A stretch of DNA of 55,991 nucleotides from Trueperaceae bacterium (GTDB lineage Bacteria; Deinococcota; Deinococci; Deinococcales; Trueperaceae). This document shows, one piece after another, positions 1 through 55,991 of the stretch. Within the stretch, counting starts at the first letter, position 1; each line of letters opens with the position of its first letter. Both the position numbers and the translations under genes were made by a program. The notes under the pieces were generated by a model, which made no database searches, was not told the DNA's origin, and saw only the letters and a program-made list of their open reading frames with translations. Where the stretch lies: NCBI GenBank assembly GCA_011389865.1, contig JAABTL010000017.1, forward strand, positions 1 through 55,991, given 5' to 3'.

Positions 1-1302
1 GATGTCGGCGGCGATGCGCTCCGCCTCGGCCGTGCGCGCGGCGCCGACGTCGCCCCCGCCGTTCTCGCGGATGGCGCGCTCGATCTGGCCGGGGTCGAGC
101 GGGCGGCCGAACACGAAGGTCTCGATGCCGTGCGCCGAGCGGCTGTCGGCGCCGTTGGCGTGGATCGAGACGAAGATGTTGCGGTCGGTGGTGGCGAAGG
201 TCGAGCGCTCCTGCAGCGTCAGGAAGGCGTCGCCGTCGCGCGTCATGATCACGTGCACGCCCTCGGCCTCGAGCTGCGCCTTCAGACGTAGCGCCACGGA
301 CAGCACGACGTCCTTCTCGTGGGCCCACGCTGCGACGGCGCCGGGGTCGTGCCCGCCATGACCGGCGTCGATGACGACGGTGTAGCGCCTGGGCGTCGCC
401 TCGGCCACCGTCACGGGCACCGGCAGCGGCTGCTGCGGGGGAGGCGGCCCGCCGATCTCGCCGTCGGCCATCGGGGTGGCGGCCGCGCCGCGGACGTCGG
501 GCGCGAGGTCGACGTAGACGGTGTCGCTGCCGTCGCGCGGCAACTGGACGACGCGGTAGCCGACGCCGCTGGGCGCCAGCGGGTGGCGCGTGCGGACGAC
601 GAGCGCCACGACGCCGTCGAGCATCTCGTAGGCGACGCTGGCGACGTTCGGATCGTCGTCGAGCGCACGGGCGAAGGCGGCGACGTGCACGCCGGGCAGC
701 ACCAGCGCCAACGCGGAGCCGTTGACGGCCACCTGGAACGGGTGCCCGCTGGGGAGGTCGATGGCCACGCGGCTGACGCCGTCGTTGAGGCCGATGCGCG
801 GCGCCGCGAGCTGCACGCCCGCGGCGGGGTCCGGCAGGTCGACGGTGATCACGCGGGCGTCGGCGTGCCAGCCGCTGTCGCCGCCGAGCGCGGCGACGAT
901 CGGCGTGATCGGGACGTAGGCGACGCCGTCGACGAGGATCGCCATCGGGCTGTCGAGCTCGCCGCCGTCGTAACGCACGATCCCGGGGCGCTTGGTCAGC
1001 CCCTCGCGGACGTCGGCGGTGGCGTCGATGACGACGCGCCGGATGCCGGCGGTGAACGTCAGGCGTTTGCTCGCCGGATCGAAGTGGATCGCGAGCCCCG
1101 CGGCGTCGGCGAAGGACGCCGCGCGCACGTAGGCGTTGCCGCTGTCGCCGTAGGCGACGAAGTAGTAGGGGCCAGCGTCGTCCTGCACGGCGCCGTTGAC
1201 GGCCAGGAAGTTGTGCCGCTCCTGCGCCCAGGCGGCGCCGGCGAGCCACAGGATCAGCAGCGCGTATACGGCGACGAGGACGGGGCGGAGGCGGCGGGGC
1301 AC
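1..1302 (-). CDS. N-acetylmuramoyl-L-alanine amidase (Amidase_3), C-terminus cut by window edge
   Basis: Zinc amidase that cleaves the amide bond between MurNAc and L-Ala of peptidoglycan outside the cytoplasmic membrane. The visible 434 codons begin with a signal peptide (about residues 1-26, ending AGAAWAQ). A beta-rich stalk of the copper-amine-oxidase/AMIN kind follows to about residue 290. The catalytic domain opens with VVIDAGHGGHDPGA, then the zinc-ligand Glu in HEKDVVL and the His in FVSIHAN. The GTG at 1302 is chosen because the signal peptide starts there; an in-frame GTG lies 24 nt upstream. A TACAGT box ends 10 nt before the start. Only the last part of the catalytic domain is missing. 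The family assignment is firm; which paralogue it is cannot be told. Confidence 0.93.
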   Translation of the reverse strand, partial: MPRRLRPVLVAVYALLILWLAGAAWAQERHNFLAVNGAVQDDAGPYYFVAYGDSGNAYVRAASFADAAGLAIHFDPASKRLTFTAGIRRVVIDATADVREGLTKRPGIVRYDGGELDSPMAILVDGVAYVPITPIVAALGGDSGWHADARVITVDLPDPAAGVQLAAPRIGLNDGVSRVAIDLPSGHPFQVAVNGSALALVLPGVHVAAFARALDDDPNVASVAYEMLDGVVALVVRTRHPLAPSGVGYRVVQLPRDGSDTVYVDLAPDVRGAAATPMADGEIGGPPPPQQPLPVPVTVAEATPRRYTVVIDAGHGGHDPGAVAAWAHEKDVVLSVALRLKAQLEAEGVHVIMTRDGDAFLTLQERSTFATTDRNIFVSIHANGADSRSAHGIETFVFGRPLDPGQIERAIRENGGGDVGAARTAEAERIAADI

Positions 1303-1312
1303 GGCGAAAGCT

Positions 1313-1318
1313 ACTGTA
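1313..1318 (-). promoter_or_regulatory. Probable -10 box of the amidase gene (TACAGT)
   Basis: TACAGT read on the minus strand, 10 nt upstream of the GTG at 1302. This predicts a near-leaderless mRNA. No convincing -35 box is visible. Confidence 0.45.
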
Positions 1319-1482
1319 GCACGCACGTTTTCGGGCGACGTGCGATGCTCCACGTCCAGGACGGCGTTCCCACGCGGGGGCCGGCCGGCGTACCCGAGTG
1401 GGGACGCCGCGGCGGCGTGGCCGCGTCGCGGCGTCGGATGAGCGAGGCGGGCTCCACCGACGCCCCACATGAGAGCGCGTTC

Positions 1483-1488
1483 TACACT
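1483..1488 (+). promoter_or_regulatory. Probable -10 box (TACACT) upstream of the 339-aa gene
   Basis: TACACT lies 35 nt before the GTG at 1524. The short leader would contain a 9-codon GTG...TGA open frame starting 9 nt after the box (1498), so the leader may carry a tiny leaderless peptide. No -35 box is recognisable. Confidence 0.35.
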
Positions 1489-1523
1489 CGCGCCAACGTG
1501 ACCCGATCGCAGGCGCCCCGTCC

Positions 1524-2543
1524 GTGAACCCCGCCCTCGTCCCGCCCGGCGTCTTCCTGCGCGAGCTCCCCGACCCGTGGCTGCCCGCGCGCGCCTCGGC
1601 GTCGCGCCGCGCGGCCGGCGCCGCGGCCCGCGCGCGGCGCGTGCAGGCCTTCCTGGTGCCGCTCCAGCGGGTCGCGGCCGCGCGCTTCGAGCTGCACGGC
1701 CACGCCGAGCTGTGGGTGCTCGCCGCCGAGGACTGGGCGCGCGTCACCCGCGCGCCGTACGGCTGGCCCTTCACGCGCACCCGGCCGACGCCGGCGAGCG
1801 CGGCCGGGGCGGCCGGGCCGACGACGGCGATCGTCGTGGCCGCCGAGGTGCCCGGCCGGCTGCTCCAGCGCTTCCAGCCGCTGCTGCTGGCCGCGGCGCG
1901 CGCGGGCGTGGCGGCGCCCACGGCCGACGGCGGAACGGTCGCGGCCGCGGTGGGCGGGTCGGCGACCCTGGAGGAGGCGCCGCTCGCCCGCGCCGATGCC
2001 CGCGAGCTCTTCGATCTGGTCGTCGGCCACGAGTGGGGTCACGCGCTGGCGATCGCCGCGGGCCTGCGCACGCGGGTGAAGTGGCTCGACGAACTCGTGG
2101 CCACGACGGCGTTCCTGGCGGCCCTCGACGAGCTCGGTGCCGTGGAGACGCGCCGGCGCTTCCGCGCGTGGGCCGACGTGCAGGTGGCCGGTGGGGCGGC
2201 GGCGGCGGAGGCCGCGCCTCCCCGACACGGCCGCCGGGGACCGGAACCCGGGGCGGGTCCGCCCGCGCGGCCGGCGCCCGCGCGCCGCGACCTCGGCGCC
2301 TTCGAGGCGCCCCGCGGGCGGCTGCGGCTGCCCGAGCTGGTGTGGTTCCAGGGCGTCTTCGCGCTTCGGGCCGACGAGCTGGTGGCCGCGGACGGTTGGG
2401 GCTTCCTCGAGCGGCTGGGGGTGGCGCTGCAGGAGGTCGACGTCGGCCGCGGGCGCGACGCCCGCGGCGAGGTCGCCCGGGCGTTGATCGCGGTGGAGCC
2501 GAGCTTCCGCGAGTGGTTCAGGACCTTCGGCGGGGCCGGTTGA
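1524..2543 (+). CDS. Hypothetical protein with HEWGH zinc-metallopeptidase-like motif
   Basis: A 339-aa protein with no recognised full-length family. The HEWGH sequence at residues 169-173 matches the HExxH zinc-binding motif. A downstream WLDE at 187-190 sits where gluzincin-type peptidases supply a third ligand, preceded by a helix-like VVGHEWGHALAIA. There is no signal peptide and no obvious membrane segment, so the protein should be cytoplasmic. Residues about 205-260 are Ala/Pro/Gly/Arg-rich and look like a linker. The GTG at 1524 follows an in-frame stop, which fixes the N-terminus. It converges with the cyclase gene, with 14 bp between the stops. Peptidase activity is inferred from the motif only. 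Confidence 0.7.
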   Translation: MNPALVPPGVFLRELPDPWLPARASASRRAAGAAARARRVQAFLVPLQRVAAARFELHGHAELWVLAAEDWARVTRAPYGWPFTRTRPTPASAAGAAGPTTAIVVAAEVPGRLLQRFQPLLLAAARAGVAAPTADGGTVAAAVGGSATLEEAPLARADARELFDLVVGHEWGHALAIAAGLRTRVKWLDELVATTAFLAALDELGAVETRRRFRAWADVQVAGGAAAAEAAPPRHGRRGPEPGAGPPARPAPARRDLGAFEAPRGRLRLPELVWFQGVFALRADELVAADGWGFLERLGVALQEVDVGRGRDARGEVARALIAVEPSFREWFRTFGGAG

Positions 2544-2557
2544 GGCGGCGGGCGAAG

Positions 2558-4885
2558 CTATCCCTGCGTCCCCACGCGCACGGATTCCCGCGAGGCGCGG
2601 CCGTCGCCGCACGACGCCCCGGCCTCGACGCGCTCCGGCGAGCCGCCGCCCGACGAACCCTCGTCGGACGACGGGCCTGCGGGCGTCGACTCGCTGGCCT
2701 GACGCCGCCACAGCGCGGCCAGGTCGCCGCGCAGCCGCTCCTCGGTCGCGCGCAGGTGGGCGCGCGACTCGACGTCATACCCGGCCAGGAGCCCGGCCGC
2801 GAGGTCGAGCTGGCGTTCGGCGAGCGCCGCGTCGCCGCGGGTGAGCGCCGTCTGGGCGTACGCGAGCGTGCCCTGGACGCGCAGGTCGTGGGCGACGTCG
2901 AGATCGCTGATGTGGGCGAACAGCCGGTCGGTCTTGGCCCGGTCGTCGGCGGCCTCCGCCTCGGCCGCGGCGGCCAGGTAGTGGGCGTAGGCGGCGTCGC
3001 CGACGCCACCGCGCTCGAAGTGCTCGCCGATCGACTCCGAGAGCGCCAGCGGGGCCTCCTGCTCCAGCCAGCTGGCGACGCGCAGGTGCAGTTCGGGCCG
3101 GTCGGCGAACGGGGTCATCTCCAGGACCGCGTGGCGCAGGAGTTCGGAGCGGAAGCGGAACTCGGCGTCGCCGGGGATGCTCGAGGTGGGCAGGCGCACC
3201 AGAACGTCGTCGCGGCACAGGGCCTGAAGCTCGCCGCTCACGTCCCCGTGGACCGCGCGGAGCAGGCCCTCCCAGGTGCGTTCGCCGCAGGCGGCGGCGA
3301 GGGCGAGCAGCCGCCGCGGTCGCGGTTCGAGCAGGTCGAGGCGGGTCTGCAGCAGCGAGGTCAGCGAGCCGCGGAAGTGGGTCTCCTGCGTGATCGTCAG
3401 GGCGAGCCCGAGCTCGAACACCGACGTCGGGATGCCGCCCACCTGGCCGATGAGCGCGCGGCCGGCGCGCTCGAACGTCGGATCGGCGAAGTGCTGGAAG
3501 AGCGTCATGCTCTCCTCGGGCGACAGGGGCCCCAGCTCGAGGACGTCGGCCGACGCGCCGAGGTCGCGGTTGCGCGCCACCCGGACGACGAGCAGCGGGG
3601 CGTCGGACCGTTGCAGCAGCTCGATGAACGTATCGAGGTTCGGGTCGAAGCGATCGCTCTCGGCGAGCACGACCAGCGGCCGTTCGCGGTCCTCGCGCGC
3701 GAGCGCGGCGAAGACGTCGCGCCACGCCTGCAGCCTGCGGTGGATCGATCGCCGCTCCAGGCGCCGCCAGGCGGGATCGACCACCAGGCCCAGGCTCGCC
3801 AGCACCAGCCGGTGCCAGCTCGGCTCGCCGGGGATGAGGCGCTGCAGCCCGCTGCGGACGTGTTCGATCCGACTGCGCTCGTCCTCGCCGTCGGCGATCC
3901 CGAACACCTGGTTCGCCACAGACTGCCACTCCAGGCTGGCCTGGACATCGGGGCGCAGCCAGACGACGCGGGCGCGTGCCGGCGTGCCGTCGGCGGTCGC
4001 CGGCGCGCCCTCGGCGTTCGACGGCACGCCGGCCGCGCTCGACGGCGCGCCGGCGGCGCTCGACGCCCGTTCGACGCGCGACGCGAACTCGCGCAGCAGG
4101 CGCGACTTGCCGCTACCGGCCTCGCCCAGCAGCCACACGACCCGGGGTCGCCGGTCGCGCGCGACGGCGGCCAGGCGCGACGCGAGCTGCGCGAGCTCGG
4201 AGCGCCGGCCGACGAACGGCAGGCGGCCGTACGGGTCCGGGTCGCGCGCCTGGTGGGCCTTGAGCCGGTAGACGGTGGTGACGTTGGGGAACCCGGGGAG
4301 CGAGACGCCCGCGACCGGCTCGTAGGTCAGCCGATGCCGGGTGGCCCGGTAGGTCTCGTCGCAGGTCCACACCTCGCCCGGGCCGGCGGCGTTCTCGAGC
4401 CGGCTGGCGAGGTTGACCACGCTGCCCATCACCGTGTACTCGCGGATGCGCCCGGATCCCACGGCGCCCGCGATCACCACGCCGGTCGTCACCCCGGCGC
4501 GGCCGCGCAGGTCGACGCCGCGGTCGCGGCCGACGCGCTCGATCGCCTGCAGGCCCGCCTCGGCGGCGACGATGGCCCGGTACGGATCGTCGGGGTGCGA
4601 GTGGGGCGCGCCGAACACGGCGATCAGGCCGTCGCCGCGGAAGGCGTCGACGTAGCCGTCGTAGTCCTCGACGACGGCGGCCACGCTGGTGAGCACCTGG
4701 TCCGCGAGGTCGCGCAGGTCCTCGGGGTCGAGGTCGTGGGTCAGCGTGCTGAAGCCCATCAGGTCGACGAACACGACGCTGACGCGGCGGCGCTCGCGCT
4801 CGACGGGGCCCGACAGAGACGCGCCGCACATGCCGCAGAAGCGCATGCCGATCGGGTTGGCCGTCCCACAAGCCGAGCACTGCAT
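2558..4885 (-). CDS. Zinc-ribbon / class III adenylate cyclase / P-loop ATPase signalling protein
   Basis: A 775-aa multidomain regulator. An N-terminal zinc ribbon has Cys at 3, 6, 17 and 20. A class III cyclase homology domain spans about 33-205, with metal-binding Asp41 (FVDLMGFS) and Asp85 (FRGDG) and transition-state Asn158/Arg162 (VNLASRLE). An ATPase domain begins near 222, with Walker A GEAGSGKS at 254-261, followed by a long helical TPR-like C-terminal half. The Lys that usually reads adenine (before FxGD) is Ala here and the partner Asp/Thr is Ser, so activity or substrate is uncertain. The ATG at 4885 is preferred to one 27 nt upstream because a TATGCT box ends 6 nt before it and MQCSACG starts the ribbon directly. 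A 21-bp tandem repeat lies just after Walker A. Confidence 0.9.
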   Translation of the reverse strand: MQCSACGTANPIGMRFCGMCGASLSGPVERERRRVSVVFVDLMGFSTLTHDLDPEDLRDLADQVLTSVAAVVEDYDGYVDAFRGDGLIAVFGAPHSHPDDPYRAIVAAEAGLQAIERVGRDRGVDLRGRAGVTTGVVIAGAVGSGRIREYTVMGSVVNLASRLENAAGPGEVWTCDETYRATRHRLTYEPVAGVSLPGFPNVTTVYRLKAHQARDPDPYGRLPFVGRRSELAQLASRLAAVARDRRPRVVWLLGEAGSGKSRLLREFASRVERASSAAGAPSSAAGVPSNAEGAPATADGTPARARVVWLRPDVQASLEWQSVANQVFGIADGEDERSRIEHVRSGLQRLIPGEPSWHRLVLASLGLVVDPAWRRLERRSIHRRLQAWRDVFAALAREDRERPLVVLAESDRFDPNLDTFIELLQRSDAPLLVVRVARNRDLGASADVLELGPLSPEESMTLFQHFADPTFERAGRALIGQVGGIPTSVFELGLALTITQETHFRGSLTSLLQTRLDLLEPRPRRLLALAAACGERTWEGLLRAVHGDVSGELQALCRDDVLVRLPTSSIPGDAEFRFRSELLRHAVLEMTPFADRPELHLRVASWLEQEAPLALSESIGEHFERGGVGDAAYAHYLAAAAEAEAADDRAKTDRLFAHISDLDVAHDLRVQGTLAYAQTALTRGDAALAERQLDLAAGLLAGYDVESRAHLRATEERLRGDLAALWRRQASESTPAGPSSDEGSSGGGSPERVEAGASCGDGRASRESVRVGTQG
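3981..4064 (-). repeat. Four tandem 21-bp units inside the cyclase/ATPase gene
   Basis: Four in-frame copies encode the 7-residue units SSAAGAP, SSAAGVP, SNAEGAP and ATADGTP (protein residues about 275-302). They form a flexible insertion between the Walker A helix and the next strand of the ATPase domain. The copies differ at several bases, so this is not a very recent slippage product. Confidence 0.85.
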
Positions 4886-4891
4886 GGCTCC

Positions 4892-4897
4892 AGCATA
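4892..4897 (-). promoter_or_regulatory. Leaderless-type -10 box of the cyclase gene (TATGCT)
   Basis: TATGCT on the minus strand with a 6-nt gap (GGAGCC) to the ATG at 4885. The spacing puts the transcription start at or within a few bases of the start codon. Confidence 0.65.
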
Positions 4898-4981
4898 AGG
4901 GACGTATGTCACGGCGAAATGACGCCCGTGTGACGGACGTCACAACCACGGTCGCCGGCGACCTGCGGTCCGGCGCTCGCT

Positions 4982-6286
4982 TCAGAGGCCCAACACGGGC
5001 CCCGGGTCGACGAAGACGGCGTTGCCGGCGGCGTCGGTGCGGCGCACGTAGAAGCGCAGCACGTCGGGGGGGATCAGCGTGCCGCCCCCCAGGTAGCCGA
5101 GCACGGTGCCGGCGTCGACCGCGTCGCCGGTGACGACGACCGGCGGCCGCAGGTTGGTGTACACCGTCGTCGTGGTGGCGTCGTGGCGGACGGCGACGAG
5201 GTAACCGTCGTTGGCGCCGATCGGCGCGACCGTGAAGACGACGCCGGCGCGCACCGAGCGCACGGCGGCGCCCTCGGCGTCGGCGCGCAGGCTGACGAAG
5301 CTGTTGTTGCCCTCGCCGAAGCGGCTCAGCACGGCGCTGGCGTCGAGCGGCGACACGTAGCCGGCGGCGGGGCTCGGCGCGGGCGCGGTCAGGTTGTCGA
5401 TGCGCGCGCGGGTGGCGTCCGCCTGCGCCTCGAGCTCGGCCTGGCGCTCGCGGTCCTCGACGAAGTCCTGCGCCTGCTGCCGCAGCCGGCGCTCCTCGGC
5501 CTCGAGCCGTGCCACCTCCTGCGCCAGCGCCCGGTCGAGCGCGTCGAGCTGCGATGCGAGCGCCTCCTGGGCCTCGAGCAGCGAGCGCTGCTGGGCCCGC
5601 TGGCCCGCCTCGGTGGCGCGCAGCTCGGCGATCAGGCTCTCGAGCCGGACGCGGGCGTCGTCGAGCTCGCGCGCGTTGGCGGCCAGCGCCGCGCGCCGTG
5701 CCTCGAGCTCGTCGATCTGCAAGGCCAGCTGCGCGCGGGCCGCACCGAGCTCGGTGATGAGCGCGTCGAGCTCGGTGACGATCGCGACGTCCTGCGCCGC
5801 CATCAGGCCGACGAAGTGGCTGCGCACGGCCAGGTCGTGGAAGCTCTCGGTGCGCGCGAGGTTCGTGCCGTAACCCGCGGCGCGCTGCCGATGGAGGTTG
5901 AGCAGCAGGCCCTGGACCCGCACCTTGACCGCCTCGAGGTCGGCCTCGAGCAACGCGACGCGCGCCTCGGTGTCGGCGACCTCGCCGCGCAGGGTGGTGA
6001 TGCCCGCCTGCAGGTCGTCGCGCTGCAGCTCGAGCTCGCGCAGCTGGCGGCTGACGCGGTCGCGTTCGTCGATGCGGGCGCGCAGCGTCGCCTCGGTGGC
6101 ACCGAGCTCGCGCGTGATGGCGTCGATCTCGGCGCGGCGCGCCTCGAGCGTGCGCTGGCCGGTGGCGATCTCCGCCTCGAGCCGCTGCTGCTCGCTGCGG
6201 TCGACCTGGGCGGTGACCGGCGCCGCCGTCAGCAGGAGGGCGACGGCGGCGAGGGCGGCGAGGGCGAGGGCCGGGCGGCGCGTCAC
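4982..6286 (-). CDS. EnvC-like murein hydrolase activator (coiled coil plus degenerate LytM domain)
   Basis: Secreted protein of 434 aa: signal peptide 1-26 (ending APVTAQ), a long coiled coil of Leu/Glu/Ala/Arg heptads over about 27-300, then a C-terminal M23/LytM-like domain (about 315-434). That domain lacks the zinc-binding HxxxD and HxH ligands, as expected for EnvC-type activators that switch on amidases without cutting peptidoglycan themselves. The GTG at 6286 lies 4 nt after the ftsX stop, so the two are one transcript. In other bacteria FtsEX recruits EnvC-like coiled-coil proteins across the membrane, and the pairing here supports that role. An amidase gene that could be its target lies 3.7 kb away at the left edge. 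Confidence 0.85.
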   Translation of the reverse strand: MTRRPALALAALAAVALLLTAAPVTAQVDRSEQQRLEAEIATGQRTLEARRAEIDAITRELGATEATLRARIDERDRVSRQLRELELQRDDLQAGITTLRGEVADTEARVALLEADLEAVKVRVQGLLLNLHRQRAAGYGTNLARTESFHDLAVRSHFVGLMAAQDVAIVTELDALITELGAARAQLALQIDELEARRAALAANARELDDARVRLESLIAELRATEAGQRAQQRSLLEAQEALASQLDALDRALAQEVARLEAEERRLRQQAQDFVEDRERQAELEAQADATRARIDNLTAPAPSPAAGYVSPLDASAVLSRFGEGNNSFVSLRADAEGAAVRSVRAGVVFTVAPIGANDGYLVAVRHDATTTTVYTNLRPPVVVTGDAVDAGTVLGYLGGGTLIPPDVLRFYVRRTDAAGNAVFVDPGPVLGL

Positions 6287-6290
6287 GGCG

Positions 6291-7175
6291 TCAGTTCCGT
6301 TCGCGCAGGTGTTGCGACACCGAGATCGCGCTGCCCACCAGGCCGACGAGGACGGCCAGCAGCCCGAGGAGACCCGCCACCTGCCCCAGCAGGGCGGCGT
6401 CGCGTACGAAGGGGACGAACGGCAGCTGCGGCGTCAGCCGCGCGATCACCAGCTGGTAGCCGGGGATGACCAGCCCGAGCGTGACGGTGGCGCTCATCAG
6501 CCCCAGCAGGAAGCCCTCGATGAGGAAGGGGGCGCGGATGAAGTTGCGCGTGGCGCCGACGAGCCGCTGCACCTCGATCTCGTCCTCGCGGGCCGTGATG
6601 GCCGCGCGGATCGAGTTGACGATCGCGAACAGCGCCGAGCTGAGCAGCACGACGATCAGGATGACGCCGACGACCCGCAGCGCCTCGGAGACGGCGAGGA
6701 AGGTGTTGACGGCGTCCGAGCCGTCCTCGACGCCGTCGACGCCGGGCAGCTGCTCCAGGCGCACGCGCACGACGCTGGTCTGGGCCGGGTCCGCCAGCCG
6801 CATCCGCAGCGTGTCGGGGAGCGGGTTGTCGACCAGGCCGGCGGCGACCGAGAGGCTCGGCAGGTCCGCGACCAACTCGGCCAGCGCGCGGTCCTTGCCG
6901 ATGAACTCGGCGCGCACGACCTCGGGCCAGCCGCGCACCGTGTCGAGCAGCCGCGAGCGGTCGGCGCGCTCGCTCAAGTAGGCGGTGACCTCGAGCTCGC
7001 TCTGCAGCGCGGCGAGCACTTGGTTGAGGTTGAGGCTGACGAGGCTGAAGCCGGCCAGGATGGTCAACGACAGCGTCATCGTCGTGATGGTGGCGACGCT
7101 GGCGATCCAGTTGCCGCGCACGGCCCGCAGCGCCTGCGAGAGGGCGTAGCTCAAGGCGTCCCACCCCCGCGGCAC
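6291..7175 (-). CDS. ftsX: Cell-division ABC transporter permease FtsX
   Basis: A 294-aa protein, close to the usual FtsX length. One N-terminal membrane segment (about 22-47) is followed by an extracellular domain (about 50-165). Three C-terminal membrane segments lie near 170-195, 222-245 and 262-282. The cytoplasmic loop EDEIEVQRLVGATRNFIRAPFLIEG is the characteristic FtsX coupling region. FtsX partners the ATPase FtsE to gate peptidoglycan hydrolases at the septum. FtsE is not adjacent: the gene upstream is divergent and unrelated. Start GTG 7175 follows an in-frame stop, leaving a leader of about 45 nt after a TAACCT box. It is cotranscribed with the EnvC-like gene. Confidence 0.93.
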   Translation of the reverse strand: MPRGWDALSYALSQALRAVRGNWIASVATITTMTLSLTILAGFSLVSLNLNQVLAALQSELEVTAYLSERADRSRLLDTVRGWPEVVRAEFIGKDRALAELVADLPSLSVAAGLVDNPLPDTLRMRLADPAQTSVVRVRLEQLPGVDGVEDGSDAVNTFLAVSEALRVVGVILIVVLLSSALFAIVNSIRAAITAREDEIEVQRLVGATRNFIRAPFLIEGFLLGLMSATVTLGLVIPGYQLVIARLTPQLPFVPFVRDAALLGQVAGLLGLLAVLVGLVGSAISVSQHLRERN

Positions 7176-7220
7176 CGGGCGGCCTGGGCGGCGGCTGGGC
7201 GACCGTGTTCCACGCGTTCG

Positions 7221-7226
7221 AGGTTA
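7221..7226 (-). promoter_or_regulatory. Probable -10 box upstream of ftsX (TAACCT)
   Basis: TAACCT on the minus strand, 45 nt before the ftsX GTG. A GTG-initiated 21-codon open frame begins 7 nt after the box and overlaps the ftsX start out of frame, so a leaderless leader peptide is possible. Confidence 0.35.
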
Positions 7227-7301
7227 CACCAGGTGCCGATGAGCGTCAGCCGGCAACCTCGGCCGACGCCCGCGATGCGCGCCCGTCTCGGCGCAGCGTG
7301 G

Positions 7302-7307
7302 CATGCT
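7302..7307 (+). promoter_or_regulatory. Leaderless-type -10 box (CATGCT) of the DUF4388 gene
   Basis: CATGCT, one mismatch from TAnnnT, ends 6 nt before GTG 7314. The intervening GGTGAG could also act as a weak ribosome binding site. Confidence 0.4.
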
Positions 7308-7313
7308 GGTGAG

Positions 7314-7934
7314 GTGAACGCCCTGCAAGGCAACCTGGGTCCGGGGATCCTGTCGCACCTGTTGCAGTACCTCGCCATGCAGCACGCCGTCGGCCGCCTC
7401 AGCGTGAGCAGCAACGGCCACCTGCCGGGGCACGTGTTCCTGATGGGCACGCGCGTCACCCACATCGAGGTCGCCGGTCTCCAGGGGATGGCGGCGCTCG
7501 ACGAGATGATGGGCTGGGAGCACGGGCGCTTCGCCTTCCAGGTGGGCCTGACGGCGCCGATGGCCACCGTCGATCAGCCGGTGCAGGAGGTGCTGCTGTC
7601 GCTGGCGATCGAGCGCGACACCCGCGGCGAGTCCGTCAAGGCGACGGGCTTCGGGCAGAACGGCGCGTTGGACGCGACCGAGCTCAGCGATCCCGGGGTG
7701 GTGCCGGGTTTGGTGTGGGCCGCGGTGAGCGTCGGCGGCCCGATCGGCGAGATCTTCGTCGACGAGGCCTGCGACGCCATCGGGCACCACCCGCGGCTGA
7801 TCCCCGAGGACCAGCTGGGGGCGCTCGTCCAGGAGATCGCGCGCCGCTTCCACTCGGGCATGGTGCGTGAGGACTTCTTGACGCGCGCGGAGGCCGTTCT
7901 GGCCCATCATGGGTACGGACGGGTGGAGGAGTGA
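7314..7934 (+). CDS. DUF4388 domain protein
   Basis: A 206-aa cytoplasmic protein whose first ~100 residues fit the DUF4388 pattern (LQGNLGPGILSHLLQYLA, then a GRLSV strand and a VTHIEVAGLQGMAAL segment). DUF4388 proteins accompany signalling and motility GTPase modules in many bacteria; no biochemical function is established. The C-terminal ~90 residues are helical and unrecognised. Start GTG 7314 is supported by the start of homology and a -10-like box 6 nt upstream. The next gene begins 4 nt after the stop, so they are one operon and probably act together. Confidence 0.75.
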   Translation: MNALQGNLGPGILSHLLQYLAMQHAVGRLSVSSNGHLPGHVFLMGTRVTHIEVAGLQGMAALDEMMGWEHGRFAFQVGLTAPMATVDQPVQEVLLSLAIERDTRGESVKATGFGQNGALDATELSDPGVVPGLVWAAVSVGGPIGEIFVDEACDAIGHHPRLIPEDQLGALVQEIARRFHSGMVREDFLTRAEAVLAHHGYGRVEE

Positions 7935-7938
7935 CAGC

Positions 7939-9321
7939 ATGAACGAGGGCAACCGCTTCGTGGTCGAGATCGTCGGGCAACTCCAGGAGACCCGTGAGGT
8001 CACCGTGTCGCGCGTGTGCGACGCCCTGGGGCTCGACGAGGCGCGCGCCGCGGCGCTGGTCGCCCGCATGCCCGGCATCATCACCCGGCCCGCCGGCGAG
8101 GACCGCGCGATGAAGATCGCGATGCGGCTGCAGGAGGCCGGGCTGACGGCCCTGCACCGCCCGCTGGCGGAGGGCGAGGACCCCTTCCGCGCGCGCGCAC
8201 GCCAAGACCAAGACGAGGTCGTGGCCGGGCGGCCGAAGGTCGCGCCCGACGTCGCGCCGCCGCCGGCGATCGAGCACGGGCACGCGATCGACCCCCGGCC
8301 CGCCGACGGCGCACCGACCCCCGAGGCGCCGGCCCCCGAGTCGGTGCCCCCCGAGGCGCCGGCCACCGAGGCAGTGCCCGCCGAGGAGGCGTCCGCCGAC
8401 GTGGAGGCCGACGGGGAGCCGTCGCCGAGGGACATCCCCTCGCTCGACGCCACCCATCACGACATCGAGCCCGACCCGAAGCTGACGCCGATGAGCGAGG
8501 CGGGCTTCGGCGCGGCCGACATCGTGCTGCCCACCCAGACCCCCGCGGAGCGGCCGCGCCCGCGGTCGACGTTCGTGGAGGCCGGTCCGACGTCGGTCCC
8601 CGGGCCGGCCGACGAGGACCCGGCACAGACGATGGTCCGCGCTTCCACCGAGGTCCCCACGCCACACCCCGACGTTCCGCCCGCTCCAGCGGCGGACGAC
8701 GAGCCGCCGGAGCGCCCGCTGACGCCGGTGTCGCCCGCGCTGTCGCTCGCGCGTGACGACGCGGGGGCCGGGGATGCCGCGCCCGCCGAGGCCGCGGCCT
8801 CCACCGCGACCCCGAAGCCCGACGCGAGCGGGGTCGCGCCGAAGTACCGCCAGACGCGCTCCTCGGCGGAGCCCGCCCTGACGCTCTCCGCGCCCCCCGA
8901 GGAGGTGCTCAAGCGCAGCGGCGTCCCCGAAGCCGAGCTGGGCGGCGGCCGCCGCCGTGGCCGCCTCGGCCGCCACCTGGCGGCCCAGGTCGCGCTGCCG
9001 GGCCTGCTGACCTGGTCGCTGACGGCCGTCGCGCTGTGGTGGTTCCTGGGGAGCGACCGGACCGAACTCTTCGTGGTGCTGGCGGCCGCCAGCGCGCTGG
9101 CGGCGCTGATGGGCTCGCTGATCGCCGCGCTCGGCACGATCGGGCTGGCGCAGGACGTCGTGCGGCTGCGCGACGAGGCGCGCCGCGTGGCGATGGGCGA
9201 CCTCACCGCGCCCGTCGCGAGCAACCGCGACGACGAGCTCGGCGAGATCGCCGGCTCGCTCGAGCGCATGCGGCTCAGCCTGCAGGAGGGCATGGAGCGC
9301 CTGCGGCAGCGGCGTCGGTGA
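7939..9321 (+). CDS. Membrane protein: L7/L12-like N-terminal domain, Pro/Ala linker, two TM segments, terminal HAMP
   Basis: A 460-aa protein of unusual layout. Residues about 5-76 resemble the L7/L12 C-terminal/ClpS-like fold (FVVEIVGQLQETREVTVSRVCDAL, then a MKIAMRLQEAGL helix). Residues about 78-330 are a low-complexity Pro/Ala/Glu/Asp linker. Two hydrophobic segments lie near 350-372 and 378-405. A HAMP-type module follows (DEARRVAMGDLTAPVASNRDDELGEIAGSLERMRLSLQEGM), and the protein stops 10 residues later with no kinase, cyclase or receptor domain. Start ATG 7939 has a GGAGG 9 nt upstream. Its operon partner is the DUF4388 protein. It may relay a signal between membrane and cytoplasm; this is inference. 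The stop codon overlaps the first arm of a twin hairpin. Confidence 0.75.
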   Translation: MNEGNRFVVEIVGQLQETREVTVSRVCDALGLDEARAAALVARMPGIITRPAGEDRAMKIAMRLQEAGLTALHRPLAEGEDPFRARARQDQDEVVAGRPKVAPDVAPPPAIEHGHAIDPRPADGAPTPEAPAPESVPPEAPATEAVPAEEASADVEADGEPSPRDIPSLDATHHDIEPDPKLTPMSEAGFGAADIVLPTQTPAERPRPRSTFVEAGPTSVPGPADEDPAQTMVRASTEVPTPHPDVPPAPAADDEPPERPLTPVSPALSLARDDAGAGDAAPAEAAASTATPKPDASGVAPKYRQTRSSAEPALTLSAPPEEVLKRSGVPEAELGGGRRRGRLGRHLAAQVALPGLLTWSLTAVALWWFLGSDRTELFVVLAAASALAALMGSLIAALGTIGLAQDVVRLRDEARRVAMGDLTAPVASNRDDELGEIAGSLERMRLSLQEGMERLRQRRR

Positions 9322-9384
9322 ATCGCGCCTGCGGCGCGATTCCAAGCAGTTCCACGGGCTGCTGCAAGCAGCCCATGGAACTGC
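9320..9384 (+). repeat. Twin-hairpin element A at the end of the HAMP-protein gene
   Basis: Hairpin 1 is 9320-9342: arms GAATCGCGC / GCGCGATTC with a 5-nt loop, and the TGA stop (9319-9321) overlaps its first bases. A CAA spacer follows. Hairpin 2 is 9346-9384: 17-bp arms beginning GCAGTTCCA and ending TGGAACTGC, with one C/A mismatch and a TGCAA loop; CGTG follows. There is no T-tract, so a classical intrinsic terminator is not shown. Same architecture as the copies at 9466, 28113, 37478, 37575 and 53377. Confidence 0.8.
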
Positions 9385-9465
9385 CGTGAGGCGCTAGGCG
9401 CTCATCCTCATCACGTCCAACAACGTTGCTTTGGCCCTTGATCCGTGCCTACGGCGCGGATGACG

Positions 9466-9528
9466 GCAGTTCTGCGGGCTGCTGCAGGCAGCCCGCAGAA
9501 CTGCTTGGAGCCGAGGCTTCGCCTCGGC

Positions 9529-9530
<2 letters not shown>
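9466..9530 (-). repeat. Twin-hairpin element B at the end of glyA
   Basis: Mirror image of element A, read on the minus strand. Hairpin 1 (9508-9530) has 10-bp arms GAGCCGAGGC / GCCTCGGCTC and includes two bases of the glyA stop codon. A CAA spacer follows. Hairpin 2 (9466-9504) has 17-bp perfect arms starting GCAGTTCTGCGGGCTGC. Elements A and B face each other between convergent genes and share the GGGCTGC inner stem, so one may derive from the other. Role as bidirectional terminator, RNA-stability element or repetitive DNA is undetermined. Confidence 0.8.
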
Positions 9531-10788
<1,258 letters not shown>

Positions 10789-10794
10789 GCGGGC

Positions 10795-10800
10795 AATCTA
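10795..10800 (-). promoter_or_regulatory. Leaderless-type -10 box of glyA (TAGATT)
   Basis: TAGATT on the minus strand, followed by GCCCGC (6 nt) and the glyA ATG. Confidence 0.65.
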
Positions 10801-10810
10801 CCGCGGCGAC

Positions 10811-11761
10811 CTACAGCAGACCCGGCACGGCCCCCTCGATCGTCCGGTCCTCGAACGCGAAGCCGGCCTCCAGCAGCCGTTCCGGGATGACGCGCTGGGA
10901 GGAGAGCAGCAGCGCGTCGGCCACCCTGCCGAGCGCCAGGCGCAGGGCGAAGGCGGGCGCGGGCAGCCACACGGGCCGGCGCAGCGCTCGCGCCGCGGTG
11001 CGGGTGACGTCGATCTGGCGTGCCGGCGCGGGCGCGGTGAGGTTGTAGGTGCCGGATGCGGACGGCGTCTCGATCAGCCACACCAGCGCGCGCGCGGTGT
11101 CGCGGCCGCTGACCCAGGGCATCCACTGGCGGCCGGAGCCGAGCGGTCCGCCGGCGAAGAGGCGCACCGGCAGGAGCAGCCTGCGCCATGCCTCGGCGTC
11201 GCGGTCGAACACGACGCCGAAGCGGGCGGTGACGAGCCGCGTCAGCTCGGCCGCGGGGGCGGCCGCCGCCTCCCAGGCGAGGCCGGTGGACACCAGCACG
11301 TCGCGCGCCGGGTCGCCGGGCGCGGAGGCCTCGGTGAGGAGCTCGTCGCCGCGGTCGCCGTAGAGGCCGACCGCGGAGCCCTGCAGCCACACGGCTGGCG
11401 GCGCCTCGGCGCGGCGGGCGGCGGCGAGCAGGGTCGTGGCCGCGTCGACGCGGCTCCCCTTGACGCGAGAGAGGTGCGCCGCGTCGAGGCGGCCCGCGGC
11501 GATCGACGAGCCGGCGAGGTTGACGAGCGCGGCCGCGCCGTCGATCCGGGCGGCGAGGGCGGCGAGCGCCGCCTCGTCCCCCTGGCGGGCGGCGGCCGGG
11601 TTCCACACGAAGGGCGTGACGCCGTCGGGCCAGGTTCCGTCGGCCCGGCGGGTGAGCACGGTGATGGGCGGTGCCCCTTCTCCGCCATCTCGCAGCGCCT
11701 CGATGAGCCGCTGCCCGATGATGCCCCCGGCGCCCGCAATGATGACTTCGTGGTCCGACAT
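10811..11761 (-). CDS. TIGR01777-type NAD(P)-binding epimerase (SDR39U1/YfcH family)
   Basis: A 316-aa extended short-chain dehydrogenase-like protein. A Rossmann motif lies at the very N-terminus (IIAGAGGIIGQRL, residues 6-18). Later motifs are typical of the YfcH/SDR39U1 group: VNLAGSSIAAGR, LQGSAVGLYGDRG (the Tyr of the active-site region), FGVVFDRDAEAWRRLLLPVRLFAGGPLGSGRQWMPWV, and the C-terminal DUF1731-like tail ending RVIPERLLEAGFAF. Substrate is unknown for the family. The ATG at 11761 is chosen over one 48 nt upstream because the Rossmann strand begins there. TATCAC lies 6 nt before it, a weak -10 match, and AAGAGA could be a weak ribosome binding site. It converges with nothing and stands 22 nt upstream of glyA, so read-through into glyA is possible. 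Confidence 0.88.
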   Translation of the reverse strand: MSDHEVIIAGAGGIIGQRLIEALRDGGEGAPPITVLTRRADGTWPDGVTPFVWNPAAARQGDEAALAALAARIDGAAALVNLAGSSIAAGRLDAAHLSRVKGSRVDAATTLLAAARRAEAPPAVWLQGSAVGLYGDRGDELLTEASAPGDPARDVLVSTGLAWEAAAAPAAELTRLVTARFGVVFDRDAEAWRRLLLPVRLFAGGPLGSGRQWMPWVSGRDTARALVWLIETPSASGTYNLTAPAPARQIDVTRTAARALRRPVWLPAPAFALRLALGRVADALLLSSQRVIPERLLEAGFAFEDRTIEGAVPGLL

Positions 11762-11791
11762 TCTCTTGTGATACCGCGTCCGGCCTTCCAT

Positions 11792-11797
11792 TACCAT
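11792..11797 (+). promoter_or_regulatory. Possible -10 box of the ba3 oxidase operon (TACCAT)
   Basis: TACCAT lies 65 nt before the GTG at 11863, in a 101-bp gap between divergent genes. A TTGTGA at 11766-11771 is 20 nt upstream, slightly far for a -35 box, so the call is tentative. Confidence 0.35.
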
Positions 11798-11862
11798 GTC
11801 GCGCAGCACGGTCCGGCGTGTCCGCCGGACGACGTCATGACGCCCCGCACGAGGAGGACCAC

Positions 11863-12045
11863 GTGGACGAACGACGCCCCGAGGAGCCGGCGCGCGCCGC
11901 CGCTCAACCGCCGGACGACGCCGGCGGCCCGCAGCCGGACACCGAGCACCGCCCCCTGGGCGCGCTCGCGGTCGTCGGGTTCCTGACCCTGACGATCATG
12001 GTGTTCTGGTTCGGCATGTACGCCCTCAACGTCGTGAGGAACTGA
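11863..12045 (+). CDS. Cytochrome ba3-type oxidase subunit IIa (single-TM small subunit)
   Basis: A 60-aa protein: a charged Pro/Glu-rich N-terminal 35 residues and one membrane helix (about 37-57, ALAVVGFLTLTIMVFWFGMYAL). Its place 2 nt before the subunit II gene matches the Thermus ba3 operon, where a tiny one-helix subunit IIa replaces the first helix of ordinary subunit II. GTG 11863 is preferred to upstream starts because GAGGAGG precedes it by 5 nt. The function is structural by analogy; sequence this short cannot prove it. Confidence 0.75.
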   Translation: MDERRPEEPARAAAQPPDDAGGPQPDTEHRPLGALAVVGFLTLTIMVFWFGMYALNVVRN

Positions 12046-12047
12046 GC

Positions 12048-12986
12048 ATGGACGACCGCCACCACCACGAGGTCGCCAAGTGGGAGCGCCGCTGGATCGC
12101 GATCTCCGGCCTGATGACGCTCTCGTTCGTCATCCTGATCGCGTACTCGCTCGCCACCGAGGGCGCCCACATCGCCCAGTCGGCCGCTCGCGGCAGCCCC
12201 GACACGCTGCTGCAACAGGCGATGTTCACCGACCCCGGCGTCCGCGTCGTCGGCCCCAACCAGCTGCAGGTCTCGATCGTCGGGCAGGCCTTCGTGTGGG
12301 TCCCCGAGACCATCCGCGTGCCCCAGGGCGCCGAGGTGGAGTTCTACCTGACCGCCCGCGACGTCATCCACGGCTGGCAGGTGGAGAACACCAACCTCAA
12401 CGTCGAGGTCATCCCCGGCGAGGTCTCGCGCCTGCGCACCAGCTTCGACGAGGTCGGCACCTACCGCGTCACCTGCAACGAGTACTGCGGCATCGGCCAC
12501 CAGAACATGCTCGGTTGGATCGAGGTCGTGCCCGCCTCGCAGTGGGCGGCCGACACCGCCGCCGAAGGCGCCGCCGTCGGCGAGGTCATGGCCGAAGGCG
12601 GCGCTGGCGTCGATGGTGCCGCCGTGTACGCCGCCAACTGCGCCTCGTGCCACGGCCCGGCCGGCGCCGGCATCGCGGGCGCGTTCCCGCCGCTGGCGGA
12701 GCACGCCGCCGACATCGCCGTGACCGACGGCGGCCGCGACTACCTGATCGACGCCATGCTCTACGGCCTGATGGGCCCGATCGTGGTGGACGGCGTCAGC
12801 TACAACGGCGTCATGCCGGCCTGGGGCCAGCTCGCCGACGCGGAGATCGCCGCGGTGATCGACCACATCGTCGGCCTGGGCGGACCGGCGGCCGATCCCT
12901 TCACCGCCGACGAGGTCGCCGCCCAGCGCGGGCGCGGCCTCTCCGCCGCCGACGTGCTGGCGATCCGGCAGCAGGTGCTCCCGTGA
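12048..12986 (+). CDS. Cytochrome c oxidase subunit II (ba3 type) fused to a cytochrome c domain
   Basis: A 312-aa electron-entry subunit. One membrane helix (about 15-37) anchors a periplasmic CuA domain with ligands His108 (DVIHGW), Cys143, Cys147, His151 and Met154 in CNEYCGIGHQNM. After an Ala/Gly linker (about 165-188) comes a monohaem cytochrome c domain with CASCH at 198-202 and a probable axial Met in GVMPAWG. Thermus ba3 subunit II lacks the fused haem c, so this resembles caa3-like or other ba3-family members with a tethered cytochrome. It is translated 2 nt after subunit IIa and precedes subunit I by 34 nt. Confidence 0.94.
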   Translation: MDDRHHHEVAKWERRWIAISGLMTLSFVILIAYSLATEGAHIAQSAARGSPDTLLQQAMFTDPGVRVVGPNQLQVSIVGQAFVWVPETIRVPQGAEVEFYLTARDVIHGWQVENTNLNVEVIPGEVSRLRTSFDEVGTYRVTCNEYCGIGHQNMLGWIEVVPASQWAADTAAEGAAVGEVMAEGGAGVDGAAVYAANCASCHGPAGAGIAGAFPPLAEHAADIAVTDGGRDYLIDAMLYGLMGPIVVDGVSYNGVMPAWGQLADAEIAAVIDHIVGLGGPAADPFTADEVAAQRGRGLSAADVLAIRQQVLP

Positions 12987-13020
12987 TCGCGCCCCTCGCC
13001 CCCCGCCTCGGAGGCCCCGC

Positions 13021-14706
13021 ATGGCTGTGACCACCGTTCCCGGCTCCCGCGTCGACGCCTCCGCGTTGGCCGGCGCCAAGCGCGTCTCGTTCGCCTACAT
13101 CGCCACCGCCCTGCTCGCGCTGCTCGTCGGCGCGGCGCTCGGGCCCTTCCAGGCCTGGAACTACGGCGGCATCGACCTCTACGGCCTGCTCCCGTTCCTC
13201 AAGTCGTACTACCAGGGGCTCACCCTGCACGGCGTGCTCAACGCGTTGGTGTACACCACCTTCTTCAACGCCGGCCTGATGTTCTACCTGCCGGTGCGCG
13301 AGCTCGGCGTCAAGCCGGCGATGACCTGGATGTGGGGCTCGTTCGGCGTCGGCGCCGTCGGGCTGGTGCTGGCCGGCGCCGGCATCGTCACGAACACCAG
13401 CAGCGTTCTCTACACCTTCTACCCGCCGCTCTACGGACACTGGAGCTTCTACGTCGGCCTGGCGCTGGTCGTCGTCTCGAGCCTGATGGTCGGCGCCGAG
13501 GTCATCCGGCTGCGCGCCGTCTGGCGTCGGCAGAACCCGGGTCGCGCCACCCCGCTCGTCACCTACATGAGCGTCGTCACCTGGATGATGTGGATGCTCG
13601 CCTCGGTCGGCCTCGTCGTCTCGGTGGTCGGCTTCCTCATTCCCTGGTCGTTCGGCTGGATCGGCGGCGTCGACCCGCTGCTGGCCCGCACGCTCTTCTG
13701 GTACACGGGCCACCCGATCGTCTACTTCTGGCTGCTGCCGGCGTACATCAGCTGGTACGCGCTGCTGCCCAAGCAGGCGGGCGGCGAGCTCGTCAGCGAC
13801 CCCCTGGCGCGCCTCGCGTTCCTCATGTTCCTGCTGTTCAGCGTGCCGGTCGGCTTCCACCACCAGTTCACCGACCCGGGCATCCCGGCGGGCTGGAAGA
13901 TGGTGCACAGCATGCTGACGATGTTCGTCGGCGTCCCCTCGCTGCTCACCGCCTTCACCATCGCGGCCTCGCTGGAGATCGCCGGGCGGCGCAACGGCGG
14001 GCGGGGCATCCTCGGCTGGATCGCCAAGCTCCCGTGGGGTAACCCGGCCGTGAGCGCGCAGCTGCTCGCCGCGATCGCGTTCATCTTTGGCGGCGCCGGC
14101 GGCATCGTCAACGCCAGCTTCAACCTCAACATGCTGGTGCACAACACCGCCTGGATCCCCGGCCACTTCCACCTGACGGTCGGCACGGCCGTGACGCTGA
14201 CCTTCATGGGCATCACCTACTGGCTGCTGCCGCACCTGACCGGCAGGCCGCTCTACTCGATCGCGCTGGCGCGCTGGACCAACTGGACCTGGTTCGTCGG
14301 GATGATGATCTTCGCGATCGGCATGCACTGGCAGGGGCTGCTGGCGGTGCCCCGCCGCGCGTACATCAGCAACCTGCCGGCCGCGCTCTCCGAGGCGTAC
14401 GCCAACGCCAGCGTCCCGATGGCCTTCACCGCCGTCTCGGGCGTCATCCTGCTGTTCGCGATCATCTTCTACTTCACGGTCGTGTTCGGCACGATCTTCA
14501 GCAGGAAGCGGCTGGCCGAGGCCGACGTGCCCGAGATCCCCTGGTCGAGCGCCCGCAGCTTCAAGAGCGAGGGCGTCCTGCGCTTCATGGACAGCCTCGC
14601 GGTGTGGATGGGCCTGGCGATCTTCCTGGTGGTCATCGCCTACCTGCCCTCGCTGATCACCATGCTCGCCAACCTGCAGCCGGTGCCCGGCTACAAGCTG
14701 TGGTGA
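13021..14706 (+). CDS. Cytochrome ba3-type oxidase subunit I (haem-copper oxidase, B family)
   Basis: Catalytic subunit reducing O2 to water and pumping protons, with about 13 membrane helices over 561 aa, essentially the length of Thermus CbaA (562 aa). Haem ligand His is in GLTLHGVLNALVYT (near residue 70). The CuB/Tyr cross-link motif is WYTGHPIVYFW (about 227-237), the His pair is GFHHQFTDPG (about 278-287), and distal haem His residues lie in WIPGHFHLTVG (about 378-388). The A-family K-channel and Glu286 motifs are not seen, consistent with the B (ba3) family. It belongs to the 11863-15226 operon. Confidence 0.95.
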   Translation: MAVTTVPGSRVDASALAGAKRVSFAYIATALLALLVGAALGPFQAWNYGGIDLYGLLPFLKSYYQGLTLHGVLNALVYTTFFNAGLMFYLPVRELGVKPAMTWMWGSFGVGAVGLVLAGAGIVTNTSSVLYTFYPPLYGHWSFYVGLALVVVSSLMVGAEVIRLRAVWRRQNPGRATPLVTYMSVVTWMMWMLASVGLVVSVVGFLIPWSFGWIGGVDPLLARTLFWYTGHPIVYFWLLPAYISWYALLPKQAGGELVSDPLARLAFLMFLLFSVPVGFHHQFTDPGIPAGWKMVHSMLTMFVGVPSLLTAFTIAASLEIAGRRNGGRGILGWIAKLPWGNPAVSAQLLAAIAFIFGGAGGIVNASFNLNMLVHNTAWIPGHFHLTVGTAVTLTFMGITYWLLPHLTGRPLYSIALARWTNWTWFVGMMIFAIGMHWQGLLAVPRRAYISNLPAALSEAYANASVPMAFTAVSGVILLFAIIFYFTVVFGTIFSRKRLAEADVPEIPWSSARSFKSEGVLRFMDSLAVWMGLAIFLVVIAYLPSLITMLANLQPVPGYKLW

Positions 14707-14719
14707 GGGGGGCGCGCCG

Positions 14720-15226
14720 ATGATCCTCGAACTCCTGCTGACGTCGGTCCTCACGGGCCTGCTCGGGACCGCGATCATGGTCGCGGTGCTCAACCTCCCG
14801 CTCGTCTGGGGCGGCCAGGTGTACGACACCCTGGGCGCGCTCGGGGCGATGTTCACCCGCCGCGTCGACGCGCGCTCGCGCGTGATCGGCGGCATCTTCC
14901 TCACCGCCGGTGGGATCGCGTTCGCCATCGGCTACGGCTGGGTGGCACTCATGTTCGTCACCGGCACCTTCGAGGGGCCCGACTACGTGGTGCTGCGCGA
15001 CTTCCCCACCACCGTCGACCTCTTCTACCCGATCCTCGGCCTGGTGGGCGGCTTCGGCCACGGCATGTTCGCGGCGCTGATCGCCACCTTCGTCGTCACC
15101 GACTTCCATCCGATCGAGGAGATGCGCGACCCCTTCGGGCTGGTGCGCTCGTTCCTCATCGGCCACACCGCCTACGGCGTCGTGGTGATGTTCTTCCAGC
15201 AGCAGCTGCTGCAGTTCTTCGTGTAG
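14720..15226 (+). CDS. Small polytopic membrane protein of the ba3 oxidase operon
   Basis: A 168-aa protein with four hydrophobic segments (about 5-27, 52-80, 95-122 and 138-160) and no family I recognise. It begins 13 nt after subunit I with a weak GGGGGG-type ribosome site, so it is cotranscribed. It contains a conserved-looking GGFGHGMFAALIATF segment and two His residues in loops. It could be an accessory or assembly subunit of the oxidase; the only support is position and topology. Confidence 0.7.
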   Translation: MILELLLTSVLTGLLGTAIMVAVLNLPLVWGGQVYDTLGALGAMFTRRVDARSRVIGGIFLTAGGIAFAIGYGWVALMFVTGTFEGPDYVVLRDFPTTVDLFYPILGLVGGFGHGMFAALIATFVVTDFHPIEEMRDPFGLVRSFLIGHTAYGVVVMFFQQQLLQFFV

Positions 15227-15316
15227 CCGCTCTCTCGCGTCGGGCGTCTCGGCGCCGCGGGCCCTCGGGTTCGCGGCGCCGCGGGCTCGCGGCCCCGCGG
15301 GCTCGCGGACCCGGTC

Positions 15317-15616
15317 GTTGGGCGCACGGCGCGCGGCGCGCGCCTGGCCGACCCCGTCCAGCGCCGGCGGCTGCAGGCGTGGCTCGAGGACGAGTTGCGC
15401 CCGCGCTTCGGCGAGCGGGTGTTGCCGGTCGACGCCGACGTCGCGGCCATCTGGGGCCGGACGGCGGGCGAGGCCGCGCGCTCGGGCCGCACGGTGCCGA
15501 CGATCGACGGCCTGCTGGTGGCCACCGCCCGCCGGCACGCGCTCACGCTGGTCACCCGCAACGTCGCCGACGTCGACGGACTCGGCGTGCCGGTGCGCAA
15601 CCCGTGGGAGGGATGA
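15317..15616 (+). pseudogene. Truncated PIN-domain (VapC/FitB-like) toxin gene remnant
   Basis: The frame reads as the C-terminal two thirds of a VapC-type RNase: RGARLADPVQRRRLQAWLEDE, then LPVDADVAAIWGR, TIDGLLVATARRHALTLVTRN and the usual ending VPVRNPWEG. The first ~45 residues, which carry the N-terminal catalytic Asp (LLDTNV-type strand) and the first Glu, are absent. Upstream, the same frame runs through GC-rich repeats to the stop of the preceding gene. No vapB partner is adjacent. A TTG at 15395 could start a 73-aa product, but it would lack half the active site, so I call it a relic. Confidence 0.7.
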
Positions 15617-15704
15617 CGCGTGTCCGTCCCAAGGGCGCGTCGGCGCGGGGCGCCCTCCCCCTGGCGCTCGCCGACGGGCGGCGACGCGCCCTCCGGCTAC
15701 GGGG

Positions 15705-16247
15705 TCAGTCCTCCCGATCCACCAGCCGCGCGTCGCCCTGCAGCGCCTTGACCCAGCGCATCGGCACGAAGCCCGTCAGGGTCATGCGGCCCGCGCCGGG
15801 GACGCCGACGAGCGACATCACCGCGGCCTTGCGGAAGGCGACGTAGAGGCCCGACTCGCTGCCGCACAGCCACCACGACGCCAGCGACGACACCCACGGC
15901 TCGTGCCCCACGACGATCGCGCTGCGCTCGCTCGGTCCCAGCGCCTCGACGATCGCCGCGGTGGCGTCCGCCGCCCCCGGCGACGCCAGGGCATCGAGGT
16001 ACGTCACGGGCGCCTTCCCGCGCAGGCCCTCGGCGGTGGCCGCGGCGCGCAGCCACGGGCTCGACAGCACCCGGTCGGGCCGGGCGCCCCACCCTGCCAG
16101 CGCCGCCGCCAGCCGCCGCGCCTGGTCGTGGCCCTTGTCGATCAGCGGCCGGTCGGCGTCGCTGCCCGTCGGCGACACCGTCGCCGCCTGGGCATGCCGC
16201 ACCAGCCACAGCGTTCGCTCCGTCTCGCTCGTCCCGGTCGCGTCCAT
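15705..16247 (-). CDS. SixA-like phosphohistidine phosphatase (histidine phosphatase superfamily)
   Basis: A 180-aa protein with the phosphatase signature LVRHAQA (Arg17-His18, His being the phosphoacceptor). It also has RVLSSPWLRAAATAEGL and VVGHEPWVSSLASWW supplying the second Arg and His. The size and the GHEP motif fit SixA, which removes phosphate from histidines of phosphorelay proteins. ATG 16247 is preceded by AGGAGG with a 5-nt gap. It lies 20 nt after the CYTH gene; SixA and CYTH domains are frequent neighbours in phosphate/polyphosphate metabolism clusters, so a link with polyphosphate or triphosphate turnover is possible. Confidence 0.88.
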   Translation of the reverse strand: MDATGTSETERTLWLVRHAQAATVSPTGSDADRPLIDKGHDQARRLAAALAGWGARPDRVLSSPWLRAAATAEGLRGKAPVTYLDALASPGAADATAAIVEALGPSERSAIVVGHEPWVSSLASWWLCGSESGLYVAFRKAAVMSLVGVPGAGRMTLTGFVPMRWVKALQGDARLVDRED

Positions 16248-16267
16248 GCCACCTCCTAGGGGCGCGG

Positions 16268-16924
16268 TCACAGGCTCGCGCCCAGCTCGAGGAGCGCGGC
16301 GGCGCGCTCCAGCTTGCTCGCGGACGACGGCGTCAGCCGCACCAGCGCGTCCAGCAGGTCCACGATCCCCTGCAACTCGGGACCGGTCGCGCCGCCGAGC
16401 GCCTCGATCTCCACCTCGTCGAAGTGCGCGCTGCGCTCCCCGCCCGGGATGCGCACGCTCACCTGGTCGAACGCCAACAGGGCCACCGGGCGCCCCTCGA
16501 GGGTGACCCGGTAGGCCGCCCGCTCGGTCTCGAGGGTCAGCCGCGGCCGCAGGTCGCGCAGCGCCACGTGCGCGGCCACGAGCCGGGCGATCGGCGGGGG
16601 CCACGCCCGGCCCTCCATCGGGGCCTCGACCTCCTCGCGCTCGTGCATCGCGCCGTCCACGCGACCGGCGCCCTTCAGCGTCGCGACCACCGCCGCCGGC
16701 TCGTCGCCGTCTCCCGCCAGCAGGCGCCGCTGGCGCAGCGCCCAGCCGGCGCGCTGCAGCGGCCCCGCGTCGCCGTCGTAGTAGCGGTCGCGGTGCACGG
16801 TCGTGCCCGCCTCGACGAAGGCGTACGGCCCGTGCCGACCCAGCGCCACCACCACGGCCGGTGGGGGCGGCGGGTCGACCAGGGAGTACTTCAGCTCGCG
16901 CTCGATGGGGCCGGGGGACGCCAT
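16268..16924 (-). CDS. CYTH domain protein (triphosphate tunnel metalloenzyme)
   Basis: A 218-aa protein with the N-terminal ExExK signature ERELK (Glu8, Glu10, Lys12) and the alternating charged strands of a triphosphate tunnel (WALRQRRL, ATLKGAG, EREEVEAPM, LTLETERAAYRV, ALLAFDQVSVRIP, HFDEVEIEAL). Family members hydrolyse inorganic tripolyphosphate or thiamine triphosphate, or cyclise ATP. No CHAD domain is fused. ATG 16924 has TACCCT 6 nt upstream, a leaderless promoter. Probably cotranscribed with the following SixA-like gene. Confidence 0.9.
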   Translation of the reverse strand: MASPGPIERELKYSLVDPPPPPAVVVALGRHGPYAFVEAGTTVHRDRYYDGDAGPLQRAGWALRQRRLLAGDGDEPAAVVATLKGAGRVDGAMHEREEVEAPMEGRAWPPPIARLVAAHVALRDLRPRLTLETERAAYRVTLEGRPVALLAFDQVSVRIPGGERSAHFDEVEIEALGGATGPELQGIVDLLDALVRLTPSSASKLERAAALLELGASL

Positions 16925-16930
16925 GGGTCG

Positions 16931-16936
16931 AGGGTA
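16931..16936 (-). promoter_or_regulatory. Leaderless-type -10 box of the CYTH gene (TACCCT)
   Basis: TACCCT on the minus strand, then CGACCC (6 nt) and ATG. Confidence 0.6.
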
Positions 16937-16989
16937 GCAGCAGGACGGGGCCGGGGCCAGCCGTCCCAAGCCAGCCAGAGGCCCCGTGG

Positions 16990-16995
16990 TATCGT
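16990..16995 (+). promoter_or_regulatory. Possible -10 box of the EF-G-like gene (TATCGT)
   Basis: TATCGT, 92 nt before ATG 17088. The same hexamer precedes folE and the repeat lipoprotein at similar long distances, so it may mark promoters of genes with real 5' leaders. No clear -35 box. Confidence 0.4.
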
Positions 16996-17005
16996 TCGGG
17001 ACCCG

Positions 17006-17021
17006 CTCGGCACGTGCCGAG
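17006..17021 (+). promoter_or_regulatory. 16-bp perfect palindrome in the EF-G-like gene leader
   Basis: CTCGGCACGTGCCGAG, a perfect palindrome with a central CACGTG, begins 10 nt after the -10 box, i.e. close to the expected transcription start. It fits an operator for a dimeric repressor; as RNA it would give a hairpin at the 5' end. Function is inferred. Confidence 0.45.
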
Positions 17022-17087
17022 ACCACCACGATCCCAGCCCTCGCCCCCCGCCCCCGGCGGGGGAGCCCCGCCCAAGGAGCCCGCCGC

Positions 17088-19145
17088 ATGGCCCAGATTC
17101 GGAACGTCGCCCTCCTCTCACACAGCGGCGCGGGCAAGACCTCGCTGCTCGAGGCCATGCTCATGCGCGCCGGCGTCATCGGCAAGATGGGCAAGGTGGA
17201 GGACGGCAACACCGCCTCCGACACCTCGTCCGAGGAGAAGCGGCGCAAGATCTCGATCCACTCGACCGTCCACCCGCTCACCTGGGGCGACCACCTGTTC
17301 AACGTCATCGACGCCCCCGGCTACGCCGACTTCGTCGGCGACATCCGCAGCGCGATGGCCGCCGCCGACGGCGCGCTGGTCGTCGTGTCGGCGGTCTCCG
17401 GCGTCGCGGTCGGCACCGAGCGCGTGTGGTCGAGCGTCGCCGAGCGCGAGCTCAACCAGATCGTCGTCGTCAACAAGATGGACCGCGAGAACGCGGACTT
17501 CTTCCGGACGATGAGCGACCTCGAGGCGAGCCTCGAGGGCAACCTGGCGGCCATCCAGGTGCCGATCGGCCAGGCCGCGGACTTCCGCGGCATCGTCGAC
17601 CTGCTCGACATGGTCGCGTACACCTGGCAGGGCGGCGAGCGCAGCCAGGGCCCCATCCCCGACGAGGTCGCCGGGGTGGCGCACAGCTACCGCGAGAAGC
17701 TCGTCGAGGCGATCGTCGAGACCGACGACGACCTGATGATGCAGTACCTCGAGGGCGAGGAGCTCGACCCGCTCACCCTCAAGGCCGCGTTCTACCGCGC
17801 GGTGCGCGCCAACGACCTGCAGCCGGTGCTGCTGACCTCGGCCACCGAGGCGATGGGCATCACGCTGCTGCTCGACTTCCTGGCGCAGGGCGTACGCGGC
17901 GTCGAGCACCACAGGCCGCTGCGCGTCGAGCACGGCACGATGCCGGAACTCGGCCCGGACGGCCCGTTCGTGGCCCGCGTCATCAAGACGGTCATCGACC
18001 CGTACCTCGGCAAGGTGTCGCTCATGCGGGTCCTCTCCGGCGAGCTCAAGGCCGGCCAGCCGCTGCGCGACAACACCCAGGACCTCGACCTGCGTACGGC
18101 GCACCTCTACGTCCCCAAGGGCGCGCAGCTCGACGAGGTGCCGGCGCTGGAGGCGGGCATGATCGGCGCCATCACCAAGGCCGACGGCGTGCGCACCGGC
18201 GACACGCTGGCCGCCCCGGGCGTCGACGTCGTGCTGTCGCCCATCCGCGTTCCCAGCCCGGTCATGGCGCTGGCGCTGTCGCCCAAGACGCGCGCCGACG
18301 ACGACCGCCTCTCCGAGGGCCTGCAGAAGCTGCTCGACGCCGACCCCACGCTGCAGCTCGTCCGCGACCCCGAGACCAAGGAGACCGTGCTCTGGGGCAT
18401 GGGCCACGTGCACCTCGAGGTCGCCGTCGCCGAGCTCGCCGAACGCTACGGCGTCAACGTCGACACGCGCCTGCCGCGCGTCAGCTACCGCGAGACGATC
18501 ATGGGCAACGGCGACGCCCGCTACCGCCACAAGAAGCAGACGGGCGGCGCCGGCCAGTTCGCCGAGGTGGCGCTGCGCGTCGCGCCCCTGGAGCGCGGCA
18601 GCGGCATCGAGTTCCACTGGGCCGTCGTCGGCGGCACCATCCCGACGCAGTTCCAGAGCTCGTGCGAGAAGGGCGTCCGCGCGGCGTCCTCGAACGGCCC
18701 GCTCGGGTTCCCCCTGGTCGACGTGCGCGTCGAGGTCTACGACGGTAAGGACCACCCGGTCGACAGCAAGGACATCGCCTTCCAGGCCGCCGCCGCCGAA
18801 GCGTTCAAGGAGGCCTGCGCCAGCGCCAAGCCGCAGCTGCTCGAGCCGCTCGCGCTGCTCAAGGTGCGCGTGCCCGACCGCTTCACGGGCGACGTCATCA
18901 GCGACTTCAACGGCCGCCGCGGTCGCGTGCTCGGCATGGACACCGAGGGCTCGGTCAGCGTGATCAGCGCGCACGTGCCGATGAGCGAGATCCGCAACTA
19001 CTCCGCCGACCTCCGTTCCAAGACCGGGGGCCGCGGCGCCTACTCGCTCAAGATCGACCGCTACGAGCCGGTGCCGCACCAGCTCGTCGACCGCGTGCTC
19101 GCCGAGGCGAAGGCCGAGGAGGAAGCGGCGAACGGCGAGGGCTGA
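17088..19145 (+). CDS. EF-G-like translational GTPase (EF-G-2 type)
   Basis: A 685-aa GTPase with the five EF-G domains. G1 is SHSGAGKTS (residues about 9-17), G3 is DAPGYADF where canonical factors have DTPGH, and G4 is NKMD. Domain II follows near 290, and domain IV contains RVSYRETI and KKQTGGAGQFAEV. The C-terminal domain V has FNGRRGRVLGMD. DxPGY instead of DxPGH at the catalytic His position and the shorter domain spacing fit EF-G-2/FusA2-type paralogues rather than the main elongation factor. These bind GTP and ribosomes but their role is poorly defined. ATG 17088 has AAGGAG 8 nt upstream. Confidence 0.9.
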   Translation: MAQIRNVALLSHSGAGKTSLLEAMLMRAGVIGKMGKVEDGNTASDTSSEEKRRKISIHSTVHPLTWGDHLFNVIDAPGYADFVGDIRSAMAAADGALVVVSAVSGVAVGTERVWSSVAERELNQIVVVNKMDRENADFFRTMSDLEASLEGNLAAIQVPIGQAADFRGIVDLLDMVAYTWQGGERSQGPIPDEVAGVAHSYREKLVEAIVETDDDLMMQYLEGEELDPLTLKAAFYRAVRANDLQPVLLTSATEAMGITLLLDFLAQGVRGVEHHRPLRVEHGTMPELGPDGPFVARVIKTVIDPYLGKVSLMRVLSGELKAGQPLRDNTQDLDLRTAHLYVPKGAQLDEVPALEAGMIGAITKADGVRTGDTLAAPGVDVVLSPIRVPSPVMALALSPKTRADDDRLSEGLQKLLDADPTLQLVRDPETKETVLWGMGHVHLEVAVAELAERYGVNVDTRLPRVSYRETIMGNGDARYRHKKQTGGAGQFAEVALRVAPLERGSGIEFHWAVVGGTIPTQFQSSCEKGVRAASSNGPLGFPLVDVRVEVYDGKDHPVDSKDIAFQAAAAEAFKEACASAKPQLLEPLALLKVRVPDRFTGDVISDFNGRRGRVLGMDTEGSVSVISAHVPMSEIRNYSADLRSKTGGRGAYSLKIDRYEPVPHQLVDRVLAEAKAEEEAANGEG

Positions 19146-19165
19146 CGCTCACCCTGGCAACGCGC

Positions 19166-19193
19166 GCCGGGCGCCCGATCGTGGGCGCCCGGC
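19166..19193. terminator. Strong hairpin between convergent EF-G-like gene and hemC homologue
   Basis: 11-bp perfect arms (GCCGGGCGCCC / GGGCGCCCGGC) with a 6-nt loop, 20 nt after the EF-G-like stop. No T-tract on either strand; a bidirectional terminator is likely from position. It is not a member of the GCAGT hairpin family. Confidence 0.6.
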
Positions 19194-19271
19194 CTCTCGT
19201 GGGGGGCCGACGGCGCGAACCGCGGGCGCGCCCGCGGCCCCGCGGGCGGCGTCTCAGCCGATCGCGCGCGC

Positions 19272-20117
19272 TCAGCCGAGCGCGGCCAGCTGCTCCAGCA
19301 CGTCCTTCGCCAGCTCGCTGCCGACCTCCTCGGCGTCCTTGGGGTCGCCCGAGGTCGTCGCCTGGAGCACGGCGCCGCCTCCGCCGACGACCGCCCCGAA
19401 GAGCTGCAGGTCGCCGTCGTCGTCGATCGTCGCCAGCGCGCCCACCGTGTGGCCGCCCAGGCCGGCCGCGAAGGCGCGCTCGGCCCGCACGCGGTCGAAG
19501 CTGGGGCGGTGCTGGAGGGTGTAGGCGAGCTCCGCGGCGGCGTCGTCCTCGGCGCGCACCAGCAGGCCCATGGCGCCCTGGCCGGGCGCGGGCGGGAAGG
19601 CCTCGGGCTCGAGCAGCGCGTCGATGCGGTCGCGGCGGTCGAGCGCGATCAGCAGCGAGCCGGGGAACAGCAGCGCGTCGTGCTCGTCGGCCACCAGGCC
19701 GGCGAGGGCGGCGTCGACGGTGCCCCGCCAGACGGCGGCGTCGGCGCCGGGGAGCGCCGCGCGGACGAACCCGAGGTCGCGCTCGGCGTACACCCGGACG
19801 CGCGCGGCCGCGGCGAGGTCGCCGAGCGCGAGGTGGCCGCGGGCGACCAGTGCCACGCGCGGCTCGAGCCGGCGCCCGACCGCGGCGAGCGCGAGGCCCT
19901 CCGGCAGGGTCGCGGGCAGGGTGTCGATGGCGGCGACCGCCAGCGCCGCGGCGCCGTCGGCCACGGCCGCCAGGAGATCGTCCCGCTGCGCCCGCCCGGG
20001 GAACTGGCGCAGGACGAGCTGGACGTCGGGCCATTCGGCGGAGAGCTCGGTCAGGACGGTGCGCGCTTGGCGGGTGGCCAGGGCCCCGTCGCGGTGACCC
20101 AACACGATGCGTGCCAT
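19272..20117 (-). CDS. Degenerate hydroxymethylbilane synthase (HemC) homologue
   Basis: A 281-aa protein with overall HemC similarity: PAPGQGAMGLLVRAED (176-191), RGTVDAALAGLV (131-142, cf. RGNVDTRL), LPATLPEGL and GRRLEPRVALV. Landmark catalytic residues are altered. The dipyrromethane-cofactor Cys (GGCQ) is replaced in GLGGHTVGA (219-227). The DPRDA segment holding the catalytic Asp reads EPRVA (85-89). The KD in KDLPT is DT, and the GTSSLRR cofactor-binding motif is not recognisable. It is therefore probably not an active porphobilinogen deaminase. It starts 13 nt after metK and is likely in its operon. No other haem-synthesis gene adjoins it. Confidence 0.8.
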   Translation of the reverse strand: MARIVLGHRDGALATRQARTVLTELSAEWPDVQLVLRQFPGRAQRDDLLAAVADGAAALAVAAIDTLPATLPEGLALAAVGRRLEPRVALVARGHLALGDLAAAARVRVYAERDLGFVRAALPGADAAVWRGTVDAALAGLVADEHDALLFPGSLLIALDRRDRIDALLEPEAFPPAPGQGAMGLLVRAEDDAAAELAYTLQHRPSFDRVRAERAFAAGLGGHTVGALATIDDDGDLQLFGAVVGGGGAVLQATTSGDPKDAEEVGSELAKDVLEQLAALG

Positions 20118-20130
20118 GGAGGCAGTTGTA

Positions 20131-21297
20131 TCAGACGCCGACGGCCCTGCGCAGCGCCTCGGCCCGATCGACGGCCTCCCACGTGAACCCGGGACGCCCG
20201 AAGTGGCCGTACGCCGACGTCACCTGGTAGATCGGCCGCTGCAGGTCGAGCTGCTCGATGATGGCCGCGGGGCGCGGATCGAAGACCTTGTCGAGGGCCT
20301 TCGCGAGCACCTCGTCGGGCACCGTGCCGGTCCCGAAGGTGTCGACGTAGGTGCCGACCGGGCGGGCGACGCCGATGGCGTAGGCGACCTGCACCAGGCA
20401 GCGGCGCGCGAGGCCGGCGGCGACGACCTGCTTGGCCATGTAGCGCGCGTAGTAGCTGGCGCTGCGGTCGACCTTCGTCGGGTCCTTGCCGGAGAACGCG
20501 CCGCCGCCGTGCGGGGCCGCGCCGCCGTAGGTGTCGACGACGATCTTGCGGCCGGTCAGGCCGACGTCGCCCTGCGGGCCGCCGATGACGAAGCGGCCGG
20601 TCGGGTTGATGTAGGTCTTCGTGTCGTCGTCGATCAGCTCGGGCGGCAGGACCGGGTGCAGGACGTGGGCGCGCAGGTCGGCGCGCAGCGCCTCCAGGTC
20701 GACGTCGGCGTGGTGCTGGGCCGAGAGCACGACGGTGTCGATGTGCACCGGGCGGTCGCCGTCGTACGCGACGGTCACCTGCGACTTGCCGTCGGGCCGG
20801 AGCGAGGTCAACAGCCCGTCCTTGCGTACCTGCGCGAGCTGCTTGGTCAGGGCGTGCGCCAGCGTGATCGGCAGCGGCATCAGCGTCTCGGTCTCGTCGA
20901 CCGCGAAGCCGACCATCAGGCCCTGATCGCCGGCCCCGAGGCGATCGGCGAGGTCGCCCGCGACGTCGGCCGAGCGGTCGACGCCCATGGCGATGTCGGC
21001 CGACTGCTCCTTGATGGCGATGAGCACGGCGGAGTGGTCGGCGTCGATGCCGTAGTCCGTGTCGGTGTAACCGACCTCCCGGATCGTGTCGCGCACGATC
21101 GCCTGCAGGTCGACGTAGCCACGGCAGGTGATCTCGCCGGCCACCAGCACCAGGCCCATCGTCACCATCGTCTCGGCGGCGACGCGAGCTTGCGGGTCGA
21201 GGGAGAGGATGGCGTCCAGGACACCATCCGAGATGCGGTCGGCCAGCTTGTCCGGGTGACCCTCGGTCACCGACTCGGCCGTGACGAGCTTGAGCAC
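20131..21297 (-). CDS. metK: S-adenosylmethionine synthetase
   Basis: A 388-aa enzyme making SAM from methionine and ATP. It has [24 protein letters not shown] (substrate His and Mg-binding Asp), [16 protein letters not shown], the P-loop-like [22 protein letters not shown], and a C-terminal YGHFGR. Length and motifs are canonical. GTG 21297 has a strong AGGAGG with a 6-nt gap. I see no SAM riboswitch in the 143-bp gap to the divergent acetyltransferase gene. The next gene, the HemC homologue, follows after 13 nt. Confidence 0.97.
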
Positions 21298-21428
21298 GGG
21301 TCCTCCTGGCGGGGTCGGGCGCGCGGCACGCGGACGCGACGCGGGTGCCGCGGACGCCGCACGGGGCGCGGCGCCTCCCCGAACGCCCGAGGATAGCAGG
21401 CGGAGCGCGCCGAGAAGGCGTCCCTCGC

Positions 21429-21434
21429 TATACT
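21429..21434 (+). promoter_or_regulatory. Leaderless-type -10 box of the GNAT gene (TATACT)
   Basis: TATACT followed by CGCGCC (6 nt) and ATG 21441. One of the best matches to the window-wide TAnnCT pattern. Confidence 0.7.
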
Positions 21435-21440
21435 CGCGCC

Positions 21441-22007
21441 ATGGTCCGAGCGATGCCGACCGACACCCCCGCCAGCGCGGACCGCGTGCCTTGGGTGGTG
21501 CGCGCCGCGCGGTCCACCGACGCGGAGGCCTGGCACGCGCTGCAGCGTGGCATCTACGCCGAGGGCACGGCCTTCGTCGGCGACGGCGCGGCGTCCGCCG
21601 CCTCGCTCGCCGCGCGCTTGCGCGGGCTCGACCCGCGCGAGGGGCACGTGTCGCTGGCGGTCGCCCGCGGCGAGCCGATCGGCTGGGTCGAGCTGCACCG
21701 CGGGGGGGCGCGCCGCCTCGCGCACCTCGCGGTCGTCACCGTGGCCGTGGCGCCGCGCTGGCGCGGGCGCGGGGTGGGGACGGCCCTGATGGAGGCGGCC
21801 CGACGGTGGGCGACGTCGCGGCGGCTGCGCAAGCTGCAGCTCCACGTGCGGGCCGGCAACACCGGCGCGATCGCGCTGTACCGCCGCCTCGGCTACGAGG
21901 TGGAGGGGGTGCTGCGCGACCAGGTCGCGGTCGCCCCGCTCGGCGGCGGCCACGCCTACGAGGACGAGTGGATCATGGCCCTGCAGCTGACCGCGGAGCG
22001 GCCATGA
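21441..22007 (+). CDS. GNAT-family N-acetyltransferase
   Basis: A 188-aa acetyl-CoA-dependent acetyltransferase. The acetyl-CoA pyrophosphate loop [10 protein letters not shown] follows the strand [10 protein letters not shown], and the C-terminal [27 protein letters not shown] is the usual motif B. It resembles RimI/RimJ-like or small-molecule acetyltransferases; the acceptor is unknown. Start ATG 21441 is 6 nt after a TATACT box, and the frame has no earlier good start. Its stop overlaps the start of the NYN gene (ATGA), so the two are translationally coupled. Confidence 0.88.
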
Positions 22008-22642
22008 GGGCGGGCGCGCCTGCCGGCGCGCCAGCCGGTGCGCCTGGTGGCGCACCGGGCGGCGCGTCGGGGGGCCCGTCCGGTGACGCGCCGCCCCACG
22101 CGTGGGGCGAGCGCGCAGGCCAGCGGGTCGGGCTGTTCGTCGACACCCAGAACCTCTACTACGCGGCGCGCGACGCCGCCGGGCGCAACCTCGACTACGA
22201 GCAGCTCCTGCGCGTCGCCGTGCGCGGGCGCGACCTGCACGCGGCGACGGCCTACGTCGTCGAGCGCGCGGGCGAGTCGAACGCGCACGGCTTCATCACC
22301 CGGCTCTCGGCCCTCGGCTACCGCGTGCGCCGGCGCGACGTGCGCGTCCACCGCGCCGACGACCAGGGGCGCACCGTCCTCGAGGGCGACTGGGACATGG
22401 GGATCGCCGCCGACGTCGTGCGGGCCTGGGACCACCTCGACGTCATCGTGCTCGCGTCGGGCGACGGCGACTTCGTGCCGATCCTGCAGCTCGCCCAGGA
22501 GCGCGGGAAGCGCGTCGAGGTGCTCGCCTTCCGCGAGGCCTCCGCGCAGACGCTGATCGACCTCGTCGACCGCTTCATCCACCTGGGCGACGTCGACGGG
22601 ATCTACCTGCCCGCCGGGCGGCCGACCGAGGCGCGGGCCTGA
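22004..22642 (+). CDS. NYN-domain (LabA/DUF88-like) putative ribonuclease
   Basis: A 212-aa protein. Residues 1-32 are a Gly/Ala/Pro repeat tract built from GAPAGAPAGAPGGAPGG units. The NYN/PIN-like nuclease domain spans about 40-200. Acidic residues typical of the active site are Asp47 in GLFVDTQNLYY, Asp129/131 in GDWDMGIAADVV, and Asp154/156 in LASGDGDFVPIL. The TIGR00288/LabA group is predicted to cleave RNA; in cyanobacteria LabA affects clock output. ATG 22004 overlaps the acetyltransferase stop by ATGA. The repeat tract is encoded by near-identical 12-bp units and may vary in length among strains. Confidence 0.88.
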   Translation: MRAGAPAGAPAGAPGGAPGGASGGPSGDAPPHAWGERAGQRVGLFVDTQNLYYAARDAAGRNLDYEQLLRVAVRGRDLHAATAYVVERAGESNAHGFITRLSALGYRVRRRDVRVHRADDQGRTVLEGDWDMGIAADVVRAWDHLDVIVLASGDGDFVPILQLAQERGKRVEVLAFREASAQTLIDLVDRFIHLGDVDGIYLPAGRPTEARA

Positions 22643-22684
22643 GCGTCGACCGGTCGGCGGCGGCGCCCTGAGGGGCGCGAGCGC

Positions 22685-24127
22685 TCAGGGGGGCGGCGCC
22701 AGGACCCCGCCGAGCACGCCGGCCGCCGACCAGTAGCGCTCGGCCTCCAGCAGGTAGCGGTTCCAAGCGCGGTAGAAGGCGTCGCGCTCGCGCTCGAACG
22801 CGACCGCGACGCGCGCGAGTGCCGCGTCGGCGCGCTCGGCCGCGACCGGGTCGCCGTCGCGGTGGGGTCCTGCGCCTTCCGGCCCGCGCCAGGCATCGAT
22901 CGCCTCGCGCAGCGCGAGCCGCGCCAGCGCCAGGCCGCGTTCCGCGAACGCGACGTCGGCCTCGGCGTCGAGCGCCGCGAAGCGCGCCTGGCCAAGCACC
23001 CACGCGGCCTCCTCGGCGGCCTCCGCCCACGCCGCCGCCGCGTCGGCGATGGCCGTCTCGGCCCGCGTCGCGTCGCGCAGGAAGCCGTCGTCGAAGCGCA
23101 GCACGGCACGCAACTCGACCGTCCAGGAGGGCCGAGGCGCGGAGCGCAGGCTGACGTCGAGGGCCGCCGTCGGGCGTCCCTCGTCGAGGCCCACGCTGGC
23201 GAGCACCCGGGCGTCCTCTTCGATGCGGCTGGCCTCGAGCCGCAGGTCGTCGAGCAGCCCGCCCACCCGGACGCGTTCGGCGGACGCCTCGGCGGCGGCC
23301 ACATCGAGGGCCGCGCGCGCGACCGCCGGGGACGCGAGTGGATCGGCGTCGGGCAGCCACAGCCGCCACCCCTCGAGCGGCAGCGGCGTCAGGCGTTCGC
23401 GGTGGCGTTCGTCCGCCAGCCGGGGGTCGAAGCCGGTCTCGGCCGCGCGCCGCTCGGCCGCGGCGAGATCGCGCGCGGCCCGCTCGACCGCCGCGGCGGC
23501 ACGCTCCGCGTCCAACCGCGAGGCGAGCAGCGTGCGGGGTTCCGGAGCGTCGGGGGCCGCGGTCAGGGCGTCGAGGTCGACGCGTTCGGCCGCCTCCAGC
23601 GTGGCCGCGCGGGTCGCCGCCGTGTCCTGGGCGATCGTCAGGGCGACGTGCGCCCGCTGCAGGTCGATGTGCCGCGAGAGCGCGTCGCGCAGGTCGCGGT
23701 TGAGGCGCTCGAGGTGGTCGCTGGCCGCGCGCTGCACGCCGAGCCGCGCGCGCACCGACGTCTGGGCGTCGGCGAGCCAGCTGAAGGAGGCCGTCAGGTC
23801 GCCGCTCCAGGTGGCCGCCTCCAGGTCGAAGGCGTCGTCCCCGCCGCCTCGCCAGCCGATGGTCGGGCGCCAGGAGAGGCCCGTGGTGAGCCCCCTGCCT
23901 GCGCGCGCGAGGTCGTTCTCGGCGTCGCGCAGGCGCCGCTCGGAGATCTCGCTGGCGCCGCTGCGGTACGCCAGCGCCGGGCCGAAGACCGGGTGAGCGG
24001 CGACCGCGGCGGCGAGCGCGGCGTCCGTGCCGACCGTTGGGGGGTCGCCTCGGGCGAGCGCGGCGCCGAGGGAGAGGAGCGTGACCATCGTCGAGATCAG
24101 GGCGACACGGGCGAGCATCGAGTTCAT
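22685..24127 (-). CDS. Putative TolC-like (outer membrane efflux family) exported helical protein
   Basis: A 480-aa protein with a signal peptide (about 1-26, ending ALARG) and long amphipathic Ala/Glu/Arg helices. Two short beta-like stretches separate them: TGLSWRPTIGWRGG with WSGDLTASFSWL, and ALDVSLRSAPRPSWTVELRAVLRF. Two helix-strand-helix halves of this kind are the TolC/OEP pattern, but sequence similarity is too weak for me to be sure. ATG 24127 overlaps the gatB stop (ATGA), an odd partner for an envelope protein. No membrane-fusion or pump gene is nearby. Confidence 0.6.
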   Translation of the reverse strand: MNSMLARVALISTMVTLLSLGAALARGDPPTVGTDAALAAAVAAHPVFGPALAYRSGASEISERRLRDAENDLARAGRGLTTGLSWRPTIGWRGGGDDAFDLEAATWSGDLTASFSWLADAQTSVRARLGVQRAASDHLERLNRDLRDALSRHIDLQRAHVALTIAQDTAATRAATLEAAERVDLDALTAAPDAPEPRTLLASRLDAERAAAAVERAARDLAAAERRAAETGFDPRLADERHRERLTPLPLEGWRLWLPDADPLASPAVARAALDVAAAEASAERVRVGGLLDDLRLEASRIEEDARVLASVGLDEGRPTAALDVSLRSAPRPSWTVELRAVLRFDDGFLRDATRAETAIADAAAAWAEAAEEAAWVLGQARFAALDAEADVAFAERGLALARLALREAIDAWRGPEGAGPHRDGDPVAAERADAALARVAVAFERERDAFYRAWNRYLLEAERYWSAAGVLGGVLAPPP

Positions 24128-25692
24128 GCGTCTCCGATCCCCAGGCGTTCGAGCAACAGCGCCCGCACGGCGTCGGGCCGCGCCTGGCCGCGGCTGGCCT
24201 GCATCACCCTGCCCATGAGGAAGTTGACCGCCTTGGGCTGCTCGCGCGCGCCCGCGGCGACCTCGGGGTGGGCGGCGAGCACCCCGTCGACCCAGCCGGC
24301 CAGCTCGCCCGCGTCCGAGACCTGCCGCAGGCCACGGGCCGCGACCAGGGCCCGCGGGTCGGCGCCCGCCAGCACCTCGCCGAGCAGCGCCTTGGCGGTC
24401 GGTCCGGTGATCTCGCGGGCCTCCACCAGGGCGACGAGCGCGGCGAGCCTGCCCGCGGGTCCGGGGTCGGTCAGGCGCAGGGCGGTGACGCCCGTGTTCG
24501 CGGCGTGGGCCCAGCCGACCACCTCCACCAGGAGCCAGTTGGCCAACGCCTGCGCAGCAGGCGCGGGCGCCGTCGCCCCAGCCGCGCGGCCCGCCGCGTC
24601 GACCAGCGCGTCGAAGGCGCGCGAGAGATCGGCGTCGGTGGCGAGCCGGTCCGCGTCGTCCGGCTTGAGGCCGGCGGCCGCGTAGCGGCGGCGCAGCGCG
24701 GCCGGCGTCTCGGGGGTGGCGGCCCGGACGGCGGCGAGCCACGCGGCCGTCAGGCGGATGGGCGGGAGGTCGGGGTCGTCGAGGTAGCGGTAGTCGGCCG
24801 CCTCCTCCTTCGTGCGCATCACGTAGCTCTTCTGGCCGCCCTCGTTCCAGCCGCGCGTCTCCTGCGACACGCCGCGGCCGGCCTGCAGCAGCCGCTCCTG
24901 TCGCGTGGCCTCGCTCTCGATGGCCGCCTGCACGCTCTTGAACGAGTTGAGGTTCTTCACCTCGACCTTGGTGCCGAGCGGCTCGCCGGGGCGGCGCAGC
25001 GAGACGTTGACGTCGGCGCGCATGCGGCCCTCCTCGGGGGTGGCGTCGGAGACGTCGAGCGCGCGGGCGAGCGCGCGCACCTCCTCCAGGAACGCGCGGG
25101 CGTCCTCGCCGGAGCGGAGGTCGGGCGCGGTGACGAGCTCGATCAGGGGCGCGCCGGCGCGGTCGAGGTCGACGAGGCTGTGGTCGGCGTAGGTCGGGTG
25201 GATGAGTCGCCCCGCGTCCTCCTCGAGGTGGCAGCGCACGAGCCGGACGCGCCGGCCGTTCGGTAGGTCGAGCGCGCCGCCCAGCCCGACGGGCCGGTCG
25301 TGTTGGCTGATCTGGTAGTTCTTGGGCGCGTCCGGGTAGCCGTAGTGCTTGCGGGCGAAGGCGGTCACCTCGGGGACGGCGCAGTCGAGTGCGGCGGCGA
25401 AGCGCACGGCGAGCTCGACCGCGCGGGCGTTCGGCACGGGCAGCGCGCCGGGGAGCCCCAGGCAGACGGGGCAGACGTGCCGGTTGGGCTGCGTCTCGCC
25501 GGAGCCGTCGCCGGCAGCGGCGGCGCCCGCGGTGGCGGCGCCCGCGGTGGCGCCGGCTTCGTCACCGGAGGCGGCGCAGGGGCAGAAGAGCTTGGTGCGG
25601 GTGCGCAGCGCGAGATGCACCTCGAGGCCCACGACCACCTCGTAGCCCGAGCGGCGCGCGGCGGGGCCGGAAGGGGCCGCGGGTCGGCTCAT
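24124..25692 (-). CDS. gatB: Asp/Glu-tRNA amidotransferase subunit B
   Basis: A 522-aa subunit that binds misacylated Asp-tRNA(Asn)/Glu-tRNA(Gln) and phosphorylates the side chain for amidation. Motifs are VVGLEVHLALRTRTKLFC, the zinc site formed with HVCPVCLGLPGALPV, FARKHYGYPDAPKNYQISQ, RADVNVSLR and the C-terminal YqeY-like helical domain ending VRALLLERLGI. Between the first zinc Cys pair (CPC) and the second (CPVC) there is an Ala/Gly/Thr-rich insertion of about 30 residues made of GAT/GAA repeats, unlike typical GatB. A leaderless TAGACT box precedes the ATG. gatA lies 16 kb away; gatC is not in this window. Confidence 0.96.
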   Translation of the reverse strand: MSRPAAPSGPAARRSGYEVVVGLEVHLALRTRTKLFCPCAASGDEAGATAGAATAGAAAAGDGSGETQPNRHVCPVCLGLPGALPVPNARAVELAVRFAAALDCAVPEVTAFARKHYGYPDAPKNYQISQHDRPVGLGGALDLPNGRRVRLVRCHLEEDAGRLIHPTYADHSLVDLDRAGAPLIELVTAPDLRSGEDARAFLEEVRALARALDVSDATPEEGRMRADVNVSLRRPGEPLGTKVEVKNLNSFKSVQAAIESEATRQERLLQAGRGVSQETRGWNEGGQKSYVMRTKEEAADYRYLDDPDLPPIRLTAAWLAAVRAATPETPAALRRRYAAAGLKPDDADRLATDADLSRAFDALVDAAGRAAGATAPAPAAQALANWLLVEVVGWAHAANTGVTALRLTDPGPAGRLAALVALVEAREITGPTAKALLGEVLAGADPRALVAARGLRQVSDAGELAGWVDGVLAAHPEVAAGAREQPKAVNFLMGRVMQASRGQARPDAVRALLLERLGIGDA

Positions 25693-25699
25693 GCGCGGG

Positions 25700-25705
25700 A
25701 GTCTA
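25700..25705 (-). promoter_or_regulatory. Leaderless-type -10 box of gatB (TAGACT)
   Basis: TAGACT on the minus strand, 7 nt before the gatB ATG. It lies 13 bp from the oppositely directed TACACT box in a 38-bp divergent spacer. Confidence 0.65.
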
Positions 25706-25718
25706 CCGCGCCGGGGTT

Positions 25719-25724
25719 TACACT
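25719..25724 (+). promoter_or_regulatory. Leaderless-type -10 box of the bifunctional nuclease gene (TACACT)
   Basis: TTTACACT, then CGGACC (6 nt) and ATG 25731. Any -35 contacts would fall inside gatB. Confidence 0.7.
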
Positions 25725-25730
25725 CGGACC

Positions 25731-26159
25731 ATGGTCGAGGTCACGCTCGAGGACATCGCCGTTTCCGGTGAGGACGGCGCGCGCTTCCTGGTGCTCTTGA
25801 AGGCGCCCAAGGGTGAGTTGTTGCCGATCGTCATCGATGCCCTGCAGGCCGTGTCGATCGCCACGGGGCGGCAGGCGGAGCCACCGGAGCGCCCGCTGAC
25901 GCACGATCTGCTGCTGTCGATGCTGGGCATGCTCGACGCGACGGTCGCCAAGGTCGAGGTCACGGACCTGGTCGACGGCACCTACTACGCGATGGTCGTC
26001 CTCGAGCGGCACGGCGTGCGCTTCGACGTCGACGCCCGCCCGTCGGACGCCCTCGCGCTCGCGGTGCGCGCCAAGTGCCCGATCTTCGTCGCCGAGCACG
26101 TGCTCGAAGCCTCCGGGCTGAGCGACGACGTCGGCGGCTCGGGCGGCTTCGAGGCGTAG
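25731..26159 (+). CDS. Bifunctional nuclease domain protein (DUF151/BFN)
   Basis: A 142-aa protein consisting of one DUF151/BFN domain: LPIVIDALQAVSIATGR, PLTHDLLLSMLGML, AKVEVTDLVDGTYYAMVVLE and the hallmark DARPSDALALAVRAKCPIFVAEHVLEASG. Plant and Thermotoga relatives have reported nuclease activity on DNA and RNA; the bacterial role is not established. Start ATG 25731 is fixed by the leaderless box 6 nt upstream. Divergent from gatB and followed by a terminator-like hairpin. Confidence 0.93.
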   Translation: MVEVTLEDIAVSGEDGARFLVLLKAPKGELLPIVIDALQAVSIATGRQAEPPERPLTHDLLLSMLGMLDATVAKVEVTDLVDGTYYAMVVLERHGVRFDVDARPSDALALAVRAKCPIFVAEHVLEASGLSDDVGGSGGFEA

Positions 26160-26234
26160 GCGCCGGCGCGCTCTTCATCCCGACGTAGGCCTGCCGCCCC
26201 GGTCCGGCATGGCCCCGTCGCGCCCCGCCAACGC

Positions 26235-26263
26235 GCCGGCCGCCGCGGTGAGCGGCGGCCGGC
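26235..26263. terminator. GC-rich hairpin between convergent BFN and dps genes
   Basis: 12-bp perfect arms (GCCGGCCGCCGC / GCGGCGGCCGGC) with a 5-nt loop, between the two stops. No T-tract; probable bidirectional terminator by position. Confidence 0.6.
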
Positions 26264-26287
26264 ATCATCGTTCCTAGCTCCGCTGGC

Positions 26288-26776
26288 TCAGCCCGGCAGG
26301 TGGGACTGCACGAAGTAGAGGTGCAGGTCGACCACGCGCTGGATCTCGGTGAGGAGGTCCTCGGTGGCGGCGTCGCCCAGGTCGCCGGCCGTGTCGATCG
26401 CGCGGCGGTTGTCGGCGGCGTAGGTGGCGAGGCGGTCGCGCACGAGTTCCAAGTGGGCGTCGCCTTCGACGACGTCGGCGGGGTACTCGTCGAGCGAGCT
26501 GGCGGCGGCGGCCATGCGGACGCTGCCGCGGGCGGTCCCGCCGAGGCCGGTGACGCGCTCGGCGAGCTCGTCGACGTACGGCTCGACGGCCTCGGCGACC
26601 TTGTCGAACAGCTCGTGCAGCGTCTGGAAGTGGATGCCCTTGACGTTCCAGTGGGCCATCTTGACCTGGCTGTAGAGGTCGGCGGTGTCGGCGAGGCGGG
26701 CGTTCAGCAGCGCCACCAGGTCGGCGCGTTCGGCTTCGGGAATGTCGTGGACGATCGGGTGCAGCGTTTCGGACAT
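26288..26776 (-). CDS. dps: DNA-binding ferritin-like protein Dps
   Basis: A 162-aa miniferritin that stores iron and detoxifies peroxide in a dodecamer. Ferroxidase residues are His42 (MAHWNVKG), His54 and Asp58/Glu62 in LHELFDKVAEAVEPYVDELAERV. The N-terminal tail is short (about 12 residues) and poor in Lys/Arg, unlike tails that bind DNA strongly. The start has a strong GGATGGAGGT ribosome site and a real 5' leader of about 13-14 nt, unlike the leaderless genes around it. An inverted repeat overlies the -35 region, pointing to metal- or peroxide-responsive control. Confidence 0.95.
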   Translation of the reverse strand: MSETLHPIVHDIPEAERADLVALLNARLADTADLYSQVKMAHWNVKGIHFQTLHELFDKVAEAVEPYVDELAERVTGLGGTARGSVRMAAAASSLDEYPADVVEGDAHLELVRDRLATYAADNRRAIDTAGDLGDAATEDLLTEIQRVVDLHLYFVQSHLPG

Positions 26777-26795
26777 GGTCGTACCTCCATCCAGG

Positions 26796-26801
26796 AGTCT
26801 A
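26796..26801 (-). promoter_or_regulatory. -10 box of dps (TAGACT)
   Basis: TAGACT on the minus strand, 19 nt before the ATG, leaving room for the GGAGGT ribosome site. No -35 consensus upstream; the operator-like repeat occupies that place. Confidence 0.6.
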
Positions 26802-26809
26802 GCACACTA

Positions 26810-26826
26810 ATCGGAATCATTCCGAT
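26810..26826 (-). promoter_or_regulatory. Operator-like inverted repeat upstream of dps
   Basis: ATCGGAATCATTCCGAT, an 8+1+8 perfect inverted repeat, ends 8 bp upstream of the dps -10 box and so covers the -35 region. It is AT-rich against a very GC-rich background. Size and position fit a dimeric metal/peroxide regulator (Fur/Mur/DtxR-like); which one is unknown. Confidence 0.6.
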
Positions 26827-26856
26827 ATACGCCCGACCCGCCTCGGTCCCCCGCGC

Positions 26857-28080
26857 TCACCCCGCCAACGCGTCGTGTGCCGCCGCCAGTGCGGCCGCGA
26901 TCCCGTCGGTGGCGGGTCCCGCGCCCTGGGCGCGCTCCGGGCGCCCGCCGCCGCGTCCCGACAGGTGCGGCAGGGCCGCGGCCAGGGCCGGCCGCACGTC
27001 GACGCCCGCGCCCGAGGCCACGACGATCTCCGCCTTGCCGTCCCGCACGACGGCCAGCGCGGCGGTGGCGCCGCGGGCGGCGAGGGCGTCGGCCAGCGGC
27101 GCGAGCAGCTCGGCCTCGCGCTCGCCGAGCTCCGCGACCAGCAGTGCCCCGGGGGTCGGGTCGTCGCCCAGCAGGTCGTCGGCCACGTGCTCGGCGAGCA
27201 GCCCACGCGCCTCCGCCAGCGCCCGCCGGAGGCCGGCGGCCTCCTCGGCCAGCGCGGCCACCTTGGCGCCGAGCTCGGGGACGCCGGTCGACAACGAGGT
27301 GGCGGTGCGGCTCGCGACGGCGTGCTTGAAGCGGTGGTCCTCCCACGCCTCCCAGCCCGCGCGGAAGGTGATGCGCGTCAGGCCACCACGCCCGCGTTCG
27401 CTGCGCAGCACCGTGATCGGTGCGGCCTCGGCGGTGTTGCGGACGTGGGTGCCGCCGCAGGCGCTGAGCTCCCAGGCCGAGGCGGGATCGTCGTGCACGT
27501 CGGGGCCCATCGCCACCAGCCGCACGCGGCCGCTGACCTTCGGCGGCCGGCGCAACGGGTAGCGGCCCAGCTCCGTCTCGTCGATCTCGGTGGCGACGAC
27601 CGGCCAGCCGGCGTAGGCGGCCTCGTTGGCGAGCAACTCGGCGGCCGCGATCGCGGCCTCGTCCGGGTCGCCGGCGAGGTCGACGGTGCAGTCGGCCGAG
27701 GCGAGCGACACCGCCCGCGTCGTGAACGCCGGGTCGGTGCGCACGAAGGCCTGCGACAGCAGATGCTGGGCCGAGTGGCGCTGCCGGTGGCGCGCGCGCC
27801 GCGGGGCGTCGACCTCGCCGCGCGCCAGCTGCCCGACCGGCCACGTGCCGACGGGCGCCGCGACCCGGTGCCAGACGCCGGCCTCGTCGATCACCACGTC
27901 GACCACCTCGACGCCGTCGAGGCGACCGAGGTCGTGCGGCTGGCCGCCGCTGGTGGGGTAGAAGGCGCTGGCCGCGAGGCGCACCCAGGCCTGATGCGGG
28001 TCGTCGTCCACGACCCGGGTGGCGACCACGGGGGCGCCGAAGGTCAACGCGTAAGCGTCGAGCTGATCCAGGCGGGTCAT
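26857..28080 (-). CDS. Long-form alanyl-tRNA editing protein (AlaX-L, AlaRS editing plus DHHA1-like domain)
   Basis: A 407-aa free-standing editing factor that hydrolyses Ser/Gly mischarged on tRNA(Ala). It contains the AlaRS editing signature [10 protein letters not shown] (41-50), zinc-site His102/His106 in [11 protein letters not shown], and Cys208/His212 in [11 protein letters not shown]. The C-terminal part (about 250-407), with [16 protein letters not shown] and [18 protein letters not shown], resembles the DHHA1 domain, as in AlaX-L and AlaRS. No synthetase domain is present. ATG 28080 is preceded by TACGCT with a 6-nt gap. Confidence 0.9.
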
Positions 28081-28086
28081 GCATCG

Positions 28087-28092
28087 AGCGTA
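28087..28092 (-). promoter_or_regulatory. Leaderless-type -10 box of the AlaX gene (TACGCT)
   Basis: TACGCT on the minus strand, then CGATGC (6 nt) and ATG 28080. Confidence 0.65.
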
Positions 28093-28112
28093 CTGGGCGG
28101 ACGGCGGGACGT

Positions 28113-28188
28113 GCGCCTGCGGGCGCATGCAGAGGCATGCGCCCGCAGGCGCCGAGCAGTTCGAGCGTGCGCTGCACGCTCGAACTGC
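28113..28188 (+). repeat. Twin-hairpin element E in the divergent alaX/folE spacer
   Basis: Hairpin 1 (28113-28152) has 18-bp perfect arms, GCGCCTGCGGGCGCATGC and its complement, with an AGAG loop. After CGA comes hairpin 2 (28156-28188), with 15-bp perfect arms starting GCAGTTCGAGCGTGC and ending GAACTGC and a GCT loop. A further partial copy of the right arm (GCACGCTCGAAC) follows at 28193-28204. This is the only member not at a stop codon; it begins 20 bp upstream of the alaX -10 box. Confidence 0.8.
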
Positions 28189-28254
28189 GTGTGCACGCTC
28201 GAACGGCTTGCGCAAACGCATGGCCGGATACGGTCCGAAGCGACCGCCGTCCCC

Positions 28255-28260
28255 TATCGT
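28255..28260 (+). promoter_or_regulatory. Possible -10 box of folE (TATCGT)
   Basis: TATCGT, 97 nt before the ATG at 28358. A second candidate, TACGAT at 28432-28437, would serve the internal GTG start at 28454. Confidence 0.35.
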
Positions 28261-28357
28261 GCGCGCACCCCCGCAGGCGGGCCGCGATCGTCGCGTGCCC
28301 GTCCTCGCCGCGCCCGGGCTCAACCCGGTGTCCCGCGCCCTCCGGAAGGAGACCCCG

Positions 28358-29065
<708 letters not shown>

Positions 29066-29123
29066 GGCCGCGGATGGCATGAGCGTCCCGGATGACGGGG
29101 CTCTCGTGGCGCCGCGCGTTCGC

Positions 29124-29909
29124 CTAGCGGACGGCGGCGCCTACGTTCCGTTCGATCCAATCGGCCACGCCGCCCTCTTCGGGTGACGGCACGTGTTCGT
29201 CGGCCTCCGCCAGCGCCTCGGGCTGGACGTCGTGACCCACCGCCACCGCGTGCCCGGCCCAGCGCAGCATGCTGACGTCGTTCAGGCCGTCTCCGAACGC
29301 CACCGTCTGGTGGCGCGGCACGCCCAGGCGTTCGGCGATGAAGGCCAGCGCGGTTCCCTTGTCGGCGCCGGCGCCGATGACCTCCAGGAAGCCGTCGCCC
29401 CACAGGTAGCTCTCCACGTGCGGCAGGCTCGCGGCGACGTGCTCGGCGATGGTCGCGCTCGTGGTCGAGGACGCGAAGACCACCTTGTCGGCGTCGAGCC
29501 CGTTCTCGGGGTCGAAGCGGGTGACGGTCCTGCTCTCCGTGTGGGCCCAGTGCCAGCGCTGGTCGAGCGGGTCCTTGACCAGCAGCGTGTCGTCGATCAC
29601 GCAGCTGAACTCCACCTGCGGATGGCTGCGCCAGGGGTCGAGCAGCATGCGCACGTCGGCCGCGATCAGGCGGGTGCGACGGAGCTCGCGGCCGCCCGGC
29701 CCCATGACCTGGGCGCCGTGGTTGACGCTGTAGAGGCCGTCGATCTCGAGGGCCTCGAGGAAGCGCCGGGCCGAGGCCAGCGGCCGGCCGGTCAGCACCG
29801 TGACCAGGTGCCCCGCGTCGCGCAGCTTTCGCACGCCGGCGATCGTCGGTTCGAGGAGGCGGTAGTCGTCGGTGACGAGGGTCTTGTCGAGGTCGAAGGC
29901 GAACAGCAC
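29124..29909 (-). CDS. Cof-type HAD-superfamily phosphatase
   Basis: A 261-aa HAD hydrolase. Motif I is FAFDLDKTLV (nucleophile Asp near residue 5), motif II is VLTGRP, motif III Lys is in GADKGTALAFIAERLG, and motif IV is VAFGDGLNDVSMLRWAG. The large C2 cap in between is typical of the Cof subfamily, which dephosphorylates sugar phosphates or pyridoxal phosphate. GTG 29909 begins 8 nt after the stop of the FAD oxidoreductase, so it is the last gene of that operon. A TAAGCT overlapping the previous stop, 5 nt before the GTG, could also give a separate leaderless transcript. Confidence 0.9.
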   Translation of the reverse strand: MLFAFDLDKTLVTDDYRLLEPTIAGVRKLRDAGHLVTVLTGRPLASARRFLEALEIDGLYSVNHGAQVMGPGGRELRRTRLIAADVRMLLDPWRSHPQVEFSCVIDDTLLVKDPLDQRWHWAHTESRTVTRFDPENGLDADKVVFASSTTSATIAEHVAASLPHVESYLWGDGFLEVIGAGADKGTALAFIAERLGVPRHQTVAFGDGLNDVSMLRWAGHAVAVGHDVQPEALAEADEHVPSPEEGGVADWIERNVGAAVR

Positions 29910-29917
29910 GCCGCAGC

Positions 29918-31510
29918 TTAACGGGCGGCGTCGCCGGTGACCGTCGTGGGGGCGTCCGCCGGCGGCCGGCGCCAGCGGGTGCGCAGGTAGGCGGCGAGCT
30001 CGCGGGGCAGCGCGGGCAGGGTGGCGAACACGAAGGCGTCGGCTGCGCGCTTGATGCCCTCCGCCAGCGCCGGGTAGGCGACCACGTGGCGCGACAGCTG
30101 CCACAGCGACACGCGGCGGCGCTGGGCCCAGGTGAGCAGCTGGACGAGCTCGCCCGCGTGCGGCCCGACGACCGTGGCCGACAGCAGGCGGCCAGTGAGG
30201 CGGCGGGCGTGCAGGAGCACGAAGCCCTCGCGCAGGCCGCTGGTGAGGCCGCGGTCGAGGTCGGCGAGGTCGACGCGGTGGCTGACGATCGACGCCGGGT
30301 GCACGGTGCGCCGCAGCGCCGCCAGCGGCGGTCCGATCTGGGCGACCTCCGGCTCGCCGAAGGTGACCGCGGGGTAATCGCCCTCGCGCACGAGCGGGAG
30401 CCACGGCAGCGTCAGGTGGCGCACCAGGCGGCGCCCCTGGGCGTTGGCGGCGTGGGTGAACTTGGCGCGTTCGCCGACGTCGCCGATCGCGTACACGCCG
30501 CGCCGGCCGGTCCGGTGGGCGGCGTCGGTGACGATGCCCTGCCGCCCGACGCGGATGCCCAGCGCCTCGAGGCCGCCCGGTACGTCGGTCAGGTCGGCGA
30601 CCGCCGGCCGGCGCCCGAGGGCCATCAGCACCCGGTCGACGGCGGTGACGGGGCCGGCGTCGACGTCCCCGGTCCCGCGTGCGGTGCCGTCGCCGTCGCC
30701 CGGCTCCGTGGCCGCGAGCAGCAGCCTGCCGCCGTCCGCCTCGAAGCCGACCGCCCGGACCCCCACGCGCACGTCCACGCCGAGGCGCCGCAGCGCGGTC
30801 TCGCTGACGGCCGAGGCCTCCGGCTCGCTACCGGAGAGGAGTCGCGGCAGCGCCTCGACCAGCGTCACACGGCTGCCGAGGCGCGCGAACGCGGTCGCCA
30901 TCTCGACGCCGATCGGACCGCCGCCCAGCACGGCGAGGTGGGTGGGCGGGGCGGCCGCCTCGAACAGCTCGTGGTTCGTCCACACCAGCTCCGGCGGCAG
31001 CCCGGGCAGGTCGATCCGCAGCGGGCGCGCGCCCGTCGCGAGCACCACGCGCGGCGCGCGAAGCCGCCGCGACCCGCCGTCCGTGACGACGTCCACGAGG
31101 CCGCCGGCGGTCAGGCGGGCGCGGCCACGCAGGAGCGTCAGCCCGGGCTCCCGTTCCAGCTGCGCCGTCTCGTGCTCGCGCAGGGCGTCGCGGCGGCGGC
31201 GCACCTCGGCCAGGGCGTCCGCCGCGGCCGCGGTCCATGCGTCGCCACCCGGCTCGAGCCCGCTCGCCCGCAGGCGCCCGGCGAGGTCGAGGAGCGTCTT
31301 GGACGGGATGCAACCGACGTTGGTGCAGTCGCCGCCGATGGCGCCGCCCTCGACCAGCGCGACCCGCTTGCCGATGCGGGCCAGGCCGAACGCCACGGTG
31401 AGGCCGCCGGCGCCGGCGCCGATCACCACGGCGTCGAACGGCTCCGCCTCGCCGCCCGCCGGCGCGGGGCGAGCGCCGCTCCCGGGAGCGACAGCGGGAG
31501 CGCCGCTCAC
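29918..31510 (-). CDS. FAD-dependent pyridine nucleotide-disulfide oxidoreductase (mercuric reductase/Lpd-like)
   Basis: A 530-aa flavoprotein. An Ala/Gly/Pro-rich tail (1-22) precedes the FAD motif VVIGAGAGGLT (28-38), then the redox-active pair Cys62/Cys67 in GGDCTNVGCIPSKTL. The NAD(P)H motif LAVLGGGPIGVEMA, GVYAIGDV and a C-terminal dimerisation domain with HVVAYPALAEGIKRAAD follow. There is no HMA domain and no terminal vicinal Cys pair, so it is not a classical MerA. The HP(T/E)-type His-Glu dyad of Lpd is altered. GTG 31510 overlaps the TVP38 stop (GTGA). Fusions and operons of TVP38 proteins with such reductases are known; the substrate is unknown. Confidence 0.9.
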   Translation of the reverse strand: MSGAPAVAPGSGARPAPAGGEAEPFDAVVIGAGAGGLTVAFGLARIGKRVALVEGGAIGGDCTNVGCIPSKTLLDLAGRLRASGLEPGGDAWTAAAADALAEVRRRRDALREHETAQLEREPGLTLLRGRARLTAGGLVDVVTDGGSRRLRAPRVVLATGARPLRIDLPGLPPELVWTNHELFEAAAPPTHLAVLGGGPIGVEMATAFARLGSRVTLVEALPRLLSGSEPEASAVSETALRRLGVDVRVGVRAVGFEADGGRLLLAATEPGDGDGTARGTGDVDAGPVTAVDRVLMALGRRPAVADLTDVPGGLEALGIRVGRQGIVTDAAHRTGRRGVYAIGDVGERAKFTHAANAQGRRLVRHLTLPWLPLVREGDYPAVTFGEPEVAQIGPPLAALRRTVHPASIVSHRVDLADLDRGLTSGLREGFVLLHARRLTGRLLSATVVGPHAGELVQLLTWAQRRRVSLWQLSRHVVAYPALAEGIKRAADAFVFATLPALPRELAAYLRTRWRRPPADAPTTVTGDAAR

Positions 31511-32211
31511 GGCGTCGCCCCGGGCAGCGCCGAGCGCCGCCGGATCGTTCGCGACACGGTCAGCGTGACGGCGAGGAGCGCCGCGGAGGCCGCCAGCGTC
31601 CACGGGTCGATGCTCGGCCAGCGCCCGTCGGCGAGGACCGACAGGTCGCCGATCGAGGCGCCGAAGAGCAGGAAGGTCAGCGCGCCCGGCAGGGAGCCGA
31701 GCAGGGTGGCGGTCACGAAGGCCCGCAGCGGCAGCCGCAGCGCGCCCGCCGTGTAGTTCACCGCGTCGTAGGGGGTGAACACCAGGCGCAGCGTGAGCAC
31801 CGTCGCGAAGGCGTTGCGTCGCAGCCGGCTGGCGGCGCCGCGCAGGCGCGGGTGCGCCAGCGCGCGGCCGGCCAGTTCCGCGCCGAAGGTGGCGGCCAGG
31901 GCGTAGGCGAGCACGGCCCCCGCGTTCTGGCCGACGGTCACCACCAGCAGCCCGAGCGTGGGGCCGTAGAGGTGGCCGGCGCCGATCGTGAGCACCGAGG
32001 ACGAGAACACGAACAGCGGGCGAACCGCGCACACCATCACGTAGAGGACCGGCCCCAGGGGGTGGTCGACGAGGAAGGCGACGATCTCGCCCAGCACGTC
32101 GATCGGCGTGCGCCCGCTGGCGGCGACGGTCCACAGGTAGCCCCCGAGCAGCGCGGCCCACGCGGCGCCGGCGATCCACCGCAGCACGGCCGGCGGCGTT
32201 CGCCGGATCAC
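31507..32211 (-). CDS. TVP38/TMEM64 (DedA-superfamily) membrane protein, copy 1
   Basis: A 234-aa polytopic membrane protein with about six hydrophobic stretches and the SNARE-associated core: LTIGAGHLYGPTLGLLVVTVGQNAGAVLAYALA, then RLVFTPYDAVNYTAGALRLPLRAFVTATLLGSLPGALTFLLFGAS. DedA-superfamily proteins include phospholipid and undecaprenyl-phosphate flippases. GTG 32211 overlaps the preceding stop (GTGA) and its own stop overlaps the next start, so three genes are tightly coupled. It is very similar along its length to the second copy 0.9 kb upstream. Confidence 0.92.
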   Translation of the reverse strand: MIRRTPPAVLRWIAGAAWAALLGGYLWTVAASGRTPIDVLGEIVAFLVDHPLGPVLYVMVCAVRPLFVFSSSVLTIGAGHLYGPTLGLLVVTVGQNAGAVLAYALAATFGAELAGRALAHPRLRGAASRLRRNAFATVLTLRLVFTPYDAVNYTAGALRLPLRAFVTATLLGSLPGALTFLLFGASIGDLSVLADGRWPSIDPWTLAASAALLAVTLTVSRTIRRRSALPGATP

Positions 32212-32966
32212 GCGGCCAGCCTTCCCAGGCGCCGCAGGCCCCAGGCGCTGCGCTGCAGTGCACCGGCGAACGTCAGCGCGCCGATCGTCGCCAGCGTGGC
32301 CGCCGCCCAAGCCGGCCACGCCAGCGCCACGCTGAAGACGACGATCGTCTCCGCCCCCTCGATCAGCCCGGCCGGCATGCGCAGGCCCGGGGCGTTGGGG
32401 TCGGCGTTCGCGGCCGGGGTCCCCGCGGGCGCCGAGCCCGCGGACGCGGCCTCGGCCGCGGACAGTGCCGGTGCCAGCAGCGCATACGAGCCGAGGTTGA
32501 GGTAGAAGGACGCCAGCGCGAGGGCGGCGGCCGCCCACACCCACGAAGGATCGGCGAGCGGCGCGCCCGTCAGGCTGCCCGCCGCGCCGGCCGCCAGGCC
32601 CAGGGGCACGGCGGCGTACACGAGCAGGTCGGCCATGAGGTCCAAGTAGGCCCCGCGCATGGGCGCAAACCTGCGCCCATGCGCGGGCCTGCGCATGGGC
32701 ACGGGCCCGCGCGGCGACGCCGCGACCCCCGCCGCGCGCCGGAGCGCGGCCGCTCGCGCCAGCTCGCCGTCGAGCCCGTCGAGCCAGCGGTTGGCCCACC
32801 AGCCCACCAGCGCCCACTCGAAGCTGCCCACGGCGGCCGCCGCGGCGGCCGCCAGGCCGACCGCCATGCCGACGACGGTGACGGCGTCGGCGGGGACGGC
32901 GGCCAGCGGGCGGAGCAGGGGGGCGTACGCGCGCGCCTTCCAGGGGCGCAGGTAGCGGTCGACCAC
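32208..32966 (-). CDS. CDP-alcohol phosphatidyltransferase family membrane protein with palindromic in-frame insertion
   Basis: A 252-aa integral membrane enzyme of phospholipid synthesis, transferring a phosphatidyl group from CDP-diacylglycerol to an alcohol. The signature D-x2-DG-x2-AR-x8-G-x3-D-x3-D is present as DGLDGELAR...GAYLDLMAD, but 25 extra residues (GVAASPRGP...FAPMR) split it before the final G-x3-D-x3-D. They are encoded by a palindrome-rich 75-bp block. Removing the block restores exact spacing. Several membrane segments follow. GTG 32966 is 6 nt after a TACCGT box. First gene of the operon with TVP38, the FAD reductase and the HAD phosphatase. Activity with the insertion is uncertain. 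Confidence 0.85.
   Translation of the reverse strand: MVDRYLRPWKARAYAPLLRPLAAVPADAVTVVGMAVGLAAAAAAAVGSFEWALVGWWANRWLDGLDGELARAAALRRAAGVAASPRGPVPMRRPAHGRRFAPMRGAYLDLMADLLVYAAVPLGLAAGAAGSLTGAPLADPSWVWAAAALALASFYLNLGSYALLAPALSAAEAASAGSAPAGTPAANADPNAPGLRMPAGLIEGAETIVVFSVALAWPAWAAATLATIGALTFAGALQRSAWGLRRLGRLAA
32652..32729 (-). repeat. Palindromic block inserted in frame in the phosphatidyltransferase gene
   Basis: The block proper is 32655-32729 (75 bp, 25 codons). Its main hairpin has 16-bp perfect arms, CCCGCGCATGGGCGCA (32652-32667) and TGCGCCCATGCGCGGG (32672-32687), with a 4-nt loop. GCGCATGGGC is repeated directly at 32655 and 32691. GCGGGG occurs at both borders and could be a short target duplication. 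It resembles the first-hairpin part of the dispersed twin-hairpin family but lacks the GCAGT...ACTGC hairpin. Confidence 0.7.
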
Positions 32967-32972
32967 GCCACG

Positions 32973-32978
32973 ACGGTA
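32973..32978 (-). promoter_or_regulatory. Leaderless-type -10 box of the phosphatidyltransferase operon (TACCGT)
   Basis: TACCGT on the minus strand, 6 nt before GTG 32966. The same hexamer and spacing precede the second TVP38 gene, so promoter and gene may have been duplicated together. Confidence 0.6.
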
Positions 32979-33105
32979 CGCGTCCGCGCGACGGCCGCAC
33001 CGTTCGCTGTCAGACACTCCCACGCGCCTCCCGGTATGGGTCGCGCGACGGCCCCGGCCGATGCCGCTCGGCGTCGCGGGGAGCGGCCGGCCGACCGCCG
33101 GCGCC

Positions 33106-33837
33106 TCAACGGCGCAGGGCACGCGCGACCGCCAGCGAGGCGACGAACAGCGCCGCCGATGCCGCCAGCGTCCAGGGCTCCAGGCTCGGCCAGCGGCCGT
33201 CGCCCAGCACCGACAGGTCGCCGATCGAGGCGCCGAACAGCAGGAAGGTGAGGGTGCCCGGCAGCGAGCCGAGCGCGGTCGCCAGCAGGAACGGCCCGGG
33301 ACGCAGGCGCAGGGCGCCCGCCAGGTAGTTGACCGCGTCGTACGGCGCGAAGACGAAGCGCAGCGTCAGGACCGTCTCGAAGGTGCGCGTCCGCAGGCGG
33401 GCGGTGACGCCCCGCAGGCGCGGGTGGCCCAACGCCGCGCCCGCGACCCCCGCGCCCAGCCAGCGTGCCAGGCCGTAGGCGAGCAGCGCGCCGCCGTTCG
33501 CCCCCAGCACGACGACGAGGAGGCCCCAGCCGGGTCCGTACAGGTGGCCGGCCCCGATGGTGAGCACGGCGGCCGAGAACGCCACCAGTGGGCGCAGGAC
33601 GTAGGCCAGCACGAACAGTGCGGGGCCGACCGGGTGCTCGACGAGGAAGGTCACGAGGGCGGCGAGGACGTCGATCGGCGTGCGGCCCGTGGCGACGACC
33701 GTCGCGGCGTAGCCGCCGAGCAGCGTGACCCACGCCGCCGCCGCGATCCAGCGCAGGGCGCGGGCCGACGGGCGGCCGCTCGCGGGGGGTCGCGAGGCAA
33801 CGGTCGGCGGCAGCGCGGGGGCGTCGGCGTCGGTCAC
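33106..33837 (-). CDS. TVP38/TMEM64 (DedA-superfamily) membrane protein, copy 2
   Basis: A 243-aa membrane protein with the same core as copy 1: LTIGAGHLYGPGWGLLVVVLGANGGALLAYGLA, RFVFAPYDAVNYLAGALRL, and SLPGTLTFLLFGASIGDLSVLGDGRWPSLEPWTLAAS. Near-identity in the last segment shows a duplication rather than distant homology. It is a single-gene unit; the phosphatidyltransferase operon starts 140 bp downstream. GTG 33837 lies 6 nt after TACCGT. Role in lipid transport is inferred from the family. Confidence 0.92.
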   Translation of the reverse strand: MTDADAPALPPTVASRPPASGRPSARALRWIAAAAWVTLLGGYAATVVATGRTPIDVLAALVTFLVEHPVGPALFVLAYVLRPLVAFSAAVLTIGAGHLYGPGWGLLVVVLGANGGALLAYGLARWLGAGVAGAALGHPRLRGVTARLRTRTFETVLTLRFVFAPYDAVNYLAGALRLRPGPFLLATALGSLPGTLTFLLFGASIGDLSVLGDGRWPSLEPWTLAASAALFVASLAVARALRR

Positions 33838-33843
33838 CCCGCG

Positions 33844-33849
33844 ACGGTA
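33844..33849 (-). promoter_or_regulatory. Leaderless-type -10 box of the second TVP38 gene (TACCGT)
   Basis: TACCGT on the minus strand, then CGCGGG (6 nt) and GTG 33837. Confidence 0.6.
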
Positions 33850-33930
33850 CGTGTTCGGGGTGGTCCGCGACGGTTCGCTGGCGAACGAGCGTGCGTCCGC
33901 GTCCGCACGAGCGCGCGGGCGCGTCCGCAC

Positions 33931-33970
33931 GCGAACGTGCCCGCGTCCGCACGCGGACGCGCACGTTCGC
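33931..33970 (+). repeat. Nested palindrome upstream of the sdh promoter
   Basis: Outer arms GCGAACGTGC / GCACGTTCGC (10 bp) enclose inner arms GCGTCCGC / GCGGACGC (8 bp) with an AC loop and a 2-nt bulge on the left. Repeated GCGTCCGCACG words extend to the left (33897-33930). It lies between divergent genes and could be an operator, a bidirectional terminator or repetitive DNA. Confidence 0.65.
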
Positions 33971-34069
33971 ACGCGGCCACGATCGGTGCCTCGCCGACGC
34001 GGCCCCACGCCCCCCGCAACCTTGGACGGATGCTGAGCGCGCCCACCGAACCGGGCGGGCGCCCTTTGA

Positions 34070-34075
34070 TAGACT
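34070..34075 (+). promoter_or_regulatory. Probable -10 box of the sdhCDAB operon (TAGACT)
   Basis: TTTGATAGACT, with TAGACT about 165 nt upstream of the sdhC ATG. It implies a long leader, in contrast to the leaderless genes. No -35 box is clear. Confidence 0.5.
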
Positions 34076-34242
34076 GCGCCAGCCGACGTCCGGCCGTGAC
34101 GTCGACGGCGATTCGCCTCGCGAACGCGCCCGTCGTTCGGTCGGTCCGAGGGGTGCAGCCATCCGCTCGCGCGGCCCGCGCGGGGGGTGCAGCTGGCGGG
34201 GCGCTTCTCCGGCGCCTGCCGTCGATCGAGGAGGTCGTGCGC

Positions 34243-34602
34243 ATGTACCGAGGTCGCGAGGGTCAGTGGGCGTTCGTGCTGCACCGCATGTCGGGTGTGG
34301 CGCTGGCGCTGTTCCTGCTCCTGCACGTGATCGACATCAGCCTGGTGATGTGGGGCCCGGACGGGCCGTTCAACGCCTTCCTGGCCTTCTACCACCAGTG
34401 GCCGTTCCGCGTCGGCCTCATCGTGGTCATCGCGGGCGTCGTCTACCACGCGCTCAACGGGCTGCGGATCATCATGATGGACTTCACCGAGTGGGGCGTG
34501 AGGTACCAGGCGGCGCTCTGGTACGGGGTGCTCGGGCTGACCACCCTCATCGGCATCCCGGTGCTGTGGAAGATCGTGCCCGAGATCCTGGGGATCGCCT
34601 GA
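34243..34602 (+). CDS. sdhC: Succinate dehydrogenase cytochrome b subunit
   Basis: A 119-aa membrane anchor of complex II with three hydrophobic helices. The quinone-site motif HRMSGVALALFLLLHVID lies at about 14-31, and a haem-ligand His is in VVYHALNGLR. ATG 34243 is 7 nt after GAGGAGGT; a GTG 6 nt earlier would be too close to that site. First gene of sdhCDAB; its TGA shares the last base with the sdhD ATG (TGATG). Confidence 0.94.
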   Translation: MYRGREGQWAFVLHRMSGVALALFLLLHVIDISLVMWGPDGPFNAFLAFYHQWPFRVGLIVVIAGVVYHALNGLRIIMMDFTEWGVRYQAALWYGVLGLTTLIGIPVLWKIVPEILGIA

Positions 34603-35030
34603 TGGCCCGGGCCGCCGCCCCCCGCACCTTCAGCGACGCCAAGGCCACCTACCAGACCAACTCGGAGTTGGCCTGGTGGGTGTTCATGCGCGTCTCCGGC
34701 TTCCTGCTGGTGTTCCTGACCTTCGGGCACCTGTGGGCCAACAACATGGCCTTCAACGCCGGCGAGATCGACTTCGACTACGTCGCCAGCCGCCTGGCGC
34801 AACCGAGCGTCAAGGTCTACGACTCCTTCCTCCTGCTGTTCGCCCTCCTGCACGGCGTCAACGGGCTGCGCTACTCGATCGAGGACTACATCCAGCGGCC
34901 CCAGCGCCGCGTCGCGGCGAAGGTCGCCCTCTTCACCGTCGCCGGGATCGTGTTCGTGCTCGGCGTCATGGCGCTGTGGACCTTCAGCTTCACCGAGATG
35001 GGCGACGCGGTGCGCGCCCTCGAGCCATGA
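34602..35030 (+). CDS. sdhD: Succinate dehydrogenase hydrophobic membrane anchor subunit
   Basis: A 142-aa partner of SdhC with three membrane helices. The first begins WWVFMRVSGFLLVFLTFGHLW, containing a second RxSG-type quinone motif and a His. HGVNGLRYSIEDYI carries a further conserved His/Arg. ATG 34602 overlaps the sdhC stop by one base. The N-terminal 25 residues are cytoplasmic. Confidence 0.93.
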   Translation: MARAAAPRTFSDAKATYQTNSELAWWVFMRVSGFLLVFLTFGHLWANNMAFNAGEIDFDYVASRLAQPSVKVYDSFLLLFALLHGVNGLRYSIEDYIQRPQRRVAAKVALFTVAGIVFVLGVMALWTFSFTEMGDAVRALEP

Positions 35031-35049
35031 GGACAGGACGAGCACGCTG

Positions 35050-36789
<1,740 letters not shown>

Positions 36790-36799
36790 GGCGGGGGCC

Positions 36800-37498
36800 A
36801 TGCAGATCAACGTCAAGATCAAGCGCTACAACCCGGAGGCCGACGCGCGACCCTACTGGGCCGAGTACAAGCTCGAGGCGCGCGGCTCCGACCGCGTGCT
36901 CGACGTCATCAACCACCTGAAGTGGGAGGTGGACGGCACGCTGGCCTTCCGCCGCTCGTGCGCCCACGGCATCTGCGGCTCCGACGCGATGCTGATCAAC
37001 GGCGTCAATCGCCTCGCCTGCAAGGTGTTGGTCAAGGACCTCGGCGAGCGCATCACGATCGAGCCCATCCGCGGGCTGCCGGTCCTCAAGGACCTGATCG
37101 TCGACATGGAGCCGTTCTTCGACTCCTACAAGGCGGTGCTGCCGTTCTTCATCAACGACGATCCGCCACCCCCCGGCGAGCGCTACCAGAGCGCCGAGGA
37201 CCGGGCGGTCTTCGACGAGACCACCAAGTGCATCCTGTGCGCCGCCTGCACCACCAGCTGCCCGGTCTTCTGGACCAACGGCCGCTACCTGGGGCCGGCC
37301 GCCATCGTCAACGCCCACCGCTTCATCTTCGACTCGCGCGACCAGGGCGCCGCCGAGCGCCTCGGGGTGCTCAACCAGGCCAACGGCCTGTGGCGCTGCC
37401 GCACCGCCTACAACTGCACCGAGGCGTGCCCGCGCGACATCCCCATCACGCGGGCGATCGAGGAAGTCAAGCGTGCGCTTCTTTGGCGAGGGGCATAG
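36800..37498 (+). CDS. sdhB: Succinate dehydrogenase iron-sulfur subunit
   Basis: A 232-aa electron-transfer subunit. The [2Fe-2S] site is SCAHGICGSDAM...LAC, with Asp in place of one Cys as in several bacterial SdhB. The [4Fe-4S] and [3Fe-4S] sites are CILCAACTTSCPVFW and CRTAYNCTEACPRDIPITRAI. The last four residues (WRGA) and the TAG stop are encoded by the left arm and loop of a 14-bp hairpin, the first part of repeat element C. The native C-terminus may therefore have been altered when the element arrived. Confidence 0.96.
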   Translation: MQINVKIKRYNPEADARPYWAEYKLEARGSDRVLDVINHLKWEVDGTLAFRRSCAHGICGSDAMLINGVNRLACKVLVKDLGERITIEPIRGLPVLKDLIVDMEPFFDSYKAVLPFFINDDPPPPGERYQSAEDRAVFDETTKCILCAACTTSCPVFWTNGRYLGPAAIVNAHRFIFDSRDQGAAERLGVLNQANGLWRCRTAYNCTEACPRDIPITRAIEEVKRALLWRGA

Positions 37499-37557
37499 CT
37501 CCTCGCCAAAGAAGGGCCAAGCAGTCTTGGGGGCCGCAATGCGGCCCCCAAGACTGC
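37478..37557 (+). repeat. Twin-hairpin element C overlapping the sdhB stop codon
   Basis: Hairpin 1 (37478-37514) has 14-bp perfect arms CTTCTTTGGCGAGG / CCTCGCCAAAGAAG; the sdhB TAG lies in its loop. A GGCCAA spacer follows. Hairpin 2 (37521-37557) has 17-bp perfect arms, GCAGTCTTGGGGGCCGC and its complement, with an AAT loop. CGTG follows. Confidence 0.85.
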
Positions 37558-37574
37558 CGTGCGCCGGTCCCAGC

Positions 37575-37645
37575 GCGAGGCGCTTGAGCGCCTCGCCACA
37601 GAAGCGCCAAGCAGTTCGGGGGCCGTTCGTTGGCCCCCGAACTGC
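37575..37645 (+). repeat. Twin-hairpin element D, tandem relative of element C
   Basis: Hairpin 1 (37575-37596) has 9-bp arms GCGAGGCGC / GCGCCTCGC with a TTGA loop. The following CACAGAAGCGCCAA matches the right flank of element C (CCAAAGAAGGGCCAA) with few changes. Hairpin 2 (37611-37645) has 14-bp perfect arms, GCAGTTCGGGGGCC and its complement, with a 7-nt loop, followed by CGTG. Same orientation as C. Confidence 0.8.
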
Positions 37646-37696
37646 CGTGTGAAGAGCCTTGGCAGCGGAACGTGAACCGGCGTCGTCGTGTGGGTC

Positions 37697-38119
37697 TCAG
37701 GCGAGTCGCCGATGCGCGGCGAGCAGCGTGCGGTGGAGGTCGCGCAAGTCGTCGAGACGGTTCTGCAGCACGTCGTAGACGATCGTGAGGTCCACCTCCA
37801 AGTAGTCGTGGACCAAGACGTCGCGGAAGCCGATGATCCGACGCCAGGTGCGCGCTTGGGCCTCGCTCAGATGCCCGGCCTCCAGGAGACGCGCCGGCAC
37901 GTCGCCGTAGCTGGCGACCGGTCCGACCCGAGCCCGCGCCACGACGTGGGCGCCGAGGTCGTCGAGGACCTCCACGGCGAGTTGGAGGAAGCGCTCGCTG
38001 CTGCCGTACTTCTCCGGGTCGCCATGGAAGCGCGCCCACGGGGTCTCGGCCAGGCGTTCGAGGATGCCGAGGATCTCTTCGAAGCGTCGTGTCCTGCGCT
38101 CGAAGACGTCATCGCTCAT
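37697..38119 (-). CDS. hepT: HepT-like ribonuclease toxin (DUF86)
   Basis: A 140-aa all-helical HEPN-family toxin. The catalytic RxxxxHxY motif is present as RDVLVHDY (about 98-105), preceded by FRDV-type helices typical of HepT. HepT cleaves RNA and is neutralised by MntA, which AMPylates the Tyr of this motif. ATG 38119 overlaps the mntA stop by 11 bp, the usual antitoxin-first order. Its 3' side faces repeat elements C and D. Confidence 0.9.
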   Translation of the reverse strand: MSDDVFERRTRRFEEILGILERLAETPWARFHGDPEKYGSSERFLQLAVEVLDDLGAHVVARARVGPVASYGDVPARLLEAGHLSEAQARTWRRIIGFRDVLVHDYLEVDLTIVYDVLQNRLDDLRDLHRTLLAAHRRLA

Positions 38120-38513
38120 CGCGTTCGAGCCCTTCGTAGTAGGCCTCGCGCACGAGTCGCCGAAGACGCGCGGTGTCGTCGTACCGCCTCAGCGCCTGCG
38201 CGAACGCCTCGTGAGGGTCGTAGTCGGCGGCGGCGTACACCAGGCGGTTCGGTCCGATCGCCTCGAAGCGCAGGACCGGGTCGTCGCGATCGAGGACCAC
38301 GAGGTCGACGCTCTCGAAGCCAGCGTCGACCAGGTCTGCCAGGAGGTCGAGCTTGCGGGCGCGCGCGCCGGGCACGGCTGGGTCGAGCGCCAGGTCCAGG
38401 TCGCTTCGGGCAGACGCCGTCCCTCTGGCGTGGGAGCCGAACAGCCACACCCCGGCCACCTCCGGGTAGCGGCCGAAGATCGTGCGCAAGGTGGCCAGGT
38501 CGGCGTCGTCCAT
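38109..38513 (-). CDS. mntA: MntA-like minimal nucleotidyltransferase antitoxin
   Basis: A 134-aa MNT-fold protein with the GS-x10-DxD signature GSHARGTASARSDLDLALD (about 26-44) and a third acidic residue in ESVDLVVLDRDD. MntA antitoxins transfer AMP from ATP to the HepT Tyr. The active-site residues are intact, so the pair looks functional. ATG 38513 lies 6 nt after TATACT, a leaderless promoter for the operon. Confidence 0.9.
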   Translation of the reverse strand: MDDADLATLRTIFGRYPEVAGVWLFGSHARGTASARSDLDLALDPAVPGARARKLDLLADLVDAGFESVDLVVLDRDDPVLRFEAIGPNRLVYAAADYDPHEAFAQALRRYDDTARLRRLVREAYYEGLERDER

Positions 38514-38519
38514 GGGGCG

Positions 38520-38525
38520 AGTATA
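38520..38525 (-). promoter_or_regulatory. Leaderless-type -10 box of mntA-hepT (TATACT)
   Basis: TATACT on the minus strand, then CGCCCC (6 nt) and ATG 38513. Confidence 0.7.
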
Positions 38526-38605
38526 GGGGAGGGGTCCGCCGCCTCGCGCACGGGATCGGGAAGCGAGCCGCCGCGCTGCCCCGACCTCAGCGTGCGCCCC
38601 AGCGG

Positions 38606-39253
38606 TCACCGCGGGGCGAACACCCCGGTCGTCAGCCCGTACGCGAAGGCGTCCTCGTCCTCGCCGACGTAGACGTTGACGGTGCGCTCGAAGCTGGGGT
38701 TCATGGTGTCGCCGATCACGCCCGCGACCTCGCTGCGGTCGCCGGCGGGGTCGTCGAGCGTGACGAGCACCTCGGCGCCGCAGCCGTACTCGGCGAGCAG
38801 GTCGCGCGAGACGGCGACGTGGACCCACGCCTCCAGCACGACGCCGCAGGCGCCGGGGCCGCCGGTGACGTAGCTGAAGCCGATGCGCTCCAGCGCGACG
38901 CTGCCCTCGGGCACCACGCGCGGCTCGGGTGCGGGCGCCTCGTCGCCGGGAGCGTCCGCTTCCCCGCCCCCGGGCGATGCCTCCCCGTCGGGAGCCGGCG
39001 GCACCGCGGCGACGTCCGGCTCGCCGGGTTCGCCCTGCGACCCGGCCGGGTCGACGGGCGTGACTCGTGGTCCGGCCGGGTCGACGGGCGTGACCTGCGA
39101 CCCGCTGGGCGCGGGGGGCGCCGGTGATACGGCGGACGGCGTCGGGGCGTCGGTGCGGGGGCTGGAACCCAGGTTGAACAGGGTCCACATGATGCCGCCG
39201 GCGACCGCCACGAGGCCCACGATGAGGGCGACATCGAGGAGGCGGCTTCGCAT
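38606..39253 (-). CDS. Membrane-anchored hypothetical protein with Pro-rich linker
   Basis: A 215-aa protein of no family I can name. One N-terminal membrane segment (about 8-28, VALIVGLVAVAGGIMWTLFNLG) is followed by a Pro/Ala/Glu-rich linker (about 32-108) that contains two copies of VTPVDPAG. A C-terminal domain (about 110-215) has two Cys (GACGV and YGCGAEV) that could form a disulfide outside the cell. The ending NPSFERTVNVYVGEDEDAFAYGLTTGVFAP looks conserved rather than random. TAGGCT lies 7 nt before the ATG. It is divergent from the antiporter gene. Confidence 0.75.
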   Translation of the reverse strand: MRSRLLDVALIVGLVAVAGGIMWTLFNLGSSPRTDAPTPSAVSPAPPAPSGSQVTPVDPAGPRVTPVDPAGSQGEPGEPDVAAVPPAPDGEASPGGGEADAPGDEAPAPEPRVVPEGSVALERIGFSYVTGGPGACGVVLEAWVHVAVSRDLLAEYGCGAEVLVTLDDPAGDRSEVAGVIGDTMNPSFERTVNVYVGEDEDAFAYGLTTGVFAPR

Positions 39254-39260
39254 GGGGCCT

Positions 39261-39266
39261 AGCCTA
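39261..39266 (-). promoter_or_regulatory. Leaderless-type -10 box of the 215-aa protein gene (TAGGCT)
   Basis: TAGGCT on the minus strand, 7 nt before ATG 39253. Confidence 0.6.
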
Positions 39267-39318
39267 ACGCGGCAGGGTGTGAAGCGGATGGTCCGTGGGT
39301 GGCGGAGGCCGGCGGTGG

Positions 39319-39324
39319 TAGCCT
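39319..39324 (+). promoter_or_regulatory. Leaderless-type -10 box of the antiporter gene (TAGCCT)
   Basis: TAGCCT, then TGCGCG (6 nt) and GTG 39331. Confidence 0.6.
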
Positions 39325-39330
39325 TGCGCG

Positions 39331-40260
39331 GTGAACGTCGTCCTGGTCGTCGTCGGCTTGCTGGGCCTGTACCTGGGCGGCGAGCTCCTGGTGCGCAGCG
39401 CCTCGGCGCTGGCGCGGGCGCTCGGCATCGCGCCGATGGTGATCGGGTTGACCGTCGTGGCGTTCGGGACCTCGGCCCCGGAGCTGGCGGCGACGCTGGT
39501 CGCCGCCTTCCGCGGCGCGCCCGAGTTGGCCATCGCCAACGTCATCGGATCCAACGTCGCCAACATCGGGCTGATCCTCGGGCTGACCGCCCTGGCGTAC
39601 CCGTTGGCGACGAGCGCCTCGTTCCTGCGGCGCGAGGTGCCCTGGATGCTCGCGGCCACCGTCTTGGTCCTGCCGCTGCTGTTCGACGGGCGCCTGTTGC
39701 GGCTCGAGGGGCTGCTGCTGTGGCTCGCGCTCGCCGCCTTCCTCCTGGCGGCCTTCCGCACGGCCGGCGCACCCGACGTGCTGGTGGACGAAGCCGGCGG
39801 CGCGGCGACGCGGCGGCAGCCGTGGCGCGACGCCCTCGGCGTCGCGGTCGGTGTGGCGGTGCTGGCGTTCGGCGCCCATGCGCTGGTCACCGGCGCGACG
39901 GCCCTCGCGCTCATCTGGGGCGTGCCGGAGCGCGTGATCGGCTTGACGCTGGTGGCGCTCGGCACCAGCCTGCCGGAGCTCGCGAGCAGCCTCGTCGCGG
40001 CGCTGCGGCGCGAGACCGACATCATCCTCGGGAACGTGATCGGCTCGAACCTGTTCAACCTGCTGGCGGTGCTGGGCACGGCCGCGGTCGTTCACCCGAT
40101 CGAGGTGCCGGCGGTGGGCCTCAGGCTCGACCTGCTGATCATGCTGGGCTTCTCGCTCGCGGTGGTGCCGCTGATGCTGCTGGGCCGCAGGCTGGGTCGC
40201 CGCGACGGCGCCCTGCTGCTGGTCGCCTACCTCACCTACGTCGTGTGGCTGTACCTCTAG
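39331..40260 (+). CDS. Calcium/sodium antiporter (CaCA family, YrbG-like)
   Basis: A 309-aa exchanger with about ten membrane helices in two inverted halves. The paired alpha-repeats read GLTVVAFGTSAPELAATLV...ANVIGSNVANIGLILG and GLTLVALGTSLPELASSLV...GNVIGSNLFNLLAVLG, both with the ion-binding GTSxPE and GSN motifs. The family exchanges Ca2+ or K+ for Na+/H+ across the cytoplasmic membrane. GTG 39331 follows a leaderless box; the stop lies 15 bp from that of the convergent ridA. Confidence 0.95.
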   Translation: MNVVLVVVGLLGLYLGGELLVRSASALARALGIAPMVIGLTVVAFGTSAPELAATLVAAFRGAPELAIANVIGSNVANIGLILGLTALAYPLATSASFLRREVPWMLAATVLVLPLLFDGRLLRLEGLLLWLALAAFLLAAFRTAGAPDVLVDEAGGAATRRQPWRDALGVAVGVAVLAFGAHALVTGATALALIWGVPERVIGLTLVALGTSLPELASSLVAALRRETDIILGNVIGSNLFNLLAVLGTAAVVHPIEVPAVGLRLDLLIMLGFSLAVVPLMLLGRRLGRRDGALLLVAYLTYVVWLYL

Positions 40261-40275
40261 GCGCGCCCGCTCAGG

Positions 40276-40659
40276 TCAGGCGCTCGGCACCCAGGCGACG
40301 CACTCCACCTCGACGCGCGCGTCCTTCGGCAGGCGTGCCACCTCGACGGTGCTGCGCGCCGGCGCGCCCTCCCCGAAGTAGCGCCCGTACACCTCGTTGA
40401 ACGCCGCGAAGTCGTTCATGTCGGCGAGGAAGCAGGTGCACTTGACGGCGTGGCCGAAGGTGGTGCCGGCCGCGGCGAGCACGGCCTGCAGGTTCTCCAT
40501 CACCTGCTCGGCCTGCACGGCGATGTCGCCCTCGACCATGCTGCCGTCGGGGCGCATCGGCAGGGTGCCGGAGGTGAACACCAGGTCGCCGACGCGGACG
40601 GCTTGGCTGTAGGGGCCGATGGCTGCGGGGGCGCGGTCGGTCTGGACGGGGCGTAGCAT
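40276..40659 (-). CDS. ridA: RidA-family enamine/imine deaminase
   Basis: A 127-aa RidA/YjgF protein hydrolysing reactive 2-aminoacrylate and related enamines. Motifs are AIGPYSQAVRVGDLVFTSGTLPM, QAEQVMENLQAVLAAAGTTF, KCTCFLADMNDFAAFNEVYGRYF and PARSTVEVARLPKDARVEVECVAW, which includes the carboxylate-binding Arg. Length is canonical. ATG 40659 is 5 nt after TAGGCT. Confidence 0.95.
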   Translation of the reverse strand: MLRPVQTDRAPAAIGPYSQAVRVGDLVFTSGTLPMRPDGSMVEGDIAVQAEQVMENLQAVLAAAGTTFGHAVKCTCFLADMNDFAAFNEVYGRYFGEGAPARSTVEVARLPKDARVEVECVAWVPSA

Positions 40660-40664
40660 GCCCT

Positions 40665-40670
40665 AGCCTA
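40665..40670 (-). promoter_or_regulatory. Leaderless-type -10 box of ridA (TAGGCT)
   Basis: TAGGCT on the minus strand, then AGGGC (5 nt) and ATG 40659. Confidence 0.6.
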
Positions 40671-40721
40671 AGCCCATCCGGCGGGGGACGGGTCACTTCC
40701 GGGCGTCGTCTGGCGGCCGCG

Positions 40722-41867
40722 TCAGCCCCGCCACAGCGAGAACACGATGAAGAGCAGCAGCAGGTACACCGAGCCGACGATCCACCCGCGGTACGGGTAC
40801 CAGGGCTGGCGCCGCAGGAGCCGCAGGGGCGACCGCAGCGGGAACGTGTCCTCGACCTCGCGGATGCCCGACATCGTGTCGCCGACCTCGACCGAGGTCG
40901 GCCCGGCGCTCGCCGGCGGCAGCTCGTAGCGCTTGGGCCGCTGGGCGACCGCGGCGACTTCCACCACGACGGCGGTGACGTTGTCCGGGCTGCCGCGGTC
41001 GTTCGACTCGGCGATCAGCGCGTCCGCGGCCTCCTGCGGCGCGTGGTCGGTCAGGATCTGCGCGATCAGCCCCTCGGAGACCATCGCCGAGACGCCGTCG
41101 GAACACAGCAGGAAGCGGTCGCCGGCGCGGACGTCGACGCTGCCGAGATCGAGGCGGAAGCTGGGGCCGGCGCCGAGGGCGTTGGTGATGACGTTGCGCC
41201 AGCGATGCCGGCGCGCCTCCTCCGTCGACAGCAGTCCCTGACGCACCCGGTCAGCCACCCAAGAGTGGTCCTGGGTCAGCTGGACGAGCTCGCCGTCGCG
41301 CAGCCGGTAGGCGCGCGAGTCGCCCACGTGGCCGATGAGGCCGACCTGGTCGTCGATCAGCAGGGCGGTCAGGGTGGTGCCCATGCCCTGGTGTTCGGGG
41401 CGCTCGCTCGCCAGCGCGTAGACCTCCAGGTTGGCCGCCTGCGCGGCGCGCGCGAGCGCGGCCGGCGGGTGGGCGCGGAGCGACCGCAGCGTCGCGAGGA
41501 ACGTGTCGAGCGCCTGCTGGCTGGCCACCTCGCCGGTCTGGTGCCCGCCCATGCCGTCGGCGACGACCGCCAGGTAGCCCTTGTGCCCGACCTGCCCGGC
41601 CCAGTGGGCGTCCTGGTTGACGACCCGGACGCGGCCCGCGTCGCTGGCCGCGGCGGCGGCCACGCGCGTCGCGGCCTCGGCGGGCGTCGCCGTGGCGGCC
41701 GCCGAGCCGGGGCCCACCCCCGCGGCGCCCACGTCCTCGGCGGCGGCCACGTCCTCGGCGGCGGCCGCCGCCGAGGACGACCCGTTCGCGCCGGCCACAC
41801 GGCCGCCCGTCACCACGCCCGCTTCGGGCGGCGACGGTGCGCCATCGCGATCGGGGGCCCATGCCAT
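40722..41867 (-). CDS. PP2C-type Ser/Thr protein phosphatase with C-terminal membrane anchor
   Basis: A 381-aa Stp/PrpC-like phosphatase. Residues 1-65 are low complexity (AAAAAEDVAAAEDV-type repeats). The PP2C domain spans about 68-310: RVVNQDAHW, VVADGMGGHQTGE, GMGTTLTALLI, IGHVGDSRAYRL, LLCSDGVSAMV and SPDNVTAVVVEV supply the metal-binding Asp residues. A single membrane segment (GSVYLLLLFIVFSLW) lies at the extreme C-terminus, so the enzyme faces the cytoplasm from a tail anchor. The partner kinase is not in the window. TATGCT lies 7 nt before ATG 41867. Confidence 0.93.
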   Translation of the reverse strand: MAWAPDRDGAPSPPEAGVVTGGRVAGANGSSSAAAAAEDVAAAEDVGAAGVGPGSAAATATPAEAATRVAAAAASDAGRVRVVNQDAHWAGQVGHKGYLAVVADGMGGHQTGEVASQQALDTFLATLRSLRAHPPAALARAAQAANLEVYALASERPEHQGMGTTLTALLIDDQVGLIGHVGDSRAYRLRDGELVQLTQDHSWVADRVRQGLLSTEEARRHRWRNVITNALGAGPSFRLDLGSVDVRAGDRFLLCSDGVSAMVSEGLIAQILTDHAPQEAADALIAESNDRGSPDNVTAVVVEVAAVAQRPKRYELPPASAGPTSVEVGDTMSGIREVEDTFPLRSPLRLLRRQPWYPYRGWIVGSVYLLLLFIVFSLWRG

Positions 41868-41874
41868 GCCCGTC

Positions 41875-41880
41875 AGCATA
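41875..41880 (-). promoter_or_regulatory. Leaderless-type -10 box of the PP2C gene (TATGCT)
   Basis: TATGCT on the minus strand, 7 nt before ATG 41867. Confidence 0.6.
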
Positions 41881-41943
41881 GGATCCGCCGCCGGCGACGC
41901 GAGCGTAATCGCTCGCATGCGCGGCGGTCCGCGGGGGCCGTGC

Positions 41944-41949
41944 TAGGCT
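41944..41949 (+). promoter_or_regulatory. Leaderless-type -10 box of gatA (TAGGCT)
   Basis: TAGGCT, 7 nt before ATG 41957. Confidence 0.6.
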
Positions 41950-41956
41950 CCGCCGC

Positions 41957-43369
41957 ATGACGAGCGCCCGCGAGACCGCCGCCGCCGTACGGTCGCGGCG
42001 GGTGACGGCGGTCGAGGTCGCCGAGACGGCGTTGGCCGCGGCCGCCAGCTCGACCTCCAACGCGTTCGTCACGCTCGCCGAGGCGCGCGCGCTGGCTCGC
42101 GCCGCGGCCGTGGACGCGGCGATCACCGCCGGCCGCGATCCCGGCCCGCTCGCCGGGGTTCCCGTCGCCGTCAAGGACAACATCTGCACCGCGGGCGTGG
42201 CCACGACGGCCGGCAGCGCCGTGCTGCGCGGCTTCGTCCCGCCGTACGACGCGACCGTGGTCGCGCGCCTTGAGGCCGCCGGCGCGCTGGTGATCGGCAA
42301 GACGAACCTCGACGAGTTCGCGATGGGCAGCTCCAGCGAGACGTCGGTCTTCGGTCCCGTGCGCCATCCGGCCGACCCCGGTCGCGTCGCCGGCGGCTCG
42401 TCCGGTGGCTCCGCCGTGGCGGTGGCCGAGGGCGTGGTGCCGCTCGCGCTGGGGACCGACACCGGCGGTTCGGTGCGGCAGCCGGCCGCGTTCTGCGGCG
42501 TCTTCGGGATCAAGCCCACCTACGGCCGCCTGTCGCGGTACGGCGTGATCGCTTACGCCAGCTCGCTCGACCAGGTGGGGGTGTTCTCCCGCGACGCGGA
42601 CGACGCGGCGGTGGCGCTCTCCGCGATGGCCGGGCGCGACCCGGCCGACGCGACGACCGCCGCGCGCGCCGCCGACGAGCTCGGACCCGTGCCCGTCGAC
42701 CTGCGTGGCCTGCGCGTCGGGCGCATCGCCGACCTCTGGCAGGGCGTGAGCGACGGCGTCCGTGCCGCGCTCGACGGCGTCGCCGCGCGCTTCGTCGAGT
42801 CGGGGGCCACGGTGGTCGACGTCGAGCTGCCGCTGGTGGAGGCGGCCGTGAGCAGCTACTACCTGATCGCCATGGCGGAGGCCAGCAGCAACCTCGCGCG
42901 CTACGACGGCACCCTCTACGGGCTGCGGCTCGGCGAGGCGCGCGACGGCCACGAGGCGGTCGCCCGCGCCACCCGGGCGGCCGGTCTGGGCCGCGAGGTG
43001 CAGCGGCGCGTGCTGATGGGCTCGTTCGCGCTGTCGGCGGGTTACGCCGACGCCTACGCCGAGCGGGCCGCGCGCGTGCGGCGGCGCATCGCCGACGCGC
43101 TGCAGGACGCGCTCGCCGGCGTCGACGTGCTGCTCGCGCCGACCGCGCCGACGGTCGCCTGGCGGCAGGGCGAGCGGCTCGACGACCCGCTGGCGATGTA
43201 CGTGGCGGACGTCACCACCTGCCTCGCCAACCTGTCGGGCATGCCGGCGCTCAGCCTGCCGGCCGGCGCCGCGGAGGACGGCCTGCCCGCGGGGGCGCAG
43301 CTGATCGGGCCGGCGTGGTCCGAGGCGCGCCTGTTGGGGTGGGCGCGGGCGGTGACGGCGAAGGCGTAG
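41957..43369 (+). CDS. gatA: Asp/Glu-tRNA amidotransferase subunit A (glutaminase)
   Basis: A 470-aa amidase-signature protein releasing ammonia from glutamine for tRNA-bound Asp/Glu. The catalytic triad is Lys73 ([10 protein letters not shown]), Ser148 ([15 protein letters not shown]) and Ser172 ([16 protein letters not shown]). [23 protein letters not shown] and the C-terminal [16 protein letters not shown] are typical of GatA rather than other amidases. Stands alone behind a leaderless promoter; gatB is 16 kb to the left. Confidence 0.96.
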
Positions 43370-43685
43370 CCGGGCGTGGCGGCCGGGCGTAGCCGCGCCG
43401 CCGCGTGAGCTCGGACCCCGCGTGCGCGCGGACGCCGGCCCGGGTCGTAGGGGGGCCGGCAGCGAATCCGCGACGGCCGACGTTCATCCCGCGCAGCGGC
43501 CCGTGTGCTATCCTCCCAAGGCTCGACCCTGGAGACGTGTCGCACGCCGATGCGGTTCCGTGGGCGGCGACCCCCGATCACCCCCGGCGCGCGAACCCCG
43601 GCGCCGTGGTTGCCGTTGCATGCGGCGGTCCGTTCGCGTCCGAGGTGCCGGGCGCAGCGAACCGAGCGGAAGGAGAACGAACGCC
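43370..43685 (+). other. Spacer between gatA and rpmH: promoter and leader only
   Basis: No gene is supported here. TATCCT at 43509-43514 is the likely rpmH promoter, giving a leader of about 165 nt ending in AAGGAGAACG before the ATG. No dnaA gene, DnaA-box cluster or AT-rich stretch is seen, although rpmH often neighbours oriC. The rnpA frame (ATG at 43550, GTG at 43505) is open through the leader. Confidence 0.6.
43509..43514 (+). promoter_or_regulatory. Probable -10 box of the rpmH-rnpA-yidD-yidC-jag operon (TATCCT)
   Basis: GCTATCCTCCC, 171 nt upstream of rpmH. It is the only TAnnnT box with a usable position before this operon. Confidence 0.5.
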
Positions 43686-43829
43686 ATGAAGCGGACTTAC
43701 CAGCCCAACCGGCGCAAGCGCGCCAAGACCCACGGCTTCCGTGCGCGCATGAAGACGGCCGCCGGCCGCAACGTCATCAAGCGCCGTCGCGCCAAGGGCC
43801 GTCACAGCCTGTCCGTATCGGACCGCTGA
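43686..43829 (+). CDS. rpmH: 50S ribosomal protein L34
   Basis: A 47-aa basic protein with the invariant start [22 protein letters not shown] and [34 protein letters not shown] precedes the ATG. First gene of the operon encoding ribosome, RNase P and membrane-insertion factors. Its TGA stop overlaps a CTG (CTGA) that is a candidate rnpA start. Confidence 0.98.
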
Positions 43830-44317
43830 AGCCAGCGCCGGTCGTTCGCTCCCTGAAGGGCGACCGCGCGTTCCAGCGACTCCGGAAGGGACGCCCCGGT
43901 GGATCGAAGCACCTCAGCCTGCGATTGCGCCCCGCCCGTCACGGTGACGTGCGGGTGGCGTTCGTCGTGAGCCGCAAGGTGGGCAAGGCCGTGGTCCGCA
44001 ACCGCGTGCGCCGCCGCCTGCGCGAGTCGCTGCGCGCCATGCTCCGCGCGACGCCTGCGGCCGCCGGCACCGACGCGTCGGCGGGCGCGGACGCGCCGCG
44101 CGGCGTGGGCCCCGAGGGCCGCTGGCCGCCGTCGTTCGACGCGCTGGTCATCGTTCGGCCGTCCGCCGCCGAGGCGGACTACCGCGAACTCGGCGAGGCC
44201 CTGCGCCGTGCCCTCGACCAGGCGAGCGCGCCGGCGAGACCGCCGGGCCCGAAGTCGCCGGCGCCCAAGACGCCGCCTGCTCGAGCGGGCGCGCGCGGCT
44301 CGGCGAGGTCGGCGTGA
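43826..44317 (+). CDS. rnpA: Ribonuclease P protein component (start codon uncertain)
   Basis: Basic protein assisting RNase P RNA in tRNA 5' maturation. The core reads [46 protein letters not shown] (with the RNR motif) and [27 protein letters not shown]. Residues after about 130 form a Pro/Ala/Lys tail. No ATG, GTG or TTG exists in frame between the rpmH stop and the conserved core; the nearest are ATG 43550 and GTG 43505, upstream of rpmH. Either CTG 43826 (overlapping the rpmH stop as CTGA) is used, giving 163 aa, or rnpA is a 5'-extended gene with rpmH nested inside, as known in Thermus. The stop overlaps the yidD start. Confidence 0.88.
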
Positions 44318-44613
44318 GCCACGACGTCCGCCCCTCGTGGCCGCGGCGCGTCGTCACCGCGCCCATCGTGCTCTACCGGCGCTTCCTGTCGCCGCTCAAG
44401 CCCGCCCCCACCTGTCGCTTCCACCCGACCTGCAGCGCCTACGCGGTCGAGGCGGTGCACGTCCACGGCGTGTTCCGCGGCCTGGTGATGGCGACCTGGC
44501 GGCTGCTTCGCTGTCATCCGTTCCACCCCGGGGGGTTCGACCCGGTCCCCCCCGCGCGCACCGCCCCCCTCGTCGTCCCGGGCCGCCCCGGCCACGCAGC
44601 GGAGGAACCTTGA
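44314..44613 (+). CDS. yidD: Membrane protein insertion efficiency factor YidD
   Basis: A 99-aa protein with the family signature [33 protein letters not shown] and [17 protein letters not shown], holding the three conserved Cys. An N-terminal amphipathic helix binds the inner face of the membrane beside YidC. GTG 44314 overlaps the rnpA stop (GTGA) and its stop overlaps the yidC start (TTGA). Confidence 0.95.
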
Positions 44614-46163
44614 GCAGCACCGTCGCACCCCGTCTCCTCGTCGCCGTGCTCCTGCTCGCCCTCACCGGGCTGGCCGCGGCGCGCGACGCGTTCGGCACCT
44701 ACCCCTTCACGCCGGCGGAGTTCCGCGACGCGGAGCGGCTCACCACCGCGTGCGCCGTGCCGGGCGCGCCATCGTTCTGGTGCGACGAACTCGACCAAGT
44801 GCTGGTCAAGGTGCCCACCAAGGGCGTCGACCTCATGTTCTCCGAGGCTGGCGAGGTGGTGGCCGCGTTCGCGAAGATCCAGAAGGGCCAGTCGCTGTCG
44901 AGCTACCAGGTGGAGAACCGCGACAACCTCGTCCCGGCCGACGCGCCCATCCCGGGCGCCGCGCTGCTGCTCGACGGCGTGTACCACCCGCCGGTGGACC
45001 CCGAGGCGAGCTGGGTGGAGGTCGACGAGACCACGCTCCGCGGCAGCTTCGCCTACCAGGCGGGTGGCCTCGACGTCGCCGTCGAGGTCGAGGTCTCCAA
45101 CGTGGTGCAGACGCTGCACTACGAGGTGACGGTCAGCCTGCCGGCCGACGCGCCCGACGACCTGGAGCTGCCGTCGATGGTGCAGTTCGCGGTCGCCGGG
45201 GTGGGGCGCGCCGAGACGCCGGTCATCAAGATCGGCCAGAGCGACGCCTTCACGCTCAACCCGCTGTCGGTGCCGGTCGAGTCGCCGAGCTACGCCTCGC
45301 TGCAGACGAGCAACAACAACCGCGACAACGCGGTGATCCTCACCCCCGGCGAGGGCGTGACCGGACGCGGCGCGGGGGACCCGCTGCAGGCGATCTCCCT
45401 AGGCGGCCGCCGCCTGGCCATGCAGGCGCCCTTCGACGGCGGGGCGCGCCTGACCGTCGACGCGTATTTCGGCAAGAACGAGCTGGTGCGCTTCTACCAG
45501 GAGGGGTACGACGGCCTCCCCGGGCTGTTCAACCCCAACATCCTGGGCCGCATGTCGCTGTGGGTGCTGATCGCCCTCGAGTTCATCCACACCTACGTCA
45601 ACAACTGGGCGCTGTCGATCATCGTCCTGACGCTGCTGTTCCGCGCGCTGGTATGGCCGCTGATCACCACCCAGACCAAGTCGATGTTCGGCATGCAGGC
45701 GCTGCAGCCGGAGCTGCAGAAGCTGCAGAAGAAGTACAAGGACGACCGCGAGAAGCTGACGCAGGAGACGATGAAGCTCTACAAGGAGGCCGGCGTCAAC
45801 CCGGCGGGCGGCTGCCTGCCGATCCTCCTGCAGATGCCGCTGTTCATCATCCTGTGGCGCGTGTTCGTCAACTTCGAGTTCAACCAGGGCTTCCTGTGGA
45901 TCCCCGACCTGGGCCTGCCCGACCCGTGGTACATCCTGCCGGCGCTGTACGTGCTCGTCATGCTGGCGATGTCGTGGTTCTCCGCGCGCGGCAACCCCCA
46001 GATGCTGCGCCAGTCGATCCTGATCAACTTCGTCTTCGTGTTCATCATGGTCGGCTTCCCGGCCGGCGTGCTGCTGTACTTCGTGGTAAGCATGGGCGTG
46101 CAGGTATTCCAATACTGGTTGCTCAACCGGAACCGTCCGGCGCCAGCGACCGCGAAGGCGTGA
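44610..46163 (+). CDS. yidC: Membrane protein insertase YidC
   Basis: A 517-aa insertase. The N-terminal hydrophobic segment (about 4-22) is followed by a large periplasmic beta-rich domain (about 30-300). The conserved five-helix core holds [39 protein letters not shown], the cytoplasmic hairpin [29 protein letters not shown] and the final [25 protein letters not shown] periplasmic domain of this size resembles Gram-negative (diderm) YidC. TTG 44610 has GGAGG 5 nt upstream and overlaps the yidD stop. Confidence 0.96.
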
Positions 46164-46204
46164 GCGTGCCCGGGTGGCGCCGCCACGACGGGTGAGGAGC
46201 ATCC

Positions 46205-46957
46205 ATGGCCGAACGTGACCTCGACAGCTACCTCGAAGGCATCGGCATCGACATCGATGGCGAGCGGGACGCCCCGCGGTCCCTCGGCGAGGAGTCGTCG
46301 CCGAACGACGCGCCCGAGGACGCCGAGCGCGACGCCGAGGGCTTCGACCGGGACGACGGCGACGCGCCACCCAGCGACGACGAGGGCGACGAACTCGCGC
46401 CCGCCGACGACGACGGCTGGGGCCAGGACGACGACATCGACTTCGAGCGGGCGATGGCCGGCGTCGGTCTCGGCGGCGTCGTGCCCGACGATCTCGCGGC
46501 CGACCAGCGGGCGGAGACCTTCCTCGTCCAGCTGCTGCTGTACCTCGATCCCACCTACGCCGTCGACGTCACGATCGACCACGACGGCGCGGTCCACGCC
46601 GACGTGCACGGCGGCGACGCCGGTCGCCTGATCGGCAAGGGCGGGCGCACGCTGGCCGCGCTCGAGTTCCTGACGAACGCGGTGGTCAACAAGGTCGAGG
46701 GCGAGGCGCCCGTGCGGGTGAACGTCGACGTCGGCGGCTACAAGCGCCGGCGCGACGAGCGGCTGCGGGTCGTCGCGCAGCGCGCGGCCGCGCGCGTGCG
46801 CAAGTCGGGCATGCCGGTCGAGCTCGAGCCGATGAGCGCCGCCGAGCGGCGCGTGGTGCACATGGCGTTGGCCGACGACCCCGCCGTCGAGAGCGAGTCG
46901 TCCGGCGAGGGTCGTGACCGACGCGTGGTCGTCTACCCGGCCGGGGACGGCGCCTGA
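46205..46957 (+). CDS. jag: Jag/KhpB-type RNA-binding protein (KH plus R3H)
   Basis: A 250-aa protein. Residues 1-90 are strongly acidic low complexity in place of the usual Jag-N domain. A KH domain contains GRLIGKGGRTLAALEFLTNAVVNK (about 140-163), and an R3H domain has AERRVVHMALADDPAVESESSGEGRDRRVVVYP. KhpB proteins bind RNA and affect cell elongation and division. ATG 46205 has GAGGAG 6 nt upstream; it lies 41 nt after yidC, the standard neighbour. Confidence 0.93.
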   Translation: MAERDLDSYLEGIGIDIDGERDAPRSLGEESSPNDAPEDAERDAEGFDRDDGDAPPSDDEGDELAPADDDGWGQDDDIDFERAMAGVGLGGVVPDDLAADQRAETFLVQLLLYLDPTYAVDVTIDHDGAVHADVHGGDAGRLIGKGGRTLAALEFLTNAVVNKVEGEAPVRVNVDVGGYKRRRDERLRVVAQRAAARVRKSGMPVELEPMSAAERRVVHMALADDPAVESESSGEGRDRRVVVYPAGDGA

Positions 46958-46967
46958 CGTAGCCGCC

Positions 46968-47849
46968 ATGACCGACGAGGGGTCGGCGGCGCTCACGGCG
47001 AGGGACGTGGCGATGGCCGCGGCTCGGGTGCGCGCGCGCCTGACGGCGGCGGGCATCGAGTCGGCGGCCGCCGAGGCCGCCTGGCTGCTCGAGGCCGCGA
47101 CCGGGCTGACCCGCGCCGAGCAGGTGCTGGAGCGGGATCGACCGCTGGACGACGACGAACTGGCGCGGCTGGAGGCCTGGCTGCGGCGCCGCGAGGCGCG
47201 GGAGCCGCTGCAGCTGGTGCTGGGGACGGCGCCGTTCCACGGGTTGGAGCTGCAGGTGCGGCCCGGCGTCCTGGTGCCGCGGCCGGAGACCGAGTCGCTG
47301 GTGGAACGCGTGCTCGCCTCGCTGCGCTACGTGGCGGCGCCGCGCGTCCACGACGTGGGCACCGGCAGCGGGGCGATCGCCCTGGCGATCGCCGCGGCCC
47401 GGCCCGACGCGATCGTCAGCGCCAGCGACGTCGACGCCACGGCCGTGCTGGTGGCGCGCGCCAACGCCGCGGCGCTGGGCCTCCCGGTGACGGTGTGGCC
47501 GAGCGACCTGCTGGCGGCGCCCGAGGTCGCCGCGGCGGCCGCGGCGGCGCACGTCCTGGTGGCGAACCCGCCCTACCTCCCCGATGGGGATCGCGGGCGG
47601 TTGCCGCCCGAGGTGGCCTTCGATCCGCCCGAGGCGCTGTTCGCGGGCGAGGATGGCCTGGTCGTGGCCCGTGCCCTGGCGCGCCAGGCGGCGCCGCTGC
47701 TGCGTCCCGGCGGCATGCTGTGGCTCGAACTCGACCCGCGCAACGCCCAGGCGTTCGCGGACGAGCTCGCGGCCGCGGCGGTCTGGCGCGAGGCGCGCGT
47801 CGAGGCGGACCTCAACGGGCGTCGTCGCTTCGTGATGGCGCGCCGCTGA
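46968..47849 (+). CDS. prmC: Peptide chain release factor N5-glutamine methyltransferase
   Basis: A 293-aa SAM-dependent enzyme methylating the Gln of the GGQ motif in release factors. A five-helix N-terminal domain (about 1-90) is followed by VLVPRPETESLVE, the SAM loop VHDVGTGSGAIALAIA, and the catalytic NPPY in VLVANPPYLP. ATG 46968 follows the jag stop by 10 nt; an earlier in-frame ATG at 46914 would overlap jag. Its last 38 bp overlap the convergent lspA. Confidence 0.95.
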   Translation: MTDEGSAALTARDVAMAAARVRARLTAAGIESAAAEAAWLLEAATGLTRAEQVLERDRPLDDDELARLEAWLRRREAREPLQLVLGTAPFHGLELQVRPGVLVPRPETESLVERVLASLRYVAAPRVHDVGTGSGAIALAIAAARPDAIVSASDVDATAVLVARANAAALGLPVTVWPSDLLAAPEVAAAAAAAHVLVANPPYLPDGDRGRLPPEVAFDPPEALFAGEDGLVVARALARQAAPLLRPGGMLWLELDPRNAQAFADELAAAAVWREARVEADLNGRRRFVMARR

Positions 47850-48426
47850 CGGCGGCGGAACGCATCGGGCCGCCCGCGTCCGCGTCGGCGGCCGCCTCGG
47901 GCGTGGCGGCCTCGACCGGCTTCGCGTCGTGGTGGCCGCCGGGGGCGAACAGCGTCGAGAGCAGCAGCCAGGCGGCACCCAGCGAGATGCCGATGTCGGC
48001 GACGTTGAACACCGGGAAGTCGAACCAGCCCGCCTGCGCGTGGATGAAGTCGACGACGTAGTGCAGCCGCCAGCGGTCGATGCCGTTGCCGACGGCGCCG
48101 CCCATCACCGCGCCGAGGGCCAGCCGCGTGCCCCAGCCCAGCGCGTGGGCGCGGAACAGCCACACGGCCAGCGCGACCGCCACCACCAGCGACACGAGCC
48201 CCAGCAGCTGCACGCCGTCGATCGTGACGACGCCCAGGTCGAGCCCGAAGTCGCGCAGCAGGCCGAAGGCGGCCCCGCTGTTGCGGGTGTGGGTCAGGTG
48301 CAGGATGCCGCCCCACGAGCCGGCTCGCGTGCCGAGCGGCACCTCGGCCACGACCCAGGCCTTGCTGAGTTGGTCGAGGGCGATCACGGCGGCCGCGAGG
48401 GAGAAGGGGAGCCAGCGGAGGAGCAT
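47812..48426 (-). CDS. lspA: Lipoprotein signal peptidase (signal peptidase II)
   Basis: A 204-aa four-helix membrane aspartic protease removing signal peptides from prolipoproteins. Catalytic Asp residues are in GAVGNGIDR and FPVFNVADIGISLGA; the conserved TRNSGAAFG is also present. The C-terminal ~35 residues are a disordered Ala/Asp-rich tail overlapping prmC tail to tail by 38 bp. TAGACT lies 8 nt before ATG 48426. The repeat lipoprotein at 53761 would be a client. Confidence 0.95.
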   Translation of the reverse strand: MLLRWLPFSLAAAVIALDQLSKAWVVAEVPLGTRAGSWGGILHLTHTRNSGAAFGLLRDFGLDLGVVTIDGVQLLGLVSLVVAVALAVWLFRAHALGWGTRLALGAVMGGAVGNGIDRWRLHYVVDFIHAQAGWFDFPVFNVADIGISLGAAWLLLSTLFAPGGHHDAKPVEAATPEAAADADAGGPMRSAAVSGAPSRSDDAR

Positions 48427-48434
48427 CGCCCGCG

Positions 48435-48440
48435 AGTCTA
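48435..48440 (-). promoter_or_regulatory. Leaderless-type -10 box of lspA (TAGACT)
   Basis: TAGACT on the minus strand, 8 nt before ATG 48426. Confidence 0.6.
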
Positions 48441-48482
48441 TCCCGGGGTGCGCGCGGGACCGGAGGCCCCGGAGACCCGCGG

Positions 48483-48488
48483 TATGCT
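48483..48488 (+). promoter_or_regulatory. Probable -10 box of the glutamate dehydrogenase gene (TATGCT)
   Basis: TATGCT, 83 nt before ATG 48572. The leader contains a GC-rich hairpin around GGGGGAGCCCCC (48512-48523). Confidence 0.45.
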
Positions 48489-48571
48489 CGCGTGAAAGCC
48501 CCGCATGCTGTGGGGGAGCCCCCGGCGCCGCCCCACGGATGAGTTCGCATCAGGCGTACGAAGGGATGTCC

Positions 48572-51500
48572 ATGGCCGCTACGCTCCCCCAGGTCGAAGC
48601 CCGCATCCGTCGTCGCGAAGGGCACGAGGTCGCTCGCCTCGTGCCCTTCGCCGAGCAGCTGTTCCGCAAGGCCGACGAGAGCTTCCTCGAGGCCTTCGAC
48701 GCGGACACGCTGTTCGCGTTGGCCAAGGACAGCCTCGCGTTCTTCGACCGGGCCGGCAGGGACGGGGCACCGCAGACCGTCGAGGTGTTCAACCCCAGCT
48801 ACGCGGCCGAGGGGTGGGAGTCCCCGTACACCGTGCTGCGCCTGGCGATCGGCGACCGGCCCTTCATCGTCGATTCGCTGCGGGCCGAGCTGCGGCGGCA
48901 GGGCTTCACGGTCTACCACGTGCTCCACCCGACCTTCATGGTGCTGCGCGGGCCCGATGGCGCGATCGCCGAGATCTCGCCCAGGCGCGGCCCGGCGCCC
49001 GAGGAGGCCAGGAGCGAGGCCTTCGAGCTGTGGTTCATCGACCGCGAGGACGACGCGGAGCGCCGCGAGCGCCTGCGGCTGGCGGTCGAACGCGTGCTCG
49101 GCGACGTCATCCTCGCCACCGACGACTTCGGGGCGATGGTCGAGAAGACCCGCGAGGTCGCGGCCGGCCTGCGCGAGTTGCGCGAGCGCACCGCCAAGGG
49201 GCGCTTCCGCGACCGCGCCGAGGAGCTCGAGGAGTTCGCGGCGTTCCTCGAGTGGCTCGAGGACGGACACTTCATCTTCCTCGGCTACCGCAGCTACGAC
49301 CTGATCGACCTCGAGGGCGAGAGGGCGCTCGCGATCGATCCGGACTCCGGGCTCGGGCTCTTGCGCAAGGTCGAGCGCAGCAACTATCGGGAGCCCGTCC
49401 CGCTGTCGAAGATGTCCGACGAACTGCGCGACCGGGTGGTCGACGGCCGCACGCTCATCGTGACGAAGACCAACGCCGAGTCCACCGTGCGCCGCGCGGC
49501 GCGCATGGACTACATCGGCGTGAAGAAGCTGAGCGACACGTGGCAGGTGCTGGGCGAGCATCGCTTCCTCGGGCTCCTGAACACCAAGGCGTACACCGAG
49601 CCCGCCGAGCAGGTGCCGATCCTGCGCATGAAGCTGCGGCAGGTGCTCGAGATCGACGGCTCGCTGCCCGGTTCGCACGACTACAAGCAGATCACCGTCG
49701 TCTTCAACTCGCTGCCGCGCGTCGACCTCTTCTGGGCCGATGCCGCCGCCGTGCACCGCGAGGTGCGGGCGATCATGAGCCTCGAGCAGGAGCGCGGCGT
49801 GCGCCTCCTGGTGCGGCCCGATCCCCTCGGTCGCGGCCTCTCCGTCACCGTCCGGCTGCCGCGCGACCACTTCAACGCCGAGGTGCGGCAGCGCGTCCAG
49901 CAGCACCTCACGCGGGTGCTCGACGCGCGCCACGTCGACTACCAGCTGTCGCTCGGCGAGGACGAGGCGCAGGCGCGCCTGCACTTCTTCCTCACCACCG
50001 AACGGCGCTTCGGCGACGTCGACGTCAAGGGTCTCGAGCGCGACGTCGCCGAGATCACCCGCACCTGGGAGGACCACCTGCGTGCGCGCCTGGTGCAGGT
50101 CCACGGCGAACGCGAGGGCCGCCGCCTGGCCGAGCGCTACGGCGGCGCCTTCGGCGCCCGCTACCGGGCCGACACCAGCGCCGCCGGCGCGCTGCGCGAC
50201 ATCGAGCACCTGGAGGAACTCGAGGAGGGCGGGGTCAAGGTCGACGTGGTGCAGCCGCTCGACGACCCGCGCGGCGAGGAGATCAGCCACGTCCGCGTCT
50301 ACCACCACGGCGAGGGCATGGTGCTCTCGGACGCGCTGCCGATCCTCGAGGACCTCGGCTTCCGGGTGCTGGAGCAGCTCTCGTACCGCGTCCGGGACCG
50401 GGGCCGGCAGCTCGCCATCGACGTCTTCAAGGTGCAGGACCAGCAGGGCACGCCGGTCGACGTCCGCGCGAACGGGCCGCGGCTGATCGAGGCCGCCGAG
50501 GCCATCCTGCGCCGCGAGGCGGAGCACGACAAGCTCGACCGGCTGGTGCTGTACGGCGGCCTCCGCGTGCGCGAGGTCGCGCTGCTGCGGGCGCTGCAGA
50601 TGTACTACGTGCAGCTCAACGCGGTCACCAGCCGCCGCTTCGTCAACGACACGCTGATCGCCTACCCGCAGGTCGCCCGCGCGATCATCGCGCTGTTCGC
50701 CGCCCGCTTCGACCCCGAGCTCGCCGACGACCGCGCCGAGGCCGAGGAGGCCGCCTTCGAGGCCTTCATCGACCTGCTCGCCGGCGTCGCCAGCCTGCCC
50801 GAGGACCAGGTGCTGCGCGGCCTGGCCGACCTCGTGCGCGCGATGGTGCGCTGCGACTACTACCTCGGGAACCCCGCGATCGCCTTCAAGATCGAGTCCG
50901 CCAAGGTCGCCCACATGCCCGCGCCGCGCCCGATGTTCGAGATCGGCGTCTCCTCGCCGCGGATGGAGGGCGTGCACCTACGCGGCGGCAAGGTCGCACG
51001 CGGCGGCATCCGCTGGTCCGACCGGCCCGACGACTTCCGCACCGAGGTCCTCGGACTGATGAAGACGCAGATGACCAAGAACGTCGTCATCGTGCCGGTC
51101 GGCAGCAAGGGCGGCTTCGTCGTCAAGCGCGCGCCGACCGACCGCGAGGACCTGCGCGCCTTCGTCGAGGCGCAGTACCGCGTCTACGTGCGCGCGCTGT
51201 TGGGGCTGACCGACAACTTGGTGGGCGGCGAGGTCGTGCACCCGGCCGGCCTGGTCATCCACGACGGCCCCGATCCCTACCTGGTGGTCGCCGCCGACAA
51301 GGGCACCGCCACCTTCTCCGACACCGCCAACGCGGTCGCCGCCGAGATGGGCTTCTGGCTCGGCGACGCCTTCGCCTCGGGCGGGTCGGTCGGCTACGAC
51401 CACAAGAAGGAGGGCATCACCGCCCGCGGCACCTGGGCCGCCGTCACCCGCCACTTCCGCGACCTCGGCCTCGATCCCATGCACGACACCTTCACCGCCG

Positions 51501-53380
51501 TCGGCATCGGCGACATGTCGGGCGACGTCTTCGGCAACGGCCTGCTGTACACCGACCGCGTCAAGCTGCTCGCGGCCTTCGACCACCGCCACGTCTTCCT
51601 CGACCCCGACCCCGACCCGGTCGCCTCGCACGCCGAGCGCCAGCGGCTGTTCGAGCTGCCGCGCAGCAGCTGGGCCGACTACGACCGCAGGCTGATCTCC
51701 CAGGGCGGGGGCGTGTTCGAGCGCGGCGCCAAGCGCATCCCGCTGTCGCCGGAGGTGCGGGCCGCCCTGGGCGTGGATGCCGAGGCGCTGTCGGGCCAGG
51801 ACCTCGTCAAGGCCATCCTGCGCGCGCCCGTCGAGCTGCTGTGGAACGGCGGCATCGGAACGTACGTCAAGGCGAGCAGCGAGCGCCACGGCGAGGTGGG
51901 CGACGCGAGCAACGACGGCGTGCGCATCGACGCGACCGAGCTGCGGGCGCGCATCGTCGCCGAGGGCGGCAACCTCGGCCTCACGCAGCCGGCGCGCATC
52001 GAGTTCGCCCGCGCCGGCGGCCACATCCACACCGACGCCATCGACAACTCCGGCGGCGTCGACCTCTCGGACCACGAGGTCAACCTCAAGCTCGCGTTGC
52101 AGCCGCTGCTGCTGACGGGCGAGCTCTCCCCGGTCCAGCGCGACCGCCTGCTGCGCGACGTCACCGACGAGGTCTGCGACCTGGTGCTGCACAACAACGC
52201 CCGCCAGGCGCTCGCCCTGGCGCTTGCCCAACGCCGCAGCCAGGCCGACCTCGCGCTGTTCGATTCGCTCATCGCCTACCTGACGTCGAAGGGCACGCTC
52301 GACCCGGTGGTCGAGCACCTCCCGAACCACCGGCAGCTGGCGGAGCGCGAGAAGGCCGGCGACGGGCTGACGCGGCCCGAGCTCGCGATCGTGATGGCCT
52401 ACGCGAAGATGGGCCTCTACCAGCGCCTGCTCGGCACCGACCTGCCGGACGAGGCCGTCTTCCGGCCGATCTACCTCGACCGCTACTTCCCCGGCGCGGT
52501 GCTCGCCGGCTTCCCGACCGCGATCCGCGCCCACCCGCTGCGGCGCGAGATCGTCGCGACGCAGATGACCAACCGCGTCATCGACCTGCTCGGCATGACC
52601 TTCGTGCACCGCTCCATCCGCGATACCGGCGCCACCACCCTCGAGGTCGTGCGGGCGGCCCTCATCGCCCTCGAGGTCCTGGACGTCACCGGGCTCGAGG
52701 CGCGCCTGGAGCAGGCGGCCCGCGCCGTGCCCGGCGCGGTGGAGCTCGACTCGCTCGATGCGCTGGTCGGCAGCGTCGAGGGCGTCGTCCGCTGGATGCT
52801 GCTCAACGACCTCTCCGGCGTGGAGGTCGAGGGCTTCGTCAGCGCCTACCGCGGTCCCCTGGCGGCCGTCCGGTCGCAGCTCTCCGAGCTCCTGCCCACG
52901 CCCGAGCGGCGCCGCTTCGCGAGCGAGGTCAAGCGCGCGACGCGCGTCGGCCTGCCCGCCGAGTTGGCCACCGAGCTGGCGGCCCTCGCCTACCTCCCGT
53001 CCGCGATGGGGGTCGTGGAGGTGGCCCAGCGCACGGGCACGCCGCTCTCGGAGGTCGGCACCCTCTTCTTCGGGCTCGGCGAGCGCCTGCGGCTCGGCTG
53101 GCTGCGCGACCGGCTGCGCGCCCTGCCGGTCACCGACGCCTGGTCGACGATCGCCGTCGGCGGCCTGGTGATGGACCTGCGGCAGGTGCAGCGCGACCTC
53201 ACCGAGCGCTACGTGCGCGCGCGCGCCGACGAGCCCAAGCTCGCGGTCGATGCCTTCCTGCAGCGCACCCCCAACGTCATCCGCCGCTACGACGACGCGA
53301 TCGCCCGCATCGAGGCGGACGACGCGCTGTCGCTGGCGTCGGCGGGGGTGGTGGTGAGGTTGTTGGGGCAAGCGCGTTGA
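48572..53380 (+). CDS. Large NAD-specific glutamate dehydrogenase (GDH-180 type)
   Basis: A 1602-aa enzyme deaminating glutamate to 2-oxoglutarate, the size of the bacterial 180-kDa class. A long N-terminal half with ACT-like regulatory segments (FIVDSLRAELRRQGF, VYHHGEGMVLSDALPILEDLGFRVLEQ) precedes the catalytic core from about residue 800. The core has GGKVARGGIRWSDRPDDFRTEVLGL, TKNVVIVPVGSKGGFV, and the NAD region VGIGDMSGDVFGNGLL with AEGGNLGLTQPARIEFA. A helical C-terminal domain completes it. ATG 48572 is chosen for the AAGGG 6 nt upstream; in-frame ATGs at 48566 and 48539 are alternatives. The TGA stop lies inside the first arm of repeat element F. Confidence 0.96.
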   Translation: MAATLPQVEARIRRREGHEVARLVPFAEQLFRKADESFLEAFDADTLFALAKDSLAFFDRAGRDGAPQTVEVFNPSYAAEGWESPYTVLRLAIGDRPFIVDSLRAELRRQGFTVYHVLHPTFMVLRGPDGAIAEISPRRGPAPEEARSEAFELWFIDREDDAERRERLRLAVERVLGDVILATDDFGAMVEKTREVAAGLRELRERTAKGRFRDRAEELEEFAAFLEWLEDGHFIFLGYRSYDLIDLEGERALAIDPDSGLGLLRKVERSNYREPVPLSKMSDELRDRVVDGRTLIVTKTNAESTVRRAARMDYIGVKKLSDTWQVLGEHRFLGLLNTKAYTEPAEQVPILRMKLRQVLEIDGSLPGSHDYKQITVVFNSLPRVDLFWADAAAVHREVRAIMSLEQERGVRLLVRPDPLGRGLSVTVRLPRDHFNAEVRQRVQQHLTRVLDARHVDYQLSLGEDEAQARLHFFLTTERRFGDVDVKGLERDVAEITRTWEDHLRARLVQVHGEREGRRLAERYGGAFGARYRADTSAAGALRDIEHLEELEEGGVKVDVVQPLDDPRGEEISHVRVYHHGEGMVLSDALPILEDLGFRVLEQLSYRVRDRGRQLAIDVFKVQDQQGTPVDVRANGPRLIEAAEAILRREAEHDKLDRLVLYGGLRVREVALLRALQMYYVQLNAVTSRRFVNDTLIAYPQVARAIIALFAARFDPELADDRAEAEEAAFEAFIDLLAGVASLPEDQVLRGLADLVRAMVRCDYYLGNPAIAFKIESAKVAHMPAPRPMFEIGVSSPRMEGVHLRGGKVARGGIRWSDRPDDFRTEVLGLMKTQMTKNVVIVPVGSKGGFVVKRAPTDREDLRAFVEAQYRVYVRALLGLTDNLVGGEVVHPAGLVIHDGPDPYLVVAADKGTATFSDTANAVAAEMGFWLGDAFASGGSVGYDHKKEGITARGTWAAVTRHFRDLGLDPMHDTFTAVGIGDMSGDVFGNGLLYTDRVKLLAAFDHRHVFLDPDPDPVASHAERQRLFELPRSSWADYDRRLISQGGGVFERGAKRIPLSPEVRAALGVDAEALSGQDLVKAILRAPVELLWNGGIGTYVKASSERHGEVGDASNDGVRIDATELRARIVAEGGNLGLTQPARIEFARAGGHIHTDAIDNSGGVDLSDHEVNLKLALQPLLLTGELSPVQRDRLLRDVTDEVCDLVLHNNARQALALALAQRRSQADLALFDSLIAYLTSKGTLDPVVEHLPNHRQLAEREKAGDGLTRPELAIVMAYAKMGLYQRLLGTDLPDEAVFRPIYLDRYFPGAVLAGFPTAIRAHPLRREIVATQMTNRVIDLLGMTFVHRSIRDTGATTLEVVRAALIALEVLDVTGLEARLEQAARAVPGAVELDSLDALVGSVEGVVRWMLLNDLSGVEVEGFVSAYRGPLAAVRSQLSELLPTPERRRFASEVKRATRVGLPAELATELAALAYLPSAMGVVEVAQRTGTPLSEVGTLFFGLGERLRLGWLRDRLRALPVTDAWSTIAVGGLVMDLRQVQRDLTERYVRARADEPKLAVDAFLQRTPNVIRRYDDAIARIEADDALSLASAGVVVRLLGQAR

Positions 53381-53443
53381 TTCGTCGGCGAAGCCGACGA
53401 ATCAACCTGGCAGTTTCGAGCGGCGATCGCCGCTCGAAACTGC
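53377..53443 (+). repeat. Twin-hairpin element F overlapping the glutamate dehydrogenase stop codon
   Basis: Hairpin 1 (53377-53405) has 13-bp perfect arms TTGATTCGTCGGC / GCCGACGAATCAA with a GAA loop; the TGA stop (53378-53380) is in the left arm. A CCTG spacer follows. Hairpin 2 (53410-53443) is a 34-nt perfect palindrome with no loop, each half starting GCAGTTTCGAGCGGCGA. It is followed by ACG. Confidence 0.85.
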
Positions 53444-53760
53444 ACGCGTTGAAGCATCGGTAGGACGGTTCAACATGGCGGTTCGGCGCGGCGACGGTCG
53501 CGCCGAGCTCGCCAAGCGGTCGCCGCGGCGGCCCCAGACATGCCAGCCGCAGGGCCACGTGCCCGAGCAGCCGGCAGGCCTGAACGGCCGGGGGGTCTCC
53601 GGCGCCGCCGGGTGTTCACGGGCGTTTCACGCCTCGTTCGCTATCGTTGGTTGACGGGACGTGGACCTCGCTGATCCGGGCGTGTGCACGCGGCCGAGGT
53701 ATCGGGTTTCGGTGGTGCCATGCCTCGGCGAGCGCCGGCGTCGCGCGTAGGAGGCGTGTG
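53444..53760 (+). other. Spacer before the repeat lipoprotein gene
   Basis: No gene seen. TATCGT at 53642-53647 is a possible -10 box about 113 nt before the ATG, and TAGGAGG at 53747-53753 is the ribosome site. The rest is GC-rich sequence without repeats of the GCAGT family. Confidence 0.6.
53642..53647 (+). promoter_or_regulatory. Possible -10 box of the repeat lipoprotein gene (TATCGT)
   Basis: TATCGT, the same hexamer as upstream of the EF-G-like gene and folE, with a leader of about 107 nt. Confidence 0.35.
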
Positions 53761-55554
53761 ATGGCAGCGTTGGCTAGGTTGCGCATGGCGGTTCTCTGTT
53801 TGCTCGTGCTGTTGTTGGTCGCCGCCTCTTGCGAGGACCCCAGGGTCGTTGGCGTCACGATCGATTCGGGCGCCATCACCCTGGCCGTGGGTGAGATGCA
53901 TTCCTTGACGGCGAGCGCGGACGCGCGAGGCGGCGCCAGCCCTGCGATCGAGTGGCTGAGCGCGAATGCCGGTGTTGCGACGGTCACCAGCGAAGGCGTG
54001 GTCCAGGGCGTCGCGGAGGGCGCCACCGAGATCATGGCGAGGAGCGTCTTCGACCCGTCGAAGCACGACGAGATCCTCGCGACGGTGGTCGCGAGTTCGG
54101 CGCAGACGATGCTGACGGTGACGCGCGAGGGCTTCGGGGCGGGGACCGTGACGAGCGATCCAGCGGGAATCGACTGCGGCGCCGCCTGCGCGGCAGCGTT
54201 TGCCCAGGGGACGAGCGTGACGTTGACGGCGGCCGCAGCTTCGGGATCGCTGTTCTTTGGTTGGAGCGGCGCGTGCTCCGGCATGTCGAGCACCTGCACG
54301 GTGAGCATGACCGAGGCGCGCAGCGTGACGGCGACGTTCGTGTACGAGGCGACGCCGATCCGTCCTGCCAACGACGACTTCGCCAACCACATCGCGGTGA
54401 CTGGTGTCAGTGGGTCGACCACGGGCACGAACGTCCACGCCACCAAGGAGACGGGCGAGCCGAACCATGCGGGCCAGGCGGGCGGAGCATCCGTGTGGTG
54501 GTCGTGGACGGCGCCGTCGTCCGGGTGGGTACGTTTCGACACCGTCGGCAGTGACTTCGACACGCTCCTCGGCGTGTACACCGGGTCGGCGGTGAACGCC
54601 CTGACGCATGTCGCGAGCAACGACGACGACGACGGCACCATCAACTCGCGGGTGACGTTCTACGCGAGCGCGGGCGTGGCCTATCGGATTGCAGTCGATG
54701 GCTGGGGTTCCGCTACCGGGAGTGTCGTCCTGCGTTGGGGTGGGCCGCTGGCGCCAGCCAACGACGACTTCGCGATGTCTGGCTACCTGTCGGGGACCAG
54801 CGGCTCCAGGACGGGGCTGAACGTTGCCGCCACCAAGGAGGCCGGAGAACCGTCCGAGATCAACCCGGGCGGATCGTCGGTGTGGTGGACGTGGACCGCC
54901 CCCGCGACGGGTTGGGTGGCCTTTGACACCGACGGCAGCGACTTCGACACGCTCCTCGGCGTGTACACCGGGTCGGTGGTGAACGCCTTGACCTTCGTCG
55001 GATGGAACGACGACGCGACGGGGATGTTCCCGCGGAGTCGCGTGGTGTTCGCGGCCGTCGCCGACGTCGCGTACCGGATCGTCGTCGATGGCTACGACGG
55101 TGACCAAGGGAACATCGTGCTGAACTGGGGCGCGACGGTGGCCCCGACGGCGCCGCCCTCGAACGACGACCTCGCCAACGCCATCGTCCTGCGCGGCACC
55201 AGCGGCACGACGTCGGGCTCGAATGTCAACGCCACCGAGCAGGAGTTCGAGCCGAACCACGCGGGGAACATGGCCGGCCGATCGGTTTGGTGGGCGTGGA
55301 CGGCGCCCGCCGGCGGGGTCGTCACGATCACGACCGCCGGCAGCGACTTCGACACGCTGCTGGCCGTGTACACCGGGACGTCGGTGACCGCCCTGACGCC
55401 CATCGCCAGCAACGACGACTACGGTGGCACGCCGCAGAGCCGAGTGGACTTCGCTGCCGCGGCGGGAACCACCTACCGGATCGCGGTCGATGGCTACCGT
55501 TACGGATCGGGGGACATCGACAACGGGATCGTGAAGCTGAACTGGAGCCAGTGA
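53761..55554 (+). CDS. Secreted lipoprotein with Ig-like domain and three ~125-aa beta repeats
   Basis: A 597-aa probable lipoprotein: signal peptide with a lipobox-like VAASC, acylated Cys at 24. Residues about 29-110 match bacterial Ig-like group 2 (ITLAVGEMHSLTASA, NAGVATVTSEGVVQGVAEG). Residues about 117-195 form a GTVTSDPAGIDCG...FFGWSGACSGMSSTCTVSM repeat domain with four Cys. Three homologous repeats follow at about 202-327, 332-456 and 467-595, each with NDD(F/L)A, GEP, SVWW(S/T/A)WTAP, GSDFDTLL(G/A)VYTG and YRI(A/V)VDG. Such repeats occur in surface or secreted proteins, probably for carbohydrate or protein binding. Codon use is visibly less GC-biased than in its neighbours, suggesting acquisition. 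ATG 53761 has AGGAGG 6 nt upstream. Confidence 0.85.
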   Translation: MAALARLRMAVLCLLVLLLVAASCEDPRVVGVTIDSGAITLAVGEMHSLTASADARGGASPAIEWLSANAGVATVTSEGVVQGVAEGATEIMARSVFDPSKHDEILATVVASSAQTMLTVTREGFGAGTVTSDPAGIDCGAACAAAFAQGTSVTLTAAAASGSLFFGWSGACSGMSSTCTVSMTEARSVTATFVYEATPIRPANDDFANHIAVTGVSGSTTGTNVHATKETGEPNHAGQAGGASVWWSWTAPSSGWVRFDTVGSDFDTLLGVYTGSAVNALTHVASNDDDDGTINSRVTFYASAGVAYRIAVDGWGSATGSVVLRWGGPLAPANDDFAMSGYLSGTSGSRTGLNVAATKEAGEPSEINPGGSSVWWTWTAPATGWVAFDTDGSDFDTLLGVYTGSVVNALTFVGWNDDATGMFPRSRVVFAAVADVAYRIVVDGYDGDQGNIVLNWGATVAPTAPPSNDDLANAIVLRGTSGTTSGSNVNATEQEFEPNHAGNMAGRSVWWAWTAPAGGVVTITTAGSDFDTLLAVYTGTSVTALTPIASNDDYGGTPQSRVDFAAAAGTTYRIAVDGYRYGSGDIDNGIVKLNWSQ

Positions 55555-55705
55555 CCGCAGGCGGCCGGCCCTCGCGGGCCGGGCGGTCGTAGGCCGCGGG
55601 GTCGCGCCCTCCCGGGGTGCGCCCCGCGCCACGCGCGGCCCCGCGCCACGCGCGGCCCCGCGCCACATCGGCACCGGCGCGCCTGGTTCGCGGCCCAACG
55701 CGTCG

Positions 55706-55991
55706 TCAGCCTTCCTCGGCGAAGAACCCCCGCAACACCGCGTTCAGCACACGAATCCCGGCCCGCGTCGCGCTCAGGCGCGGGCCGTCCAGGACCAGCA
55801 GCCCATGCCGCAGCGCGGTCGCCAGCGCGTCGGGGAAGGCCGCCTCGACGTCGATGCCGGTGGTCGCGCGAAGCTCGCGGAGGTCGACGCCCTCGACCGT
55901 CCGCAGGCCGGTCATGAGCTTCTCCAGCGCGAAGTCGCGGCCGCCCAGGGACGTGCGCTCGGGCGGCTCGCCACGCAGCCAGGCCTTGATC
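55706..55991 (-). CDS. hemW: HemW-like radical SAM protein, C-terminal 94 residues
   Basis: Only the C-terminal domain is in the window; the radical SAM part lies beyond the right edge. The segment GEPPERTSLGGRDFALEKLMTGLRTVEGVDLREL, followed by the winged helix ending LLVLDGPRLSATRAGIRVLNAVLRGFF, is the HemN/HemW C-terminal domain. HemW is a haem chaperone; coproporphyrinogen oxidase HemN is less likely given the short ending. It is unrelated in position to the degenerate hemC homologue. Confidence 0.82.
   Translation of the reverse strand, partial: IKAWLRGEPPERTSLGGRDFALEKLMTGLRTVEGVDLRELRATTGIDVEAAFPDALATALRHGLLVLDGPRLSATRAGIRVLNAVLRGFFAEEG

Follow-up and report, generated by a model that had tools for sequence, protein, structure and literature searches.

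A constant foot combined with a variable stem body occurs in integron attC sites, palindromes with constant ends that lie at gene 3′ ends, and in the Neisseria dRS3 repeats. REP elements are short dispersed palindromes that for the most part lie immediately after genes; some provide a stop codon or reside inside ORFs (PMC3733652). The CGTC-tagged repeats, which include Rickettsia RPE-4/RPE-6 as well as Neisseria dRS3, have short unpaired end tags and in-frame intragenic copies, and no dedicated transposase is known for them (PMC3733652). Hairpins can also be made and maintained by template switching, of which loop inversion is a footprint (Monttinen and Loytynoja 2022, PMC8794818).

We analysed a window of 55,991 nucleotides, one contig (C8) of a 3.05-Mb Trueperaceae (Deinococcota) MAG (here G000), and found in it a repeat family that seems to represent a new type of palindromic repeat in bacteria. 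Direct reading and a perfect-stem scan placed six copies where the original prediction had put them (Table 1). The unit consists of hairpin 1, a linker of about 3 nt (CAA or TTG), hairpin 2 with a conserved foot of 5 bp (GCAGT/ACTGC) and then, usually, CGT. No Rfam family matched the window at its gathering score, the only matches being chance ones far below gathering scores. The original prediction had stated that no described family combines a constant stem base with a variable body, which is too strong in view of attC and dRS3.

The family was compared with each of these systems. Like REP elements, it comprises short multi-copy palindromes located mainly at gene ends, with some copies inside ORFs; unlike them, it has a fixed twin architecture, and its stem bodies vary between copies, contrary to what one known REP family with conserved stems would display. 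Membership in the REP/RAYT group was rejected because no GTAG tag was present at the hairpin ends of the tabulated copies (linkers are CAA/TTG, tails mostly CGT/ACG) and a Y1 (RAYT) transposase (PF01797) was detected in none of five genomes of the genus, with positive controls. In-frame ORF copies and short unpaired end tags are common to the family and the CGTC-tagged repeats, and neither has a known dedicated transposase. However, CGTC-tagged/RPE stems are 8–9 bp long and begin with AT, whereas the family stems span 9–20 bp and begin with GCAG or G; the tail is mostly CGTG-like (among 22 tabulated copies, it starts with CGT in seven and with ACG in five, and is CGTC in one), and the foot is GCAGT. 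Unlike attC sites, the family has GCAGT/ACTGC ends without RYYYAAC/GTTRRRY boxes and core genes as hosts; with these core boxes absent and no integron integrase IntI (TIGR02249) over the cut-off in five genomes, an integron origin was rejected as well. The multi-base compensatory changes and loop inversions described below resemble those of template-switch-maintained RNA hairpins (PMC8794818), although the latter belong to rRNA and other RNA genes, whereas here they affect dispersed repeats with a coding arm at several loci.

Table 1 Twin-palindrome copies and host genes in the window.
Feature	Position	Strand	Remarks
Copy 1, hairpin 1	9320–9342	+	10 bp; starts in TGA of gene 7939–9321
Copy 1, linker CAA	9343–9345	+	3 nt
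Copy 1, hairpin 2	9346–9384	+	GCAGT foot; 17/18 pairs, one mismatch
Copy 2, hairpin 1	9508–9530	-	starts in TGA of glyA
Copy 2, linker CAA	9505–9507	-	3 nt
Copy 2, hairpin 2	9466–9504	-	17 perfect pairs
Copy 3, hairpin 1	28113–28152	+	18 perfect pairs; between divergent alaX-like gene and folE
Copy 3, linker CGA	28153–28155	+	3 nt
Copy 3, hairpin 2	28156–28188	+	15 perfect pairs
Copy 4, hairpin 1	37475–37517	+	5′ arm and loop formed by the sdhB end, final codons plus stop (TAG 37496–37498)
Copy 4, linker CAA	37518–37520	+	3 nt
Copy 4, hairpin 2	37521–37557	+	18 bp, perfect; body wholly unlike G001/G002 orthologues
Tandem second unit at sdhB, hairpin 1	37575–37596	+	9-bp stem
Tandem second unit at sdhB, left-over sdhB-derived arm CACAGAAGCGC and linker CAA	37597–37610	+	
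Tandem second unit at sdhB, hairpin 2	37611–37645	+	14 perfect pairs
Copy 6, hairpin 1	53376–53406	+	overlaps TGA (53378–53380) of gene 48641–53380
Copy 6, linker CTG	53407–53409	+	3 nt
Copy 6, hairpin 2	53410–53443	+	17 perfect pairs
Copy 6, tail ACGCGTTGA	53444–53452	+	repeats hairpin 1 start and flank (GCGTTGA)
Host gene sdhB	36716–37498	+	start uncertain, 36716 or 36800
Host gene glyA	9529–10788	-	presumably, from its sequence, serine hydroxymethyltransferase

Five of the six second stems in the window are perfectly paired over 14–18 bp by the perfect-stem scan (14–17 bp in the original prediction), and on RNA folding the six copies gave z values of -5.8 to -10.5, no dinucleotide shuffle being equally stable. 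Other details of the first description had to be adjusted. For the first sdhB copy, the hairpin 1 start moves from 37478 to 37475; of the reported spacer range of 3–14 nt, the lower value applies to five of the six copies and 14 nt only to 37597–37610, where a left-over arm of the sdhB-derived hairpin 1 precedes CAA. The GCAGT...ACTGC foot, described as always present, holds for the window copies, but decayed or variant feet (GCGGT, GCACT, GCAGA, GTGGT) also occur, and its invariance in our model alignment arises partly by construction, since the copies were first found by that pattern. The usual position of hairpin 1 over a stop codon, often with a coding arm, the near-constant 3-nt linker, the tandem arrays and the in-frame copies had been missed.

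The twin architecture was also recovered independently of the foot. A structure-only scan for two close hairpins in 430 kb of the genome, several stretches of which were picked around GCAGT hits, yielded 14 twins versus none in a triplet shuffle. The linker was 3 nt in 12 of these 14, and 1–2 nt in a few sister-species copies. A motif-independent scan of 900 kb yielded six twins, three of them outside coding sequence, and two of these three (C29, L244) are, by inspection, family members with decayed feet. Given that almost no other close twin hairpins appeared in the latter scan, a general double terminator of this genome was rejected. At the end of nusG (L142:906-972, G000 C58) stands a twin hairpin whose linker is 3 nt long but which has no GCAGT foot; it may represent a diverged form or a founder of the family. 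Single copies have a tail that matches the beginning of their own hairpin 1 better than the beginnings in other copies (p about 0.0005 against shuffled pairings). A following unit that had been truncated would leave such a tail, and the copy 6 tail is accordingly read as the remnant of a following tandem unit. Because the repeat after hairpin 2 copies the hairpin 1 start, a tandem remnant fits better than a target-site duplication.

The pattern extends across the genome and its relatives, contrary to the genome-wide absence that the original prediction had named as its refutation. The genome has about 20 copies; of its 3.05 Mb, about 1.3 Mb was read base by base and the remainder searched by pattern and model. 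Further contigs with GCAGT...ACTGC palindromes are C14, C21, C44, C45, C63, C66 and C67. The close relatives, identified through SdhB, are Trueperaceae MAGs. At E up to 0.01, a covariance model built from 19 copies matched four species of the genus 19, 16, 11 and 7 times, respectively, and a fifth not at all. Widening the search to the bacterial family (39 genomes) and the phylum (111 genomes) added copies only as singles in two genomes of one sister genus (G041 and G043, one detected copy each), at the 3′ end of fumC (L297) and, by alignment to pstB orthologues, at the 3′ end of pstB (L298); the family was not found elsewhere among the 111 Deinococcota genomes. Restriction to one genus was rejected in view of these single copies. 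An assembly artefact is unlikely because separate assemblies of different isolates contain the same hairpin 1 and flanks.

We consider it rather probable that this is a REP/RPE-like family that evolves through tandem duplication, template switching and selection and has a probable RNA role at 3′ ends. It is a lineage-specific set of dispersed palindromes, two joined by about 3 nt and the second with a conserved 5-bp foot. Core genes carry most copies, at their 3′ ends, with hairpin 1 often built from the host's last codons and stop; copies would expand and contract as tandem units of hairpin 1, CAA, hairpin 2 and CGT. Replication template switching, copying one arm onto the other, would be the chief cause of the perfect arms, sometimes flipping the loop and sometimes overwriting several pairs at once, and selection for a strong hairpin would help to keep the arms perfect. 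At gene ends, the RNA pair would probably form a 3′-end structure affecting stability, termination, or ribosome or polymerase spacing. Anatomy, placement, arrays and in-frame copies are observed directly, as are the both-side changes, the block replacement and the loop inversions; that template switching is responsible, that the RNA has a role, and how copies reach new loci are inferences.

Perfect stems with changing sequence are usually read as proof of selection on RNA. The orthologous copies, at 1–15% third-position divergence, provide many natural before-and-after pairs, including a near-identical gene with a replaced stem, so that template switching and selection can be separated. We compared hairpins from four species, mostly entered by hand after having been found as hairpins. 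Among 67 stem pairs that changed between orthologues, in pairwise and therefore non-independent counts from MAG assemblies without phylogenetic correction, 51 were altered on both sides with pairing kept, 4 changed through G.U and 12 were broken, which bears out the compensated divergence proposed originally. Adjacent pairs change in runs, as in pairs 8–11 of the rpsB-leader hairpin 1. Of 38 loop comparisons, 4 show an inversion, at two loci (glyA and the rpsB leader), and 21 are neither identical nor inverted. In a small sample of stem mismatches on the gene-sense strand, A.C outnumbers G.U by 10 to 5, so the wobble tolerance expected under RNA selection alone is not visible. The two possibilities raised at the outset, selection on structure or a copying process that regenerates palindromes, were well chosen, and the multi-base changes on both sides, the inverted loops and the lack of a G.U excess over A.C favour copying or a mixture of the two.

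At pstB, the 5′ arm of hairpin 1 encodes the conserved C-terminal GRFG* end, the 3′ arm follows its synonymous changes, and 98.9% of cells pair; in this widespread gene, arms in the 3′ UTR thus keep step with silent substitutions around the stop codon. At glyA, the unit is absent in the fifth species of the genus.

The sdhB locus captures a replacement of the stem. The gene is 99.2% identical in DNA between G000 and G001 (98.5% at third positions), yet 22 nt beyond its stop codon the two have hairpin 2 bodies with nothing in common, still perfectly paired. For the new 12-nt body, a search of 1.3 Mb of the genome revealed no donor site with 0 mismatches and one unrelated site with 1 mismatch. 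Template switching alone does not account for the origin of this body, and arm copying does not explain the constant foot and linker. A bolder possibility, which we entertain tentatively, is that the stem body is exchanged or regenerated whole behind the fixed foot by dedicated or hyperactive fold-back copying, which would also turn the coding ends of host genes into inverted 3′ UTR arms, palindromy rather than sequence being inherited. The last sdhB codons (37475–37498; CTT CTT TGG CGA GGG) seem atypical of a genome with 74% GC, and in comparison with relatives the residues RE change to RA, giving the impression that the other arm has overwritten the coding arm itself. Adjoining the sdhB element, within 37697–38513 on the minus strand, is a gene for a HepT-family RNase toxin (NCBIfam NF047751) with a neighbouring ORF, 38109–38513, as its possible partner.

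With respect to host genes, hairpin 1 starts 0–24 nt before the stop codon in 20 of the 33 listed twins, at about 13 loci, and one arm is therefore often host coding sequence, as in sdhB, fumC, pntB and pstB. NCBIfam-named hosts with a copy at the 3′ end include fumC, icd, a pntB-like gene and nusG; rpsB and folE have a copy upstream, and pstB and hemW are also among the named genes with copies. In three loci of the same genome (L162, L143, L133), genes without hairpin 2 have a single strong stop-spanning hairpin, which points to a wider habit of this genome.

Strong hairpins directly at stop codons, copies between convergent genes, and the further T-tract-less single hairpins that this genome has shortly after stop codons would all suit terminators, possibly bidirectional, that dispense with a U-tract. 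In that case, the foot would be recognised by a protein or the polymerase, and the stems would covary by ordinary selection on RNA structure. We regard this as unlikely. As originally noted, the hairpins are not textbook terminators: no U-tract follows them by sequence reading, and a sense-strand scan of 36000–55991 found none downstream. Copies also lie upstream of rpsB and of folE and the alaX-like gene, G.U mismatches are not in excess over A.C, and ordinary selection does not easily explain the replacement of a whole stem within 1–2% divergence at sdhB. Furthermore, three genes have in-frame copies, either internally or at their start; such copies are hard to reconcile with termination, and they argue against palindromes as such being obligatory terminators. 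One array (C5) lies in-frame inside a 769-aa oxidoreductase, another (C2) in-frame inside a CoA-transferase, and the N-terminal codons of iolE are formed by a family copy in two species.

The CoA-transferase insertion, comprising roughly 45 residues that are absent from orthologues of other genera, is also what a REP/MITE-like miniature element would leave if a putative transposase mobilised hairpin 2 and the linkers and inserted them beside existing hairpins. The constancy of foot and linkers among dispersed copies confined to one lineage agrees with such an element, as does the block replacement at sdhB, which would then be substitution by another element, the variable bodies representing different subfamilies. 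Nevertheless, the five genomes of the genus lack a Y1 transposase, no clear target-site duplication is present, and most loci have no common body sequence, making this origin improbable too. Several loci are common to species of the genus, and two (fumC and pstB) to the genus and its sister genus, indicating that recent movement is rare.

In the tandem arrays of the family, a linker and tail code, CAA ... CGT, recurs, for example on C5 of this genome and on C123 of G002. Palindrome arrays are spliced in-frame into enzymes, of which we found no report for this phylum in the literature searched. Near codon 50 of a CoA-transferase homologue (L283; G004 C30), a different tandem array, made of GGAGCGCCGCTCC/CGAACTTCGG units, occupies the site where relatives carry the twin-palindrome array, which makes this loop an insertion hot spot.
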